Positions 1 to 64,000 of a stretch of DNA of 64,000 nucleotides are shown here, piece after piece. The DNA comes from Gemmatimonadaceae bacterium (GTDB taxonomy: Bacteria > Gemmatimonadota > Gemmatimonadetes > Gemmatimonadales > Gemmatimonadaceae), in contig JADZDM010000003.1 of NCBI GenBank assembly GCA_020851035.1, positions 1-64,000 on the forward strand, written 5' to 3'. A program made the translations under genes and the position numbers. Positions within the stretch are counted from its first letter, which is position 1. Each line of letters starts with the position of its first letter. The notes under the pieces were generated by a model, which had not been told where the DNA came from, ran no database searches, and saw only the letters and a list, made by a program, of their open reading frames with translations.

Positions 1-98
<98 letters not shown>

Positions 99-199
99 AC
101 GGAGTCCACGAGTAGACCCGCCGGGCAACCGGCCGGGCTGAAAGTGACTCAGTAGTCGCATCACCACGCGCCCTCTCTCAATTGCCAGTATATACACCT

Positions 200-231
200 C
201 GCCCCCGGCGCTCTCTCGAGTGCCGGGGGCG
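200..231 (+). terminator. Hairpin terminator after 16S rRNA
   Basis: A nearly perfect 14-bp stem (one G-U pair) with a TCTC loop starts about 100 bases after the 16S 3' end. It has no long U tract, as is common in GC-rich genomes. It is best read as the end of the 16S transcript and so supports a free-standing 16S gene. Confidence 0.7.
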
Positions 232-345
232 TCGTGCGTCATGGCCCTGCTGGATCCGCGTCCACTGCGCGACGGCAGGACGCGGACCTGCGGACCTGCG
301 GAACTGTGGAACGCTGGAATTGTGGAACTATGGAACGGCAGAACG

Positions 346-555
346 GCAGAACGCAAAACTGCAGAACGCAAAACTGAAGAACGCAAAATTGCCGAACGCA
401 AGACTGCTGCACACGTGACTGCTGCACGCGAGACTGCTGAACGCAAGACTGCTGTACGCAAGACCGCTGAACGCCAGAGAGCTGCAAACGAGACTGCTGC
501 ACGCAAGACTACTGAAGGCAAGAACGCTGCACGCGAGACTGCTGCACGCGAGACG
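346..555 (+). repeat. 15-bp tandem repeat, about 14 units
   Basis: Imperfect units with a period of exactly 15 bases run from about 346 to 555. The typical unit is GCTGCACGCGAGACT and earlier units read GCAGAACGCAAAACT. A more degenerate copy of the same pattern (GGAACNNTGGAA) is seen from about 300. Because 15 is a multiple of three, open frames pass through it and would encode AERKT-like pentapeptides, but no start with a ribosome binding site supports a protein. The array lies between the 16S terminator and the next gene. Confidence 0.85.
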
Positions 556-941
556 GAGGACTGCAGGGCGGTGGGAGCACCGGATGGCGAATACGCGGCG
601 CGGAGGGTTGGGGCAGGGAAGAACCGGCCCCGCACGCGGGGCGCGATGCGGGACGGCGTGCGGCACCCCGTCGTGCGAACGGGAGGCGCAGCGGCGGGCT
701 GCCGGTCACGGCGCTGCCGCGCGACGCGCCGTGCGGGCTCGGCCGTCGCTCGGCCCGTCTCGACGGGTTCCGTGCATTGTGCACCGAATCCACGCGGGGC
801 TGACCGCGCGGTGAGGATCGGCAGGGATGGTGCCGGTCGACGTGGCATGCAAGGCACGACGCATGCCTTGCAGGGGGACATCGCACGACGGGCGCAGGAG
901 TGTCCTGCGCCAGAGTTCCCTTTGTTCGCAGGAGTTCCCAC
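556..941. other. Stretch with no recognised gene
   Basis: Nothing recognisable as coding is seen here. Open frames on both strands are arginine/alanine-rich shadows of the high GC content. The interval presumably holds the promoter of the gene at 942; I could not pick a convincing -35/-10 pair. Confidence 0.5.
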
Positions 942-1391
942 ATGACACGTACGTCACTTCTTCGTTCGGCCCTCGCGCTGGTCACAGCCGTGGTGCTGCC
1001 GATGTCGGTTGCGACGGCCCAGACCGACAGCGCGGCAGCCCGCAGCCGCGCCGGCATGTATGACGCCACACAGCACGTCGCCTTCACCGGCGTGACCGTC
1101 GTCCGCGTGGACACGGTCAAGGCCGCCTCGGGCACCGGCTCGTCGCTCAGCGCGGTGTTCGCCGCCGGCAACGACTCGCTCACCGCCTGGCTCGCACCGG
1201 CCGAGTTCCTCACCGCCAACTCGGTGACCCTCGCTGCCGGTGACGTGATCGACATCAGCGGCTCGAAGGTGATGATGGAGGGCAAGCCGGCGCTGATCGC
1301 CAGTGAGATCAAGAAGGGCGAGGCGAAGGTCGTCCTGCGCGACAAGGCGACCGGTGCCCCGGCGTGGCCACAGGGCACGGCACGGCCGTAG
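942..1391 (+). CDS. Small secreted protein, possible OB-fold
   Basis: A 149-residue protein with a clear signal peptide: MTRTSLLR, a hydrophobic stretch to about residue 25, and cleavage after ATAQ. The start at 942 is chosen because GGAG lies at 931-934, at good spacing; an upstream GTG/ATG would spoil the signal peptide. The mature part has alternating beta-type segments (FTGVTVVRVDTV, LSAVFAAGNDSLTAWLAP, VTLAAGDVIDISGSK, KPALIASEIKKGEAKVVLRD). This order resembles small periplasmic OB-fold proteins, but that is inference from pattern only. No catalytic motif is visible and no function is claimed. It is a single gene followed by tRNA-Ile on the same strand. Confidence 0.75.
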   Translation: MTRTSLLRSALALVTAVVLPMSVATAQTDSAAARSRAGMYDATQHVAFTGVTVVRVDTVKAASGTGSSLSAVFAAGNDSLTAWLAPAEFLTANSVTLAAGDVIDISGSKVMMEGKPALIASEIKKGEAKVVLRDKATGAPAWPQGTARP

Positions 1392-1564
1392 GTCGTCGAC
1401 GAAACACAGGCCAGCGTACACGGGCCAGCGTAGGCGGGCCAGCGGCGGTCCGGGGAGTTGCGGGAGGCCGGACGGGGCGACGCAGCTCCGGTCGGTGACC
1501 TCCGCGCCCGGCCGCCGCACGCGTTGCGCAACGGGCCGATCGGGAATAGGTTGTGAGGTTCTTG

Positions 1565-1647
<83 letters not shown>

Positions 1648-1653
1648 CAGTCT

Positions 1654-1688
1654 GAAGGCGCCGCAGCGGAACTCGCTGTGGCGCCTTC
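1654..1688 (+). terminator. Terminator after tRNA-Ile
   Basis: GAAGGCGCC pairs with GGCGCCTTC, and inside it CAGCG pairs with CGCTG, with one mismatch between the two stems and a GAACT loop. It begins 16 bases after the tRNA. The sequence differs from the hairpin that follows the second tRNA-Ile fragment at 6092. Confidence 0.7.
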
Positions 1689-1747
1689 GTGCGTCGGGCC
1701 GGTCCAGCCCGTGCCGCCCTATGCGCACCCGGTCCCGGTGCGCCCGC

Positions 1748-2552
1748 TCACCGCTGCGACGCGATCCAGCCGTCCACCTGCTGCGCCAGCACCGACATCG
1801 GCAACATGCCACAGCCCAGCACCCGGTCGTGGAACGCACGCAGGTCGAACCGCTCACCAAGCTGCGCCCGTGCCCGTTCGCGCAGCCGGACGAATCCGTT
1901 GCTGCCAATCCTGTGCGCCAGCGCCTGGCCGGGGATGTCGGTGCTGTAGCGCAGCGACTCGCTGGCGATCTGCGTGTCGGACTCGAGCACATGCGCCCGC
2001 ATGTGGGCCACGATCGACGCGTAGTCGCCCCACCTCTCGCCATACGCGGTGTAGGAGCGCTTCCGGAACGCCGGAAGCTCGGGGTTCTCGCGCACCAGGT
2101 TCACCTGGAAGAGAGCTCGTGCGCGATCAGCGGCGCCGCGGTGAGCAGGCTGTGCTCGGCCCGCTTGGTGCCGTTGCAGAAGTAGTGCCCCATCGAGTCG
2201 GCGCGCGTCGGCTCCTGGTCGTATACGAACGTCATCGCGGGCTCCGGTTCCGGCGCGAGGCGGCGCACGTCGCCTCGGGCGCGTGGTCGCGTCGCGAAGG
2301 CCTTGTCGGGCAGCGGGTCCAGCCGGTTCGGGTGGATCATCAGGCGCTCGCCGAACTGCTCGGGCGTGGTCGCGAAGAGGTGCGGATCCTTCGCCAGCTG
2401 GGCGTGAAACTCCGCCCTGCTGCCGCGAAAGCCGAGTCGTAGCGGATCGCGGCCATCCCACGCTCGATGCGCGCCACCTCGCGGAGGCCGATGGCGTGCA
2501 CGCGGGCGGGATCGGTGTCGAGCGTCGTATGCCACCGTGTCAGCCAGCGGTA
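1748..2552 (-). pseudogene. DUF885 family protein, truncated and frameshifted
   Basis: Homology to the DUF885 family (putative secreted metallopeptidases of about 600 residues) is spread over at least three minus-strand frames. From 5' to 3' these are WLTRWHTTLDTDP and HAIGLREVARIERGM near 2550-2460, then FGERLMIHPNRLDPLPDKAF near 2350-2290 and SMGHYFCNGTKRAEHS in the next frame, then FQVNLVRENPELPAF, YTAYGERWGDYAS and a normal C-terminus ending at 1748. The family's HEA(I/V)PGHH metal site is reduced to AHEL at a frame change near 2100-2120. The N-terminal third or more is missing. It lies between the tRNA-Ile att copy and the GntR operon and looks like a decaying remnant. Confidence 0.75.
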
Positions 2553-2612
2553 GCCGGCGGTGGGTGGCCGCCGGGCACGTTGCAAGCCGGGGTGGGGCTG
2601 GTCGATCAGGGC

Positions 2613-2647
2613 TTGACACCAAGTGTAACAGGATACATGGTACACCT
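2613..2647 (+). promoter_or_regulatory. Promoter and inverted-repeat operator of the GntR-ABC operon
   Basis: TTGACA (2613-2618) is followed after 17 bases by CATGGT (2636-2641), 6 bases before the ATG at 2648, which predicts a leaderless mRNA. GTGTA (2623-2627) and TACAC (2641-2645) form the arms of an imperfect 23-bp palindrome covering the spacer and -10. YtrA-type GntR repressors are known to bind GTGTA/TACAC-type inverted repeats, so autoregulation is likely. Confidence 0.55.
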
Positions 2648-3097
2648 ATGCTTCCCTTCCCGATCCTGATCCAGCCCGGCGAGTCGCCCGTCAGGCAGGT
2701 CGTCTTCGCCGCCACGAAGGCCATCCTCGCCGGTGTCATGCGGCCCGGTGACCCATTCCCCTCCGTCCGCGAGCTGAGCGAGGCGCTCAAGCTCCATCCC
2801 AACACGGTCCAGAAGGTGATCGCGGAGTTGGTGCGTGATGGCTTCCTGGCGGTCAAGCCTGGCGTGGGGACGGTGGTGACCGCTGGCCCACGGGCGCCTG
2901 ACGAAGACCGGAGGCGCGCCCTGCACGCGAGCGTCGAGCAGCTGGTCGTCGAGGCGCGACGCCTTGGCATGCAGTGCGATGCGCTGGTGACGGACGTCGA
3001 GACGACGTGGACGGCGGTGTTCGGCACGCCTCGGTTGACGGGGACGGACGGCGGTGACGTGACCGGGCCAAACCGCCGCAGCGGGAGGGCGCGATGA
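2648..3097 (+). CDS. GntR family transcriptional regulator, YtrA type
   Basis: A 149-residue protein with an N-terminal GntR winged helix-turn-helix at about residues 10-80. Motifs include PVRQVVFAATKAILAGVMRPGD, split here as PVRQVVFAAT and ILAGVMRPGD, then LPSVRE-like FPSVRELSEALKLHPNTVQK and LVRDGFL. The short tail without a ligand-binding domain is typical of YtrA regulators, which usually repress an ABC transporter encoded next to them. The ATG at 2648 fits the family N-terminus and has no Shine-Dalgarno. The stop overlaps the next start as ATGA. In the family, effectors are often cell-envelope antibiotics; here the effector is unknown. Confidence 0.88.
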   Translation: MLPFPILIQPGESPVRQVVFAATKAILAGVMRPGDPFPSVRELSEALKLHPNTVQKVIAELVRDGFLAVKPGVGTVVTAGPRAPDEDRRRALHASVEQLVVEARRLGMQCDALVTDVETTWTAVFGTPRLTGTDGGDVTGPNRRSGRAR

Positions 3098-4020
3098 CGA
3101 CCGTCACGGTGGAGGGCGCGTCGTACCGTTACGGGCGCGACACTCGTGACGCGCTGCACGACGTGTCCCTCGAAGCGCCGTCGGGTGCGATCCTCGGGCT
3201 CCTTGGCACGAACGGCGCGGGGAAGACGACCCTGCTGCAGTGTTGTGCCGGGCTGCGCGAACCGCTGTCGGGGCGTGTGCTCATTGATGGTGCGAGCACT
3301 GCCCGGCGCGCATTGATCGTCAGCGGTGTGGTCGGCTACGTGGCCGAGTCGGTGCGCCTGCCGAAGGACATGACGCTGCAGGCGCTGGAGCGGTGGGTTG
3401 CGCCACTGCACCGGCGCTGGGATGCGGCGCTTGCGACATCGCTCCGTGAGCGGTTCGCGCTGGACGCCGGGCGCAGTCTCACGACGCTGTCCCGGGGGGA
3501 GTACATGAAGGCCGCGCTGCTGTGTGTGCTGGCGGCACAGCCGCGTGTCCTGATCATGGACGAGCCCCTCGCGGGCATCGATGTGGTGACGAAGGATGAG
3601 ATCCTGCGCGTCCTGCTGTCGATCGCGTCGTCATCCGGCACGACGATGCTGCTGGCGTCACATGACATCGCCGAGGTGGAGTCGGTGCTGAGCCACGTGG
3701 TGATCATGACGGCGGGGCGTGTGCGCGTGGCGGGATCGATGGAGTCGGTGCGGGAGCGGTATCGCCGGGTGACGATGGTGGGTGGTGATGCCCTGCTGGA
3801 TGCGTTCGCTGGTGAGCAACGCTGGCTGGAGACGCAGCGTGCGGGTCGCGTGCTGAGCATCGTGGCTGACGGCGCACGGACCCCGCTGGATGCCGGGATG
3901 CTGCAGCGGCGCTTTGCCGGCGCCGACTCGATCACGGTCGAGGACCTGTCATTGCGGGACTTGTACTCGTCGGTGGTACGGGGCACGCGGCGTGACGCGA
4001 CACAGTCGGAGGCTGCATGA
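3094..4020 (+). CDS. ABC transporter ATP-binding protein
   Basis: A 308-residue ATPase for the permease encoded next. Walker A is GTNGAGKTT (38-46), the signature is LSRGEY (132-137, a variant of LSGGQ), Walker B is VLIMDEP (152-158) and the switch histidine is H190. The nucleotide-binding domain spans about residues 1-225 and a C-terminal extension of about 80 residues has no clear match. Its start overlaps the regulator gene by ATGA and its stop overlaps the permease in the same way, so the three are translationally coupled. By family it resembles YtrB/CcmA-type exporters of the ABC-2 class; the substrate cannot be read from sequence. Confidence 0.92.
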   Translation: MTTVTVEGASYRYGRDTRDALHDVSLEAPSGAILGLLGTNGAGKTTLLQCCAGLREPLSGRVLIDGASTARRALIVSGVVGYVAESVRLPKDMTLQALERWVAPLHRRWDAALATSLRERFALDAGRSLTTLSRGEYMKAALLCVLAAQPRVLIMDEPLAGIDVVTKDEILRVLLSIASSSGTTMLLASHDIAEVESVLSHVVIMTAGRVRVAGSMESVRERYRRVTMVGGDALLDAFAGEQRWLETQRAGRVLSIVADGARTPLDAGMLQRRFAGADSITVEDLSLRDLYSSVVRGTRRDATQSEAA

Positions 4021-5597
4021 CATGGATGCACCAGGTGTGGCATGTACACCGGCGTGACCTGCGCCGGACGTGGTTCTTGCTGGCGTTGTACGCCGCGGTG
4101 CTGTGCCTGGCGGTGGCGCGCGCCCTGGAGTGGCCGCCGGCGATGCACACTGCGTTGTCACCGGTGGGATTGATCGCCACGGTTCTCGCGGTGCTTGCGA
4201 CGGTGCGCGCCGTGCACGCAGACGATACGACCCGGGCCGACGCCTTCTGGGCGGTCGTGCCGTTGCAGTCATCCGCCGTGGCGGCGTCAAAGCTGCTCTA
4301 CGTCCTGTCAGTCGTCGCCGCCTACGGCGCGGCGACACTCGTGATTCGCGCGGCGTGGCAGCTCGGGCCGATCGGCTGGGATGGCGCGCACGCGATGTAT
4401 CCGGTGTTGACGCTGACGCTGCTCGGGATGGCGCTCGCGGCATCGGTGTTCGGGACGATGACGAGCATCGGTGCCGTTGTCTCCGGCACGCTGGGGTTTG
4501 CCTTTGCCGGCCGCGCCATCTACGATCTCCCGCAGAAGAGCATGGCTCCGTCCCTCTGGTGGTCTGCGGTGACGCTGCTGGTAGTGGGATGTACGGCCTT
4601 CCTCGTGCGGCGATATCACACGCGCGAGACGACGGTGCTGACACGCGGTGCGGCGCTGGGCACCGGAGCACTTGCGATGCTCTTTCCCGTCTTCGGCTTG
4701 CGCTCGATGCCCGGGGAAGGCATGGTCGAGTATGACCCGACACACACCCTCGATTCCGTCTCGCTGACGCTTCCGCTCACGACACCGCCCGTGTGCGAGG
4801 GAGGGCGGCTCGCTGTGCCCGTGTCACTGAAGGGGCCGCCCGTCGGCCTGCGCGTGGGGCTGCGTCGTCCGACGCTCGACGTCGCGCTCGATGATGGCTC
4901 GACGCTGAAGCTCTCGTTGTCGACGTCGAGTTTCGTGCCACTGCCGGATGGTTACGGGCCGTTGCTCCTGACCGATCGCCAGCGCAGTCAGCTTCGCGTC
5001 GTGGGCCTGGGTCCTGACACCGGCGCAGTCACGTTTCCCCTCGAATTCGCGGTGACCCCTGCGGATTCCGGGCGCGTGTGCGGACATCTCGAGCGTCTCG
5101 CGATCCGGGCGTGGGTCGTCACGGAAACCGGTGTCGAGGTGATGCGTGTACCGCTGCGCAACGCGGCAGGGGCTGCGGCTCCACGGAATCGCGTCCGCAT
5201 CATCTCGCAGGCGATCAGGGATTCGAGCGTGACCATCAGGGCACGACTGTCGGGAGTGACCGATGACTTCACACGTTCCCCCGAGCTCGGCTTCAACGCG
5301 TATGCGCTGCTGAACACGGCGCGCGGGGAGGTGGTGCCGTTGACTCATTCACGCGAGACGGATCCGACGTGGACATCCGGCCTGCCGGGTGGAATGCGGC
5401 ACTCGGGCATCACACTCGACTTCGGGCTGCAGGATCCGCAGCATCCGCGTCTGGGCGGGCTCGAATCGTGGCGCGACGGCTCCGTGCTGCTGGTCACGGC
5501 CCCCCGGCTTGCAGGCCGTGGATGGCGAAGCAGTCCCAGCGTCGCGGTGCCGCACGCGCCCAACCGAAGCGCCAAGTCGGAGGGCCGCCGTGAGTGA
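4017..5597 (+). CDS. ABC-2 type permease with large C-terminal domain
   Basis: A 526-residue membrane protein. About six to seven hydrophobic segments lie within the first 230 residues (for example LALYAAVLCLAVARALEW, LIATVLAVLATVRAV, ASVFGTMTSIGAVVSGTLGF and LWWSAVTLLVVGCTAFLV). They are followed by about 290 residues with no further obvious membrane segment. This C-terminal part is beta-rich in appearance and probably extracytoplasmic; I do not recognise it. The gene overlaps the ATPase gene by four bases. Together with the YtrA-type regulator this suggests an envelope-stress or drug export function, by analogy only. Confidence 0.8.
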   Translation: MTWMHQVWHVHRRDLRRTWFLLALYAAVLCLAVARALEWPPAMHTALSPVGLIATVLAVLATVRAVHADDTTRADAFWAVVPLQSSAVAASKLLYVLSVVAAYGAATLVIRAAWQLGPIGWDGAHAMYPVLTLTLLGMALAASVFGTMTSIGAVVSGTLGFAFAGRAIYDLPQKSMAPSLWWSAVTLLVVGCTAFLVRRYHTRETTVLTRGAALGTGALAMLFPVFGLRSMPGEGMVEYDPTHTLDSVSLTLPLTTPPVCEGGRLAVPVSLKGPPVGLRVGLRRPTLDVALDDGSTLKLSLSTSSFVPLPDGYGPLLLTDRQRSQLRVVGLGPDTGAVTFPLEFAVTPADSGRVCGHLERLAIRAWVVTETGVEVMRVPLRNAAGAAAPRNRVRIISQAIRDSSVTIRARLSGVTDDFTRSPELGFNAYALLNTARGEVVPLTHSRETDPTWTSGLPGGMRHSGITLDFGLQDPQHPRLGGLESWRDGSVLLVTAPRLAGRGWRSSPSVAVPHAPNRSAKSEGRRE

Positions 5598-5603
5598 GCA
5601 GTC

Positions 5604-5639
5604 GGAGCCAACCGGACTCTGGGAGCCAACCGGACTCTG
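5604..5639 (+). repeat. Two tandem 18-bp repeats
   Basis: GGAGCCAACCGGACTCTG occurs twice in direct tandem just after the permease stop. Its GGACTCTG end recalls the GACTCAGAGTC palindrome of the 34-bp array downstream. Confidence 0.8.
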
Positions 5640-5725
5640 AGTCGCGAGCGGCAAGTGAAGTGGCACCGGCTCCAGCTCCAGCTCCAGCTGCTGGCGGGAG
5701 GGGCGCGGTCGGCAGCTGAGGTGAA

Positions 5726-5855
5726 AAGGATGACAAGGACTCAGAGTCCTTTGGACCAGAAGGATGACAAGGGCTCAGAGTCCTTTGGACCAGAAGGATG
5801 ACAATGACTCAGAGTCCTTTGCACCAAAAGGATGACAAGGACTCAGAGTCATTTC
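5726..5855 (+). repeat. 34-bp tandem repeat, about 3.8 units, with internal palindrome
   Basis: Units begin at 5726, 5760, 5794 and 5828. Each starts AAGGATGACAAGGACTCAGA and continues GTCCTTTGGACCAG with few changes. The core GGACTC-A-GAGTCC is a 13-base palindrome, so each unit could bind a dimeric protein or form a small hairpin. Units abut with no spacer, so this is not a CRISPR. The period is not a multiple of three, which argues against a coding repeat. It lies 180 bases before the second tRNA-Ile fragment, and no gene is seen between 5598 and 6030. Confidence 0.9.
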
Positions 5856-6030
5856 TCCCCAAGACCACGACGGACCTCACGATTCCTCGATGGAGCTCCG
5901 CCCACCCGTAACGGAGTTGGCAACAACGGCGCCCATCGCAGTCTTGCTGAGTTCGTCGTACGCGGTGCGCCGGCGCCCCTGATTCAGTATCTGTTCGGTT
6001 CATTGCACCCTGCTGTCAGGCACTCCTGTC

Positions 6031-6083
6031 GCCTGATCAACGTGAGGTCCGAGGTTCAACTCCTCGCAGGCCCACTCCCGGGA
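6031..6083 (+). repeat. Duplicated tRNA-Ile 3' fragment (putative attR)
   Basis: 6041-6083 is identical to 1605-1647, and 6031-6040 matches the tRNA anticodon-loop region with two changes. The 5' half of the tRNA is absent, so it is not a functional tRNA gene. It marks the far end of the putative integrated segment. Confidence 0.7.
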
Positions 6084-6091
6084 GGCTGTCA

Positions 6092-6127
6092 CGAGGGCGG
6101 TGCAACGGTTCCGTTGCACCGCCCTCG
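6092..6127 (+). terminator. Perfect 16-bp hairpin after the tRNA-Ile fragment
   Basis: CGAGGGCGGTGCAACG pairs completely with CGTTGCACCGCCCTCG across a GTTC loop. If the segment inserted at tRNA-Ile, this may be the original terminator of that tRNA, now displaced 4.4 kb. Confidence 0.75.
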
Positions 6128-6214
6128 TCGCGTTCGCGGACGCGCGGTGCAGCCGGCACGCCCTCGCGCATGGCACGCCCCCCCGCATGGCACGGCCACC
6201 GCCGCGCGCGTCGC

Positions 6215-6226
6215 TATCTTCGCGCC
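6215..6226 (+). promoter_or_regulatory. Leaderless-type -10 element
   Basis: TATCTT at 6215-6220 lies exactly 6 bases before the ATG at 6227, and no Shine-Dalgarno is present. No good -35 is visible. The same spacing is seen at 2636, 8338 and 32331. Confidence 0.45.
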
Positions 6227-7969
6227 ATGCCCTCACCCATGCGCTCGATCACGCTGCTCGCCGCGACCGCCCTCACCGCCGCCTGCCAGCCGATGGAGGC
6301 GCCCGCCAGGCCGGCGTCGGACGCACCGCCAGCAACCGCGCCCGCCCGACTCCCCTCGCGACCGGCCCGCGTCGCCACCGCGGACTCGGCCATGGTGGTC
6401 TCCGCCTCCCCCTACGCCACCGAGGCCGGCCTCGCAGTGCTCCGCGACGGCGGCAACGCCATCGATGCAGCCGTCACCGTCGCGATGACCCTTGCCGTCA
6501 CCTACCCCGCTGCCGGCAACATCGGTGGCGGCGGGTTCCTGCTCGCGCGCATCGACGGTCGCAACGTCGCACTCGACTTCCGCGAGACGGCCCCGCGCGC
6601 TGCCACGCGCGACATGTACCTCGACGCGGCCGGATACGTGACCGACCGCAGCGTGACCGGGGCGCTCGCCGCCGGTGTGCCAGGGTCAGTCGCCGGCCTC
6701 TACGAGGCGCATCGGAAGTATGGCCGCCGCCCGTGGGCCGAACTCGTCGCCCCCGCGATCGCCCTGGCCGCGAACGGCTTCGCGATCGATTCCGCATTCA
6801 GCGATGACGACGAGAGCGGCGCGCACCGCCTCGCGCTGGACTCGGCCAGTGCCGCACTCTTCCTGCGCGACGGGAAGTTCCGCCGGCTCGGCGAGACCTG
6901 GCGCGCGCCCGGCCTCGCCCGGGTGCTGCAGCGCATCGCCGATCGCGGTCGGGACGGATTCTACAAGGGTGAGACGGCGGCGCTGATCACCACCGCGATG
7001 CGGCGCAGCGGCGGCATCATCTCGCTCGCCGACCTGCTCACCTACCAGCCGGTGTGGCGCGAGCCGGTCACGTTCACCTATCGAGGCCACCAGGTCATCT
7101 CCATGCCGCCGGTGTCGTCCGGCGGACTCACGCTCGCGCTCATCCTGGGAATCCTCGAGGGCCGGGACGTCGCCGCGCTCGGCTGGCGCACGCCCGAAGC
7201 CATCCACCTCCTGGCCGAGGCCGAGCGTCGTGCCTTTGCGCGCCGCAACATGCTGCTCGGTGACCCGGCGTTCATGCGGATCCAGGAGGAGTCGTTCCTG
7301 TCCGCCGACACGGCGGCCGCGTTGCGCGCGGAGATCGGCAGCGTGTCGTCCGGTGGCGGTGCTGCGGCGGCCCCGCGCGAGCCCCGGCACACCACGCACC
7401 TCTCGGTGGTGGACGCGGCAGGCAACGCGGTGGCCATCACCACCACGCTCAACGAGAGCTATGGCGCCGCCTTCACGGTGCCGGGTGGCGAGTTCCTGCT
7501 GAACGACGAGATGGACGACTTCACCGCCAAGGTGGGGGCGGTGAATGCGATGGGACTGGTGCAGGGCAGCGCCAATGCGATCGCGCCTGGCAAGCGGATG
7601 CTCTCCAGCATGACGCCGACCATCATGCTCGACAGCGCGAACCGCGTCGAGCTGGTGACGGGCGCCGCCGGGGGCGCCTACATCATCACGGCAGTCGCGC
7701 ACCAGATCGTGAGCCTGGTGGACCACCACCGTACCCTCGGCGAGGCGATGGCGGCCCCGCAGTTCCATCACCAGGACATCCCCGATTCGCTGGTGGTGGA
7801 AGCCACCGCATGGGCCGACAGCGCCACCGCATTCATGCGTCCGCTCGGCCATGGCGTGAAGCTGTCGCCGTGGGGGTTCCTCGCGAATGTGCAGAGCATC
7901 CATCGCGAAGGCGGGCGGTGGAGCGGCGTGACCGAACCGCGCGGACGGGGCCTGGCGCGGGGGTATTGA
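6227..7969 (+). CDS. ggt: Gamma-glutamyltransferase, exported lipoprotein
   Basis: A 580-residue member of the Ntn-hydrolase GGT family, which cleaves gamma-glutamyl bonds of glutathione and related peptides outside the cytoplasm. The N-terminus MPSPMRSITLLAATALTAAC has a lipobox (LTAAC). Family motifs are GLAVLRDGGNAIDAAV, NIGGGGFLL and the small-subunit start TTHLSVVD, with predicted autocatalytic cleavage before T389. Further ones are the substrate-binding NDEMDDF, PGKRMLSSMTPTI and the GAAGGAYIITAV loop. Length is normal for the family. The start at 6227 gives the lipobox at the right place; the frame is open further upstream only by chance. It stands alone, just downstream of the tRNA-Ile fragment. 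Confidence 0.95.
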   Translation: MPSPMRSITLLAATALTAACQPMEAPARPASDAPPATAPARLPSRPARVATADSAMVVSASPYATEAGLAVLRDGGNAIDAAVTVAMTLAVTYPAAGNIGGGGFLLARIDGRNVALDFRETAPRAATRDMYLDAAGYVTDRSVTGALAAGVPGSVAGLYEAHRKYGRRPWAELVAPAIALAANGFAIDSAFSDDDESGAHRLALDSASAALFLRDGKFRRLGETWRAPGLARVLQRIADRGRDGFYKGETAALITTAMRRSGGIISLADLLTYQPVWREPVTFTYRGHQVISMPPVSSGGLTLALILGILEGRDVAALGWRTPEAIHLLAEAERRAFARRNMLLGDPAFMRIQEESFLSADTAAALRAEIGSVSSGGGAAAAPREPRHTTHLSVVDAAGNAVAITTTLNESYGAAFTVPGGEFLLNDEMDDFTAKVGAVNAMGLVQGSANAIAPGKRMLSSMTPTIMLDSANRVELVTGAAGGAYIITAVAHQIVSLVDHHRTLGEAMAAPQFHHQDIPDSLVVEATAWADSATAFMRPLGHGVKLSPWGFLANVQSIHREGGRWSGVTEPRGRGLARGY

Positions 7970-7980
7970 ATCGCTGCAAT

Positions 7981-8292
7981 TCGGTGACGGAAATTCGGTG
8001 ACAGTGCACGGACAGAAATCCGGTGACAGTGCACGAATTCCCCCAAGATCCGGTGACAAAATCCGGTGACAGTGCACCAATTCCCAGAGAAATCCGGTGA
8101 CAGTGCACGAAATCCCCCAGGGAATTCGTGCACTGTCACCGGATCTCCCCTGTCACCGGATTTCCCCTCGAACGTGGCGGGGACGGGAATTGGTGCACTG
8201 TCACCGGATTCCCGGGGAATTCGTGCACTGTCACCGGGTTCCCGGGAATTCGTGCACTGTCACCGGATTCCCTGTCTGTCACCGGATTTCCC
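7981..8292. repeat. Two-way array of short repeats, core GGTGACAGTGCAC
   Basis: Six copies of ATCCGGTGACAGTGCAC or shortened forms read left to right (near 7981, 7996, 8019, 8049, 8062 and 8092). They are followed by six in the opposite sense (near 8120, 8151, 8187, 8216, 8244 and 8277). Most are followed by GAATTCCC, so neighbours pair as hairpins and the two halves could pair with each other. A separate direct repeat, CCTCGAACGTGGCGGGGACG, occurs at about 8166 and 8306. The layout resembles REP/BIME clusters mobilised by RAYT transposases, but none is encoded in this window. No gene lies between 7970 and 8349. Confidence 0.9.
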
Positions 8293-8337
8293 GCCACCGG
8301 AGTTCCCTCGAACGTGGCGGGGACGGGGGGCGGCTGG

Positions 8338-8349
8338 CATATTCGCCGG
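8338..8349 (+). promoter_or_regulatory. Leaderless-type -10 element
   Basis: CATATT at 8338-8343 lies 6 bases before the ATG at 8350, and no Shine-Dalgarno is seen. The element sits directly behind the repeat array. Confidence 0.4.
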
Positions 8350-9564
8350 ATGTCGACCATCCCGCGCCGCGCTGCCATCGCGACCGCGTTCGCCCTCGGC
8401 GCCGCGTCGCTCGACGCCCAGCCCGCGCCGCGCAGCTTCGCGGCCGCCTGGGCGCCGGTTCGGGCGTTCTTCCACGCCACGCTCGCCGCCGAGGGCATGG
8501 TCGGTGGGTCGATGGCCTTCTTCCCCGGTGACACGGTGCTCGCGCGCGAGCACTTCGGGTTCGCGGACCTCGCCACGCAGCGGAGGGTGGACGACCGCAC
8601 GATCTTCCACTGGGGGTCGGTCACGAAGACGCTGACGGCAGTGGCCATCATGCAGCAACGTGACCGCGGTCGCCTCACGCTCGACGACGCGATCCTGCGG
8701 ACGGTGCCGGAGCTGCGGGCGGTGCACAACGCGTTCGGGCCGATGGACGCGATCACGATCCGGCAGCTGCTGTCACATTCCGCCGGCTTCCGGAACGGCA
8801 CCTGGCCGTGGGGCAACGGTAAGCCGTGGGAGCCGTTCGAGCCAACCGAATGGTCGCAGCTGGTGGCGATGATGCCGTACACCGAGGTGCTGTTCGCGCC
8901 GGGCACGCAGTACGGATACTCGAATCCCGGATACGTCTACCTCGGGCGCGCCCTCGAACACCACGCGGGCGAGGCGTACGAGACGTACGTGGAGAAGAAC
9001 CTCTTCCGCCCGCTCGGCATGGCGTCGAGCTACTTCGACCGCACGCCGTACCACCTGCTGCCGCACCGGTCGAACAACTACCTCACCGTCGCGGGCACCC
9101 CGGTGGCGCAGGGGCTGGACTTCGACACCGGCATCACCGTGGCCAACGGCGGCCTGAATGCGCCGGTGGGCGACATCGTGCGCTACCTGCAGTTCCTCGC
9201 GGACGCGCCGGGGCTGTCGGCGGATGCACGTGGCGTGCTGGCGCGGACCTCGCTGGAGGAGATGTGGCGCGGTGTGGTGCCGCAGCGTGCGGGGAGCCGT
9301 GACTCGCTCGGTCTGGGCTTCTTTCTCGAGGAGCGGAACGGGCTGCGGCTGGTGGGCCACACGGGCAGCCAGGCGGGATTTCGCGCCTTCTTCTACATCG
9401 ACCCCACCAGCAGGGCGGGCGTGGTGGCGGTGTTCAACACCGCACCAGGCGGCGACGCCGGCGTGCCACCCGGGTCCCCCGGCGCGACGCCGCACATCGA
9501 CGTGATCATCGGTGGCCTGGTGGACCGGGTGACGAAACAGGTCTTCCCGCTGTACCGGCGCTGA
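8350..9564 (+). CDS. Serine hydrolase, beta-lactamase/class C fold
   Basis: A 404-residue exported enzyme of the penicillin-binding-protein-like serine hydrolase family (PF00144). The signal peptide covers residues 1-23 (MSTIPRRAAIATAFALGAAS, cleavage near DAQ). Catalytic motifs are S90-V-T-K93 (SxxK), Y190-S-N192 (YxN) and GHTGS near residue 335 (the KTG-equivalent). Members include esterases, D-aminopeptidases and peptide hydrolases, and the substrate cannot be told. The start at 8350 is preferred because upstream codons belong to the repeat array. It is monocistronic; the next gene is convergent. Confidence 0.93.
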   Translation: MSTIPRRAAIATAFALGAASLDAQPAPRSFAAAWAPVRAFFHATLAAEGMVGGSMAFFPGDTVLAREHFGFADLATQRRVDDRTIFHWGSVTKTLTAVAIMQQRDRGRLTLDDAILRTVPELRAVHNAFGPMDAITIRQLLSHSAGFRNGTWPWGNGKPWEPFEPTEWSQLVAMMPYTEVLFAPGTQYGYSNPGYVYLGRALEHHAGEAYETYVEKNLFRPLGMASSYFDRTPYHLLPHRSNNYLTVAGTPVAQGLDFDTGITVANGGLNAPVGDIVRYLQFLADAPGLSADARGVLARTSLEEMWRGVVPQRAGSRDSLGLGFFLEERNGLRLVGHTGSQAGFRAFFYIDPTSRAGVVAVFNTAPGGDAGVPPGSPGATPHIDVIIGGLVDRVTKQVFPLYRR

Positions 9565-9607
9565 CGGACGGCACCGGCGCCGTGCCGGCCGGAGGCCGCG
9601 GTGCCGC

Positions 9608-11669
<2,062 letters not shown>

Positions 11670-11724
11670 GGCTGGCTCGGGAAGGTGCGGCGCTGCGGGT
11701 GCCGGCGGCGCGAACGCCGCTCAG

Positions 11725-12693
11725 TCAGGCCAGCGCGCGGGCGACGGCGGTGGCGATGGCGATGTCCTGCACGGCGACGCCGGTGAGGTCCGCGATGACC
11801 AGGTCCCCGTCGTTGCGCCTCCCCGCTGCTCGCGCGGCGATCACGTCGCCCAGCTCGACTGCGGAGGCCGCCGTGCGGGTGCCGGCGGCGATGGCATGAT
11901 GCAGCTCACCGCGTGTGAGGCACTGGGAGCGACTGTCGACCACGAAGAGGTCCGCGCGACCGCAGAGCGCCGCGCTGAGCTCCTGCTTCGTCTCGGTGTC
12001 CGAGCCCATCGCGACGATGAGTGCGCCGGCCCGGACATCGACGGTGTCCAGGTAGGGCGTGCGGCTGGCGGTGGTGGTGACGAGCACCTGCGCGCCGTGT
12101 GCGGCCTCGTGCACATCGCGGGTGGTCGTCACGTCGAATCCGGCGTCGGTCATCTCGCGGCGGATGGCCTCGAGCGCCTCGGTATGCCGCCCCCAGATGC
12201 TGACGTGTCGGCAGCGCACGACGGGGGCGATGGCCTCGAGCTGCATTCGCGCCTGCACGCCGGTGCCGAAGATTCCGATGCGCTCGACCCGCTGCGGTGC
12301 GAGGTGCCTCGCGACGATCGCGCCGGCGACGGCGGTGCGGACGTTGGTGAGGTGGCCGCCGTCGAGCAGCACGGTCTGCAGCATGCCGGTGTGCGCGCTG
12401 AAGACGAGCATCACGCCCGAGTATCCCGGCAGGCCGAGCGCCGGGTTTCCGGGGAAGCCGGTGGCGACCTTCACCACGAAGGACGCGCCGTCGGTGAGGT
12501 GACCGTACTTGATGTGACAGTCACCCTCGGGGGCGTCGAACAGCAGCTCACCGACAGGGGGAACTGTGGCACGTCCCTGCGAGTACGCGACGAACGCCGC
12601 CTCGATGTCGGGGAGGAGGTCCAGCCCCACCAGCGCCTCGCGGATGCTCGCGGCCGGGATCACCCGCGCCGGCGGCGCATCCTGGCTGGTCAC
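11725..12693 (-). CDS. Ornithine cyclodeaminase/mu-crystallin family protein
   Basis: A 322-residue NAD(P)-binding protein. The Rossmann motif is GIFGTGVQA (140-148). Substrate-side residues include K75 in VVKVATGFPGN and R119 in TNVRTA, and the C-terminal DLTGVAVQD is typical of the family. Members include ornithine cyclodeaminase, alanine dehydrogenase, ketimine reductases and iminosuccinate reductase (BhcD). Next to a hydroxyaspartate-type dehydratase, an imine reductase role is the best guess. The start is GTG at 12693 and overlaps the stop of the upstream lipoprotein gene as GTGA, an odd coupling of an exported protein with a cytoplasmic enzyme. Confidence 0.9.
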   Translation of the reverse strand: MTSQDAPPARVIPAASIREALVGLDLLPDIEAAFVAYSQGRATVPPVGELLFDAPEGDCHIKYGHLTDGASFVVKVATGFPGNPALGLPGYSGVMLVFSAHTGMLQTVLLDGGHLTNVRTAVAGAIVARHLAPQRVERIGIFGTGVQARMQLEAIAPVVRCRHVSIWGRHTEALEAIRREMTDAGFDVTTTRDVHEAAHGAQVLVTTTASRTPYLDTVDVRAGALIVAMGSDTETKQELSAALCGRADLFVVDSRSQCLTRGELHHAIAAGTRTAASAVELGDVIAARAAGRRNDGDLVIADLTGVAVQDIAIATAVARALA

Positions 12694-13985
12694 AGCGCGA
12701 GCACCACGGTCACGAAGTCGCTGGCACCGGCAGCGCCGCTCACCCGCAGGATCACGGGACGCACGGTGCCGTTGGTGAAGGCGATGGTGGCCGTGCCGGC
12801 GGCGCCGGCTGCGGTGGCGCGCTGGATCACGACGTTGGTGGTGGCGTGTCGCAGCTCGATGGTGACCGGGAAGCCCACGGCCGACGCAGTGATGCGCACC
12901 TGCTGCCCGACGCCGAGTGATGGCAGGATGCGGAGGTCACGTGCCGTGCACGCCGGCGTGAGCGCGGTGCGGAAGTTGACGCCGGTGGTGACATCGGTGG
13001 TGGCGCAGGTGAGGCGCGGGTCGGGATCGAGCTCGGTCACCACCGAGTAGCTGCCCGGCGCGAGTGATGGCGCCGTGACGAGGAAGCCCACCGTGCCGGC
13101 GCGGACGACGGCCAGCGCGGTGACGGCGGTGTCGGCCGCGGGGAGGGCATACAGCGCCGAGCCGATGTTCATCGGCACCAGGCCCGCCGTGAGCGGCGAG
13201 GCGGGCACGAGCCGGAGCGCGTAATAGGCCTGCGCGGTGGTGGTCACCGAGTACTGGTTCGCCGCCTTGAAGCCGTGCAGGTTCTGGCAGGTGGACGCAT
13301 CGAAGGTGCCGGTGACGGTGGTGCCGAGCGGCACCGCGCGCACGATGCTGCACGCGGGGACGATGACGATCTCCACCGTGTCGCGCAGCGAGTCGGCGCC
13401 GAGGCGCTGGGTGGCGGCCTCGATGCTCGCGACGCCGTTGGCGGTGGCGGTGACGACGCCCGCGCTGGTCACCGTTGCGAGCTCGGGGGTGAGCGACCGC
13501 CAGGCGACGCCGGCGGCGAGCAGCGCGCCGTTCTGGTCGCGCACGGTGGCGGCCAGCGGCCGGGATCCGGCGGGGGAGAGCGTGTCGAGCGCCGGCGTGA
13601 CGGCGAGGACGGTGGCGACGCGCGGCCTGACGGTGACGAGCACGCTCGCGCGTGCGAGGCCGTTGCCGATGGTCGCGACGATGGTGACGTCACCGGCGCT
13701 GAGCGCGCGCAGGCGTCCGGCGGCGTCCACGGTGGCGATGCTGGTGTTGTTGGACTCCCAGGTCAGCGTGCGGTCGTCGGTGCTGCAGCCGCCGGTGAGT
13801 GTCGCGCGGAGGAGGCTGTCGGTGCCGGCGTCGATCGTGAGCGTGGGGGGCGACGGCACCAGCACGCGGCGCGGCTCGACGATCCCGCCGCAGCTCGCGG
13901 GATCGGCATCGCTCGAGCAGGCGGCGAGAAGCAGCGGCAGGGCGGCACAGGCCAGCGCTGCCAGCCACCCGCGCCGTGCCGTCAT
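12690..13985 (-). CDS. Ig-like (BIG2) repeat lipoprotein
   Basis: A 431-residue exported protein with lipobox LLLAAC (lipidated C23). Residues about 40-120 and 125-205 form two bacterial Ig-like domains of the BIG2 type (for example NNTSIATVDAAGRLRAL, then GDVTIVATIG; and LATVTSAGVVTATANG). The remainder (about 210-431) is beta-rich with two cysteine-containing segments (PACSIV and CQNLHG; LTCATT and PACTAR) and may hold two PPC-like domains; I do not recognise it firmly. Its start overlaps the downstream stop of the neighbouring outer-membrane gene as ATGA, and its own stop overlaps the cyclodeaminase-like gene. The role is likely surface adhesion or a structural one. Confidence 0.82.
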   Translation of the reverse strand: MTARRGWLAALACAALPLLLAACSSDADPASCGGIVEPRRVLVPSPPTLTIDAGTDSLLRATLTGGCSTDDRTLTWESNNTSIATVDAAGRLRALSAGDVTIVATIGNGLARASVLVTVRPRVATVLAVTPALDTLSPAGSRPLAATVRDQNGALLAAGVAWRSLTPELATVTSAGVVTATANGVASIEAATQRLGADSLRDTVEIVIVPACSIVRAVPLGTTVTGTFDASTCQNLHGFKAANQYSVTTTAQAYYALRLVPASPLTAGLVPMNIGSALYALPAADTAVTALAVVRAGTVGFLVTAPSLAPGSYSVVTELDPDPRLTCATTDVTTGVNFRTALTPACTARDLRILPSLGVGQQVRITASAVGFPVTIELRHATTNVVIQRATAAGAAGTATIAFTNGTVRPVILRVSGAAGASDFVTVVLAL

Positions 13986-14584
13986 CGCGGGTAGCCCAGG
14001 CTGATGCCCACCTTGGCGGCGTAGGTCATGTACGGCGTGAAGTTCAGCACGCCGAGCGACCCGAACTGCTGGCGCACGAGCTGCACGCCGGCGTCGACGT
14101 TGGCGATCCGCGACAGCTTCACCGCCAGCCCGCCGCCGAGCCCGATCATGCTGCCGTTGGTGCTGCCTTCCTCCGCGAACTGGAACTCGCCGCGGAGTCG
14201 CTGCACGACGACGCGGGCGGAGAGGTACGGGAAGACCTGGCTGGAGCCCGTGGGCGGCACCCAGCGGGGCTCGATGAAGACGCCGGTGATCTTGAGCTTG
14301 TCCTGCGCACGGGTGTGCACGGTGTATTGCATGCCGATGCCGATCGACGCAGCACCGAACGTCTCGCTGGCATAGACGCGGTTGAAGCGCTGCTGCAGCT
14401 CGACGCCGAATCCGGCGACGCGCTTGCCCGCCGCCTCGGCCGTGGTCACGAGCCCGGAGAGCTGCACCGCGAAGGGTTGCGCCGACTGTGCGCGGGCGAT
14501 GCCCGGGAGGGTGAGGAGCATCGCCGCCGGCAGGAGGGCCGCGGCGAGCCGGGGGCGTCGGGGGCCGCGCGAGGTGTGGTGCAT
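13982..14584 (-). CDS. Outer membrane beta-barrel-like protein
   Basis: A 200-residue exported protein. The signal peptide ends near residue 35 (LPAAMLLTLPGIARAQ). The mature part has alternating beta-strands rich in G, V and aromatic residues (VAGFGVELQQRF, ASIGIGMQYTVHT, PYLSARVVVQRL, GLGGGLAVKLS) and ends with VGISLGYPR, as in small OmpA/OprF-like barrels. The start at 14584 places the signal peptide correctly. It overlaps the next gene (Ig-like lipoprotein) by ATGA, which suggests the two products work together at the surface. Function is not known. Confidence 0.75.
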   Translation of the reverse strand: MHHTSRGPRRPRLAAALLPAAMLLTLPGIARAQSAQPFAVQLSGLVTTAEAAGKRVAGFGVELQQRFNRVYASETFGAASIGIGMQYTVHTRAQDKLKITGVFIEPRWVPPTGSSQVFPYLSARVVVQRLRGEFQFAEEGSTNGSMIGLGGGLAVKLSRIANVDAGVQLVRQQFGSLGVLNFTPYMTYAAKVGISLGYPR

Positions 14585-14621
14585 GCGGTGGTTCAGGGGC
14601 GGGAGGGGTGGCGCGCGGTGG

Positions 14622-15875
14622 TCAGGGGCGGCGGAGTGCGCCGATGGCGAGCGCGGAGCTCGAGACACCGGACTCGCGCTTCTCGACGTCCATCGACACC
14701 GACGCCACGCGCGAGACCGGCCGGCCGGCGGCGTCATACTTCGACAGGCGGATCTCGAACGTCACGCGCACGGCATAGGCGGTCGAACTGATCGTGCTTG
14801 GCCCGCTGGCGAGCGTGACGCGGTGATCGGCGCCGTCGGCGAGGAACTGCATCAGCTCGAAGTTGCGCACGTTGCGCGCGCGCACCGAGGCGACGAAGCG
14901 GTCGACGACGCTGCGGATGTCGTCGCTGCCCGGCAGTTCCGGTCGTGCGGGCTCGCGTGCGGCCGGCGGCGGCGTGGGAATGGCCACCGGTGCGGCAGCG
15001 ACCGACGGCGGTGGTTCGGCGACCGTGGCGGTGCGGGTTGGCGCCACGCGTGGTGCGACGACCACCGGCTGGGGCGGGGCGAACACGGTGAGCGTCACGC
15101 TGCGCTGCCCGAGCCGGCCCGCGTCGGCGATGATCCGCGCGCGGCCCGGATTGACGGCAGTGATGGCCCCCGTGCGACGATCCACGAACAACACGTCGGC
15201 GTTGGTGCTCGTGAACTCCACCGGCGCTCGCACCGTGCGACCCGATTCACGGTCACGCACCGCCCACCGGAGCTGCAGCAACTCGCCGGGGCGCAGCGTG
15301 TCGCTCACGAGCGGCTGCAACCGGAGCACGGCGTTCGCGGCGGTGGGCTCGTCCGGCGTCGGCGTGGCCGGCGCGTCGCTGGCGAGCGGCGTGGACGGCT
15401 GTGCGACCGCAGGCGGGGCAGGTGCCGGCTCCGGCACGACCGTGGCGGCGGCGACCACCGAGTCGCGTGGCGCCGGTGCGGCTGCGGGCACCGTGACCGC
15501 CGGCTCGGCCCCACGTGCGTAGGGGCTGGTGGCGGTGTCGGGCGGCAGCGAGTCGGCGAACGCGCTGCCGGCGGACACTGCGACCGCGGCCGGCTCGCCG
15601 TCGTCCTCCTTGTCGCCAAGTGACGACGAGAGCAGCAACCCGCCGGCGAGCACGGCCACACCGACGGCCACGCCGGCGATGACGCGGACTGGTGACACCT
15701 TCCCCTGGAACAGGTCCGCGCTGAGCCCGGTGTTGCCCGGCAGGATCAGCGGCGCCCGCCCGGTGCTTTCCGGCCACGCCTCGTTCACCCCGGCGCCGCA
15801 GTGGGCGCAGGTGAGATCGTCCTCGCTGATCTGCGCCTTGCAGGCGGGGCAGGTGGCGGTGAGCGTCTGGGACAT
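14622..15875 (-). CDS. Zinc-ribbon membrane protein with Ig-like and C-terminal domains
   Basis: A 417-residue protein. The N-terminus has a rubredoxin-like zinc ribbon (C9-P-A-C12 and C23-A-H-C26). One membrane segment follows at about 62-85 (VIAGVAVGVAVLAGGLLLSS), then a Pro/Ala-rich linker to about 190. Next comes a BIG2-like part (VEFTSTNADVLFVDRRTGAI) and a C-terminal alpha+beta domain (SDDIRSVVDRFVASVRARN onward) that could be NTF2-like. The layout means a cytoplasmic zinc ribbon with an external sensor- or wall-binding part. It starts at ATG 15875, and 37 bases separate it from the outer-membrane gene downstream. Function unknown. Confidence 0.78.
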   Translation of the reverse strand: MSQTLTATCPACKAQISEDDLTCAHCGAGVNEAWPESTGRAPLILPGNTGLSADLFQGKVSPVRVIAGVAVGVAVLAGGLLLSSSLGDKEDDGEPAAVAVSAGSAFADSLPPDTATSPYARGAEPAVTVPAAAPAPRDSVVAAATVVPEPAPAPPAVAQPSTPLASDAPATPTPDEPTAANAVLRLQPLVSDTLRPGELLQLRWAVRDRESGRTVRAPVEFTSTNADVLFVDRRTGAITAVNPGRARIIADAGRLGQRSVTLTVFAPPQPVVVAPRVAPTRTATVAEPPPSVAAAPVAIPTPPPAAREPARPELPGSDDIRSVVDRFVASVRARNVRNFELMQFLADGADHRVTLASGPSTISSTAYAVRVTFEIRLSKYDAAGRPVSRVASVSMDVEKRESGVSSSALAIGALRRP

Positions 15876-16136
15876 GTCGGGCGGGAGGGCGGGTCGGGAC
15901 GGGAACGAGCGCACGGCATCGTGCGACCGGCCGCGGCCACGGGACTGCCCGTCAGACACCCACCTGCGCTGATCGTGCCGCAGTGCCCGTGGTGCGGGAC
16001 GCTCTGCTGTCCCCACGCCCCGAAATATACGGCTTGCGCCGGGCTTCCGCTCCTCGCGCACTGCGGCGCGGGCGGCCGACGCGCCGGTGGTGGCCGCCCG
16101 CACCGGCGGGTTGCGGACCGGCGGACGCCGCCATGC

Positions 16137-17444
16137 TCAGCCGCGGTCGCTACCCGCCCGGATCACGACCAGGAACCGATCCACCTCGGTCCGGAGCGAC
16201 TCGGCCATGCGCGAGAGCTCATCCGCCGCGCCGAGCATCTGGCCGGCCGCCTCGCCGCTGTCGCGCACGGCGTTGGAGACGGTGCTGATCGCCCGCGTCA
16301 CGTCGCGCGTGCCGAGGGCCGCCTCGTGGATGCTGCGGTTGATCTCGCCATTCGCGCTGCGCTGTTCCATCACGGCGCCGGTCACCGACCGCGAGAGGTC
16401 GTGCATCCGCGTGATGGTGCTGCCGATGCCGTCGATGGCGAGCACCACCTCGCCGGTGGCCCCCTGGATGGCATCGACCTGCCGCTCGATCTCGGCCGTC
16501 GCCGCGCCGGCCTTGGTGGCGAGGTTCTTCACCTCCGCCGCGACCACCGCGAATCCGCGGCCCGCCGCGCCGGCGCGTGCCGCCTCGATGTTGGCGTTCA
16601 GTGCGAGCAGGCGGGTCTGGCTCGAGATGTCGTTGATCAGCTTCACCACGCGCGAGATCTGGCCCGAGGTGGCGAGCAGGGACGAGACGGTCTCGCTGGT
16701 GCGCACCGCCGCCGCGACGGCCTCGCGCGAGAGGTCGCTCGATTCCACGGCCTGCCGCTCGATCTCGCCCGACGTCGCGGTGATCTGCTCGGCGGCGGCG
16801 GCGACGGTGTCCATGCCGCGCGACGCCTCCTCGGCGGCGGCCGCGACGGTGGTGCTCTGGCGCGACGTCTCGTCCACGGTGCCGGAGAGGCCCTGCGCCG
16901 TGGCACGCGCCTCGGTGGCGGCGGCGGCGACGCTGTGCACGACGACGGAGATGGCCGCCTCGAACTCGTCGGCCAGCCGCAACCGTGCGTTCCGGGCCTC
17001 GCGGAGCTTCTGCGTGGCCCCGTGCATCTGCGCGGTGGCGGCATTGATCAGCGTCGCCGCGGTGCGATACGAGCCGAGCAGCCCGCGCACCAGCACGCGC
17101 CGGTAGAACTTGCCCTCGGAGGCGTGCTGCAGCGAGGCGCTCGCCTCGCGCACGAAGGCGTCGGAAAGGTCGAGCAGGTGGTTGACGCAGGTGGCCAGCT
17201 CGCCGAGCGGGCTGTCGTGCGCGATGCCGAGCACGCGTGGTTCGAGGTTGCCGGCGGCGGCCTCGCGTGCCACCGTGCAGATCGAGGCGATGCCGGTGCG
17301 GTACGCATCGAGCTCGGCGCGGAGCGTGGCCACCTCCGCACGCAGCGCGGCGCCACCATCGCCGGGGGCAGCGGGTGCGATCGGGCGACTGCCTGCGCGC
17401 GGCGCGCGCACCGTTGGTGGCGCCTTCACAGCGACCAGACCCAT
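16137..17444 (-). CDS. Soluble methyl-accepting chemotaxis protein
   Basis: A 435-residue chemoreceptor without membrane segments. Residues about 35-130 are helical and HAMP-like, and about 150-430 form the coiled-coil signalling domain. The hairpin tip reads [20 protein letters not shown] then [14 protein letters not shown], close to the canonical tip that binds CheA and CheW. The gene starts inside the 3' end of the upstream PAS gene (19-bp overlap), so the two are co-translated. PAS sensor plus soluble receptor together resemble a split Aer-type energy sensor. No che genes are in the window. Confidence 0.93.
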
Positions 17445-17956
17445 TCGTCGTACGTCATCCCGGCCGACCGGAGCGTGTCAGCCAGCATGGCGCACGAGGC
17501 CTCGAGGCCGGCGCTGCGGTCGACGTGCCGCTGCTCCTCGGCCAGGAGGGCCGCGTACAACGGGGTGACCCTGGCGACCTTGTCGCGATCCGGCACGCGA
17601 CGGTTGGAGTGGAAGCCGATGATCGCACCGTCGGGTGCGTGGCTGGGCGTGATGTGTGCGAGCACCCAGTAGTTGTCGCCGTTGCTGGCCATGTTGTTCA
17701 CGTAGGCGAACACCTCGTGCCCGGCCATCAGGCGTTCCCACAGGAATCGGAAGACGGCACGCGGCATGTCGGGATGGCGCACGATGCTGTGCGGCGCGCC
17801 CAGGAGCTCCGATTCCGGGTATCCCGAGACGCGCACGAAGACGCCGTTCGCGTAGGTGATGCGCCCGCGCACGTCGGTCTTGCTGACGATGATCTCGTCA
17901 TCCCCGAAGACGCGTTCGCGTCCGGAGCGCGTGATGTCCAGTCGTGCCGTCGCCAT
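17426..17956 (-). CDS. Aer-like PAS domain protein
   Basis: A 176-residue single PAS protein. Residues about 20-130 match the Aer/PAS_3 type: [33 protein letters not shown] and the FAD-site-like [12 protein letters not shown]. In Aer this domain binds FAD and reports redox state to the receptor tip. The start at ATG 17956 is chosen because the frame upstream is only low-complexity R/P/A sequence. It overlaps the chemoreceptor gene by 19 bp. There is no membrane segment, so sensing would be cytoplasmic. Confidence 0.88.
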
Positions 17957-18376
17957 GATGCGTGTGCCAGCCCGGTCCGGGTGTCTCGCTGCAGGAATCC
18001 CTGCTGCTGGTGTCGGCCTGGCGGCGCTGGAGCTGCAGCGCGCCATGGTGAGATCGCGCTCATGTGCGCCTGGCGCGCCGGGCGGAACAAAGCGCGGCGA
18101 GAGTCCGGGACGACTGCCCGGGCTGCTCGCCGCGTCTCGACTCGACTCGATGTCACGCGGTCGATGGAGCCGGCCGCGGGTGAGGGGGGAAGTGTCGGTG
18201 CCGACGGAATGCCCGGTGCATCGTCGTGGGCCCGTGCGATCCTGGAGTGCGGCGCCAGCACGCGGTCGCCTCCCGGTAGGTCTGCCAGCACCGGGAGAAT
18301 GCCAGCGGGCGGAAGCGGTGTCGAGTTGCCGCAGGAGCGATTGTTGCCTATGCACTGGGGTGCATCGGCGATGGGA
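17957..18376. other. Gap without a recognised gene
   Basis: These 420 bases lie upstream of the PAS-receptor pair on the minus strand. Open frames are present on both strands but are arginine/proline-rich GC shadows. I see no clear sigma-28 or sigma-70 promoter. Confidence 0.5.
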
Positions 18377-19138
18377 TCACGGCGCCTGCCCTGCCGCGTC
18401 CGGGACGACCGGAACGAGGAACTCCCAGGCGAACGTGTCACCTGAACTCACCGCCGCACAGGTGCCACCAGCGCGCGCGAGTTCCGCGTCGGCGAGCGCG
18501 ATCCAGCGCCGTGCCGCGCGACGCAGTGCACGATCCGGCAGGCAGGGGGCGGCGGTGACGCTGCCTGCGACCACGCTGGCGCTGCCGTCGTGCTGCAGGC
18601 GCAGCGTGACGCGTCGTGCATCGGGGTGTTGCAGTCCTGTCGCGCGCACGAGCGCGGGCACGAGCCAGGTGAGCGTGGTGAGTGTCGTGGCGGGCACGAT
18701 GCCGGCGGAGACCTGCCCGTCGATGACGGCGGCGCATGGCAGCACGTCGTGCATGAGCGGGGCGACGCTGGCCCACCAGCGCGCGAGGTCGCGGTGCGCC
18801 GGTGGTGCGAACGCGTCTCCGGCACCGAGACCCCGGATGTGACGCGCGGCGGTGGCGAGGTCGTGCATGCCGGCACCCACGCGGTGCAGTGAGCCGGCCA
18901 GTGCGGCCGTGCGGGCGTCGGCCGCGCTGGCGGCATCGGCATCCTCCGCGCGATCCGCTGCGGGCCTGACGGCGCCGAGCGTGCTGGCGATGAGGCCGAG
19001 CGGGCTGGCGAGATTGCCAAGCTCATGTGCCGTCGCGCCGAACCAGAGGAGCAGCAGCTCCATCCGCTGGCTGGTGCAGGTGCGGCGCAGGTCCGGGACG
19101 GCGGGATGGGAGGCCGCGCGTGGTGGGCGACGCGACAT
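18377..19138 (-). CDS. DHp-type histidine phosphotransfer protein with degenerate ATPase region
   Basis: A 253-residue protein. FGATAHELGNLASPLGLI (33-50) has the form of a histidine kinase DHp helix, with H38 as the likely phosphorylation site. The C-terminal half keeps the outline of a kinase ATPase domain (WLVPALVRA where the N box NxxxNA would be), but the Asn and the glycine-rich lid are missing. That layout is known from phosphotransferases such as Spo0B and ChpT, which pass phosphate without ATP. A start at the internal Met26 (MELLLLWFG) is also possible. It is divergent from the LuxR-type regulator gene. The assignment as a phosphotransferase is inference. Confidence 0.6.
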   Translation of the reverse strand: MSRRPPRAASHPAVPDLRRTCTSQRMELLLLWFGATAHELGNLASPLGLIASTLGAVRPAADRAEDADAASAADARTAALAGSLHRVGAGMHDLATAARHIRGLGAGDAFAPPAHRDLARWWASVAPLMHDVLPCAAVIDGQVSAGIVPATTLTTLTWLVPALVRATGLQHPDARRVTLRLQHDGSASVVAGSVTAAPCLPDRALRRAARRWIALADAELARAGGTCAAVSSGDTFAWEFLVPVVPDAAGQAP

Positions 19139-19226
19139 GTCAGGCCGCGCCGCGTGGTGCGCAGACTACACTTCCGGGTGACCACTGCACTCGAACCCTC
19201 AGGAGCATGACGACCCTCGTATCCCC

Positions 19227-19850
19227 ATGAGCGCGCCGATCCGTGTCCTGCTGGTGGATGACCACCGAATCATGCTCGAAGGCCTTGCCCTGCTGATCGC
19301 CGGCAGTGGCGACATGGAAGTCGTGGCGCAGGCCCTCGATGGCGCCACGGCCCTCGCGCAGTTCGAGGCGATCCGTCCCGACGTCTGCATCGCCGACCTG
19401 CGCATGCGACCGATGGATGGCGTGGAGCTCACCGAGCAGATCCGGAAGCGGGTGCCGGACGCGAAGGTGATCCTGCTGACGACGTACGACACCGACGACG
19501 AGATCTTCCGCGGGTTCCGTGCCGGGATCGCGACCTACCTGCTCAAGGACATCGACAGCGCGGGACTGCTGCAGGCGATCCGGAGCGTGCACGCCGGCCA
19601 TCGCATCATCGCGCCCGGCATCGCGCTGAAGCTCGCCGAGCACGTGGCGGCCGACGCCCTCACGCCGCGGCAGGAGGAGGTGCTGCAACTGGTGGCGCTC
19701 GGGAAGACCAACCTCGAGATCGCTGACACGATCTTCATCAGCGAGGGCACGGTGAAGGCGCATGTGCGGGCGATCCTGCACAAGCTCGGCGCGCGGGACC
19801 GGACGCAGGCGATCACGGTGGCGATCCGTCGCGGGCTGGTGCGCACGTAG
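19227..19850 (+). CDS. Two-component response regulator, NarL/LuxR family
   Basis: A 207-residue regulator. The receiver domain (1-125) has acidic D11/D12, phospho-acceptor D57 (CIADLRM), T85 and K107. The output domain (about 140-205) is a LuxR-type helix-turn-helix: LTPRQEEVLQLVALGKTN, then ISEGTVKAHVRAILHKLG. It would bind DNA as a dimer after phosphorylation. It is divergent from the DHp-type gene and no full sensor kinase adjoins it. The start at 19227 is chosen for the family N-terminus; an upstream in-frame start is not needed. Confidence 0.93.
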   Translation: MSAPIRVLLVDDHRIMLEGLALLIAGSGDMEVVAQALDGATALAQFEAIRPDVCIADLRMRPMDGVELTEQIRKRVPDAKVILLTTYDTDDEIFRGFRAGIATYLLKDIDSAGLLQAIRSVHAGHRIIAPGIALKLAEHVAADALTPRQEEVLQLVALGKTNLEIADTIFISEGTVKAHVRAILHKLGARDRTQAITVAIRRGLVRT

Positions 19851-19891
19851 GGCGTCCCTGCGCGCGGTCGGAGGCGCGGGTGGCGGAGGCC

Positions 19892-20320
19892 TCACGACGC
19901 GATGTCCATCACCACCTCGCCGGCGTGCACGCGGTGCAGGACGTCGAGCAGGCGGTCGGGGGTGATGAGCTTGGACACGAACCCGGCGGCGCCGGCGTCG
20001 AGAGCCGCGGTCCGCGCGGCGCTGCCGGGATGCCCGGTGATCACGATCACGCGGGACGGGGCGCCCTGTCGCCGGAGGGCGGCGATCACGTCGAGCGGCT
20101 GGTCGGTGCCCGGCAGGCTCAGGTCGAGGAGGACGATGTCCGGTGCCAGTGCCGTGATGGTTGCGACGGCACCGTCGAGCCGGTGATGCGGCGGCAGCCA
20201 GGTGATGCGTGGATCGAGGGTGAGCCGGATGCCGAGCGCCTCGGTGAGCAGTTCGTTGTCGTCGAAGCAGAGGACGCTGATGGCTGCCACATCCCGCGGT
20301 GCGCCTGTTGGTCCGGTCAC
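19892..20320 (-). CDS. Single-domain response regulator receiver
   Basis: A 142-residue protein made of one receiver domain with D20/D21, phospho-acceptor D66 (VLLDLSLPG), T95 and K117. There is no output domain, so it may act as a phosphate shuttle or by protein contact. The start is GTG at 20320. It lies convergent to the LuxR regulator and divergent from the small DHp protein at 20471. Confidence 0.85.
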   Translation of the reverse strand: MTGPTGAPRDVAAISVLCFDDNELLTEALGIRLTLDPRITWLPPHHRLDGAVATITALAPDIVLLDLSLPGTDQPLDVIAALRRQGAPSRVIVITGHPGSAARTAALDAGAAGFVSKLITPDRLLDVLHRVHAGEVVMDIAS

Positions 20321-20470
20321 GGAGGTCGCAGCTTCAGGAAGACGGGCGCCCTGTCCGGGCCGTTGGTCGCGGGCATCCGGGCGTGGGGGCGCGCCAGGGG
20401 AAGGGCGGGGCTGAACGGGAAGTTATGTCGCGATCAGGGCGGCGCCACACTCGACAGGGACGCGTGCACG

Positions 20471-20782
20471 ATGAGTTCTCCTGATTCGCAGGCTGCGACC
20501 GACTCGGGCGCCAGCGAGGCCCATGCCGGGGTGACGCACGGAGACGCCGTGCTTTGTGCCGCGCGCCGTGCCGCGCACGACATCGCGAGCCCGCTCGGCG
20601 GGCTGCGGAACGTGGTGGAGCTGTTGCGGCGCACCGGCGACGATCCCGTCGCACGGGAGAAGTATCTCGGGATGCTCGATCGCGCCGCGGACCAGATCCA
20701 GGCGTCCACGGCCGCGCTGGCGCGTGTGGTGGCCGTCGCGGACGAGGAGCGGGACGCGGCCAGGCGCACCGGTGCCGGCTGA
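20471..20782 (+). CDS. Small DHp-like histidine protein
   Basis: A 103-residue protein. CAARRAAHDIASPLGGLRNV (29-48) looks like a DHp H box with H36. A second helix (about 60-85) completes a two-helix hairpin, and no ATPase domain follows. It may serve as a phosphotransfer partner for the lone receiver transcribed divergently. The ATG at 20471 is preferred because upstream codons overlap the divergent promoter region. It is short, so confidence is limited. Confidence 0.55.
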   Translation: MSSPDSQAATDSGASEAHAGVTHGDAVLCAARRAAHDIASPLGGLRNVVELLRRTGDDPVAREKYLGMLDRAADQIQASTAALARVVAVADEERDAARRTGAG

Positions 20783-20873
20783 CGGAGCGTTCCGCCGGAC
20801 GATACCGCGGCGCGCATCCCCGTCGCACATTTGCCGGAGAGGCCCCTGGCTCCCCCCTCCGCTGACCACATCG

Positions 20874-22973
20874 ATGTCCTGTCACGTCCGACCCGCGCCG
20901 GCCGTGGGCCTCGCGCTGTGTGCCTGCCTCGTGGGCGCGTGCACGCGCCCCGCCCCCGGCACCGCGGGCGCCTCGGCCGACTGGCCGGTCTACGGCGGCA
21001 ACACCGAGCACACGCACTACTCCACGCTCGGACAGATCACGCCCGCCAACGTCGCGTCGCTGCGCGTGGCGTGGACGTACCGGACGGGGGATGAGTTCAA
21101 GGGATCGGAGATGCAGGCCAATCCCATCATCGTCGATGGCGTGATGTACGCGACCACGCCGAAGCTGCATGTCTTCGCGCTGGACGCGGCGACGGGGAAG
21201 GAACTCTGGCGCTTCGATCCCAACCACGGTGCGCCGCCCACGTCACGCATCCGCCATCGCGGCGTGGTGGTCACCGGCGACCGCGTGATCTTCAACTATC
21301 GCCACCGGCTCTTCGCGCTCGATCGCACGACGGGGCGGCCGATCCGGGGCTTCGGCAACGACAGCGGGTGGGTGGACCTGCGCGAGGGTCTCGGCCGGCC
21401 GGCGACGGAGATCTCCGTCAGCGCCAGCACACCCGGCGTGGTGTTCGAGGATCTGCTCATCATCGGCAGCACGGTGCCGGAGCAGCTGCCGAGCGCACCG
21501 GGCGATATCCGCGCCTACGAGATCGCGACCGGCCGGCTGCGCTGGAGCTTCCACACGATTCCGCATCCGGGTGAACCCGGCTACGAGACATGGCCGCCCG
21601 ACGCGTGGAAGGTGGCCGGCGGCGCGAACGCGTGGGCGGGTGTGACGATCGACCCGGCTCGCGGGATGGTCTTCGCCGCCACGGGCTCGGCGTCGTACGA
21701 CTTCTACGGCGCGAATCGCACCGGCGACAATCTCTACGCCAACAGCGTCATCGCGCTCGATGCGCGCACCGGGCAGCACAAGTGGCACTATCAGGTGCTG
21801 CGTCACGACCTCTGGGACCGCGACCTGCCGGCCGCGCCGATGCTGGTGACGGTGCGGCGCGACGGGAAGCCGGTGGATGCCGTCGCGCAGATCACGAAGA
21901 CAGGCCACGTCTGGCTGTTCGACCGCGCGACGGGCGCGCCGATGTTCCCGGTGGAGGAGAAGCCGATGCCGACGCTGGCGCTCGATGGCGAGCAGCCGGC
22001 GTCCACGCAGCGCTTCCCGACACTGCCGGCACCGTTCGCGCGACAGGCCCTCACACGCGACGACCTCACACAGCGCACGCCGGCGGCGCATGCGGCCGCA
22101 CTGCGCACCTTCGACGAGTACAACCCCACCCACCCGTGGGAAGCGCCGAACGTCACCAAGGGGACCATCATCTTTCCCGGTGTGGACGGCGGTGGTGAAT
22201 GGGGTGGCCCCGCTTTCGACCCGGTGACGGGACTGCTGTACGTGAACTCGAACGAGATGGCGTGGCTGCTGAAGCTCGTGCCGCGGAGCGACCAGTCGCT
22301 GTACGCCGCAACCTGTGCCAGCTGCCACGGCGAGAACCGCCAGGGCAGTGCCGGCGGACCGTCGCTCATCGACGTCGCGCGGCGGCGCACGCCGGCGCAA
22401 CTGCTGTCGATCATCAGCGAAGGCACCGGGCGCATGCCGGCGTTCGGCGGGGCGATGGACCGGGCCGCGATGACGGAGATCGTCGAGTACCTCACCACCG
22501 GCCGGGACATGCGCGCGGTGGCGATGCCCACCGGCCCGCAGTTCCTGAAGTACCGCACGGCGTACTTCGACATCTTCCTCGATCACGAGGGCTATCCGGG
22601 GATCAAGCCGCCGTGGGGCACGCTCAACGCGATCGACCTGAACACGGGACGGACCGCCTGGTCGATTCCGTTCGGCGAGTACCCCAAGCTCACCGCGCAG
22701 GGCGTGACGGGCACCGGCACCGACAGCTACGGCGGGGCGATCGTGACGCAGAACGGGTTGCTCCTGATCGCGGCCACGACCTACGACAACAAGTTCCGCG
22801 CCTTCGACAAGGCGACCGGCCGCCTGCTCTGGGAGACCACGCTGCCGGCGGCCGGGAACGCCACGCCGTCCACCTACATGGTGGATGGCCGGCAGTACAT
22901 CGTGATCGCCTGCGGGGGCGGGAAGAACGGTGCGCCCAGCGGGGGCACGTACGTGGCCTTCGCCCTCCCGTGA
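20874..22973 (+). CDS. PQQ-dependent quinohemoprotein dehydrogenase
   Basis: A 699-residue exported lipoprotein (lipobox LVGAC, C23). It forms an eight-bladed PQQ propeller of the membrane-glucose-dehydrogenase/alcohol-dehydrogenase class. Propeller motifs recur, such as DAATGKELWRFDP, DARTGQHKWHYQ and DKATGRLLWET. A c-type cytochrome domain is inserted within the propeller at about 470-560: C481-A-S-C-H485 binds heme and the M in GRMPAFGG is the likely sixth ligand. Substrate oxidation would pass electrons from PQQ to heme to the respiratory chain. No PQQ synthesis genes are in the window. The start at 20874 is chosen for the lipobox; the longer open frame is out of character. Confidence 0.92.
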   Translation: MSCHVRPAPAVGLALCACLVGACTRPAPGTAGASADWPVYGGNTEHTHYSTLGQITPANVASLRVAWTYRTGDEFKGSEMQANPIIVDGVMYATTPKLHVFALDAATGKELWRFDPNHGAPPTSRIRHRGVVVTGDRVIFNYRHRLFALDRTTGRPIRGFGNDSGWVDLREGLGRPATEISVSASTPGVVFEDLLIIGSTVPEQLPSAPGDIRAYEIATGRLRWSFHTIPHPGEPGYETWPPDAWKVAGGANAWAGVTIDPARGMVFAATGSASYDFYGANRTGDNLYANSVIALDARTGQHKWHYQVLRHDLWDRDLPAAPMLVTVRRDGKPVDAVAQITKTGHVWLFDRATGAPMFPVEEKPMPTLALDGEQPASTQRFPTLPAPFARQALTRDDLTQRTPAAHAAALRTFDEYNPTHPWEAPNVTKGTIIFPGVDGGGEWGGPAFDPVTGLLYVNSNEMAWLLKLVPRSDQSLYAATCASCHGENRQGSAGGPSLIDVARRRTPAQLLSIISEGTGRMPAFGGAMDRAAMTEIVEYLTTGRDMRAVAMPTGPQFLKYRTAYFDIFLDHEGYPGIKPPWGTLNAIDLNTGRTAWSIPFGEYPKLTAQGVTGTGTDSYGGAIVTQNGLLLIAATTYDNKFRAFDKATGRLLWETTLPAAGNATPSTYMVDGRQYIVIACGGGKNGAPSGGTYVAFALP

Positions 22974-23080
22974 CCGGCGAGCCGGACAAGGGCGCTGAAT
23001 CCTCCGGGCGACTTTCCGGCTCTTCCTGGCAGGGTGCGGACATCGGGCACCCCACTCACCCCAATCCACGGAGCGCTCCC

Positions 23081-23287
23081 ATGTCGAACATCCTGAAGCA
23101 GAACGTCGGGTCCATCGATCGCATCGGCCGGCTGGTGCTCGGCGCCGGCCTCCTGTCGCTGACCGTGATCGGACCGCAGACGGCCTGGGGGTACCTCGGC
23201 CTGGTGCCGCTCCTCACCGGCGCGATGGGCAGCTGCCCGCTGTACACGTTGTTCGGGTTCTCGAGCTGCCCGGTGAAGCGCGCCTGA
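23081..23287 (+). CDS. DUF2892 family small membrane protein
   Basis: A 68-residue protein with two hydrophobic segments (LVLGAGLLSLTVIGPQ and GYLGLVPLLTGAMGSCP). It begins with the family-typical NVGSIDRIGRLVLG and ends SCPLYTLFGFSSCPVK. DUF2892 proteins resemble the membrane part of YgaP-type rhodanese proteins; their role is unclear. GGAG is seen at 23069-23073 upstream of the ATG. The stop overlaps the ECF sigma start (TGATG), so they are co-translated. Confidence 0.85.
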   Translation: MSNILKQNVGSIDRIGRLVLGAGLLSLTVIGPQTAWGYLGLVPLLTGAMGSCPLYTLFGFSSCPVKRA

Positions 23288-23865
23288 TGGACGACGCCGC
23301 GCTGCTGCAGGCGGCGGCGGGTGGTGATGCCGCCGCCTTTGGCGTGTTCATGCGCACGCACGAGGCGGCGGTCCACCGCTACCTGCTTTCGCTCATCGGG
23401 GCGGGTGCCGACGAGGAGGATGCGTTGCAGGAGACCTTCATCAACGCCTGGCGCAGCGCCGGCTCGTTCGCCGGTCGCGGCGCGGCACGGGGCTGGCTGT
23501 ACGCCATCGCGCGCAATGTGGTGCACCACCAGGTGCGCCGTCGCGTGGGCGAACCGGAGCACGTCGAGTCACTCGAGGAACTGGCGGAATCCGCTGGATG
23601 GGGGGCGCCGGCCACGGACGACCACGCCGGCGCGACCATCGCCCGGGAGCTCCTCGATGCCGGCCTCCGGCGCCTGCCGGCCGAGGAACGCGAGGTGCTC
23701 GTGCTCCGGGAACTGGACGGCTTCTCGGGAGAGGAGACCGCCGCGTTGATCGGCATCTCGCTCCCCGCCATGAAATCGCGGCTGCACCGCGCCCGCGTGC
23801 ATCTCGCGGCCGCCGTCCGAGCCCTCGACACCACCACCACTGACCGGAGCATCGCCAATGCCTGA
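23287..23865 (+). CDS. ECF-type RNA polymerase sigma factor
   Basis: A 192-residue sigma-70 family ECF factor. Region 2 covers about 20-90 (EDALQETFINAWRSA binds -10 and core; GWLYAIARNVV follows) and region 4 about 125-180 (LPAEEREVLVLRELDGFSGE, then IGISLPAMKSRLHRAR). It directs polymerase to its own promoter set, usually while held by the anti-sigma encoded next. It overlaps the DUF2892 gene upstream and the anti-sigma gene downstream by 8 bases. Confidence 0.95.
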   Translation: MDDAALLQAAAGGDAAAFGVFMRTHEAAVHRYLLSLIGAGADEEDALQETFINAWRSAGSFAGRGAARGWLYAIARNVVHHQVRRRVGEPEHVESLEELAESAGWGAPATDDHAGATIARELLDAGLRRLPAEEREVLVLRELDGFSGEETAALIGISLPAMKSRLHRARVHLAAAVRALDTTTTDRSIANA

Positions 23866-24130
23866 CGACGGCCTCGAGACCCTGGTGGCCGGCATCCGCT
23901 GCCGCGAGGTGCTGGGCGACCTCTCCGCCTTCCTGGACGGGGAACTGCCGGCGGAACGGGTGGCCGCCCTGCAGGCCCACCTGGCGGGATGCGACCGGTG
24001 CTCCCGGTTCGGGGGCAGCGTGGCGCACCTGCTCGCGGACCTGCGGGCGGGCCTGCACACCCCGGCTGCACTTCCGGCTGAGTTCGCCAGCCGACTGCAC
24101 CAGCGCCTGGCGGAGGTCGTCCGCCCGTAG
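23858..24130 (+). CDS. Zinc-binding anti-sigma factor (ZAS/zf-HC2)
   Basis: A 90-residue soluble protein. C15 and the H41-xxx-C45-xx-C48 motif form the ZAS zinc site found in anti-sigma factors such as RsrA and ChrR. There is no membrane segment, so the signal is probably sensed in the cytoplasm, possibly redox through the zinc cysteines. It overlaps the sigma gene and ends the small operon. Confidence 0.88.
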   Translation: MPDDGLETLVAGIRCREVLGDLSAFLDGELPAERVAALQAHLAGCDRCSRFGGSVAHLLADLRAGLHTPAALPAEFASRLHQRLAEVVRP

Positions 24131-24161
24131 GCGAGGTGGTGGCACACTGTGACGTATCAAC

Positions 24162-24285
24162 GTGAGTCCCGTCCAATAGGAGGAACAACTGGCGGCAGGA
24201 CTCACAGGAGATCGCCCCGGGGCTCGCGTCCCGGGCTGTCTCCCGGTTGCCGGCGTACTCCGCCCACGCGGACCGCCGGTGATCG
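24162..24285 (+). promoter_or_regulatory. Structured leader upstream of the TonB receptor operon
   Basis: The interval folds into successive stems. First is a perfect 8-bp GTGAGTCC (24162-24169)/GGACTCAC (24198-24205) enclosing 28 bases. Second is GGAGA (24207-24211)/TCTCC (24239-24243) around a CCCGGG-rich inner stem. Third is a G/C-rich hairpin region to about 24285. The ribosome binding site AAGGAAAGG (24289-24297) follows directly. The arrangement suggests an attenuator or riboswitch. I could not match it to the GEMM c-di-GMP, cobalamin, TPP, SAM or fluoride consensus. Confidence 0.4.
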
Positions 24286-24300
24286 CCCAAGGAAAGGACC

Positions 24301-26337
24301 ATGTCACGAACGAGCCCACCCCTCGGAACGGACCATCGCGACACGTGCGCCACCGGCACACGGGGTCGCGCGCAGGCGTGGTGGCGTGCGGCGCGCCGCA
24401 GCGGCGTGATCGCGCTGCTGCCGGCGCTGCTCACGGCGCAGGCCACGGACACGAAGGACGCCGGCGAGGCGCTGGTGCTTGGCGAGATCCCCTCGGTCTT
24501 CGGGGCATCGCGCTTCGACCAGGCCGTCACCGAGGCACCGGCCTCGGTGAGCGTCGTGACGGCCGAGGACATCCGCACCTACGGCTGGCGGACGCTGGCC
24601 GACGTGCTGCGGAGCGTGCGCGGCTTCTACGTCACGAATGACCGGGCCTACAGCTTCGTCGGCACGCGCGGCTTCGGGCGCCCGGGCGACTACAACGCCC
24701 GCATCCTCCTGCTGATCGACGGCAGCCCCGTCAACGAGAACATCTTCGGCGCCGCGTACGTGGGGCTGGAGAGCATGGTCGACCTGACGGCGGTGGACCG
24801 GGTGGAAGTGATCCGTGGGCCGGCGTCGTCGGTGTACGGTGCGAATGCGTTCTTCGCCGTGATCAACGTCGTGACGCACCGCGGCCGCGCCAGTGGCGGC
24901 ACGCGCGCGACGGTGGAACTGGGCAGCTTCGGCTCGCGCGAACTGGCCCTCTCCGGCGGTGGCCGCGCGCGCAACGGCATCGAGTTCTTCGGGTCGGCCG
25001 GCCTGCGTCGCATTGCAGGACAGGACTTCCACTTCGCGGAGTTCGACAGCGCCGGCGGGATGGCGGTCGGCCGCGACGGTGAGCGCCGCGAGCGGCTGTT
25101 CGGCAAGGTCGGCTGGGGCCGGTTCACGCTCGAGGGCATCGTGAACCGGCGGGAGAAGCTGGTGCCGACCGCCAGCTTCGACACCGACTTCAATCGCGGG
25201 CGCCTGGAGTTCGGTGACCGGCAGTCCAGCCTGGCCCTGCACTATGCGCCGTCCGGCGACGACCGGGCCAGCGTGAGCGGCTCGCTCGCGCTCAACCGCT
25301 ACGACTACGACGGCGTCTACCCCTACGGCACCGAGGCGCTCGTGGAGTGGTCCCACGGCACCTGGGCCATCGCCGAGGCGCAGTACTCGCGACGCCTGCG
25401 CACCCGCGACCGCCTGCTGGTGGGCGGCGAGGTCACCGGGCACATGCGCCAGGAGCAGGGCGCGACCTATGATGCAACGCAGGCGCCGGAGTTCCTGGAC
25501 AACACGACGGCCAGCACCATCGGCGTGTTCTCGGTGGCCGAGGTGCACCTGACGCCGCGCCTGATCCTCAACGGCGGGCTGCGGTTCGACCATTCACGAT
25601 GGCTGCGCGGCAACCTGAGCCCGCGCGCCGCGCTGATCTACACCATCGGTGCCGGCTCGGACGTGAAGCTGCTGGTGGGGAGCGCCTACCGCGCCCCGAC
25701 GAACTACGAGCGCTTCTACAATGATGGCGAGATCACCTCGAAGGCGAACATCGCGCTGCAGCCGGAGCGGATCACCACCACCGAGCTGCTGTTCGAGCAT
25801 GTGTTCTCGTCGCACCTGAAGTGGACGTCGTCGCTCTACAACTACCACGCGCGGCGCCTGATCGATGCCGCCGAGGATCCGCGCGACGGCCTGTTGCAGT
25901 ACGGGAACATCGGCAGCGTGCGCGGGCAGGGCCTGGAGCTCGAGCTGGAGCTGGAGTTCGGTGGCATGAACGGGCGTGCCAGCTACACGCTGCAGCGCGC
26001 CAGCAGCACCTCCGACTGGGCGGCGATCTCGAACTCGCCCCGCCACCTGGCCACGGCCAACGCGTGGCTGCCGCTGCTCCACGACCGTGCCCGGCTGGGG
26101 GTGGAGCTGCGGGCGATGAGCGCGCGCCTCTCGCCGCGCGGCGTGGTGGTGCCGGGCCACACCGTTGCCAACCTGGTCGCGAGCAGCCGCCGCATCGTGC
26201 GCGGCGTGGACGCCACACTCGGTGTCTTCAACCTGTTCGACGCCGCCTTCGGTGACCCGGTCGGCGAGGAGCACCGGCAGGCGTTCATCATGCAGGACGG
26301 TCGCACGCTCCGCCTGGCCCTCGGAGTGGCGTTCTAG
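24301..26337 (+). CDS. TonB-dependent outer membrane receptor
   Basis: A 678-residue receptor. An unusually long N-terminus (about 47 residues, hydrophobic core VIALLPALLTAQA) serves as signal peptide. The plug (about 70-190) has APASVSVVTAEDIRTYGWRT, VLLIDG-like ILLLIDGSPVNEN and VEVIRGPASSVYGANAFFAV. The 22-strand barrel follows and ends LRLALGVAF with a terminal Phe. It takes up an unknown ligand with energy from TonB. The 3' end abuts the binding-protein gene (start one base after the stop), which places it as the sensor-side port of a four-gene signalling operon. Confidence 0.93.
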   Translation: MSRTSPPLGTDHRDTCATGTRGRAQAWWRAARRSGVIALLPALLTAQATDTKDAGEALVLGEIPSVFGASRFDQAVTEAPASVSVVTAEDIRTYGWRTLADVLRSVRGFYVTNDRAYSFVGTRGFGRPGDYNARILLLIDGSPVNENIFGAAYVGLESMVDLTAVDRVEVIRGPASSVYGANAFFAVINVVTHRGRASGGTRATVELGSFGSRELALSGGGRARNGIEFFGSAGLRRIAGQDFHFAEFDSAGGMAVGRDGERRERLFGKVGWGRFTLEGIVNRREKLVPTASFDTDFNRGRLEFGDRQSSLALHYAPSGDDRASVSGSLALNRYDYDGVYPYGTEALVEWSHGTWAIAEAQYSRRLRTRDRLLVGGEVTGHMRQEQGATYDATQAPEFLDNTTASTIGVFSVAEVHLTPRLILNGGLRFDHSRWLRGNLSPRAALIYTIGAGSDVKLLVGSAYRAPTNYERFYNDGEITSKANIALQPERITTTELLFEHVFSSHLKWTSSLYNYHARRLIDAAEDPRDGLLQYGNIGSVRGQGLELELELEFGGMNGRASYTLQRASSTSDWAAISNSPRHLATANAWLPLLHDRARLGVELRAMSARLSPRGVVVPGHTVANLVASSRRIVRGVDATLGVFNLFDAAFGDPVGEEHRQAFIMQDGRTLRLALGVAF

Positions 26338-27264
26338 ATGCGCGTCGGTCTCCTGCGCTGCCTGGCGCTCGTGGGCCTGCACTTCCTCACGGTGCCCGGC
26401 CTGGTCGGCCAGGGCAGCCGGACCCCGGATGCCGTGCGCATCACGGTGCTGCAGGGCAGCGCCACGCCCGCCTCGCACCAGCTCGTCGAGGGGTTCCGGC
26501 GGCGGTTCGAGCAGGTGGGCCGGCGGAGCATCGTCACGGTGCTGCCGGCGGATGGCGGTGGCGGCTCGACCGCCGCCTCGACGGACCTGGTGATCGCCCT
26601 CGGCGCGCGCGCGGCCTCGGTGGCCGCGCGCGAGTATCGCGGCGTGCCGGCCATCGGCGCGCTGGTGACCCGGGAATCGGCGGCGCCGTCCGGTGGTGCC
26701 TCGCCGTCGGTGGTGCTGGAGTTCACCCCCGAGGTGGAACTGGACTGGGTGCGCCGCATGCTGCCGCAGGCACGGCGCATCGGGGTGCTCTACAGCAGCG
26801 ACGCGAACGCGCGGCTGGTGGCGCGGGCGCGCGAGATCGGCCGCAGCATGGGCCTCGAGATCGTGGCGCGCCGCATCGCGAACCCGTCGGAGATCCCGGC
26901 GGCCCTCAATGGCATGGCCGGCGATGCCGACGTGCTGTGGGGACTGGCCGACGACCTGGTGCTGACGCCGGAGACGGCGCGCGCCGTGTTGCTCTCCTCC
27001 CTGCGCACGCGGCTGCCGTTCGTCGGCCTCTCGTCGCAGTGGGTGCGTGCCGGTGCCGTGTACGCCCTCGACCGTGACTACGCCGACATGGGCGCGCAGA
27101 CCGCCGACCTGGCCGTCCGCCTCCTCGACGGCGCCCCGCTGCGCGCCGGCGATGCCGTGACGCCGCGCAAGGTCGTGTACTCCCTCAACCTCCGCAGTGC
27201 CGCCCTGATGCGACTGACCATCCCGGACAACCTGCAGCGCGGCGCCAGCGAGATCTTCCGATGA
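26338..27264 (+). CDS. Periplasmic binding protein, ABC_sub_bind family
   Basis: A 308-residue exported protein of the ABC-type uncharacterised substrate-binding family (PF04392). The signal peptide ends near residue 25 (PGLVGQG). Two lobes are recognisable: VRITVLQGSATPASHQLVEG and IALGARAASVAARE in lobe 1, then RRIGVLYSSDANARLVARAR and LWGLADDLVLT in lobe 2. No transporter permease or ATPase lies nearby. It overlaps the hybrid kinase gene by four bases, so it probably delivers ligand to the kinase rather than to a transporter. Such binding protein-kinase pairs are known in this family. Confidence 0.9.
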   Translation: MRVGLLRCLALVGLHFLTVPGLVGQGSRTPDAVRITVLQGSATPASHQLVEGFRRRFEQVGRRSIVTVLPADGGGGSTAASTDLVIALGARAASVAAREYRGVPAIGALVTRESAAPSGGASPSVVLEFTPEVELDWVRRMLPQARRIGVLYSSDANARLVARAREIGRSMGLEIVARRIANPSEIPAALNGMAGDADVLWGLADDLVLTPETARAVLLSSLRTRLPFVGLSSQWVRAGAVYALDRDYADMGAQTADLAVRLLDGAPLRAGDAVTPRKVVYSLNLRSAALMRLTIPDNLQRGASEIFR

Positions 27265-30140
27265 CCACTGCACCCTCCCGTGCCCCGCGCCGTCCCGGGC
27301 TGGCGATGAAGATGTCGCTGCTCGTTTCGGGCGCCGTCTGCATCACCGTCGCGATCAGCGCCTTCGTGCTGCTCTCGCGCGAGCAGCGCCAGTCCGAGCG
27401 CGACCTGCTCTCCCGGGCCTCGGCCATGGCGCAGCTCGTCGCCGCCAACAGCGAGTTCGCGATCTACACCGGCACCACCGATGCCCTCGGCCCGATCGTC
27501 AAGCGGCTGGAGGCGATGGACGATGTCGCGTTCCTGCGGGTGGTGCGCCTGCCTGACGAGGTCGTGTTCGACCGGCGCGTGCGACCGGCCTTCGCGCGGA
27601 CCGACATCGACCTCGTCCCGCTCGCACCGGACGCCACCACGCTCACCACGCACCGCTGGCGCACGCACGACGAGCCGGTGCTCGACATCATCGTGCCGGT
27701 GCTCTCCGGTGACGAGGGCGACCTCACGGCGGACCCGCTCGGTGCCACCGGCACGGCCGCGAAGGGGCGCACGCTGGGCTATGTGCAGCTCGGCATGACG
27801 CTCACGCCCACCCTGGTGCGCCGCCAGCAGGCGCTGACGCAGGTGGGCCTGTGGACACTGGTGCTGCTGGCCGTGGGCCTGCCGCTCACGCACATGCTCA
27901 CCCGCCGCGTGACGGCGCCGGTGCGCGCCCTCGTCGACGCCGCCCGTGCGGCCGGTGAGGGCCGCTTCGACTCGATCGGCCACATCGGCGGCAGCGACGA
28001 GATCGGGACGCTCGCGCGCGCCTTCGAGATGATGGTGCGCAAGCTCCGCGCCTCGTGGAGCGACCTCGAGGACCACCAGCGGACGCTCGAGGCCAAGGTG
28101 CTGAGCCGCACCCAGGCGCTCGAGGAGTCGCGCGCCGCGGCCGAGGCGCATGCCCAGCGCGCGGAGGAGGCCAGCCGCGCCAAGTCGCAGTTCCTCGCCA
28201 ACATGAGCCATGAGATCCGCACGCCGATGAACGGCGTGATGGGCATGCTCGAGCTGCTTGGCGCCACCGAGCTCGCCCCGCGCCAGAAGCGCTTCGCCGA
28301 GACGGCGTACCGCTCGGCCGAGGAGCTGCTGGAGCTGATCAACGACATCCTCGACTTCTCGAAGATCGAGGCCGGCCACCTCGAGCTCCACCGCACCGAC
28401 TTCGACGTGCAGCAGTCGGTGGAGGACGTGTGCGAGATGCTCGCGCCGCGCGCCCACGGAAAGGGGCTGGACCTGATCGTGCGCATCGCGCCGGCGGTCC
28501 ACCGCAACGTCTTCGGCGACGTGATGCGGCTGCGCCAGGTGCTGGTGAACCTCATCGGCAACGCCATCAAGTTCACCACCAGCGGCAACGTGCAGCTCCG
28601 CGTGTCGCAGGTGGAACAGGACGACCAGCGGCAGGTGCTGCGCTTCGACGTGCAGGACACCGGCATCGGCATCACCCCCGAGGTCGCGTCGCGCCTGTTC
28701 ATGCCGTTCGTGCAGGCGGATTCCTCGACCACGCGTGAGTACGGTGGCACCGGCCTGGGCCTGGCCATCGCACGCCAGCTTGTGGAGCTGATGGGCGGCA
28801 CCATCGTCCTCGAGTCGGCACCCGGCCAGGGCTCGACCTTCTCGTTCACGGTGGCGCTGGACCTGCGCCCGCTGGACACCACGGCACCGCTCACGCCGGC
28901 CCGCGCACTGCAGGGTAGCCGCGTGCTCGTGATCGACGACAACGCCATCAACCGCGAGGTGCTGCGCGAGCAGCTCGGCGCCTGGGGCGCCACCGTCGAC
29001 GAGGCCGACAGCGGCTCGGGCGGCCTCGAGACCCTCGCCGGCGCCGCGCCGTACGACGTCATGATCCTCGATTTCACCATGCCGAACATGGACGGCGGCG
29101 AGGTGGCCCGCAGCGTCCGTGCGAACCCGGCGTGGCGCGGCATGCCGATCCTGCTCCTCAGTTCCGTCGGCGGCACCGCGCACGCGCTCGAGACGGCAGC
29201 GCCGGTGGATGCGATGCTCACCAAGCCGGTGCGCCAGCGCGAGCTGGCGGAGCGCCTCGCGTCGCTCATCAAGGGCAGCACCGAGAGCCATGTCGGTGGC
29301 GCCGAGCCGGCGCCGGACAGCGCCGAGCCGGCCGAGCCGGCGCGGCAGGGTCGCCGCATCCTGCTGGCGGAGGACAACCCGGTGAACCAGCTCGTGGCCA
29401 CCGGCATGCTGGAAGGTGCCGGCTGCATCGTCACGGTGGCGTCGAACGGGTTGGAGGCGGTGCAGCTCGCCACCACGCAGCGGTTCGACCTGATCCTGAT
29501 GGACTGCATGATGCCGGAGCTGGACGGGTATGGGGCCACGGCCACCATCCGGTCGCACGAGGACGACGGCCCGTTCCGGACGCCGATCGTGGCGCTCACC
29601 GCGTCGGCGCTGGCGGGTGAGCGGCAACGCTGCCTGGCGGCGGGGATGGACGACTACCTCACGAAGCCGATGCGGAAGGAGGCGCTCCTCGCGCTGCTGG
29701 ACCGCTGGGCCGACAGCGGCGAGGCGGCGCCGGCCGACGCGACCGCGAGCACCGGCGCGGCGATGGTACCCGAGGCGATCGCGCCGGTGGAGGACGACTT
29801 CGCGCTCGACCAGGGTGCGATCGACAGCATCCTCGCCTGTCCCGGCGGGCCACGCATCCTCGCAGCCTCGGTGGGCGCGTATGCCACCTCGGCGCCGCTG
29901 CAGGTGCGGTCGCTGCGGGACGCGGTGGCGTCGGGGGACCGTGACGCCGTGCGCCGGATCGCGCACACGCTGAAGTCGAGCAGTGCGATGCTGGGGGCCC
30001 GTGCGCTCTCGGGCATCCTCCGTGACGTGGAGGTGCATGCCCTCGAGCTCGAGCCGGCGGAGCTGGAGCGCCTGGTGGCGACCGCCGAGCATGCCTGTGA
30101 CGTGGCCCTTCGCAGCCTGGTGGCCCATGTCGCGCACTGA
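27261..30140 (+). CDS. Tripartite hybrid histidine kinase (HK-REC-REC-Hpt)
   Basis: A 959-residue BarA-like sensor. The first membrane segment is at about 14-34 and an extracytoplasmic domain (about 40-185) has CHASE8-like IYTGTTDALGPIVKRLE. The second membrane segment is at about 192-212, followed by HAMP. DHp SHEIRTPMNG has H317, and the ATPase motifs are present. REC1 has D604 (MILDFTMPNMDG), REC2 has D748 (ILMDCMMPELDG), and the C-terminal Hpt has H902 (RIAHTLKSSSAML). Phosphate can thus pass H317-D-H902 and on to the receiver of the next gene product. Start and stop overlap both neighbours, showing tight coupling. Confidence 0.95.
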   Translation: MTTAPSRAPRRPGLAMKMSLLVSGAVCITVAISAFVLLSREQRQSERDLLSRASAMAQLVAANSEFAIYTGTTDALGPIVKRLEAMDDVAFLRVVRLPDEVVFDRRVRPAFARTDIDLVPLAPDATTLTTHRWRTHDEPVLDIIVPVLSGDEGDLTADPLGATGTAAKGRTLGYVQLGMTLTPTLVRRQQALTQVGLWTLVLLAVGLPLTHMLTRRVTAPVRALVDAARAAGEGRFDSIGHIGGSDEIGTLARAFEMMVRKLRASWSDLEDHQRTLEAKVLSRTQALEESRAAAEAHAQRAEEASRAKSQFLANMSHEIRTPMNGVMGMLELLGATELAPRQKRFAETAYRSAEELLELINDILDFSKIEAGHLELHRTDFDVQQSVEDVCEMLAPRAHGKGLDLIVRIAPAVHRNVFGDVMRLRQVLVNLIGNAIKFTTSGNVQLRVSQVEQDDQRQVLRFDVQDTGIGITPEVASRLFMPFVQADSSTTREYGGTGLGLAIARQLVELMGGTIVLESAPGQGSTFSFTVALDLRPLDTTAPLTPARALQGSRVLVIDDNAINREVLREQLGAWGATVDEADSGSGGLETLAGAAPYDVMILDFTMPNMDGGEVARSVRANPAWRGMPILLLSSVGGTAHALETAAPVDAMLTKPVRQRELAERLASLIKGSTESHVGGAEPAPDSAEPAEPARQGRRILLAEDNPVNQLVATGMLEGAGCIVTVASNGLEAVQLATTQRFDLILMDCMMPELDGYGATATIRSHEDDGPFRTPIVALTASALAGERQRCLAAGMDDYLTKPMRKEALLALLDRWADSGEAAPADATASTGAAMVPEAIAPVEDDFALDQGAIDSILACPGGPRILAASVGAYATSAPLQVRSLRDAVASGDRDAVRRIAHTLKSSSAMLGARALSGILRDVEVHALELEPAELERLVATAEHACDVALRSLVAHVAH

Positions 30141-32277
30141 CCCCCGCGCTGCGGCGCATGCCCCGGTGATCCTGGTGGCCGATGACGACCTCGTCATGCG
30201 CAGCATGATGAGTGCCGTGCTCGCCGAGTCCGGCTTCACGGTGATCGAGGCCGCCGATGGCAGCGAGGCGCTGTCGCGCGCGCTGTCGGCGCGTCCCGAC
30301 CTGATCGTGCTGGATGTCGTGATGCCGGGGCTGGACGGGTTCCAGGTGTGCGAGCAGCTGCGCGCCGTCGCCGGCATGGCGGAGGTGCCGGTGCTCATGC
30401 TCACGGGCCTCGAGGACACGCACGCCATCCGCCGCGCCTTCGAGATCGGGGCCACCGACTTCGCCACCAAGCCGCTCAGCCCCGCGCTGTTCAGCCATCG
30501 CGTGCACTTCATGCTGCGCTCGGTGGACATGGTCAGCGAGCTGCGCGAGAGTGAGGCGCGGCTGGGAAATGCACAGCGCCTGGCGCGCCTGGGCAACTGG
30601 GAACTGGACCTGAAGCGCCGCGTGGTCAGCGGGTCGCCGGAGACGTTCGCGATCCTCGGCCTCGACGTGGCGCAGCGCGAGGTCGGCATCGAGGCGCTGC
30701 GTGCCCTGGTCACGCCCGGTGACCTGGAGTCGCTGGATGCGGCCGTGCACCGCGTGATCCGCGGCGACGCCAGCTTCGAGCACGAGTGCCGCGTGACCCC
30801 GCCGGAGGCGAGCTCGCGCAACATCTGCCTGATGGGCCAGCTCGTGCGTCGCGGCGCATCGCGGGAGCTCTGCATCGCCGGCACCATCCAGGACATCACG
30901 GAGCGGACGGTGGCCGAGGAGCGGATCCGCAGCCTCGCCTACTACGACGCCCTGACGGGGCTGCCGAACCGGCTGATGTTCACGGAGCGGGTGCGGACGG
31001 CGATGTCGCTGGCGCGGCGCAACAACACGCGGCTGGCGCTGCTGCTGGTGGACCTCGACAACTTCAAGAGCATCAACGACACGCTCGGCCACGGCGCCGG
31101 TGACCTGGTGCTGCAGGAGGTGGGGGCGCGCCTGCGCACGATCGTCCGTGACACCGATGCCGTCTCGCACGAGATCGGGGGGGACGGCTTCCTCCCGGTG
31201 TCGCGCCTTGGCGGCGACGAGTTCCTGGTGGCGGTGGCGGACCTCGAGGCCGGTGACGAGGCGGCCGGCGTGGCGCGACGCATCCTCAGCGCGCTGCGGC
31301 TGCCACTCACGGTGGGCTCGAACGAGATCTTCGTGGGCGCCAGCATCGGCATCAGCGTCTTCCCCGATGATGGTGCGGACTTCGAGGCGGTGTTCCGCAA
31401 CGCCGACGTCGCGCTCTACCACGCCAAGGACGCCGGCCGGAACACGTCGGAGTTCTTCAGCGCCGCCATGAACGAGACGGCGATGTACCGCATGCTCATC
31501 GAGACGAGCCTGCGGCGCAGCCTCGAGCGGGACGAGCTCTCGGTGCACTACCAGCCGCAGGTGGACGTGCAGACCGGCCGGCTGCTCGCCGCGGAGGCGC
31601 TGCTGCGCTGGACGCACCCCGACATCGGCCACGTGAGCCCGGCGCAGTTCATCCCGCTGGCGGAGCGGATCGGCATGATCGCGCCGCTCACGGAGTACGT
31701 GCTGCACAGCGCGTCGAAGTCGCTGCGCCACTGGCACGACCTCGGCGGGACCGGGATGCGCGTGGCCGTCAACCTGTCCACCCAGCTCTTCCGGCAGCGC
31801 GACGTGCTGCAGCGTCTCGCCGACATCCCGGAGCAATACGGCGTGGACCCGTCGTGCGTGGAGTTCGAGATCACCGAGACCACGCTGCTGGACAGCCCGG
31901 CCGATGCGGAGCGCATCCTGACGATGTTCCGCGAGCGTGGCTTCCGGGTGGCGCTCGACGACTTCGGGGCGGGCTACTCGTCACTCAGCCACCTGCGGCG
32001 CTTCGCGCTCGACACGCTCAAGATCGACCGGTCGTTCATCCGCGAGCTGCTGAGTGGACCGCGCGAGCTGGAGATCGTGGGGGCGCTGATCGCGCTCGCG
32101 CACCGGCTCGGCATCGAGCCGGTGGCGGAGGGCATCGAGGAACCGAGCCAGCGCGAGGCCCTGCTGGCGAAGGGGTGCCGCGTGATGCAGGGGTACCTGA
32201 TCGGTCGCCCGATGCCGGCGTACGCCATGTCGGCGCTCGTGACACAACAGGCGGAATCGCCGGTCGCCGGGCGCTGA
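30127..32277 (+). CDS. Response regulator with PAS, GGDEF and EAL domains
   Basis: A 716-residue c-di-GMP enzyme. The receiver domain (1-135) has D63 (IVLDVVMPGLDG) as phosphate acceptor and a PAS domain lies at about 150-265. The GGDEF domain (about 275-450) keeps the active site G362-G-D-E-F366, and the EAL domain (about 460-710) keeps E490-A-L and DDFGAGYSS. Both cyclase and phosphodiesterase activity are therefore possible. An insert of about 13 residues (SHEIGGDGFLPVS) stands just before the GGDEF motif, a variation seen in related proteins. It starts inside the kinase gene (14-bp overlap) and is the likely output of that kinase. Confidence 0.95.
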   Translation: MSRTDPRAAAHAPVILVADDDLVMRSMMSAVLAESGFTVIEAADGSEALSRALSARPDLIVLDVVMPGLDGFQVCEQLRAVAGMAEVPVLMLTGLEDTHAIRRAFEIGATDFATKPLSPALFSHRVHFMLRSVDMVSELRESEARLGNAQRLARLGNWELDLKRRVVSGSPETFAILGLDVAQREVGIEALRALVTPGDLESLDAAVHRVIRGDASFEHECRVTPPEASSRNICLMGQLVRRGASRELCIAGTIQDITERTVAEERIRSLAYYDALTGLPNRLMFTERVRTAMSLARRNNTRLALLLVDLDNFKSINDTLGHGAGDLVLQEVGARLRTIVRDTDAVSHEIGGDGFLPVSRLGGDEFLVAVADLEAGDEAAGVARRILSALRLPLTVGSNEIFVGASIGISVFPDDGADFEAVFRNADVALYHAKDAGRNTSEFFSAAMNETAMYRMLIETSLRRSLERDELSVHYQPQVDVQTGRLLAAEALLRWTHPDIGHVSPAQFIPLAERIGMIAPLTEYVLHSASKSLRHWHDLGGTGMRVAVNLSTQLFRQRDVLQRLADIPEQYGVDPSCVEFEITETTLLDSPADAERILTMFRERGFRVALDDFGAGYSSLSHLRRFALDTLKIDRSFIRELLSGPRELEIVGALIALAHRLGIEPVAEGIEEPSQREALLAKGCRVMQGYLIGRPMPAYAMSALVTQQAESPVAGR

Positions 32278-32330
32278 GCCGGCACACACTCGCGCCGCGG
32301 CGGCGGTTCCCGTTTCCCGGCGGTGGTGAG

Positions 32331-32342
32331 TATGCTCCGCGC
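32331..32342 (+). promoter_or_regulatory. Leaderless-type -10 element
   Basis: TATGCT at 32331-32336 lies 6 bases before an ATG at 32343, the spacing seen for three other genes in this window. No clear -35 is seen. Confidence 0.4.
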
Positions 32343-32390
32343 ATGCCACAGCGATCTTTCCACTGCCGCGTCGGCGGCACGCGCACGTGA
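32343..32390 (+). CDS. Possible 15-residue leader peptide
   Basis: ATG at 32343 opens a 15-codon frame (MPQRSFHCRVGGTRT). Its TGA stop at 32388-32390 overlaps the GTG start of the channel gene as GTGA. With the -10 element at the leaderless distance, this short frame would be translated first and the channel start reached by reinitiation. There is no conservation evidence available here, so it may be chance. Confidence 0.3.
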   Translation: MPQRSFHCRVGGTRT

Positions 32391-33409
32391 GCGCGGAGCC
32401 TGATGTGCGCCGGCCCGAGGTCGAGGCGCGCGAGGACCTCGGGTTCGGGCGCCTCGTCGCCGAGACGGTGCGCGGCCGGTTTCTCTCGCGCGACGGCACC
32501 CCGCTGAGCCACAAGTACGGCCTCGGGCCGCAGCGCCTGGAGCGCTTCTACCTCGGTGCGCTCGGCACCACCTGGCTGACCTTCGTCGGCTGGTCACTGG
32601 GCGCCGTGATGCTGCTGAATGGCTGCTTCACACTGGCGTTCCTCGCGCTCGGGCCTGCCGCGATCGGCGGGCGCGACGTGGTGCGGATCGATGACCCGTT
32701 CCTGGCCACGTTCAGCTTCAGCCTGGCGAAGTTCACCACCTCCGATGCGTCGCCGATGTTCGCCGTGGGCGCCACGGCGCACTGGCTGACGATCCTCGAG
32801 TCACTCCTCGGCCCGCTCACGCTGGTCGTCATCGCCGGGTTGCTGATCGCGCGGCTGATCCGGCCGCGCATGCGCCTGCAGTACAGCGAGTCGGCGGTGG
32901 TGGCGCCGTACGAGGGCGGACGCGGGCTGATGTTCCGGTTCGTGAACACGCAGCCCAGCGAGCTGAGTGACGTGCAGGTGCGCGTGAACCTCATCCTCTA
33001 CGAGACGCGCGACGGACGGCGCCAGCGCGCGTTCCACCAGCTCGAGCTGGAGCGGGACTCGGTGGAGTTCTTCACGCTCCACTGGACGGTGGTGCACCCG
33101 ATCACCGACCGCAGCCCGCTCCGGGGCTACACGCCTGCGATGCTGCGCGAGGCCGAGGCCGAGCTGCTGGTCTCGGTGAACGCGCACGAGGGCACCTTCT
33201 CCACGCGCGTCACCTCGCGCTGCTCGTACGGCCACGACGACATCCGGTGGGATGCCCGGTTCGCGAGCGTCTTCGTCAGCGCCCCAGACGGCATCGTCGC
33301 CATCGACGTGGAGCGCCTCGACCGGCTCGACATCCTCCCCGACGGCGCCACCGCCGCCCCCGCTGCCGGCGAGCTCACTCCGGGACCGACGCCGGCGGGT
33401 CGTTCGTGA
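32387..33409 (+). CDS. Inward-rectifier (Kir/KirBac) type channel with altered filter
   Basis: A 340-residue protein with the full Kir layout. A slide helix precedes TM1 (about 60-88), then come a pore region (105-125), TM2 (about 135-157) and a cytoplasmic immunoglobulin-like domain. That domain carries typical motifs (RLIRPRMRLQYSESAVV, FHQLELERDSVEFFTLHW, VVHPITDRSPLRGYTP, YGHDDIRWDARF). In the pore, an ungapped comparison with KirBac places T118-S-D-A-S122 where the K+ filter TVGYG should be. It is therefore unlikely to be a normal K+-selective channel. The start is GTG at 32387, giving the usual N-terminus; TGA of a short leader frame overlaps it. Confidence 0.85.
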   Translation: MSAEPDVRRPEVEAREDLGFGRLVAETVRGRFLSRDGTPLSHKYGLGPQRLERFYLGALGTTWLTFVGWSLGAVMLLNGCFTLAFLALGPAAIGGRDVVRIDDPFLATFSFSLAKFTTSDASPMFAVGATAHWLTILESLLGPLTLVVIAGLLIARLIRPRMRLQYSESAVVAPYEGGRGLMFRFVNTQPSELSDVQVRVNLILYETRDGRRQRAFHQLELERDSVEFFTLHWTVVHPITDRSPLRGYTPAMLREAEAELLVSVNAHEGTFSTRVTSRCSYGHDDIRWDARFASVFVSAPDGIVAIDVERLDRLDILPDGATAAPAAGELTPGPTPAGRS

Positions 33410-33434
33410 CGGCCGTTGCGCCGGTGCGCCAGCG

Positions 33435-33464
33435 CGGTCGCGCTTCCGGAGAGTAGCGCGACCG
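33435..33464. terminator. Bidirectional hairpin between convergent genes
   Basis: CGGTCGCGC (33435-33443) pairs perfectly with GCGCGACCG (33456-33464) across 12 bases. It lies between the channel gene and the antiporter stop at 33465, so it can serve both strands. Confidence 0.55.
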
Positions 33465-35069
33465 TCAGCTCGTGAGCCCGACGCCGACGCGCACCGACTC
33501 GTGGTCGAGCTCCTCCTCCAGCTCGCGCAGCGTCTCGTCCGAGATCGCCCCCTCGTTCCGCAGCCGCACCAGCATGCGTCGCTCGGCGGCGAGGATCCCG
33601 CGGCGGAGCCGGCGCTGCGTGGTCACGTCGCCGGCATGGCGCTCGTGGAGCTGGATGCGGTCGCGCAGCTCGTGTCGCAGCTGCGCCACTTCCTCGGGGG
33701 CCGCCCATGGCTCTCGCGACAGGTCCTCCAGCGCCTCGGCGCCGCGGCGCAACGCCTCGCGGCGCGCATGACGCTCCTCCTCGCGGTGGTGCGTCTCCGG
33801 CACGAACGCGAACGCCCGGATGATGGGGGTCAGCGTCAGCCCCTGGAGAACCAGCGTGATCATGATCACGCACATCGTGATGAGGATGATCTCGGCGCGG
33901 AACGGAAACGGGGTGCCGCCGGCCAGCGTGAGCGGCAGCGCCAGTGCGGCCGCCAGCGACACGATCCCGCGCATCCCCGTCCAGGCCACCAGCGCCACGG
34001 CGCGGCGATCCGGCAGCGGGTCGTCGCGCCGGAGCCGGCGGCTCAGCCGTCGCGGCAGGATCGTGGCCACGGGCACCCACACCAGCCGCACCAGGATCGC
34101 GACCACGCTGATCACCGCGCCGGTGCCGAGCGTGGACACCAGCGTGCTGGCCGTCACCGTCTCCAGCAACGCGTGGAACTGCAGGCCGAGGATCAGGAAG
34201 ATGAGCGCGTTGATCACGAACACGAGCAGGTCCCAGACTGCCCGGGACTGCAGCCGCGACATCGGCGAGACCACGGTGGAGAAGTGCTGGCGGACATGGA
34301 CACCCCCCGCCACGCAGGCCAGCACCGCCGACACGTGCAGCGATTCCGCCACCACCCAGCAGAAGTAGGGCGCGGCGATCGTCAGCAGCGTCTCGGCCAG
34401 CGCGTCGTGCGTGACGCGGATGATCCGGATCGCCAGCCAGCCCACGAGGATGCCGACCAGCACACCGACGCCGGCGTCGATGAAGAACCGCACCACCGCC
34501 TCACCGAGGCTGAACACCCCCGTCACCGCCGCGGCGACCGCCGTGCGGTAGAGCACGAGCGCCGCCGCATCGTTCACCAGGCTCTCGCCCTCGAGGATCA
34601 CCACCACGCGTCGCGGCACCGGGAGGCGTGACACGATCGCCGCGGCGGCCACGGCATCCGGGGGTGACACGATCGCACCAATCGCCACCGCCACCGCCCA
34701 TGGCACGCCGGGCAGCAGCGCGTGCGCCGTCACCGCCACCACCGCCGATGTCGCGAACACCAGGCCGACGGCGAGCAGCCCGATCGGTCGCAGGTTCTGC
34801 CGGAACTCGCGGACCGAGGTGAAGAACGCGGCCGCCCACAGGATCGGCGGCAGGAAGAAGAAGAAGACCAGGTCCGGCTCGAGCTCCGGCACGCGCAGCC
34901 CCGGGATGAACCCGAGCACCAGGCCCGCGAGCACCTGCAGGATCGGCGACGGCACCGGCAGCTTCCGCGCCAGCGCCGTGAGCGCCACGACGAGCGTCGC
35001 GAGCGCCACACCGGCGAAGACCGGCTGGAACGGTGCGGCCTCAGACAGCAGCAGCAGGGACAGCGACAT
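33465..35069 (-). CDS. Na+/H+ antiporter, CPA1 family
   Basis: A 534-residue membrane protein with about 12 hydrophobic segments and a charged cytoplasmic tail of about 120 residues. CPA1 motifs include FFFFLPPILWAAAFFTS, AIVSPPDAVAAAAI with the ion-site Asp, and GESLVNDAAALVLYRTAV. TGMRGIVSLAAALALP carries the conserved Arg. Family members exchange Na+ (or K+) for H+ to control pH and salt. It overlaps the stop of the upstream LLM gene by one base (TGATG) and so is probably co-transcribed with it. Confidence 0.94.
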   Translation of the reverse strand: MSLSLLLLSEAAPFQPVFAGVALATLVVALTALARKLPVPSPILQVLAGLVLGFIPGLRVPELEPDLVFFFFLPPILWAAAFFTSVREFRQNLRPIGLLAVGLVFATSAVVAVTAHALLPGVPWAVAVAIGAIVSPPDAVAAAAIVSRLPVPRRVVVILEGESLVNDAAALVLYRTAVAAAVTGVFSLGEAVVRFFIDAGVGVLVGILVGWLAIRIIRVTHDALAETLLTIAAPYFCWVVAESLHVSAVLACVAGGVHVRQHFSTVVSPMSRLQSRAVWDLLVFVINALIFLILGLQFHALLETVTASTLVSTLGTGAVISVVAILVRLVWVPVATILPRRLSRRLRRDDPLPDRRAVALVAWTGMRGIVSLAAALALPLTLAGGTPFPFRAEIILITMCVIMITLVLQGLTLTPIIRAFAFVPETHHREEERHARREALRRGAEALEDLSREPWAAPEEVAQLRHELRDRIQLHERHAGDVTTQRRLRRGILAAERRMLVRLRNEGAISDETLRELEEELDHESVRVGVGLTS

Positions 35070-36121
35070 CAGGCGCCGGCGGCCGGCGCGCCGAGCGCAG
35101 CCCGCACGCGCGGCGCCACGTCCCGCCCCAGGAGCGTGATCGCATGCCGCATCTGCGACTCCGGCACCGACGAGACCCCCATCTGGAACGTGAAGCGCGT
35201 GATGCCGCCAAGGTCCTCGTGCACACGCAACAGCTTGGTGGTGATCGTGTCCGCGCTTCCCACCATCAGCGCACCGGTCGGGCCGCGCTGGGCATCGAAC
35301 TGGGCCCGCGTCGTGGGCGGCCAGCCCCGTTCCTTCCCGATCTGCGTGAAGGTACGCGCATAGCCGGGATAGAACCGCTCCGCCGCCTCGTCATCGCTGT
35401 CTGCGAGGAAGCCGATCGAGTGGACGCCCACCTGCAGCGACTCCGGCGCATGGCCGGCCGTACGCCCCGCGTGCCGATAGAGGTCGATCAATGGACGGAA
35501 CCGGCGGTGCTCGCCACCGATGATGGCGACCATCAGTGGCAGGCCGAGTGTCCCCGCGCGCACGAAACTCGCCGGCGTGCCACCGACGCCAAGCCAGATC
35601 GGCAGCAGCGCCTGCGCAGGGCGGGGATAGACCGGCTGGCCCGTCAGTGCGGGACGGAAGCGCCCGGACCAGTGCGGGCGTGGATTCGCACGGATCGCCA
35701 GCAGCAGCTCGAGCTTCTCGGCGAAGAGGGCATCGTAGTCCTCGAGCTGCAGGCCGAAGAGCGGGAACGACTCGATGAACGAACCGCGCCCCACCACGAT
35801 CTCGGCACGCCCATGCGAGATCAGGTCGAGCGTGGCGAACTCCTGGAATACCCGCACCGGATCCGCGGCGCTCAGCACGGTCACGGCGCTGCCGAGCCGG
35901 ATCCGGGTGGTGCGCGCCGCCGCGGCGGCGAGGATCACGGCCGGTGCCGAGTCCAGGAACTCCGCGCGGTGGTGCTCGCCGATGCCGAAGAAGTCGAGTC
36001 CCACTTCGTCGGCGAGTGCGATCTCGTCGAGCAGCGCCTGCATCCGCGGTACCGGTGCCAGGGTGGCGCCGGAATCGGGATCGGCCACGGATGCCGCAAA
36101 ACTGTCAATGCCGATTTCCAC
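35069..36121 (-). CDS. LLM-class flavin-dependent oxidoreductase
   Basis: A 350-residue luciferase-like TIM-barrel protein that uses FMN or F420. Motifs include GLDFFGIGEHHRAEFLDSAP, RIRLGSAVTVLSAADPVRV, LDLISHGRAEIVVGRGSF and IWLGVGGTPASFVRAG. The GTG at 36121 (reading VEIGIDSFAAS) is chosen because family members begin MEIGIDxF and GAGG lies just upstream. An ATG at 36157 is possible but adds unmatched residues. The gene is divergent from the aminotransferase and overlaps the antiporter start. Confidence 0.9.
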   Translation of the reverse strand: MEIGIDSFAASVADPDSGATLAPVPRMQALLDEIALADEVGLDFFGIGEHHRAEFLDSAPAVILAAAAARTTRIRLGSAVTVLSAADPVRVFQEFATLDLISHGRAEIVVGRGSFIESFPLFGLQLEDYDALFAEKLELLLAIRANPRPHWSGRFRPALTGQPVYPRPAQALLPIWLGVGGTPASFVRAGTLGLPLMVAIIGGEHRRFRPLIDLYRHAGRTAGHAPESLQVGVHSIGFLADSDDEAAERFYPGYARTFTQIGKERGWPPTTRAQFDAQRGPTGALMVGSADTITTKLLRVHEDLGGITRFTFQMGVSSVPESQMRHAITLLGRDVAPRVRAALGAPAAGA

Positions 36122-36267
36122 GGAACCTCGCCGGTGTGTCACTGCGCCGTGCAGCATCCGCTGCGTGCCTGCCGCGAATGATAGTGTCGCCGGCCGGGCA
36201 CGCGCCGGGCGGGCGCGATCCGCGCGCCGGCACTTCCGCCGGACGGCGCGCCCGTCCATCCTCCGGC

Positions 36268-37425
36268 ATGCCGACGACCGCCGCGCGACTCAACGTCTTC
36301 ACCGAATCCGTCATCCGCGGCACCACCCGGATGGCGGACCAGCATGGTGCCATCAACCTCTCGCAGGGGTTTCCCGACTTCGATCCGCCGGAGGAGATGC
36401 TCGCGGCCCTCGAGCGGGCCACCCGCGGCCCGTTCCACCAGTACGCGGTGACGTGGGGCGCACCGAACTTCCGGCGTGCGCTGGCGCGCAAGATCACGCA
36501 CTTCACCGGCCTCGACGTGGACCCGGATCGCAACCTGGTCGTCACCTGCGGCAGCACCGAGGCGATGGCCGTCGCGATGATGACCGCCTGCAACCCGGGC
36601 GACCGCGTGATCGTGTTCTCGCCGTTCTACGAGAACTACGCCGCCGATGCGATCCTGGCCGGCGCCGAGCCGATCTACGTCCCGCTCCGGCCACCCCACT
36701 TCGGCTTCGATCCCGACGAGCTGGCACGCGCCTTCGCCCGCAAGCCGAAGGCGATCGTCCTCTGCAACCCGTCGAACCCCACCGGCAAGGTGTTCACGCG
36801 CGCCGAGCTGCTGGTGATCCTGGCGCTGGCCGAGGAGCACGACTGCTTCGTCATCACCGATGAGCCGTACGAGCACATCGTGTTCGCGCCGCATGTGCAC
36901 ACCTACTTCGCGTCGCTCCCCGGCGCGGCCGAACGCACCATCACCTGCAACTCGCTCTCCAAGACGTACTCCATCACCGGCTGGCGGCTTGGCTACGTCC
37001 ATGCGTCGCCGCAGGTGATCGACCAGGCGCGCAAGGTGCACGACTTCCTGACCGTCGGCGCGGCCGCCCCGCTGCAGGAAGCGGCGGTGGCCGGGCTGGA
37101 ACTGCCGCACAGCTACTACACCGGGCTCGCCGCGCTCTACACCCGCAAGCGCACGCTCTTCCTCGACTACCTCCGCCAGTCCGGGCTGCCGTTCAGCGAG
37201 CCGCAGGGCGCGTACTACGTGATGGTGGACATCGGCGAGCTCGGGTTCGCCACCGACACCGAGGCCTCGGAGTGGTTCATCAAGACGGTCGGGGTGGCCG
37301 GCGTGGCGGGATCGAGCTTCTTCCGTGAGCCGGTGAACCACCTCATCCGGTTCCACTTCGCGAAGACCGAGCCGGTGCTGCACGCTGCCGGCGAGCGACT
37401 GGCCGCACTCCGGCGCGGGCGCTGA
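36268..37425 (+). CDS. Class I/II pyridoxal phosphate aminotransferase
   Basis: A 385-residue fold-type I enzyme of the aspartate aminotransferase superfamily, close to kynurenine/methionine aminotransferase-like proteins. Motifs are INLSQGFPDFDPP, CGSTEAMAVAM, LCNPSNPTGKVFT, the D of FVITDEPYEHIV, the PLP lysine in NSLSKTYSITGWRLGY and the C-terminal Arg in HLIRFHFAK. It transfers amino groups between a 2-oxo acid and an amino acid; the substrate is not determined. CATCCT lies 5 bases before the ATG and there is no Shine-Dalgarno, so it may be leaderless. Confidence 0.94.
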   Translation: MPTTAARLNVFTESVIRGTTRMADQHGAINLSQGFPDFDPPEEMLAALERATRGPFHQYAVTWGAPNFRRALARKITHFTGLDVDPDRNLVVTCGSTEAMAVAMMTACNPGDRVIVFSPFYENYAADAILAGAEPIYVPLRPPHFGFDPDELARAFARKPKAIVLCNPSNPTGKVFTRAELLVILALAEEHDCFVITDEPYEHIVFAPHVHTYFASLPGAAERTITCNSLSKTYSITGWRLGYVHASPQVIDQARKVHDFLTVGAAAPLQEAAVAGLELPHSYYTGLAALYTRKRTLFLDYLRQSGLPFSEPQGAYYVMVDIGELGFATDTEASEWFIKTVGVAGVAGSSFFREPVNHLIRFHFAKTEPVLHAAGERLAALRRGR

Positions 37426-37426
37426 G

Positions 37427-37473
37427 CGGCACGGCTGTCGGTGGGTGATTTCCGGATTTCCCGCGCCGTGCCG
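37427..37473. terminator. Possible bidirectional terminator
   Basis: CGGCACGG (37427-37434) pairs with CCGTGCCG (37466-37473), enclosing 31 bases, between two convergent genes. The loop is long, so confidence is low. Confidence 0.3.
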
Positions 37474-37499
37474 TATGCAGGATGTCTCCCGGCGGAGGA

Positions 37500-38060
37500 T
37501 CAGTCCTGCAGCCAGCTCCCCAGCAGTGCGCGCGCCTTCACCCAGTCGGAGCGGACGGTTCGCGACGTGACGCCGATCGCGTCCGCGGTCTGCTCCTCCG
37601 TGAGGCCGGCGAAGAAGCGGCATTCCACCACCTGCCGCAGGCGCGAGTCCACCTGCTCCAGTCGCCGCAGCGCGTCATCGAGCGCGATCGCCTGGCCGGC
37701 CTGTTCGTCCGTCGCGACCATCGCCTCGTCCAGCGATACCGGCACCTGACCGCCGCCGCGCTTCTGGCTCAGGTGTGCACGGGCGCGGTCGACGATGATC
37801 TGCCGCATCGCCGTGGCGGCCAGCGCGAAGAAGTGTCCTCGGGTCGTGGCGTCGAATCCCGGGGAATGCGACAGCTTGAGGTACACCTCGTGCACCAGCG
37901 ACGTGGGGCCGATGGTCTGCTCACCGCCGTGCAGCCGGCGACCCGCCATCCGTCTCAGTTCCGCATACACCAGCGGCACGAGGCGCTCGAAGGAGTCTGC
38001 GTGGCCGTCGCGGAGCTGGTGCAGCAGTTCAGTGATGTCCGGCGCGACGTCGTCGGTCAT
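37500..38060 (-). CDS. ECF-like sigma factor of the STK-linked type
   Basis: A 186-residue sigma factor. Region 2 includes RLVPLVYAELRRMAGRRLHG, TSLVHEVYLKL and FFALAATAMRQIIVDRAR. Region 4 includes ECRFFAGLTEEQTADAIG and SRTVRSDWVKARALLGSWL. The sequence fits the family that NCBI models as TIGR02999-like, common in Acidobacteria, Planctomycetes and Gemmatimonadota, whose members usually lie beside Ser/Thr kinase genes. Here it is divergent from such a kinase (175 bases between starts). Control by phosphorylation rather than by an anti-sigma is the usual proposal for this group. Confidence 0.92.
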   Translation of the reverse strand: MTDDVAPDITELLHQLRDGHADSFERLVPLVYAELRRMAGRRLHGGEQTIGPTSLVHEVYLKLSHSPGFDATTRGHFFALAATAMRQIIVDRARAHLSQKRGGGQVPVSLDEAMVATDEQAGQAIALDDALRRLEQVDSRLRQVVECRFFAGLTEEQTADAIGVTSRTVRSDWVKARALLGSWLQD

Positions 38061-38234
38061 GGCCTGGGGAGAGAGTGACGCCGCCAGCCGCTGCGGGCCT
38101 GTGCTGCGCAAGCTGTCCCGTGCCGGCACAGGCGTCAACGAGGACCTGAGTGGACAGCGGCAGGCCGCATGCCGAAGTTGCACGGCGACGGCGCACATTC
38201 GGCGGGAGGAGCCCGTGTGACGGAAGGCGGACCC

Positions 38235-40925
38235 ATGCAGCAGCATGACATCGCGATGGACGCTGCCCGGTGGCGCGAGATCGAGCCGCTCTTCACGCAG
38301 GCGCTGGCGCTCACCGCAGCGGAACAGCCCGGCTACCTCGATGCCGTCACCGGCGCCGACACGACACTCCGCGCCGAACTGGTCCGGCTCCTGGCCGCGT
38401 CGCGCGCGCCGGACCTCTTCATCGACGGCTGTGCCGCCGACCGCTTCGACGCGCTGATCGCCGGCGAGGAGCCGGCGCAGGCGGCTGGGCAGGTGGTGGG
38501 ACCGTATCGCCTCGTCTCGGAGATCGGGCGCGGGGGGATGGGCGTCGTGTACCTCGCCGAGCGCGCCGACGAGCAGTTCACGCAGCGGGTGGCGCTGAAG
38601 CTGGTGAAGCGCGGGATGGACACGGACTTCGTGCTCCGGCGCTTCCGCGCCGAACGCCAGATCCTCGCCTCGCTCTCGCACCCCAACGTGGCGCGCCTGC
38701 TGGATGGCGGCACCACCGCCGATGGCCGCCCGTACTTCGTGATGGAGCACATCGAGGGGCGCCGCATCGATGTCTATGCGCGCGAGGCGAACCTGGGGCT
38801 CGGTGCGCGGCTCGACCTCTTCCTGCGCGTCTGCGATGCCGTCGGCTACGCGCACCAGCAGCTGGTGGTGCACCGCGACATCAAGCCCGCGAACATAGTC
38901 GTGACCGCCGACGGCGCGCCCCGGCTGCTGGACTTCGGCATCGCGAGCCTCCTCGACGACGATGGCACCGGCGGCACCGCCACCGGCGTGCGGGCACTCA
39001 CACCGGAGTACGCCAGCCCGGAGCAGGCCGACGGCCAGCGCGTGGGCACCGCCAGTGACGTGTACTCGCTGGGTGTGGTGCTCTTCCAGTTGGTGACCTG
39101 TGCGTTGCCGCAGGAGTTCACCAGCCGTCGCCCCGCCGAGATCGCGACGCAGCTGCGCTCCACCCCGCCGCGACGGCCGAGTGAGGTGGCACGCGCGGAA
39201 GCCGCGGGCTGGCGGAAGCGGCTGCGCGGTGACCTCGACACGATCATCCGCACCGCGCTCGAACCGGTGATCGCGCGACGCTACGCCAGCGTGGAGGCGC
39301 TCGCCACCGACCTGCGCCGGCATCGTGCGGGAATCCCGGTGCTGGCACGTCCGGCCTCCGTCGGCTACCGGGTGACCCGGTTCGTGCAGCGCAACCGCCT
39401 GCTGGTGGCCGGCAGCGCCGCACTGCTCGCGACGATGCTGGCCGGCTCGGTCGCCTTCGCCTGGCAGGCGCGAGTCGCGCGGCACCAGGCGGTGAGCGCC
39501 GAGCGCCGCTTCAGCGACCTGCGTGCGCTCGCGCACAACGTGCTGTTCGACTACCACGACGCCATACAATCGCTCCCGGGCGCCACGCCGGTGCGGGCCC
39601 GGCTGGTCCAGGATGGGCTCGAGTATCTCGATCGCCTCTCGGCCGACTCGATCGAGGATCGCTCCCTGCAACTGGAACTGGCCGAGGCCTACCAGCGCAT
39701 GGGCGACGTGCAGGGCGGCTCCATGCGCGCGAACCTCGGCAACTCGGCCGGTGCGATCGCCAGCTACCGGAAGTCACTCGCACTCCTCGAGCGCCTGGCC
39801 GCCGCACCGGCGACAGCGGCGGATTCCGTGGCGGCGCCCGCCGATGCGCGCCGCAGTGTCGTGCTCAGCGAGCTGGGGGTGCTCTACTGGGAGACGGGTG
39901 ACCTCGCGACCGCCAGGGCGATGATGAGCCGTGCGCGCGACCTGCTGGTCCCGCAGCTCCGGCACCGGCCCGCCGACGACGCGTTGCACTACTCCATGAA
40001 CCACCGGCGCGACTACCTCGCCCAGATCCTCTTCGCGATGGGGGAGACGGTGGCGGCGCGCGCGGAGTACGACGCTGCCCTGGCCTCGCTCGACTCGATC
40101 TCGCCGGCAGAGCGGGGCAGCGTGTCGGTGCGGCGGAGCTACTCGGTGACCCTCCAGCACCTCGGCGAGCTCCTCGCGGACCAGGGGAACCTCACCGCGG
40201 CGCTCGCCACCAGCCAGCGGGCGCTCGCCCTGCGGCGTGCACTGGCGGCAGAGGAGCCGCTGAACGCCGAGTTGCAGCGCGCGCTCTCGGTGGCGTACTA
40301 CTACGAAGGGGAGAACCTGGGCCGGCTCGGGCGCTTCCGCGAGGCGCGGGCAAGCTACGAGTCCGATCTCCGCATCGTGTCCGCGCTCCTGCGCGCCGAC
40401 CCGGACAACGCCCTCTATCGCGGTGACGCGGAGTATGCCTACACACGCATCGGCGACATGCTGGGCAATGCCGGCCGCCTCCAGGACGCCATCCGCAACT
40501 ACGATGCGTCCTACGCCATGCATGCCGTGGACGTCCGCGCCGACTCCACCAACATCTGGAAGCGGGCCGCCATGATCGAGGCGCAGGCCAAGGGCGCGGC
40601 GGGGTACGCCCGTTTGCGCGACCGGCGCGCCGCGCTGCCCCGCCTGCAGGCCGTGGAGGCCGCCATGCTGCACACGGTCGTAGACACCGCCGATGCCACC
40701 ATCCGGAGCTTCTTCGCCGAGACGTGGACTGGACTGGGTGCCTCCTGGCTGGCGCTCGGCGGGCCGGCCAGCGACTGCACGGCGGCCGGAAGGCAGCTGG
40801 CCCGCGCCGACTCGGTGCTCGGCGACATGCTCCGTCGGCGTCAGGCCAGCCATCCCGACTCGCTCAGAATCGATGAGATCGCCAGGCTGCAGCGCCGCGC
40901 ACTGCAGGAGTGCCCCCCGGGCTGA
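38235..40925 (+). CDS. Membrane Ser/Thr protein kinase with TPR-like C-terminus
   Basis: An 896-residue PknB-type kinase. A helical N-terminal region (1-85) precedes the kinase domain (about 90-365). It has the glycine loop IGRGGMGVVY, K122 (VALKLV), the catalytic loop HRDIKPAN (213-220), LDFG (232-235) and TPEYASPEQ, all intact. One membrane segment lies at about 388-410. The rest (about 415-896) is helical with tetratricopeptide-like repeats such as GAIASYRKSLALLERLA and AALATSQRALALRRALA. The start at 38235 has GGAAGG upstream. Beside an ECF sigma factor, it is a likely regulator or target-partner of that factor. Confidence 0.93.
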   Translation: MQQHDIAMDAARWREIEPLFTQALALTAAEQPGYLDAVTGADTTLRAELVRLLAASRAPDLFIDGCAADRFDALIAGEEPAQAAGQVVGPYRLVSEIGRGGMGVVYLAERADEQFTQRVALKLVKRGMDTDFVLRRFRAERQILASLSHPNVARLLDGGTTADGRPYFVMEHIEGRRIDVYAREANLGLGARLDLFLRVCDAVGYAHQQLVVHRDIKPANIVVTADGAPRLLDFGIASLLDDDGTGGTATGVRALTPEYASPEQADGQRVGTASDVYSLGVVLFQLVTCALPQEFTSRRPAEIATQLRSTPPRRPSEVARAEAAGWRKRLRGDLDTIIRTALEPVIARRYASVEALATDLRRHRAGIPVLARPASVGYRVTRFVQRNRLLVAGSAALLATMLAGSVAFAWQARVARHQAVSAERRFSDLRALAHNVLFDYHDAIQSLPGATPVRARLVQDGLEYLDRLSADSIEDRSLQLELAEAYQRMGDVQGGSMRANLGNSAGAIASYRKSLALLERLAAAPATAADSVAAPADARRSVVLSELGVLYWETGDLATARAMMSRARDLLVPQLRHRPADDALHYSMNHRRDYLAQILFAMGETVAARAEYDAALASLDSISPAERGSVSVRRSYSVTLQHLGELLADQGNLTAALATSQRALALRRALAAEEPLNAELQRALSVAYYYEGENLGRLGRFREARASYESDLRIVSALLRADPDNALYRGDAEYAYTRIGDMLGNAGRLQDAIRNYDASYAMHAVDVRADSTNIWKRAAMIEAQAKGAAGYARLRDRRAALPRLQAVEAAMLHTVVDTADATIRSFFAETWTGLGASWLALGGPASDCTAAGRQLARADSVLGDMLRRRQASHPDSLRIDEIARLQRRALQECPPG

Positions 40926-41056
40926 CCCCGCCGTACTCACGAGCACGGCACTTGCTGCAGGTGGGTGGCAGAGAGCCTGTTCGGAGCGGGTTGCGCGACG
41001 CCGCGCAGCGGAGGAGGGACCAGCAGCAGCGCGTGCCGCAGGCACCGGGAGCCGGG

Positions 41057-43036
41057 GTGACTCGAGTCAGTCCCAGCCCGCACGACGACCTCGTGCCCAA
41101 CAGTCCCGTCCGCTGGCACGATATCGAGCCCATCTACACGCTCGCGCTCATGCTGCCCGCCGACGAGCGCGCCGCCTACCTCGAGGGCGCCACGGCCGGC
41201 GATGTCGATCTCCGCGCGGAAATCGACCGTTTGCTGGAGCGGCACCCCGTGCAGGCGACCGGGGAGGCGCTGCACCGGCACCACACGTCTGCAGCATCGA
41301 TGCCGGTGGCGCCGCCACGACCGCAGCCGCGTTCCCGCATCGGGGACCAGCTCGGCCCCTTCTGGCTCGACCACGAACTCGCCCGCGATTCCCGCACGGT
41401 CGCCTATCTCGCGACCCGCGTCGACCCGTTCCACGATGATCCAGATCCGGCCAGCCGCCGCGTGGTCGTGCGGGTGGCTGACACCCCGGTGCCCGGTGAC
41501 GCGGCGCGCCGCCTGCTCCGCGACCGCCGGGACGCCCCCGCCGCGCTGGTGCATCCCGCGATCACGCGCCTGCTCGACGCCGGCGTCACCCCCGATGGCT
41601 GCCCCTTCGTCGTGACCGAGCACGCCGTCGGTGCACCCATCACCGTCGCCGCCACGCAGCAGTCGCTGGAACTCAACAGCCGCCTGTCGCTGTTCCTCGA
41701 GTGCTGTGATGCGGTCACCCACGCGCACCGGCACTTCCTCGCGCATGGTGCGCTGACGTCGCAGACACTGCTCGTGGACCCACAGCGGCAGCTGCGTGTC
41801 GTCGACATCGGCACGGCTCCACTGCTCGATGCCGCGGCGCCCGCGCCCACTGTCCGCGACGACATCAGGGCACTCGGCATCGTGCTCTTCGAGCTCCTCA
41901 CCTGTGAGGCATACCCCGGCGGAACCCCGCGCATGCGCCGGTCCGCGCGCAACGAGGCGCGCCTCTGGGAGGACCGCCTGGAGGGGGATCTCGATGCCAT
42001 CGTGCACACCGCCGTCGCCCCTGGCGATGGTGGCGGCTACCCCACCGTCGAAGCCCTCGCCGACGACCTGCGTCGGCACGCTGCGGGGTTTCCCGTGCAG
42101 GTGCGACCACTCGGCCTGCCACGACGGATGGGACGCGCCGCTGCCCGGAACGCACCGATGGTCTTCGCCGCCACGATCGGTGCCGCCCTCGCCATTGCGG
42201 CGATCGTCGTCGCGGCGCGGCGCGGCAGGGCCGCCGAGGCCATTCCTGCCGCCGATCGTCCCCGGGAGGCTGCACCGGCGGCGCCGCACGCGGTGCGCCC
42301 ACTGGCCGCGCTGCCCGACACGGTCGCACCGCCGGTGCCCGAGTCGGGCGCCGTGACGCCGGCCACCGCGACGCCGGCCACCGCGACGCCGGCCACCGCG
42401 ACGCCCGCTGCCGTGACGGGGGCTGCCATGACGCCGGCTGCCGCAGCACCGGTGGCCAGTGCGCCGGACTCCGCACCGTCAGCCGCGGCGGCGTCCCGGC
42501 CCAGGGCCATCGCGGCGCCCGTGTCGCCGCGTGCCGTTTCGCGTGCGGCGCCATCGAACCGCCCGACGGCGACGACACCCGTCGGCAACGTGCCGATCGG
42601 TGACACTGGTGCGCGCCGCCGATTCATCGCGGAAATCGCGGCGCTCGACTCACTCACGCCGGCGCAGCAGGCCACGCCGGCCGTGCGACGTCGCTACGCC
42701 GTGGCCTACCAGGAGCTCGCCAGGCTGCAGGCCGCTGCTGGCGACCGCCGCGATGCGCTGTCGAGCAGTCGCCGCGCACTGGGCATGCGTGCCTCGCTGG
42801 CAACCGCTGGTCGCCCGGACCGCATCCTCCTGCGCGAGCTCGCCTCGGCCATGCGCGATGAAGGCACGCAGCTCGCGAGCCTCGGGCAGGTGGAGGAGGC
42901 ACGCCGCAGCTATGCCCCCGCGCTCGCGATCGCCGACTCGCTGCAGCGCGCCGATCCGCGCGACGTGCTCGCCGGCCGCATGGTGGCCGACCTCACCGCG
43001 CGCCTCGCACGCCTCCCGGCCCGCCGCCCGCGCTGA
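41057..43036 (+). CDS. Pseudokinase paralogue of the preceding Ser/Thr kinase
   Basis: About 659 residues if GTG 41057 is used; GTG at 41093 is an alternative and 40910 would overlap the kinase gene. The N-terminus (RWHDIEPIYTLALMLPADER) matches that of the upstream kinase, and the kinase fold is traceable (about 100-365), but the active site is lost. There is no glycine loop, R139 stands where the Lys should be (VVVRVA), HRD is replaced by HGA (230-232), and DFG reads DIG (250-252). A membrane segment lies near 382-400, then an Ala/Thr/Pro-rich linker with a 15-bp DNA repeat, then a helical C-terminus. It may bind or regulate the active kinase; this is inference. Confidence 0.8.
   Translation: MTRVSPSPHDDLVPNSPVRWHDIEPIYTLALMLPADERAAYLEGATAGDVDLRAEIDRLLERHPVQATGEALHRHHTSAASMPVAPPRPQPRSRIGDQLGPFWLDHELARDSRTVAYLATRVDPFHDDPDPASRRVVVRVADTPVPGDAARRLLRDRRDAPAALVHPAITRLLDAGVTPDGCPFVVTEHAVGAPITVAATQQSLELNSRLSLFLECCDAVTHAHRHFLAHGALTSQTLLVDPQRQLRVVDIGTAPLLDAAAPAPTVRDDIRALGIVLFELLTCEAYPGGTPRMRRSARNEARLWEDRLEGDLDAIVHTAVAPGDGGGYPTVEALADDLRRHAAGFPVQVRPLGLPRRMGRAAARNAPMVFAATIGAALAIAAIVVAARRGRAAEAIPAADRPREAAPAAPHAVRPLAALPDTVAPPVPESGAVTPATATPATATPATATPAAVTGAAMTPAAAAPVASAPDSAPSAAAASRPRAIAAPVSPRAVSRAAPSNRPTATTPVGNVPIGDTGARRRFIAEIAALDSLTPAQQATPAVRRRYAVAYQELARLQAAAGDRRDALSSSRRALGMRASLATAGRPDRILLRELASAMRDEGTQLASLGQVEEARRSYAPALAIADSLQRADPRDVLAGRMVADLTARLARLPARRPR
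42355..42444 (+). repeat. 15-bp tandem repeat inside the pseudokinase gene
   Basis: Six units of GACGCCGGCCACCGC, the first three perfect, encode TPATA-type pentapeptides in the linker between the membrane segment and the C-terminal domain. Such an array can change copy number without shifting the frame. Confidence 0.85.
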
Positions 43037-43075
43037 CCGGCCCGCGGTACACGGTGGTGACCTCCCGCGCGCCCA

Positions 43076-44983
43076 TCACGCGAGGGGCCGACGCGCGTTG
43101 ATCGCCGCCCGCAACGCCGCGAACAGGTTCGCCGCCGAGAACGGCTTCGCCAGCAGCTGGATGTCCTCCAGGCCCGGCACGTCGGAGGGGCCGATCTCGT
43201 CGAATCCGGAGATGAACAGTACCGGGAACCCCGGCGAGAGGCGGCGGATCTCCTGCGCCAGCGTCACGCCGTCCATCACCGGCATGCGGATGTCGGTGAG
43301 CACCACCGCGATGTGCTCGCCCTCGGCGCGGAAGCGCTCCAGCGCATCGTGCCCGTTCTGCGCCTCGATCACCGTGAACTCCTGGCGCGAGAGCAGCCGC
43401 CGGGTGGTGCTGCGCACCGCCGTGTCGTCGTCCACCAGCAGCACGGTGGCGGGCAGCGGGCCGGCATCGATGGCCGCGGGGGGTGCTGTCGGCGCCGCTG
43501 CACCAGGCCGTGCCGGCAAGGTGATGTGAAACGTCGTGCCCTGGCCGGGGGCACTCTCCACCCGCACCGTGCCGCCCGACTGCGTCACCACGCCATACAC
43601 CACCGCCAGCCCGAGCCCCGTGCCCGTGCCGACCGGCTTGGTGGTGAAGAACGGCTCGAACACCCGCGCACAGACGGCAGCGTCCATGCCGACCCCGGTG
43701 TCGGCGACGGACAGATGCACCTGCGCGGTGGCGGCGTCCAGCGTCACCGCCAGCGAGAGCGTGCCGCCGCCCGGCATCGCGTCACGCGCATTGAGCACGA
43801 GGTTCAGCACCACCTGTTCCAGCTGGCTGCGGTCGGCCAGCACGATGGCGGGCGTGGAGGCCGCATGCACCTGCACGTCGATGCTGGGCGGCAGCGACGT
43901 CCGCAGCAGCGGCAGCACCTCCGCCACCAGTCGCACCACGTCCACCGGCTCCGTGGGCCGCGTCTGGCGGCGGCTGAACGCGAGCAACTGGCCGGTCAGG
44001 CCCGCTGCCCGCTCGGTGGTCTGCAGCGCGAGCTCCAGGTCGCCGCGCAGCGAGAACTCGGGCGGCATCTCGTTCACGGCCAGTTGGATCGAGTTGCGGA
44101 TCGCCGCCAGCAGGTTGTTGAAGTCGTGCGCCACACCGCCGGCGAGCTGCCCCACCGCCTCCATCTTCTGCGCCAGGTTCAGCCGCTGCTCCATTTCGCT
44201 GCGCTCGCGTGCGAGCTCCTCGCGCCGCGAGTGGTCGCGCCACGACACCACCGACACGCGGCGGCCCGACAGCGTGGCGTGCCGCACGCTCACCTCCACC
44301 GGCACCGGCGTGCCATCGGCACGCTGGTGGAGCCACTCGAAGGTGTGCGCGCCGCGCTCGAGGGTGATCGCGCCGAACTCGCGGGACTTCTGCTCCGACG
44401 GCGTGCCATCCGGCTGCCGGGCCGGCGAGAACTCAGCCGGCCGGCGCCCGATCAGCTCGGCCTTGAACCGCAGTCCGAGCATGCGCAGTGCCGCCGGGTT
44501 GCAGTCGATCACCGCACCGGTGGTGTCGGTCAGCAGCAACCCGTCCAGCGCATGCTCGAACACCAGGCGGAACCGCTCCTCCGCCTCCTTGCGCGCCGTG
44601 ATGTCCTGTCCCGTCGCCACGATGCCGGTCGCGGTCCCCTGTTCGTCCACCAGCCGCGCCACGTTCCAGAGCAGCGTGCGCCGCGTGCCATCGGGCAGCA
44701 GCAGGCCGTTCTCATAGTTCAGGGTCCGCTTGCCGGCCAGCACCTCGGCGATGTCGATCGCCACCGCGTCACGGGACTCCGGCGCGACGAACGTCGTCAC
44801 GTAATCCATGCCGATCGCCTTGTGCCGCGGCGTCTGGTACAGCCGCTCCGCCGCCGCATTCCAGGCGAAGATCGCATGATCCGGGCGCAGGCCGAGGATG
44901 ATGTTGCCGGCGGTGTCGATGATGGCACCGAGCATCGCGCGCTCGGTGTGCGACTCCTGCGACAGGCGGGTCTCGAAAGGCAT
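43076..44983 (-). CDS. PAS-PAS hybrid sensor histidine kinase with receiver
   Basis: A 635-residue soluble kinase. PAS 1 lies at about 15-130 and ends QDITARKEAEERF; PAS 2 lies at about 135-255. DHp GGVAHDFNNLLAAI has H286, and the ATPase domain (about 340-500) has NLVLNARDA, DTGVGMD and GTGLGLAVV. A C-terminal receiver has its D in VVLTDIRMPVMDG near 575. The layout is typical of cytoplasmic hybrid kinases of the NtrB/CckA-like class. No partner regulator is next to it. It is on the minus strand, convergent with the pseudokinase gene. Confidence 0.94.
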   Translation of the reverse strand: MPFETRLSQESHTERAMLGAIIDTAGNIILGLRPDHAIFAWNAAAERLYQTPRHKAIGMDYVTTFVAPESRDAVAIDIAEVLAGKRTLNYENGLLLPDGTRRTLLWNVARLVDEQGTATGIVATGQDITARKEAEERFRLVFEHALDGLLLTDTTGAVIDCNPAALRMLGLRFKAELIGRRPAEFSPARQPDGTPSEQKSREFGAITLERGAHTFEWLHQRADGTPVPVEVSVRHATLSGRRVSVVSWRDHSRREELARERSEMEQRLNLAQKMEAVGQLAGGVAHDFNNLLAAIRNSIQLAVNEMPPEFSLRGDLELALQTTERAAGLTGQLLAFSRRQTRPTEPVDVVRLVAEVLPLLRTSLPPSIDVQVHAASTPAIVLADRSQLEQVVLNLVLNARDAMPGGGTLSLAVTLDAATAQVHLSVADTGVGMDAAVCARVFEPFFTTKPVGTGTGLGLAVVYGVVTQSGGTVRVESAPGQGTTFHITLPARPGAAAPTAPPAAIDAGPLPATVLLVDDDTAVRSTTRRLLSRQEFTVIEAQNGHDALERFRAEGEHIAVVLTDIRMPVMDGVTLAQEIRRLSPGFPVLFISGFDEIGPSDVPGLEDIQLLAKPFSAANLFAALRAAINARRPLA

Positions 44984-45098
44984 CAGTGAAGCGGAACCGG
45001 TGCGGCGTACGTCCCGCCCGGCAATCGTGCCGGGTCGGGACGCAACCTACGCCGCCGCGTGCCAAAGCACAGCACGCCAACACGGGCGCATCGTGCTT

Positions 45099-45114
45099 GC
45101 AAACAAGCGTTTGC
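45099..45114 (-). terminator. Small hairpin after the (alpha/alpha)6 protein gene
   Basis: GCAAAC pairs with GTTTGC across a 4-base loop, 23 bases past the stop of the minus-strand gene. A second hairpin, CCCGGCA/TGCCGGG, follows at about 45017-45034. Either may end the transcript. Confidence 0.4.
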
Positions 45115-45136
45115 GAATCCTGTCCCGATTCCGGCG

Positions 45137-47563
45137 TCAGCGTGCGATGGCGTGGCGCGCGAGCACGTACTGCACGGCGAGGTCCGTGGTGCTCCACAGC
45201 TGGATGTCACCACCGCTCCCGTATCGCTGCGCGCCCAGCCGCCCGCGTTCCACGCCGTAGCTCCACAGCTCCGCGTGGAAGCCCGACTGCTCCACGGCCA
45301 GGCGCACCTGTTCGAGCATCGCACCGAGTGCCGACCGTCGCGCCGCGTCGCGCGCGCCGTCGGGTGTCCGCAGCGCGAGGTGCTGTGCGACCCCGAGCAG
45401 GAAGAGGTTCACCTCGCGGCCCCAGACCACGCGCGGTCCGTGGTACGGGTCCTTCACGAAGGCAGACCACACCGCCGGCGGCGCATACGCGTCGTTGGCC
45501 ACGACCGGGCCGATGCGTGCCACGAACAGGCCGGTCGGGTAGGGCAGGGCGAAGAGGCGCGCATCGCGGTCGAGCTGCGCGAGTTCCGCCTCGCTCGGCG
45601 GCGTGGTGCGGCCGTCGCCATCGCCGAGGAAGATGCGCGTCGCGGCATCGGTGTTCATCACCGGGATCGGCGCGCCGGTGGCGTCGAGTGCGACGGCCAG
45701 GAACTCGAGGCCGTCCGTCGGCAGCGCGCCGGCCTGCGCCTGCCACCATCCGCGTTCCTCCGCGGGCATCGCGGCCAGCCGTGCCGTCACCGCAGCCTGC
45801 GCCTGGGCCGCATCACGGCGCACGAGAAAGTGTCGTGACGCCCCCTTCCATGTGGCGATCGCCTGTTGGAGCCGGGCGGGCTCGCGGGCGTAGCGCGCCA
45901 GCGGCGTGTCCCCCGCGGTCGCCGCACCGGTCGCGATGCCGAGGTCGCGCATCGCGTCGAGGATGCGGCCCACCGACTCCAGTGCGTGTGGCACCCAGAT
46001 GGCGTTGATGTCCATCGCGTAGCGGCCACCGGCGTACCCGGCGCCGCTGTCGCGCCAGCTCGCCGTCTCCCACCCCGCGGGCGCGCGTGGCGCGAAGGCG
46101 ATGAGGTTCGCCGTGACCGGGTCCTCGGCATAGGCCGCCGTGAGCCGGGTCACGAGGTCCAGCTCGCGCACGAGCTGCTGTGCATGCGTGGCACCACCGG
46201 CGCCGCGCGTGTTCAGGAATGCGCGCTTCGCCGACGCGGGCACGGCCGGGTCGGTGATCCACCGCGCCACGACGATCGGCAACTGGTACTCGTCGTCGAT
46301 CATGTGGTAGTTCTCGCGCGTGGTGCGGAGGGCGCGCAGGACGGAGTCGGCGCGGGCCAGCAGCACCGCGGGCGGTTCAGCGCCGGCGGCGTTCCCCCCG
46401 CCCAGCGCCGCCTCGACGAGGGTCGCGTAGGCCCCCGCCGATTCGCGCACGGCCTGGTCACCGAGCGCCTCCTCGTGCGAGACCTCGCCACCGGGGCCAA
46501 GCTTGCCGAGGGCGGTCGATATGACGGCCTCGAGCGTCTCGTGGCGCCAGATCGGCCGCATCATGAGCGCGGTCATCAGCATGTCGCGGCCGAAGTACGT
46601 CGCGTACGTCGGCAGGCCGGCCATCAGCTTCTCCCGCGAGACGAGCAGCTCCACGCCGCGCACCTGCCGCTCCATCCGTCGCGCGCGGATGGCCGCGGAG
46701 TCGGTCGCCGGCACGCGCGCGCCGCGCGCGGCGGTCTCGGCGAGGAAGGCGAGGAAGTCGGGGGTGAAGATCTGCTCCCGCGAGAGCGGCGTGAGCGTCC
46801 GGGCGGTTGTGGTGATGCGGCTCGTGAAGGTCACTGCATCACCGCGCCGCGCCTGCAGCGTGACCGAGTCGCCGCCAAGGGCCGGCAGCACGTCGGCGGT
46901 GCGGCCCGTCAGCTCGACGGTGAGGGTGTCGCGGCCGTCGAGCGTGGCCTGCACCACGCGGGCGCGCCAGGTGGTGGGCGTGGTGGTGAGGGTGGGGTGC
47001 GGATGGAGGCGCGCGCGGAGCTGGGCCACCGACCGTGCGTTGAGTCGCGCGAGGTGCTGCGTGCGGACCCCGGCCGGCAGGCGCTCCAGTGCGGCGAACA
47101 GCCGGTCGAGGTCGGGGAGCCGGTACGGCGCCGCGGCGAACGCCGTGCGGGCGCGCTGGTCATACTGGAAGTCACGTTCCACGCGCATGGAGCCGAGCAG
47201 GAACCAGCCGATGCTGACGGTGCTGCCGGCGGCGGTGAGCGTGTGCGTGAAGTGTCGCGTGCGACCACTGCGTCCCGCCCGGGACGGAGCGGCCGCCCAG
47301 GTGATGGCGGGGACGGTGCCATCCGGTGCCCGGACCGTGTAGCCGATGCTCGCATTGTCGGCATCGGCGAGCAGGTGCACGACGCGTGCGCTGCGCTGAT
47401 CGATGTAGAGCTGCAGTGTGTTGCGTGCGGCGTCGCGGAAGAGGCGCGTCTGGTACCCGCGATAGGCGCTGGTGTCATCGAGCGCCGGGTCCGGGAAGGA
47501 GAGGACGGGCAGGACCGGCGCCTGGGCGACGGCGAGTTGTGCGAGCAGGGCGAGGGCGAGCAC
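45137..47563 (-). CDS. Secreted protein with six-hairpin glycosidase-like barrel
   Basis: An 808-residue exported protein (signal peptide about 1-14, starting at GTG 47563, cleavage near VAQA). The N-terminal 300 residues look beta-rich. The central and C-terminal part (about 330-808) is alpha-helical. Its FGRDMLMTALMMRPIW, LGKLGPGGEVSHEEALGDQ and YAMDINAIWVPHALESV recall (alpha/alpha)6-barrel glycoside hydrolases such as GH15, GH37 and GH63. Acidic residues in those segments could be catalytic, but I cannot assign them. It is best called a putative glycosidase of unknown family; it is transcribed away from the SusC gene. Confidence 0.6.
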   Translation of the reverse strand: MLALALLAQLAVAQAPVLPVLSFPDPALDDTSAYRGYQTRLFRDAARNTLQLYIDQRSARVVHLLADADNASIGYTVRAPDGTVPAITWAAAPSRAGRSGRTRHFTHTLTAAGSTVSIGWFLLGSMRVERDFQYDQRARTAFAAAPYRLPDLDRLFAALERLPAGVRTQHLARLNARSVAQLRARLHPHPTLTTTPTTWRARVVQATLDGRDTLTVELTGRTADVLPALGGDSVTLQARRGDAVTFTSRITTTARTLTPLSREQIFTPDFLAFLAETAARGARVPATDSAAIRARRMERQVRGVELLVSREKLMAGLPTYATYFGRDMLMTALMMRPIWRHETLEAVISTALGKLGPGGEVSHEEALGDQAVRESAGAYATLVEAALGGGNAAGAEPPAVLLARADSVLRALRTTRENYHMIDDEYQLPIVVARWITDPAVPASAKRAFLNTRGAGGATHAQQLVRELDLVTRLTAAYAEDPVTANLIAFAPRAPAGWETASWRDSGAGYAGGRYAMDINAIWVPHALESVGRILDAMRDLGIATGAATAGDTPLARYAREPARLQQAIATWKGASRHFLVRRDAAQAQAAVTARLAAMPAEERGWWQAQAGALPTDGLEFLAVALDATGAPIPVMNTDAATRIFLGDGDGRTTPPSEAELAQLDRDARLFALPYPTGLFVARIGPVVANDAYAPPAVWSAFVKDPYHGPRVVWGREVNLFLLGVAQHLALRTPDGARDAARRSALGAMLEQVRLAVEQSGFHAELWSYGVERGRLGAQRYGSGGDIQLWSTTDLAVQYVLARHAIAR

Positions 47564-48336
47564 GGTGATGTGTCAGGAAGGGGAATCGGGGCCGGTTTCC
47601 GCGGACCTGGCGGTCCGGGGCGTGGAATCGGGGCGCGCTGGCCGGTGGGTCTCCGCGCACGCGCGGTGGCGGTGTCGTCCGGCTTCCTGAATGCTACGAC
47701 TCGGTGCCGGAACCGGTGACCGGTGCGGGGAATGTGCACGCTTTGCCCCGGACGACTGCCGACTCCTGCCGAGATTTGCCGACAATCTCCCGGACGTGCA
47801 AGCCGTTCAGGGGACAGGCTTTACGCGCCAACGGTCCGGTTTGGTACGATCTCTTGACACGGTTCGTGCCGGCGGCGAGCATAGCCCCAACAATTCCCGG
47901 GCACACTGGCGTCTGGCCGGCAGGATCCGGCCGGGTGCCGCTTGCCATACGGTTTCTCCTTCCCCGAGGTGAGGACGCGCGCAGCGCGCGCGGCGCGGCT
48001 ACGAAGCACGGCGATCTGTAACGCCCCGCGCGGCGTTCCGCGCGATGGCCGGCGGATGCGCAGTGGGAGAGGGAGTCTCCGCGTGCGGCGTGGCCCGCGA
48101 TGACCCCGGCGAGTCGGAGTGCAAGCGGGACTGGCGATGCCGACAGCGGGGCATCGCGCAGGGGACGGAAGGCCCCTGGTGGGTGCGCAGTTGATGCGCG
48201 GTATGGAGTCTGGAATAGGGTGACCGCTGGTCCGGTCAGCAGTTGCAGGTGCTGTCTCGGCGGGTGCGTGGCGGTGAGTGCATCGCAGGCGCGTCCGTAT
48301 GACAAAACCCTCCGCATGATTCAGGAGAGCAGACGA
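47564..48336. other. Long non-coding stretch upstream of the SusC gene
   Basis: No gene is seen on either strand in about 770 bases between divergent genes. Possible signals are TACGAT (about 47846) and TTGACA (about 47854) as promoter parts, three TGCCGA repeats near 47757-47790, and GC-rich inverted segments near 47975-48000. The SusC ribosome binding site AGGAGAG is at 48323-48329. The interval probably holds the regulatory region and a long leader of the SusC/D operon. Confidence 0.5.
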
Positions 48337-51300
48337 ATGAAGTTGATCCGAGGTCTGATGGCCGCGGCAGTAGGCGGCCTGATTCTGGCAAATCCGCTGC
48401 AGGCACAGGGTGCCCGCGGTGCGATTTCCGGTCGAGTCATCGACTCGACCAGCCAGTTGCCGATGCAGAGTGTCACGGTGACGATCGAGGGCACCCAGCG
48501 TGGTGCCATTACGCGGGTGGATGGTGGTTTCACGCTCGCCGACCTGCCGGCCGGCACGGCACGCCTGCGTGTGACCCGCATCGGATACACCCCGCAGGTC
48601 AAGGATGTTGCAGTGATCCCGGGCCAGACCGCGACGGTCCGGTTCGTCATGCAGGCTGTGGCCGCGAACCTCGGTGCCGTCGTCGTGACGGGCTACGGCT
48701 CGCAGCGCAAGGAAGCGGTGACCGGCTCGGTCGCCACGATCAACGCCGAAGAGGCGAACGTCGGCGTCGTGGCCAACCCGACCCAGCTGCTCGCGGCGCG
48801 TGCCCCGGGCGTGAACGTCACGCTGAACAGCGGTGAGCCGGGTGCCGGTGCACAGATCCGCATCCGTGGCGGCACGTCCATCAGCGCCAGCAACGACCCG
48901 CTCTACGTGGTCGATGGTGTGCCGCTCCAGAACAACGAGTCCGAGGCCCGCGGCTACGGCATCGGCGGCTCGGCGGCCCTCGGCCGCAACCCGCTCAACG
49001 CCATCAACCCGTCCGACATCTCGTCGGTGACGGTGCTGAAGGACGCGGCGGCCACCGCCATCTACGGATCGCGCGGTGCGAACGGCGTGGTGCTGATCGA
49101 GACCAAGAAGGGGCGCTCCGGCGCCGCGACGATGGAGTACGAGACGTACGCCGCCTTCGGGCAGGCCGCCAACGCCCTCGAGCCGCTCTCGGCCGCGCAG
49201 TACCGCGCGCTCCTGACCAAGGAAATCGCGAACACGAACAACCCGGCCGCGACCCGCACGGCGCTCTCGACCCAGCTCGCCGGCCTCGGCACGGCGAACA
49301 CGAACTGGGAGTCGGAGCTGCAGCGCACGGCGCTGACCCAGAACCACAACGTGTCGTTCGCCGGTGGCAACCAGACCACCACGTTCCGCGCCTCGCTCAA
49401 CTTCGCGGACCAGCAGGGCGTCGTGATCTCGAACGGCTTCAAGCGCCTCCAGGCCCGCCTCAACGGCAGCCATGAGGCCCTGAACGGCCGCCTCCGCATC
49501 GGGCTCAACCTGAGCTCCTCGCGCATCGAGAACGACTACCTCCCGTTCGAGAACACCGGCGGCTTCGAGGGCGGCGTGTTCCAGAACTCCGTCATCTACC
49601 TGCCGACGAACCCGGTGTTCGTGACGAACACCACCACGCAGGCGCAGTCGTACTACGAGACCGGCCTCGGCCGCCAGGAGAAGCGCAACCCGGTGGCGCT
49701 CGCGAACACGGTGCTCGACGAAGGCCAGACCATGCGCACGCTGGCGAACGTCACCACGTCGTTCTCGATCTTCCCGAGCCTCATCGCACAGCTGAACGTC
49801 GGCACCGACCGCTCGAACGGCCAGCGCAACATCTACCTGCCGCGCGCCGGTTCGGTGGGTTCGGAGTTCGGCGGCCTGGCGCAGCAGTCGCAGCGCGCCC
49901 TGTCCAACCAGACGCTGCAGTCGCTGCTCACCTGGTCCCCGACGGTCGGCCATGAGATCGACTTCGACATCGTCGGCGGCTACGAGTACACCGACTTCGA
50001 CAACACGGACTTCTCGGCCCAGAGCCGGAACTTCACGACCGACGCCTTCACGTTCAACAACCTCGGCGCCGGCGCGAACCCGCAGATCCCGCAGTCGTAC
50101 CAGGAGCAGAGCCGGCTGGTGTCGTTCTTCAGCCGCGCGAACTTCGGCTACAAGAACAAGTACTTCCTGACCGGCGTGCTGCGCCGCGACGGTTCGTCGC
50201 GCTTCGGCGATGCCAACAAGTGGGCGGTGTTCCCGGCCATCTCCGGTTCGTGGCTCGTCTCCGACGAGTCGTTCGCCAAGGGCCTGCCGTTCTCGCAGCT
50301 CAAGCTCCGCGCCGGCTACGGCCTCCAGGGCAACCAGGCCGTGCAGCCGTACGCCTCGCTCCCGTCGCTGGCCCCGGACGGCGGCGCACGCTACGTCTTC
50401 GGCAGCACGGTCTTCACGGGCATCGTGCCGAACGTGAACGCGAACCCGAACCTGAAGTGGGAGCAGTCGACGCAGGCGAACTTCGCCATCGATTACGGCC
50501 TCTCCGACGGCAAGTACAGCGGCTCGCTCGAGTTCTACAGCAAGAAGACCACCGACCTGCTGCTGACCGTGCCGATCTCGCAGAGCGGCTCGGCCTTCGT
50601 CTCCACGCAGCTGCAGAACGTGGGCTCGGTGCAGAACCGCGGCCTCGAGTTCTCACTCGACGGTCGCATGATCGAGCGCTCCGGCCGCGGCATGAACCTG
50701 ACCGTCGGCCTCGTCGCCTCGATCGAGCGCAACAAGGTCCTCGACCTCGGTGCCGCCGACTTCATCGAGACCGGTGGCGTCTCGGGCCAGGGCCAGACGG
50801 GCGTGAACTCGCAGCGCATCATCCCGGGCCAGCCCATCGGCACGTTCTATGGCGCGGAGTTCGCCGGCTACAACACCGCCGGCAACCAGCTGTTCAACAA
50901 GTACACCGTGACCCGCGATGCCGCCGGCAACGAGACGTCGCGTGTGCTGGCCGGCACGACCACCAGCGTCGGCGCGGATGACAAGGTCATCATCGGGAAC
51001 GCCAACCCGAACTTCAGCCTTGGCCTCCGCAGCAACCTGACCTGGCACGGCTTCGATGCCAGCTGGCTGTGGCGCGCCGAGCAGGGCCGTGACGTGTTCA
51101 ACAACACGGGCCTGGTCTACGCCACCAAGCAGGCGATCACCGCCCAGCGCAACCTGCTGTCGTCCGCGCTGGACACCCCGGAGCCGATCTCGGAGCCGGC
51201 CCTGTACTCCTCGCGCTGGATCGAGGACGGCTCGTTCGTCCGCCTCCAGAACGTCACCATCGGGTACACGTTCAACCTGCCGTTCGGCGGTGGCAGCAAG

Positions 51301-51465
51301 AGCACGCGCGTCTACGTCTCGGGCGACAACCTGCTCCTGTTCACCCCGTACTCGGGCTATGACCCGGAAGTGTTCATTGACTCCGGCCTGGCATCGCGCG
51401 GCATCGACTACCTGTCGTATCCCCGCGCCCGGACCTTTACCACCGGTCTGCGCATTGCGTTCTGA
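48337..51465 (+). CDS. SusC/RagA-family TonB-linked outer membrane protein
   Basis: A 1042-residue TonB-dependent transporter. The signal peptide ends near residue 24 (LANPLQAQG). A carboxypeptidase-D-regulatory-like domain (about 25-105) starts GAISGRVIDSTSQLPMQS. The plug (about 115-230) has the SusC marks VVVTGYGSQRKEAVTGSV, IRIRGGTSI, PLYVVDGVPL and KDAAATAIYGSRGANGVVL. The large barrel follows and ends FTTGLRIAF. SusC proteins import glycans or peptides together with the SusD lipoprotein encoded next. The start at 48337 has AGGAGAG upstream and correct signal-peptide placement. Confidence 0.96.
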   Translation: MKLIRGLMAAAVGGLILANPLQAQGARGAISGRVIDSTSQLPMQSVTVTIEGTQRGAITRVDGGFTLADLPAGTARLRVTRIGYTPQVKDVAVIPGQTATVRFVMQAVAANLGAVVVTGYGSQRKEAVTGSVATINAEEANVGVVANPTQLLAARAPGVNVTLNSGEPGAGAQIRIRGGTSISASNDPLYVVDGVPLQNNESEARGYGIGGSAALGRNPLNAINPSDISSVTVLKDAAATAIYGSRGANGVVLIETKKGRSGAATMEYETYAAFGQAANALEPLSAAQYRALLTKEIANTNNPAATRTALSTQLAGLGTANTNWESELQRTALTQNHNVSFAGGNQTTTFRASLNFADQQGVVISNGFKRLQARLNGSHEALNGRLRIGLNLSSSRIENDYLPFENTGGFEGGVFQNSVIYLPTNPVFVTNTTTQAQSYYETGLGRQEKRNPVALANTVLDEGQTMRTLANVTTSFSIFPSLIAQLNVGTDRSNGQRNIYLPRAGSVGSEFGGLAQQSQRALSNQTLQSLLTWSPTVGHEIDFDIVGGYEYTDFDNTDFSAQSRNFTTDAFTFNNLGAGANPQIPQSYQEQSRLVSFFSRANFGYKNKYFLTGVLRRDGSSRFGDANKWAVFPAISGSWLVSDESFAKGLPFSQLKLRAGYGLQGNQAVQPYASLPSLAPDGGARYVFGSTVFTGIVPNVNANPNLKWEQSTQANFAIDYGLSDGKYSGSLEFYSKKTTDLLLTVPISQSGSAFVSTQLQNVGSVQNRGLEFSLDGRMIERSGRGMNLTVGLVASIERNKVLDLGAADFIETGGVSGQGQTGVNSQRIIPGQPIGTFYGAEFAGYNTAGNQLFNKYTVTRDAAGNETSRVLAGTTTSVGADDKVIIGNANPNFSLGLRSNLTWHGFDASWLWRAEQGRDVFNNTGLVYATKQAITAQRNLLSSALDTPEPISEPALYSSRWIEDGSFVRLQNVTIGYTFNLPFGGGSKSTRVYVSGDNLLLFTPYSGYDPEVFIDSGLASRGIDYLSYPRARTFTTGLRIAF

Positions 51466-51528
51466 GTCGGTCCCCGGTGTTTCTGAGTTGATCGTGAATT
51501 CCTACCTGTCTCTTTGAGGCGAATGCGA

Positions 51529-53109
51529 ATGTCTCTGTTTCGAAACCCGGTCCGCACGGCGCGCCTTGGCGCGCTGCTGCTGGTCCCTGTCGGCCTGATG
51601 GTCGGTTGTACCGACCTGAAGGAGACCCCGACGAGCCTGATCACGAAGGACACGTTCTACAAGAACTCGAACGAGGTGTTCGCCGGCCTCGCGTCGGTGT
51701 ATGCCAACCTCCGCAACAACATGGAGGACTACTACGCCCTGAACTCGGTCTCGTCCGCCGAGGGCGTGGTGCCGGTGCGTGGTGGTGACTGGTTCGACAA
51801 CGGTGCCTGGCTCGAGCTGCACCGTCAGGGCTGGACGCCGAACAGCGTCGTCGGCCTGCGCGAAGGCTCCGGGATCTGGAACCAGCAGTACACCGGCGTC
51901 GCGCGTGCCAACATCCTGCTCGAGGCGCTCGATGCCGTCGACGTCGCCGGCGAGGCCGCGATCCGCGCCGAGGTGCGTGCCCTCCGTGCGCTGTACTACA
52001 TGCAGCTCATGGACGTCTACGGCGGTGTGCCGATCGCGACCGACACCAAGGTCGAGGAGCGCGCCCCGAAGACCCGTGCCGAGGTGTTCACGTTCGTCGA
52101 GACCGAGCTGAAGGCAGCCCGGGCCGACCTGCCGAAGACCTGGCCGGACCAGCAGGGCCGGCTCACGCGCGGCGCGGCGGATGCCATGCTCGCCAGCCTG
52201 TACCTGAACGCCCGCGTCTGGGGCGGCACGCCGACCGCCTCGGGCATCACGCTCGGGACGGCCAAGTGGACGGAGGCCTCGGCCTTCGCCGACAGCGTGA
52301 TCAACAACGGCAGCTACTCGCTGGCGACCGCGTCGTACACGAACTCGTGCGGCTCGGGCTTCAAGGCGAACTTCTGCTACGACAACCAGACGTCGCCGGA
52401 GAACGTGTTCGTCGTGCGCGGCAAGGCAGTTGACGGCCTCGGCTTCAACCGCCAGTACAACGCCCTGCACTACAACTCGTTCGCAGGTGGCGGCGGCTGG
52501 AACGGCTGGGCGATCGTCGAGCAGACGTACAACATGTTCGAGGCGGATGACCCGCGCCGGACGACGATCCTCGCCGGCCCGCAGGTGGACCTGTTCACCG
52601 GCGCGCCGGTCAACAACCGCCAGGGTTCGCGCCTGATCTTCACGGCCACGATCGCAGACGTGCTCGCGGCCAACGAGGGCGAGGGTGTGCGCCTGTACAA
52701 GTTCCCGCTCGACCCGGGTCGCGCCGGCAACGCCAGCGGCAACGACTTCACGCTCTACCGCCTCGCCGAGATGTACCTGATCAAGGCCGAAGCGCAGAAC
52801 GAACTGAACAACGTCGAGGCGGCCCGCACGGCGCTCAACGTGGTCCGGGCCCGTGCCTTCCCGGGGGACAACGCCAAGTTGATCCCGTCCGGCCTGACCC
52901 AGGCGCAGATGCGCGCCGCCATCTTCGCCGAGCGCGTGTTCGAGCTCACCGGCGAGGGCAAGCGTCGCCAGGACCAGATCCGCGAGGGCACCTACACCTC
53001 CGGCACCTGGTTCGCCCACGATCCCACCCCGGCCCACAAGGTCGTGATGCCGATCCCGCAGGCGCAGCTGAACACGAACTCGAAGCTGGTGCAGAACCCC
53101 GGTTACTGA
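51529..53109 (+). CDS. SusD/RagB-family nutrient-binding lipoprotein
   Basis: A 526-residue surface lipoprotein (lipobox LMVGC, then TDLKETPTS). It is the lid that captures the substrate for SusC. SusD features include FYKNSNEVFAGLASVYANLR, the TPR-like EVRALRALYYMQLMDVYGGVP, LTRGAADAMLASLYLNA, and near the C-terminus YRLAEMYLIKAEAQNELNN and IFAERVFELTGEGKRRQD. ATG 51529 has GAGG at a suitable distance; ATG 51523 and TTG 51514 are alternatives. It follows SusC by 63 bases and a strong hairpin closes the pair. Confidence 0.95.
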   Translation: MSLFRNPVRTARLGALLLVPVGLMVGCTDLKETPTSLITKDTFYKNSNEVFAGLASVYANLRNNMEDYYALNSVSSAEGVVPVRGGDWFDNGAWLELHRQGWTPNSVVGLREGSGIWNQQYTGVARANILLEALDAVDVAGEAAIRAEVRALRALYYMQLMDVYGGVPIATDTKVEERAPKTRAEVFTFVETELKAARADLPKTWPDQQGRLTRGAADAMLASLYLNARVWGGTPTASGITLGTAKWTEASAFADSVINNGSYSLATASYTNSCGSGFKANFCYDNQTSPENVFVVRGKAVDGLGFNRQYNALHYNSFAGGGGWNGWAIVEQTYNMFEADDPRRTTILAGPQVDLFTGAPVNNRQGSRLIFTATIADVLAANEGEGVRLYKFPLDPGRAGNASGNDFTLYRLAEMYLIKAEAQNELNNVEAARTALNVVRARAFPGDNAKLIPSGLTQAQMRAAIFAERVFELTGEGKRRQDQIREGTYTSGTWFAHDPTPAHKVVMPIPQAQLNTNSKLVQNPGY

Positions 53110-53143
53110 GGACTGCCTCAGCCCGGTTTCGGGTGTAACTTTG

Positions 53144-53177
53144 CAGGGCCTGCATCGGAGCATCGATGCAGGCCCTG
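53144..53177 (+). terminator. Strong hairpin after the SusD gene
   Basis: A perfect 14-bp stem (CAGGGCCTGCATCG with its complement) and a 6-base loop lie 35 bases after the SusD stop. It lacks a U run but is the clearest terminator in the locus. Confidence 0.7.
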
Positions 53178-53247
53178 ACTGCTTTCAGCACGCTGCTGCC
53201 GCTGACGCCCGCGCGGCATTCATCATTCCCGAAGCGAAGATCGTGGC

Positions 53248-56200
53248 ATGAGCTCCGGATCGACCGTCCTGCGCACCCTCCTGGTGGCGATGGGCTGCCT
53301 CGCCGCCGCCTGCGGGAAGGAGACTGCTCCCGCCGCCACGCCCGACGCCCCGCGCACGGCTGCCGCCCCTGGGGTCGGCACCACGCTGTTCACGACGATG
53401 CCTGCGGGCTTCACCGGCATCCGGTTCGAGAACCGCATCGTCGAGACGAATGCGATGAACGTCTTCGTCTACCGCAACTTCTACAACGGCGGCGGCGTCG
53501 GCATCGGGGACCTGAACGGCGACGGCCGGCCCGAGGTGATCCTCGGCAGCAACCAGCAGGGGCCGCGCACCTTCCTCAACGAGGGCGGGTTCCGGTTCCG
53601 CGACATCACCACCGCGTCCGGCCTGGTCACCACGAAGCCCTGGACCACTGGCATCGCCATCGCCGACGTGAACGGCGACGGCCGCCTGGACGTGTACGTG
53701 AGCCATGCCGGCAAGGTGGACGCCGATGCGCGGCGCAACGAGCTCTGGATCAACGACGGGGTCGGCGCCGACAGCCTCCCGCACTTCAGCGAGCATGCCC
53801 GCGAGTACGGCCTGGACGACGACGGGTACACGACCCAGGCGGCGTTCCTCGACTACGACCGCGACGGCGACCTGGACCTGATGGTCGTCAACAACTCGCC
53901 GCGCCCCGCTGCCAGCTTCGGCCTGCGCAACACGCGCGCGGAGCGCAACCACGACGGCGGTGACCGGCTCTACCGCAACGACGGTGGCCGGTTCACCGAC
54001 GTGAGCGTGAAGGCCGGCATCTACGGCAGCGAGGTGGGGTTCGCCCTCGGCCTCGGCACCTCGGACCTCACCGGCGACGGCTGGCCCGACATCTACGTCT
54101 CCAACGACTTCTTCGAGCACGACTACCTCTACGTCAACCGGCACGACGGCACGTTCAGCGAGCAGATGCTCCAGCGGGTGGCGAACGGCAGCTACTTCTC
54201 GATGGGCATGGACATCGCCGATGCCGACAACGACGGGCAGCCGGACATCTACACCACCGACATGCTGCCCGAGGATCAGTACCGGCTCCGGACCACCAGC
54301 TCGTTCGACGGCTGGGACGTGTACCAGGCCAAGCTGCGCAACGACTATGGCCACCAGTTCATGCGCAACATGCTGCAGCGCAACAACGCCGACGGCACCT
54401 TCAGCGACGTGGGACAGATGGCTGGTGTCTCGCGCACCGACTGGAGCTGGAGCGCGCTGATCGCGGACCTCGACCTCGATGGCCGCAAGGACATCTACGT
54501 CACCAATGGCCTGATGCGTGACGTGACGTCGCAGGAGTACCTGTCGTTCATCGCCAACAACACCGAGACGGCGAAGAACATGACCAGCGGCGGCACGGTG
54601 GACTTCATGGCACTGACCAACGCCATGTCCACCACGCCGATCCCCGACTACGCCTTCCGCAACGACGGCGGCCTGCACTTCAGCAACCAGGCGGCCGCCT
54701 GGGGCCTGGCGCAGCCGAACATCTCCAGCGGCACGGCGTACGGCGACCTCGATGGCGACGGTGCGCTGGACCTGGTGGTGAACAACGCCAACCTCGAGGC
54801 GTTCGTCTATCGCAACAACGCGCGCACGCTCACGCCCGCCAACCACTTCCTGCAGGTGCAGCTCGAGGGCACGGGGCTGAATCGCTTCGCCGTCGGCGCG
54901 CGGGTGGTGGTGTGGGGCGGTGCGCAGCAGTACGTGCAGGAGCTGTTCCCGGTGCGCGGGTTCCAGTCGAGCGTGGACTACACGCTCACCTTCGGGCTCG
55001 GTGCGCTGGCGGCCGTGGACTCGGTGACGGTGGACTGGCCCGACGGGCGCCACTCGGCACACGCATCCACGACGGTGAACACGAAGATCGTGCTGAAGGC
55101 CGCGGACGCGGTGCCGGGTGCTGTCCGTCCGGCGACGGCGCCTGCCACGGTGCTGCGTGACGTGTCCGCACAGGGCGCGATCGCCTGGGCGCATCGCGAG
55201 GACGAGTTCGTGGACTTCGATCGCGAGCGGCTCAGTCCCCGGATGCTCTCGATGGAGGGGCCGGCCGCGGCCAGCGCCGACGTGAACGGCGATGGCCTGG
55301 ACGACGTCTTCATCGGCGGCGCGAAGGACCAGGCGGGCACGCTCCTCCTCCAGCGGCCGGACGGGTCGTTCACGGCGGGCGACGCCGCCCTCTTCGCCCC
55401 CGATGCGGTGGCCGAGGACGTCGGCGCACTCTTCTTCGACGCCAATGGGGACCGGCGCCCGGACCTCTACGTGGTGAGCGGCAGCAACGAGTACTCGGAT
55501 GGCTCCACGGCGCTGCAGGACAGGCTGTACCTGAACGACGGCAACGGCCGCTTCCACAAGGCCACCGATGCGCTGCCCGCGGAGGCGAACAGCGGGTCAC
55601 GCGCCGCCGCGGCGGACTACGATGGCGACGGTGACCTGGACCTGTTCGTCGGCAGCCGCAGCATTCCGTGGCGCTATGGCGTGGATGCCAGCAGCATGCT
55701 GTTGCGCAACGATGGCACGGGACACTTCACGAACGTCACGGCGACACTCGCCCCGGGCCTGCTGAACATCGGGATGGTCACCGACGGCGTGTGGCAGGAC
55801 GTGGACGGCGATCGCCGCCCGGACCTGGTGGTGGTGGGCGAGTGGATGCCGATCACGGTCTTCCGGAACGCGGGCGGTGGCCGGCTCGTGAAGGGTGCCG
55901 CGCGCGGCCTCGAGAAGAGCGCCGGGTGGTGGAACCGCATCATCGCCACCGATGTCGATGGCGACGGGCGGATGGACTTCGTGGCCGGCAACCTCGGGCT
56001 GAACAGCCGGCTGCGCGGCACGCCGGCCGAGCCGGCGACGATGTACGTGAAGGACTTCGATGGCAACGGCTGGACCGACCAGGTGCTGGCCTGCTACGAC
56101 CAGGGCCGCAGCTTCCCGGTCGTGCTGCGCGACGAGATGATCCGCGCGCTGCCGCCGCTCAAGGTGCGCTTCCTCAGCTACACCGAGTACGCGAAGGCCA

Positions 56201-56640
56201 GCGTGACCGACATCTTCACGCCGGCGGACCTCGAGGGCGCGGTGCAGAAGCGGGCCGAGTGGTTCGCGTCGTCGGTGGTGCGCAACAACGGCGACGGCTC
56301 GTTCACGCTCACCGCGCTGCCCGACGAGGCGCAGCTGGCGCCGATGTACGGCATCAGCGCCGGTGACGTGGACGGTGACGGGCGGAGCGACCTCCTGCTG
56401 GCCGGCAACTTCGACGGCTTCAAGCCCGACATCGCGCGCACCAGCGATTCGTACGGCGTGTTCCTGCGTGGTGGCACCGGCGGCACGTACAGCACCGTGC
56501 GGCGGCCGGCCAGCGGCTTCTTCGTGCCGGGGCAGGCCCGCGAGGTGCTGCGCCTCCGGTCGCGTGATGGCGACATCCTGTTCGTGGCCCGCAACAACGA
56601 CACACCCCTGCTGTTCCGCACCAACCGACGCAACCCATGA
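53248..56640 (+). CDS. FG-GAP/VCBS repeat lipoprotein with ASPIC/UnbV domain (CRTAC1-like)
   Basis: An 1130-residue lipoprotein (lipobox LAAAC). FG-GAP beta-propeller repeats with calcium-binding D-x-(N/D)-x-DG loops run through it (DLNGDGRPEVILG, DVNGDGRLDVYVS, DYDRDGDLDLMVV, DLDGDGALDLVV). The ASPIC/UnbV domain is at about 530-620 (VRGFQSSVDYTLTFGLG, VTVDWPDGR). A second group of FG-GAP repeats follows to the C-terminus, so the protein is about twice as long as the simple ASPIC/UnbV type. It ends in an ATGA overlap with the haloperoxidase-like gene. Role unknown; likely surface binding of a ligand shared with SusCD. Confidence 0.9.
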   Translation: MSSGSTVLRTLLVAMGCLAAACGKETAPAATPDAPRTAAAPGVGTTLFTTMPAGFTGIRFENRIVETNAMNVFVYRNFYNGGGVGIGDLNGDGRPEVILGSNQQGPRTFLNEGGFRFRDITTASGLVTTKPWTTGIAIADVNGDGRLDVYVSHAGKVDADARRNELWINDGVGADSLPHFSEHAREYGLDDDGYTTQAAFLDYDRDGDLDLMVVNNSPRPAASFGLRNTRAERNHDGGDRLYRNDGGRFTDVSVKAGIYGSEVGFALGLGTSDLTGDGWPDIYVSNDFFEHDYLYVNRHDGTFSEQMLQRVANGSYFSMGMDIADADNDGQPDIYTTDMLPEDQYRLRTTSSFDGWDVYQAKLRNDYGHQFMRNMLQRNNADGTFSDVGQMAGVSRTDWSWSALIADLDLDGRKDIYVTNGLMRDVTSQEYLSFIANNTETAKNMTSGGTVDFMALTNAMSTTPIPDYAFRNDGGLHFSNQAAAWGLAQPNISSGTAYGDLDGDGALDLVVNNANLEAFVYRNNARTLTPANHFLQVQLEGTGLNRFAVGARVVVWGGAQQYVQELFPVRGFQSSVDYTLTFGLGALAAVDSVTVDWPDGRHSAHASTTVNTKIVLKAADAVPGAVRPATAPATVLRDVSAQGAIAWAHREDEFVDFDRERLSPRMLSMEGPAAASADVNGDGLDDVFIGGAKDQAGTLLLQRPDGSFTAGDAALFAPDAVAEDVGALFFDANGDRRPDLYVVSGSNEYSDGSTALQDRLYLNDGNGRFHKATDALPAEANSGSRAAAADYDGDGDLDLFVGSRSIPWRYGVDASSMLLRNDGTGHFTNVTATLAPGLLNIGMVTDGVWQDVDGDRRPDLVVVGEWMPITVFRNAGGGRLVKGAARGLEKSAGWWNRIIATDVDGDGRMDFVAGNLGLNSRLRGTPAEPATMYVKDFDGNGWTDQVLACYDQGRSFPVVLRDEMIRALPPLKVRFLSYTEYAKASVTDIFTPADLEGAVQKRAEWFASSVVRNNGDGSFTLTALPDEAQLAPMYGISAGDVDGDGRSDLLLAGNFDGFKPDIARTSDSYGVFLRGGTGGTYSTVRRPASGFFVPGQAREVLRLRSRDGDILFVARNNDTPLLFRTNRRNP

Positions 56641-58022
56641 TGACCTCCATGGCACGACGAGCCGCGGGTCTCGCGCTCCTGTCCGGGATGATCGCCCTTG
56701 CCGGCTGCACGCCGGCGGCACCGAAGGCCGTGGCCGTGGCCACGATCTCCGCCACCGGCGCCGACGCCACGCCGCTGCATGACGCGGTGTCGCAGGTGAA
56801 CGACGTGATCGTCTACGACATCTTCAGCCCGCCGCAGGCCGCCCGCGTGTACGCCTATGCGGGCGTGGCCGCCTATGAAGTGCTGCGGCAGTCCGACACG
56901 AGCTATCACACCATGGCGGGCCAGCTCAACGGGCTGGCTGCCGTGCCGGCTGCGCCACAGGGCGTGTCGCTGCCGGTGGCTGGCGTGCACGCGTACATGG
57001 TGGTGGGGCGTGCGCTGACCTTCTCGCAGGCGCGCATGGATTCGCTGCGCAAGGCAATGGACACGCGGCTGGCTTCCGGCGTGCCCGACGACGTGTTCGC
57101 CCTGTCCATTGCCTATGGCGACAGCGTGGCGGCACATGTGCTGGCCTGGGCCGGCCGCGACGGGTTCAAGCAGCGCAGCGGGCTGCCGAAGTACAGCGTG
57201 CTCCGCGATGCCGCTCGCTGGATCCCGACGCCGCCGGCCTACATGGATGCGGTGGAGCCGAACTGGGGCACGCTGCGGCCGTTCGTGATGGACACCTCGA
57301 ACCAGTTCAAGCCGGCCCCGCCGCACCCGTTCGACACCACGAAGTCGAGCCCCTTCTACCGTGAGATGAAGGAGGTGTACGACGTGGGCCGCACGCTCAC
57401 CGAGGAGCAGCGGGCCATCGCGGCGTTCTGGGACTGCAACCCGTTCGTGATGCACGTGCAGGGGCACACCATGTTCGCCACCAAGAAGATGTCGCCCGGC
57501 GGGCACTGGCTTGGCATCGCCCGGCTGGCCTCGCACAAGGCGAAGGCCGACATCGTGCGCTCGGCCGAGGTGTACGCGATGACGTCGGTGGCGCTGGCCG
57601 ACGGGTTCCTGAGCGTCTGGGCGGAGAAGTACCGCAGCAACCTGATCCGGCCGGAGACGGCGATCAACCGGCACATCGACGAGAACTGGGTGCCGCTGTT
57701 GCAGACCCCGCCGTTCCCGGAGTACACCAGCGGGCACAGCGGCATCTCCTCGTCAGCGGCCACGGTGCTGACGCGGCTCTACGGCGATGACTTCGCGTTC
57801 GCCGACTCGACCGAGCTGGAATACGGGCTGCCGGTCCGCAGCTTCACGTCGTTCAATGCGGCGGCGGCGGAGGCGTCGGTGAGCCGCCTGTACGGCGGCA
57901 TCCACTACCGGCGCGCGATCGAGGAGGGGCAGGTGCAGGGGCGGAAGGTGGGTGAGCTGGTGCTGGCGCGGGTGGTGACGCGTGGCGCGTCGGCGCCGAA
58001 AGCCGTCGCGACGTCGCGGTGA
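56637..58022 (+). CDS. Vanadium-dependent haloperoxidase-type PAP2 lipoprotein
   Basis: A 461-residue lipoprotein (lipobox ALAGC, C24). The vanadate/phosphate pocket of the haloperoxidase-PAP2 superfamily is complete: K331 and R338 (KYRSNLIRPE), S365-G-H367 (YTSGHSG), and R417 with H423 (SRLYGGIHYRR). Spacing within the K/R and R/H pairs equals that of the fungal enzymes (7 and 6). It could oxidise halides or act as a phosphatase; sequence alone does not decide. It overlaps the upstream FG-GAP gene by ATGA and is thus coupled to it. Confidence 0.9.
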   Translation: MMTSMARRAAGLALLSGMIALAGCTPAAPKAVAVATISATGADATPLHDAVSQVNDVIVYDIFSPPQAARVYAYAGVAAYEVLRQSDTSYHTMAGQLNGLAAVPAAPQGVSLPVAGVHAYMVVGRALTFSQARMDSLRKAMDTRLASGVPDDVFALSIAYGDSVAAHVLAWAGRDGFKQRSGLPKYSVLRDAARWIPTPPAYMDAVEPNWGTLRPFVMDTSNQFKPAPPHPFDTTKSSPFYREMKEVYDVGRTLTEEQRAIAAFWDCNPFVMHVQGHTMFATKKMSPGGHWLGIARLASHKAKADIVRSAEVYAMTSVALADGFLSVWAEKYRSNLIRPETAINRHIDENWVPLLQTPPFPEYTSGHSGISSSAATVLTRLYGDDFAFADSTELEYGLPVRSFTSFNAAAAEASVSRLYGGIHYRRAIEEGQVQGRKVGELVLARVVTRGASAPKAVATSR

Positions 58023-58029
58023 TGCCGTT

Positions 58030-58091
58030 CAAGGGGACGGGGATCTTGAACGCCTCGCGCGGGAATGACACCAAGGGGACGGGGATCTTGA
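58030..58091 (+). repeat. Two direct copies of a 20-bp repeat
   Basis: CAAGGGGACGGGGATCTTGA occurs at 58030-58049 and 58072-58091, a period of 42 bases, between the haloperoxidase-like gene and the second FG-GAP gene. Its ends CAAG/CTTG are complementary and its type resembles half-sites of REP-like elements. No other gene lies in this 114-base gap. Confidence 0.9.
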
Positions 58092-58136
58092 CATCGTTTT
58101 CACGCAGCAGCCACGATCACGGCGGATGACCGGCAC

Positions 58137-61100
58137 ATGATGCGGGGCCGCCTGCTCCTGGCCGCGAGAAGCGCGGCGCTGCTGCTCGCGCTGGCGGCGT
58201 GTGGTGGTGAATCGGGCTCCGGCGTGGAGACGCCGCGCCAGGGCGCCGCGGCGGACGGTGGCACGCCGGCCGGCCCCCCGCTGTTCGAGCGACTCGGTGC
58301 CGAGGCCACGGGCATCGCATTCTCGAACGACCTGCCCGAGTCGCCCGAGTTCAACATCCTGAACTACCTGTACTACTTCAACGGTGGTGGCGTGGCCGTT
58401 GGCGACGTGAACGGCGACAGCCTTCCCGACCTCTACTTCTCGTCCAACGTCGGCTCGAACCGGCTGTACGTGAACAAGGGGAACTTCCGGTTCGAGGACG
58501 TGACGACGGCCGCCGGTGTGGCCGGACCATCGGGCTGGAAGAGCGGCGTCACGATGGCCGACGTGGACGGGGACGGCCGCCTCGACATCTACGTGTCGGC
58601 GGTGAGCTACCTCACCATGCAGGGCCGGAACATGCTGTACATCAACAACGGCGACGGCACCTTCACCGACCGCGCGAAGGCGCTGGGTGTGGATCACGCC
58701 GGCTACTCCACGCAGTCGGCGTTCTTCGACTACGATGCCGATGGCGACCTGGACCTCTTCCTGCTCAGCCACTCGACGCACACCGAGCGTGGCATCGGCA
58801 ACTCGACGAGGCGCGACGTGCGCAATGCGCGCGCCGGCGGCCGCCTCTTCCGCAATGATGGCGCACGCTTCTCCGACGTGAGCGCGCAGGCCGGCATCTT
58901 CGGCGGCATCGAGGGCTACGGGCTGGGTGTGGTGGTGAGTGACCTGGACCAGGATGGCTGCCCCGACGTGTACGTGGCGAACGACTTCCAGGAGCAGGAC
59001 TTCCTGTACCGCAACACCTGCCGCCGCACCTTCACCGAGTCGATCGCGAAGGCGACCGGGCACACCAGCCGCTTCTCGATGGGCGTGGACGCCGCGGACG
59101 TGAACAACGACGCGCTGCCCGACCTGGTGGTGGGCGACATGCTCCCGGAGCGCGAGGAGATCCTGAAGACCTCGGCCAGCTCGGAGGCCTACAGCCTCTT
59201 CCGGCTGCGCGTGAATGCCGGCTACCACCCGCAGTTCGCCCGGAACACGCTGCAGCTCAACCGCGGCGACGGCGAGTTCAGCGAGGTGGGTTTCCTGGCC
59301 GGCGTGGCGGCCACCGACTGGACCTGGTCGCTGCTGTTCGCGGACCTGGACAACGACGGGCGGAAGGACCTGTTCGTGACGAGCGGGATCTTCCGGCGCC
59401 CCAACGACCTCGATTACATCAACTACATCGGGAATGAGACGGTGCAGGCGTCGCTCGCCCGGGGCGTGACGCGCGAGAACCTGCCGCTGCTGCGGCAGAT
59501 GCCCACCGTGCCGGTGATCAACCACGCGTACCGCAACGACGGCAACCTGCAGTTCACCGACGTGGCGACGGCGTGGGGGCTGGCGCGGCCGGGCTACTCG
59601 AATGGCGCCGCGTACGTGGACCTGGACAACGACGGTGCGCTGGACCTGGTGGTGAACAACTACGACGCGCCGGCGTCGGTCTACCGCAACCGGGCGCGCG
59701 AGCGCGCCGGCAACCACTGGCTCACGGTGGCGCTGCGTGGCGCCGGACGGAACACCGCCGGCATCGGGGCGAAGGTCTACGCCTGGCAACAGGGCGTGCC
59801 GCAGTTCCTCGAGCAGAGCCCCACGCGCGGATTCCAGTCGTCGGTGGACCAGCGGCTGCACTTCGGGCTCGGTGGCAACGCCACCATCGACTCGCTGGTG
59901 GTTATCTGGCCGGATGGCCGGTTCCAGGTGCAGGCCCGCGGGGCCGGTGATCGGCTGCTGGTGCTGGACCAGGCGAATGCGGCTGGTCGCTGGGACTATG
60001 CGGCGCGGCGCCGGGCCGCCCCGCTGTTCGCCGACGTGAGCGACAGCCTCCGCACCGGCTACGTGCATGTCGAGAACGACTTCAACGACATGGATCGTGA
60101 GCCGCTCATGCCGCACCTACTCTCGACGCAGGGACCGGCGCTGGCGGTGGGCGACCTGAATGGTGACGGACTCGATGACATGTACGTCGGCGGTGCCAAG
60201 TGGCAACCCGGCAAGCTGCTGGTGCAGCAGGCGAGTGGCGGCTTCGTGTCGGTCGACAGCGTGATGTTCGCCGGCGACAGCCTTGCCGAAGACGTCGATG
60301 CCGCGTTCACCGACGTCAACGGCGATGGCAAGCTCGACCTGTTCGTCGTCTCCGGTGGCAACGAGGCGTTCGGAAGCAACGAGTCGCTGCGCAACCGCCT
60401 GTACCTCAACGACGGCACGGGTCACTTCGCGAAGTCGGTGGATGGCCTTCCCATGCTCTTCGAGAACGGATCGTGTGTGGTGCCAGGCGACTTCAATGGC
60501 GACGGACACATGGACCTGTTCGTGGGCACGCGCGTGGTGGCGAGGCAGTACGGCGTGTCGCCGAAAAGTCACCTGCTTCAGGGTGATGGCAAGGGGAAGT
60601 TCAGCGACGTCACCGCAGCGCTCGCGCCGGGACTGCTGCAGGCTGGCATGGTGACATCCGGTGCGTGGCTGGACTATGATCGTGACGGGAAGCTCGACCT
60701 GATCGTCGCCGGCGAATGGATGCCGGTGCGCGTGTATCATCAGGAGCAGGGCACGCTGGTGGAGCGCACGCGCGAGGCAGGGCTGGCAGGGTCGGAAGGC
60801 TGGTGGAACTCGATCACCGCGGCCGACATCAATGGCGATGGCCGGACGGACCTGGTACTGGGCAACCTCGGGTTGAACACCTACCTGCGCGCGTCGGCCA
60901 CCGAACCGGCGCAGATGTACGTGTTCGACTTCTTCGGCAATGGCACGATCGAGCAGGTGATCAGCTTCTACAAGCACGGCACCGCCTACCCACTCGCCAC
61001 GCGTGACGAGCTGACGAAGCTGATGCCGCAGCTCCGCGCGAAGTACACGTCGTACCGCGCATTCGGCGCCAGCACGGTGCCGCAGATCCTGCCGGCCGAC

Positions 61101-61508
61101 GAGCTGGCGAAGGCCACCGTGCTGGTGGCGCGCACCTTCGCGAGTTCGGTGGCCATCGCGAACGCTGACGGCCGCTTCGCGCTGCAACCGCTGCCGGTGG
61201 AGGCGCAGTTCGCGCCGGTGTACGCCGCCGTCGCCCGCGACCTCGATGGTGACGGCAGGGTGGACCTGCTGCTGGGCGGCAACTTCATGGGGCACCCGCC
61301 GATGATCGGCCAGTCGGACGCCAGCTACGGGCTGCTGCTCCACGGCTCGGGCACCGGCACGTTCAGCGCCCTCGACATGGCCCGCAGCGGGGTGCGGATC
61401 CGTGGCGAGGTGCGGCACATGGCACCGCTGCGCACCGCGTCCGGCCGCACCATCATCGTCGTGGCACGCAACAACGACCGCCTGACCTTCATCCGCGCGC
61501 GGCCGTAG
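58137..61508 (+). CDS. Second FG-GAP/VCBS lipoprotein with ASPIC/UnbV domain
   Basis: An 1123-residue lipoprotein (lipobox LALAAC) and a paralogue of the protein encoded at 53248, with the same order of parts. An N-terminal propeller comes first (DVNGDSLPDLYFSSN, DVDGDGRLDIYVSAV, DYDADGDLDLFLLS). ASPIC/UnbV lies at about 525-605 (TRGFQSSVDQRLHFGLGG, VIWPDGRF). The second FG-GAP set has DLNGDGLDDMYVGG, DVNGDGKLDLFVVSGGN and DLDGDGRVDLLLGG. It follows a 114-base gap with repeats and precedes the GH13 gene by 29 bases. The two paralogues flank the haloperoxidase-type gene. Confidence 0.9.
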   Translation: MMRGRLLLAARSAALLLALAACGGESGSGVETPRQGAAADGGTPAGPPLFERLGAEATGIAFSNDLPESPEFNILNYLYYFNGGGVAVGDVNGDSLPDLYFSSNVGSNRLYVNKGNFRFEDVTTAAGVAGPSGWKSGVTMADVDGDGRLDIYVSAVSYLTMQGRNMLYINNGDGTFTDRAKALGVDHAGYSTQSAFFDYDADGDLDLFLLSHSTHTERGIGNSTRRDVRNARAGGRLFRNDGARFSDVSAQAGIFGGIEGYGLGVVVSDLDQDGCPDVYVANDFQEQDFLYRNTCRRTFTESIAKATGHTSRFSMGVDAADVNNDALPDLVVGDMLPEREEILKTSASSEAYSLFRLRVNAGYHPQFARNTLQLNRGDGEFSEVGFLAGVAATDWTWSLLFADLDNDGRKDLFVTSGIFRRPNDLDYINYIGNETVQASLARGVTRENLPLLRQMPTVPVINHAYRNDGNLQFTDVATAWGLARPGYSNGAAYVDLDNDGALDLVVNNYDAPASVYRNRARERAGNHWLTVALRGAGRNTAGIGAKVYAWQQGVPQFLEQSPTRGFQSSVDQRLHFGLGGNATIDSLVVIWPDGRFQVQARGAGDRLLVLDQANAAGRWDYAARRRAAPLFADVSDSLRTGYVHVENDFNDMDREPLMPHLLSTQGPALAVGDLNGDGLDDMYVGGAKWQPGKLLVQQASGGFVSVDSVMFAGDSLAEDVDAAFTDVNGDGKLDLFVVSGGNEAFGSNESLRNRLYLNDGTGHFAKSVDGLPMLFENGSCVVPGDFNGDGHMDLFVGTRVVARQYGVSPKSHLLQGDGKGKFSDVTAALAPGLLQAGMVTSGAWLDYDRDGKLDLIVAGEWMPVRVYHQEQGTLVERTREAGLAGSEGWWNSITAADINGDGRTDLVLGNLGLNTYLRASATEPAQMYVFDFFGNGTIEQVISFYKHGTAYPLATRDELTKLMPQLRAKYTSYRAFGASTVPQILPADELAKATVLVARTFASSVAIANADGRFALQPLPVEAQFAPVYAAVARDLDGDGRVDLLLGGNFMGHPPMIGQSDASYGLLLHGSGTGTFSALDMARSGVRIRGEVRHMAPLRTASGRTIIVVARNNDRLTFIRARP

Positions 61509-61537
61509 TCACCGCGCCCCTTCCCGGGGACCGAGAG

Positions 61538-62944
61538 ATGCGAACCCTTCTTGCAGCCATGACGTGCGTCGCAGTGTTCACCACCGGGTGCAGCGGTGCC
61601 GGTACCCCGGCCGGGAAGCCGGCCGACAGCGCCGGAGCTGCGCAGGCCGTCGACCGTGGCATCCACCCCGAGTGGTCGCGGAACGCCGTGATCTACGAGG
61701 TGAACATCCGGCAATACACGCCTGAGGGAACGTTCGCCGCGTTCACGAAGCAGCTGCCCCGCATCCGGGCGCTCGGCGTGGACATCCTCTGGATCATGCC
61801 GGTGCAGCCGATCGGCACGGTCAACCGCAAGGGTACGCTGGGCAGCTACTACTCCATCCGCGACTACACGGCGGTCAACCCCGAGTTCGGCACCGAGGCT
61901 GACTTCACGGCGATGGTGGCGGCGGCGCACGCGCAGGGGTTCAAGGTGATCCTCGACTGGGTCGCGAACCACACCGCGTTCGACCACGAGTGGACGGTGT
62001 CGCACCGGGACTGGTACACGCTGCGCAAGGATGGCACGATCTCGCGCGCGGTGGACCAGGAGGGAAAGGAGACCGACTGGAGCGACGTGGCGGACCTGAA
62101 CTACGGCAGCACGGCCATGCGCCAGGCGATGATCGCGGAGATGAAGTGGTGGGTGGACTCGACCGGCATCGATGGCTTCCGGTGCGACGTGGCCGGCTTC
62201 GTCCCCTACGATTTCTGGGCCGACGCGCGCCGGGCGCTGCTGGCGGCGAAGCCGGACCTGTTCTTCCTGGCCGAATGGGAGGACCCGAAGCTGCACGCCT
62301 CGTTCGACATGACCTACGGGTGGGGGCTGCTGCACCTGATGAACGACGTGGCCTCGGGCAAACAGAAGACGCCGGCGCTGGACAGGTACTTCGCCGAGTT
62401 CGAGGCGACGTTCCCGGCGGGGGCGTACCGCATGTACATGACGTCGAACCACGACGAGAACAGCTGGCAGGGCACCGAGTTCGAGCGCATGGGCGCCAAC
62501 CACCAGGCGGCGTACGTGCTGGGCGCGACGGTGCAGCGCTCGATGCCGCTGCTCTACTCGGGGCAGGAGGTGAGCCTGAACCGACGGCTGGCCTTCTTCG
62601 AGAAGGACTCGATCGACTGGACGGGACCCTCCCTGGCGGAGTTCTACCGGGCGATCTTCGACCTGCGCCACACGCAGGAGGTGTTGTGGAACGGCCCGTG
62701 GGGCGCCCCGCAGGTGCAGCTCGCCACCGACGGCGGCGACCGCACCTGGGCCTTCACCCGCACGCGCGGGGAGAAGAGCGTGGCGGTGCTGGTCAACTTC
62801 GGTGACACGACAGTCTCCGTGAAGTACACGGGGCTTCCAGTCGCCGGCACCTACACCGACTGGTTCACGAAGGCGTCCGTTCCGCTCGCGGCTGCCGGCA
62901 CGATCGAGATTCCGGCGCATGGGTACCGGGTGCTCGTCAAGTAG
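61538..62944 (+). CDS. GH13 alpha-amylase family lipoprotein
   Basis: A 468-residue exported enzyme with lipobox TTGC (C18). The TIM barrel has all four GH13 regions: DWVANHT (140-146), GFRCDVAG with nucleophile D217, FFLAEWED with acid/base E246, and SNHDEN with D306. A short C-terminal beta domain (about 395-468) completes it. It hydrolyses or transfers alpha-1,4/1,6 glucans outside the cytoplasm. In an export locus with SusCD it points to an alpha-glucan-like substrate. GAGAG precedes the ATG. Confidence 0.95.
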   Translation: MRTLLAAMTCVAVFTTGCSGAGTPAGKPADSAGAAQAVDRGIHPEWSRNAVIYEVNIRQYTPEGTFAAFTKQLPRIRALGVDILWIMPVQPIGTVNRKGTLGSYYSIRDYTAVNPEFGTEADFTAMVAAAHAQGFKVILDWVANHTAFDHEWTVSHRDWYTLRKDGTISRAVDQEGKETDWSDVADLNYGSTAMRQAMIAEMKWWVDSTGIDGFRCDVAGFVPYDFWADARRALLAAKPDLFFLAEWEDPKLHASFDMTYGWGLLHLMNDVASGKQKTPALDRYFAEFEATFPAGAYRMYMTSNHDENSWQGTEFERMGANHQAAYVLGATVQRSMPLLYSGQEVSLNRRLAFFEKDSIDWTGPSLAEFYRAIFDLRHTQEVLWNGPWGAPQVQLATDGGDRTWAFTRTRGEKSVAVLVNFGDTTVSVKYTGLPVAGTYTDWFTKASVPLAAAGTIEIPAHGYRVLVK

Positions 62945-62972
62945 TTCTGTCGTTCGGCATCCTGAACGGCTT

Positions 62973-63178
62973 GATGCAAAGGCGCAAAGGGACGCGAAGG
63001 ACGCGAAGAGTCCTGGCGCACGGCAGCACCCTGCGACCGTGTCGGTGATGAATGCTCTGGGGAACTGCTCTTGCAGTTGCTGTTCCCAAAGCCGCCTCTA
63101 TCCTGCGCGCGACGCGGGCGTCGCCCCACACGCAGATCCCTTTGCATCCTTCGCGCCCTTTGCGCCGTTGCGTCGAAG
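62973..63178. repeat. Imperfect inverted repeat around 130 bases
   Basis: The left arm (about 62973-63008) is made of GCAAAGG/CGCGAAGG steps, and the right arm (about 63138-63178) is its imperfect reverse complement (CTTTGCATCCTTCGCGCCCT). The interior holds a small hairpin, AACTGC-TCTT-GCAGTT, at about 63063-63078. The layout resembles a miniature non-autonomous element. There is no gene between 62945 and 63187. Confidence 0.7.
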
Positions 63179-63187
63179 CAGTTGCTC

Positions 63188-63847
63188 CTACGTTGCTGAC
63201 CGGAGTCGAACCGCGTAGTCGGAATCGATGAGGATGTCCGCCCGCGGCGCCTGTGCCGCGATGATGCGATGCTCGATGTCGAGCACCTGCTCCACGAACG
63301 GGTCATCGACGTCTCGCGCGCGGAGCTGCCGGCGCTGCCGGGTGTCGAGGTAGGTGGCCTCGAGGAAGATCCGGATGTCGGCGTCGTCGAGCAGCAGCGC
63401 GAACGTGCCCTCCACCACCAGCACCTGCGTGGCGCTGAAGTCCAGCACCTGTGTCAGGAAGCGGTTGCCCGGGTAGTCCACCACCGGGGCCGTCACCGAC
63501 GGGGCTCCGGCGCGGAACGCGGCGATGTGGGCCGCGATCAGGTCCATCTGCACCTCCTGCGGGCCGACGCTGGTGATGTCGGCCACGCGGAAGTCATGGT
63601 TCGTGCGCGGCGGGCGCACGAAGTAGTTGTCCTGGTGGATGATCGCCGAGGCGATCCCCGCCTCGTCGAGCATGGCGGCGAGGTCGATGGCGGTGACCGA
63701 CTTGCCACTCCCCGACTCCCCGGCCACCGCGATCACCGTGCGTCCGGCGCGAGGGAGGCCGAAGTGCGTGCGCAGGAGTGCCAGCAGCGACTCGGCGCGC
63801 TGGCGGTATGCCGTCGCCGGCCGTGACCGTCCCGGGTCCCGCGTCAT
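63188..63847 (-). CDS. Uridine kinase-type P-loop kinase
   Basis: A 219-residue nucleoside-kinase-like protein. Walker A is GESGSGKS (43-50). Further family features are IIHQDNYFVRPPRTNHDF (substrate-side Asp and Tyr), VDYPGN, LVVEGTFALL (Walker B-like) and the lid RQRRQLRARDVDDP. The family phosphorylates uridine/cytidine or related small molecules, and this shorter type could also be a phosphoribulokinase-like enzyme. It is on the minus strand. Its ATG overlaps the stop of a possible small frame as ATGA. Confidence 0.88.
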   Translation of the reverse strand: MTRDPGRSRPATAYRQRAESLLALLRTHFGLPRAGRTVIAVAGESGSGKSVTAIDLAAMLDEAGIASAIIHQDNYFVRPPRTNHDFRVADITSVGPQEVQMDLIAAHIAAFRAGAPSVTAPVVDYPGNRFLTQVLDFSATQVLVVEGTFALLLDDADIRIFLEATYLDTRQRRQLRARDVDDPFVEQVLDIEHRIIAAQAPRADILIDSDYAVRLRSAT

Positions 63848-63948
63848 GCCGGGAACGGCGCGTGCGTCGCGCGACGGGCGGTGGTGCAGCGGGAAGCGGT
63901 CACGCGGGCCTCGGCGGGGTCGGGATGTGGGCGGGACTGGACGGTCAT
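63844..63948 (-). CDS. Possible 34-residue small protein before the kinase gene
   Basis: An ATG at 63948 (GGGAG close upstream) opens a 34-codon frame that begins MTVQSRPHPDPAEARVTASR. It stops at 63844 in an ATGA overlap with the kinase start. The composition is not distinctive, so it may be chance or a leader for translational coupling. Confidence 0.25.
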   Translation of the reverse strand: MTVQSRPHPDPAEARVTASRCTTARRATHAPFPA

Positions 63949-64000
63949 TTACTCCCGTGGCGGGGGCGGGGCAAGCGGGCCGCGCCCGATGGACGCCGCG

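Follow-up and report, generated by a model that had tools for sequence, protein, structure and literature searches.

The window, a 64,000-nucleotide stretch of DNA from a Gemmatimonadaceae bacterium, contains a gene for a Kir-fold channel of the NirBac2 type and, convergent with it, a gene for a CPA1 Na+/H+ antiporter (Table 1). An in-frame GTG (V-T-A...) is found at the same start position in many orthologues of the channel, and the GC3 of its ORF (0.93) is similar to that of the adjacent genes.

Table 1. Features of the channel-antiporter locus (positions in the window).
Feature	Residues or description	Position	Strand	Evidence
NirBac2-type Kir-fold channel	340 aa, GTG start	32387..33409	+	profile, homology, structure, codon evidence
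Slide helix	residues 47-60	32525..32566	+	AF2/DSSP
M1 transmembrane helix	residues 63-87	32573..32647	+	AF2/DSSP
Pore helix	residues 104-116	32696..32734	+	AF2/DSSP, alignment
Filter T118-S119-D120-A121-S122, versus T-x-G-Y-G		32738..32752	+	alignments, codons
M2 pore-lining helix	residues 129-158; clade-typical G142-P143, I154	32771..32860	+	AF2/DSSP
Cytoplasmic Kir domain, IRK_C	residues 164-313	32876..33325	+	Pfam
CPA1 Na+/H+ antiporter	convergent with the channel; stop codons 55 bp apart	33465..35069	-	TIGR00831, LEGESLVNDAA motif

The channel protein is homologous to KirBac over its whole length and has the slide helix, two transmembrane helices and Kir domain of NirBac proteins. phmmer matched residues 29-311 to KirBac3.1 (E 7e-40), and Pfam identified IRK_C (1.5e-18). 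An AlphaFold2 monomer, modelled from an alignment of 38 relatives, reached a mean pLDDT of 89, with a beta-rich Kir domain (DSSP); with this model, Foldseek ranked KirBac structures highest, with TM-scores by target of up to 0.89. These results confirmed the original prediction that the fold, the slide helix, both membrane segments and the Kir domain are well kept. In fold, slide helix, M1, M2 and cytoplasmic domain the protein resembles KirBac3.1 and KirBac1.1, but it lacks their T-I-G-Y-G filter and pore-helix Gln, and these two channels are K+-selective.

The filter stretch F-T-T-S-D-A-S-P (codons TTC ACC ACC TCC GAT GCG TCG CCG) aligned without gaps with M-A-T-I-G-Y-G-K of KirBac, so that the proposed replacement of the K+ filter by T118-S-D-A-S122 was established from both codons and alignment. 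The pore had been said to align to KirBac without gaps; this holds for the filter but not for the loop upstream of the pore helix, which carries a 5-residue insertion relative to KirBac3.1. Both filter glycines and the tyrosine are missing, and the protein thus has no TxGY(F)G filter as found in KirBac/Kir K+ channels. It also has A114 in place of the pore-helix Glu/Gln of Kir K+ channels. With two transmembrane helices and a Kir domain, it is also distinct from bacterial Nav channels, which have six transmembrane segments and a TLESW-type filter.

A scan of 179 genomes of the family identified 42 full orthologues, the window gene included, with 51-70% identity, plus one additional channel fragment at a contig end in genome G019. 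A second Kir group in the family, about 32-42% identical to the window protein, is clearly separate. The first group is without GYG, whereas the second has TIGYG or TIGFG. Further members of the first group were collected from GTDB representative genomes and a sample of the phylum, and all belong to the same order. In a tree built with the filter columns excluded, the 47 distinct non-GYG sequences formed one clade within the Gemmatimonadales (SH-aLRT 100). The homologue search for filter conservation that had been proposed therefore gave a clear answer: GYG is absent from 47/47 members, and the S-D of the window protein is shared by L003 (TTSDTT), from genome G090 of the same genus.

The window channel and L003 are sisters (support 100). 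Their S-D codons (TCC GAT) are identical while nearby codons differ synonymously, and in pairwise comparison dN was 0.245 against a dS of 0.851. Because of these synonymous changes around the shared codons, the low dN/dS and the gene-like GC3, a pseudogene or sequencing error was excluded. Of the two outcomes that would have spoken against the original prediction, namely homologues retaining TxGYG and decay or error in this copy, neither was found among true orthologues; in the family, TIGYG is kept by separate paralogues. A recent loss from a canonical parent within the window genome was likewise rejected on the basis of the tree. Based on the clade-wide loss, the shared codons and a dN/dS well below 1, the sequences indicate that the non-GYG state is old and ancestral to the clade, that purifying selection has maintained it, and that it was modified further in the window genus. 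The D120 form is known from only two genomes, both of this genus.

Outside this clade, two Kir homologues from records labelled 'bacterium' and Patescibacteria (L149 and L153) have the filter TTLGSS and form a clade of their own (support 100), which indicates that GYG was lost more than once. Another homologue (L143, record Pseudomonadota) has STVGYE, with Glu for the second glycine and the tyrosine retained.

A column-wise comparison set the 47 clade members against 62 canonical relatives. Residues specific to the clade were concentrated at the filter for K+ and the positions that support it (114, 121, 119, 122 and 154). Among the strongest differences were the filter tyrosine, which became T/A (position 121 is aromatic in 0/47), and residue 114, in the pore helix behind the filter, which is E/Q/H/D in canonical relatives but G/S/A throughout the clade. 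Next in rank were the turret/M1 region, a P143 gained directly behind the invariant G142, and residue 154 in the bundle-crossing region of M2 (F in canonical relatives, I/V/L in the clade, I in the window protein). T118 (present in 94% of the clade), the R156-x-x-R159-P160 motif, the cytoplasmic domain and the remaining Kir scaffold were kept. At position 120, 91% of the clade have G; D occurs in the window genus, and two others have S. TTTGTG and TTTGTD are the typical filters, and 24 different six-residue filters occur among the 47 sequences. The residue changes described would be expected of a protein that abandoned the K+ cage, along with its support, and retained the gating parts.

Kir homologues without TxGYG were named NirBac by Zubcevic et al. 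in 2015. NirBac1.1 and NirBac1.2 from Anaeromyxobacter are tetrameric, POPG-activated, non-selective monovalent-cation channels with about equal permeation of Na+ and K+ or a weak preference, and their P-loops were described as without homology to other filters (PMC4607889). NirBac2.1 from Gemmatimonas aurantiaca T-27 (YP_002762692), with the filter TTGTD, was not characterised; its expression 'proved problematic' (PMC4607889). Among the sequences analysed here, L032 carries FTTTGTDG, shares about 56% identity with the window protein and likewise adjoins the antiporter. We take L032 to be NirBac2.1, almost certainly, on a match of filter rather than of accession. Given this identity, the grouping of L032 and the window protein in one clade (support 100) leaves very little doubt that the window gene belongs to the NirBac2 lineage. 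NirBac2.1, as represented by L032, shares with the window protein a Kir fold without TxGYG and an antiporter alongside, but its TTGTD retains the first filter glycine where the window protein has TSDAS. Judged by these residues, the window gene represents a NirBac2 that has diverged further, having lost the last canonical glycines and gained an acidic residue. NirBac1.1 and NirBac1.2, likened here by description only, share with it the Kir scaffold and a non-canonical P-loop; the genome scan did not return their loci in Anaeromyxobacter.

The uniqueness implied by the original prediction is therefore incorrect: the kind has been known since 2015, NirBac2.1 included, and dozens of relatives exist. 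Apparently new are the breadth and the consensus of the clade, the accompanying change in the pore helix and the strict pairing with an antiporter.

The statement that the filter 'should not coordinate K+' also proved too strong, because NirBac1.1 and NirBac1.2 pass K+ without TxGYG (PMC4607889) and TbIRK, a Kir-like channel of Trypanosoma brucei with GGYVG, is K+-selective, with a pK/pNa above 7 (PMC5429665). TbIRK resembles the window protein as a Kir-like channel without the signature sequence but is eukaryotic and remote, and has another filter. By analogy with TbIRK, the window channel could still prefer K+ through an unusual filter, with the antiporter acting as a K+/H+ exchanger; the prevalence of T118, the G120 of most members and below-cut-off scores of the antiporter with K+/H+ antiporter models are in keeping with this. 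We consider it improbable, given that the window protein has neither filter glycine nor the tyrosine, that Y/F121 and the pore-helix E/Q/H/D are lost in 47/47, and that the only characterised relatives of the kind, NirBac1.1 and NirBac1.2, are non-selective. Of the functions listed in the original prediction, a non-selective or Na+-permeable cation channel is best supported, on account of the NirBac1 data, the acidic filter residue and the tie to a CPA1 antiporter; an anion channel or a sensor received no support. By analogy with NirBac1, the window channel probably conducts cations non-selectively.

D120 would be expected to face the pore; the AlphaFold2 model is of a monomer. A ring of D120 might form a Nav-like high-field-strength site, making the window channel Na+-selective or divalent-passing, unlike the TTTGTG members. 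T-S-D-A is similar to the T-L-D/E-S found in NsvBa and NaChBac; in NsvBa (filter TLDSWGSG), the pore is non-selective and permeable to Ca2+ with Asp, and Na+-selective with Glu (PMC4225499). The S-D codons are, moreover, identical in both channel-bearing genomes of the genus. However, the second pore helix of Nav channels has no counterpart in Kir pores; the likeness is short and could be due to chance, and no more than a monomer was modelled. A Nav-like site of this kind is unlikely. NsvBa itself is a 6-TM voltage-gated channel of other pore architecture, without homology to the Kir domain.

Less likely still, the protein would be a pseudochannel that does not conduct and serves, for example, as a sensor or as a regulatory subunit acting on the antiporter via the Kir domain. 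The stable linkage to one transporter and the hypervariable filter would suit such a role, but the pore helix, T117-T118, M2 and the bundle crossing are conserved, purifying selection acts on the gene, and NirBac1 proteins conduct despite even more aberrant filters.

The antiporter scored 371 bits with TIGR00831 (curated cut-off 279.6), which places it in CPA1. LEGESLVNDA is retained, and N166/D167 are invariant. It is tail to tail with the channel at 30 of the 35 named loci, or 30/31 of those with enough downstream sequence. Of the remaining five loci, four are contig ends; at L131 (genome G055) both genes are kept, with the antiporter about 20 kb away. In nine pairs the genes overlap by 4 bp, and 28/31 pairs (window included) lie within 146 bp. 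Orthologues of the antiporter, which score at least 519 bits (the next CPA1 at most 339 bits), were found in 43 of the 179 family genomes, exactly the 43 with the channel. A naive calculation, which ignores phylogeny and linkage, gives a probability near 1e-42 for this overlap. In a neighbouring family, all three channel-bearing genomes have the antiporter. The orthologue was absent from the 13 channel-lacking genomes tested in the order or class outside the family, and from the roughly 5 kb around each of 20 canonical KirBac loci in the family, as far as the contigs reached. The NirBac paper does not mention the antiporter (PMC4607889), nor was any mention of a KirBac-antiporter gene pair found in the literature searched.

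The pairing suggests a biological role for the channel. Because physical linkage alone makes joint loss or transfer likely, co-occurrence overstates the functional evidence. The linkage could be chance synteny kept in one order without functional coupling: all cases are in the Gemmatimonadales, linked genes are gained or lost jointly, and the convergent orientation leaves the two genes no shared promoter. This seems rather unlikely, since presence and absence of both genes changed jointly within seven genera (g1, g2, g9, g18, g31, g32 and g34), the two genes persist in G055 despite their separation, and no other tested neighbour was retained beyond the genus. As conserved neighbours, the histidine kinase and the GGDEF-EAL gene were rejected (elsewhere scattered matches at 37-39% identity, treated as paralogues), as were the LLM oxidoreductase and the aminotransferase (retained only in the same-genus genome). 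On balance, we favour a functional coupling of channel and antiporter.

For a shared terminator, an RNA hairpin in the stretch between the two genes was considered and rejected, being no better than in shuffled sequence (z 0.01). Regulation of the pair as an excludon or noncontiguous operon is a lead only (PMC7154746).

Taken together, the best explanation, to which we assign a probability of roughly 0.55, is that the window gene encodes a non-selective cation channel of the NirBac2 lineage, which operates in a Na+(K+)/H+ cycle together with an antiporter dedicated to it. It is favoured by the flux through NirBac1.1 and NirBac1.2 and by the precedent of NsvBa, which shares a T-x-D filter motif with the window channel; Na+ entry via such Nav channels has been proposed to feed cation/proton antiporters in alkaliphilic Bacillus (PMC4225499). 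The window protein would be a tetrameric Kir-fold channel for monovalent cations. Its K+-specific backbone cage is dismantled: the clade has replaced the tyrosine, residue 114 and, in many members, the second glycine, and this genus also has D120 for the first. Four D120 carboxylates may then form a wide, acidic, hydrated site admitting Na+ and K+, as in NsvBa and NirBac1. Na+ (or K+) would pass down its gradient through the channel and become the cytoplasmic substrate of the antiporter, which would exchange it for H+ and so contribute to cytoplasmic pH and salt homeostasis. That Na+ inflow serves pH homeostasis specifically is a tentative suggestion. The window genome has no second Kir gene and no TrkH; it has Kup and KdpA, which indicate K+ uptake independent of the channel, and three further places of the Na_H_Exchanger family. 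Against this explanation, CPA1 members differ in the ion transported, and conduction is known for no NirBac2 protein. More speculatively, and with low probability, a Nav-like side-chain cation filter built on an Asp ring may have evolved on the Kir scaffold, with the channel obligately paired with a CPA1 antiporter of its own. The two genes would then make up an ion-cycling module of the Gemmatimonadales whose filter variants (GTG, GTD, SDA, STA) would be tuned to the antiporter's ion.

NirBac previously comprised three studied genes without a physiological role. In the clade described here, a single conserved scaffold carries dozens of naturally occurring filters, a series in which the dismantling of a K+ filter can be studied, and the strictly co-inherited antiporter makes the biological role of NirBac2 directly testable.

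Elsewhere in the window genome, a 192-aa protein (L181:1129-1707, + strand; G000:C33) has a marginal Ion_trans_2 match (23.5 bits, cut-off 22.5) and the pore-loop-like stretch LNFSFFGYSDILP, and is a second pore-loop-like protein without TxGYG in this genome. In the window, the ORFs at 45137-47563 (-, 808 aa) and 40910-43036 (+, 708 aa) show the codon bias of real genes and gave no Pfam match at 1e-5. Positions 48100-53109 encode a TonB-dependent receptor with a carboxypeptidase-like domain followed by a SusD-family gene, after which ORF pairs of similar size continue to 62944. At 27261-32277, the called frames of the hybrid histidine kinase and the response-regulator GGDEF-EAL gene overlap by about 158 bp; the true start of the latter is probably later than called.
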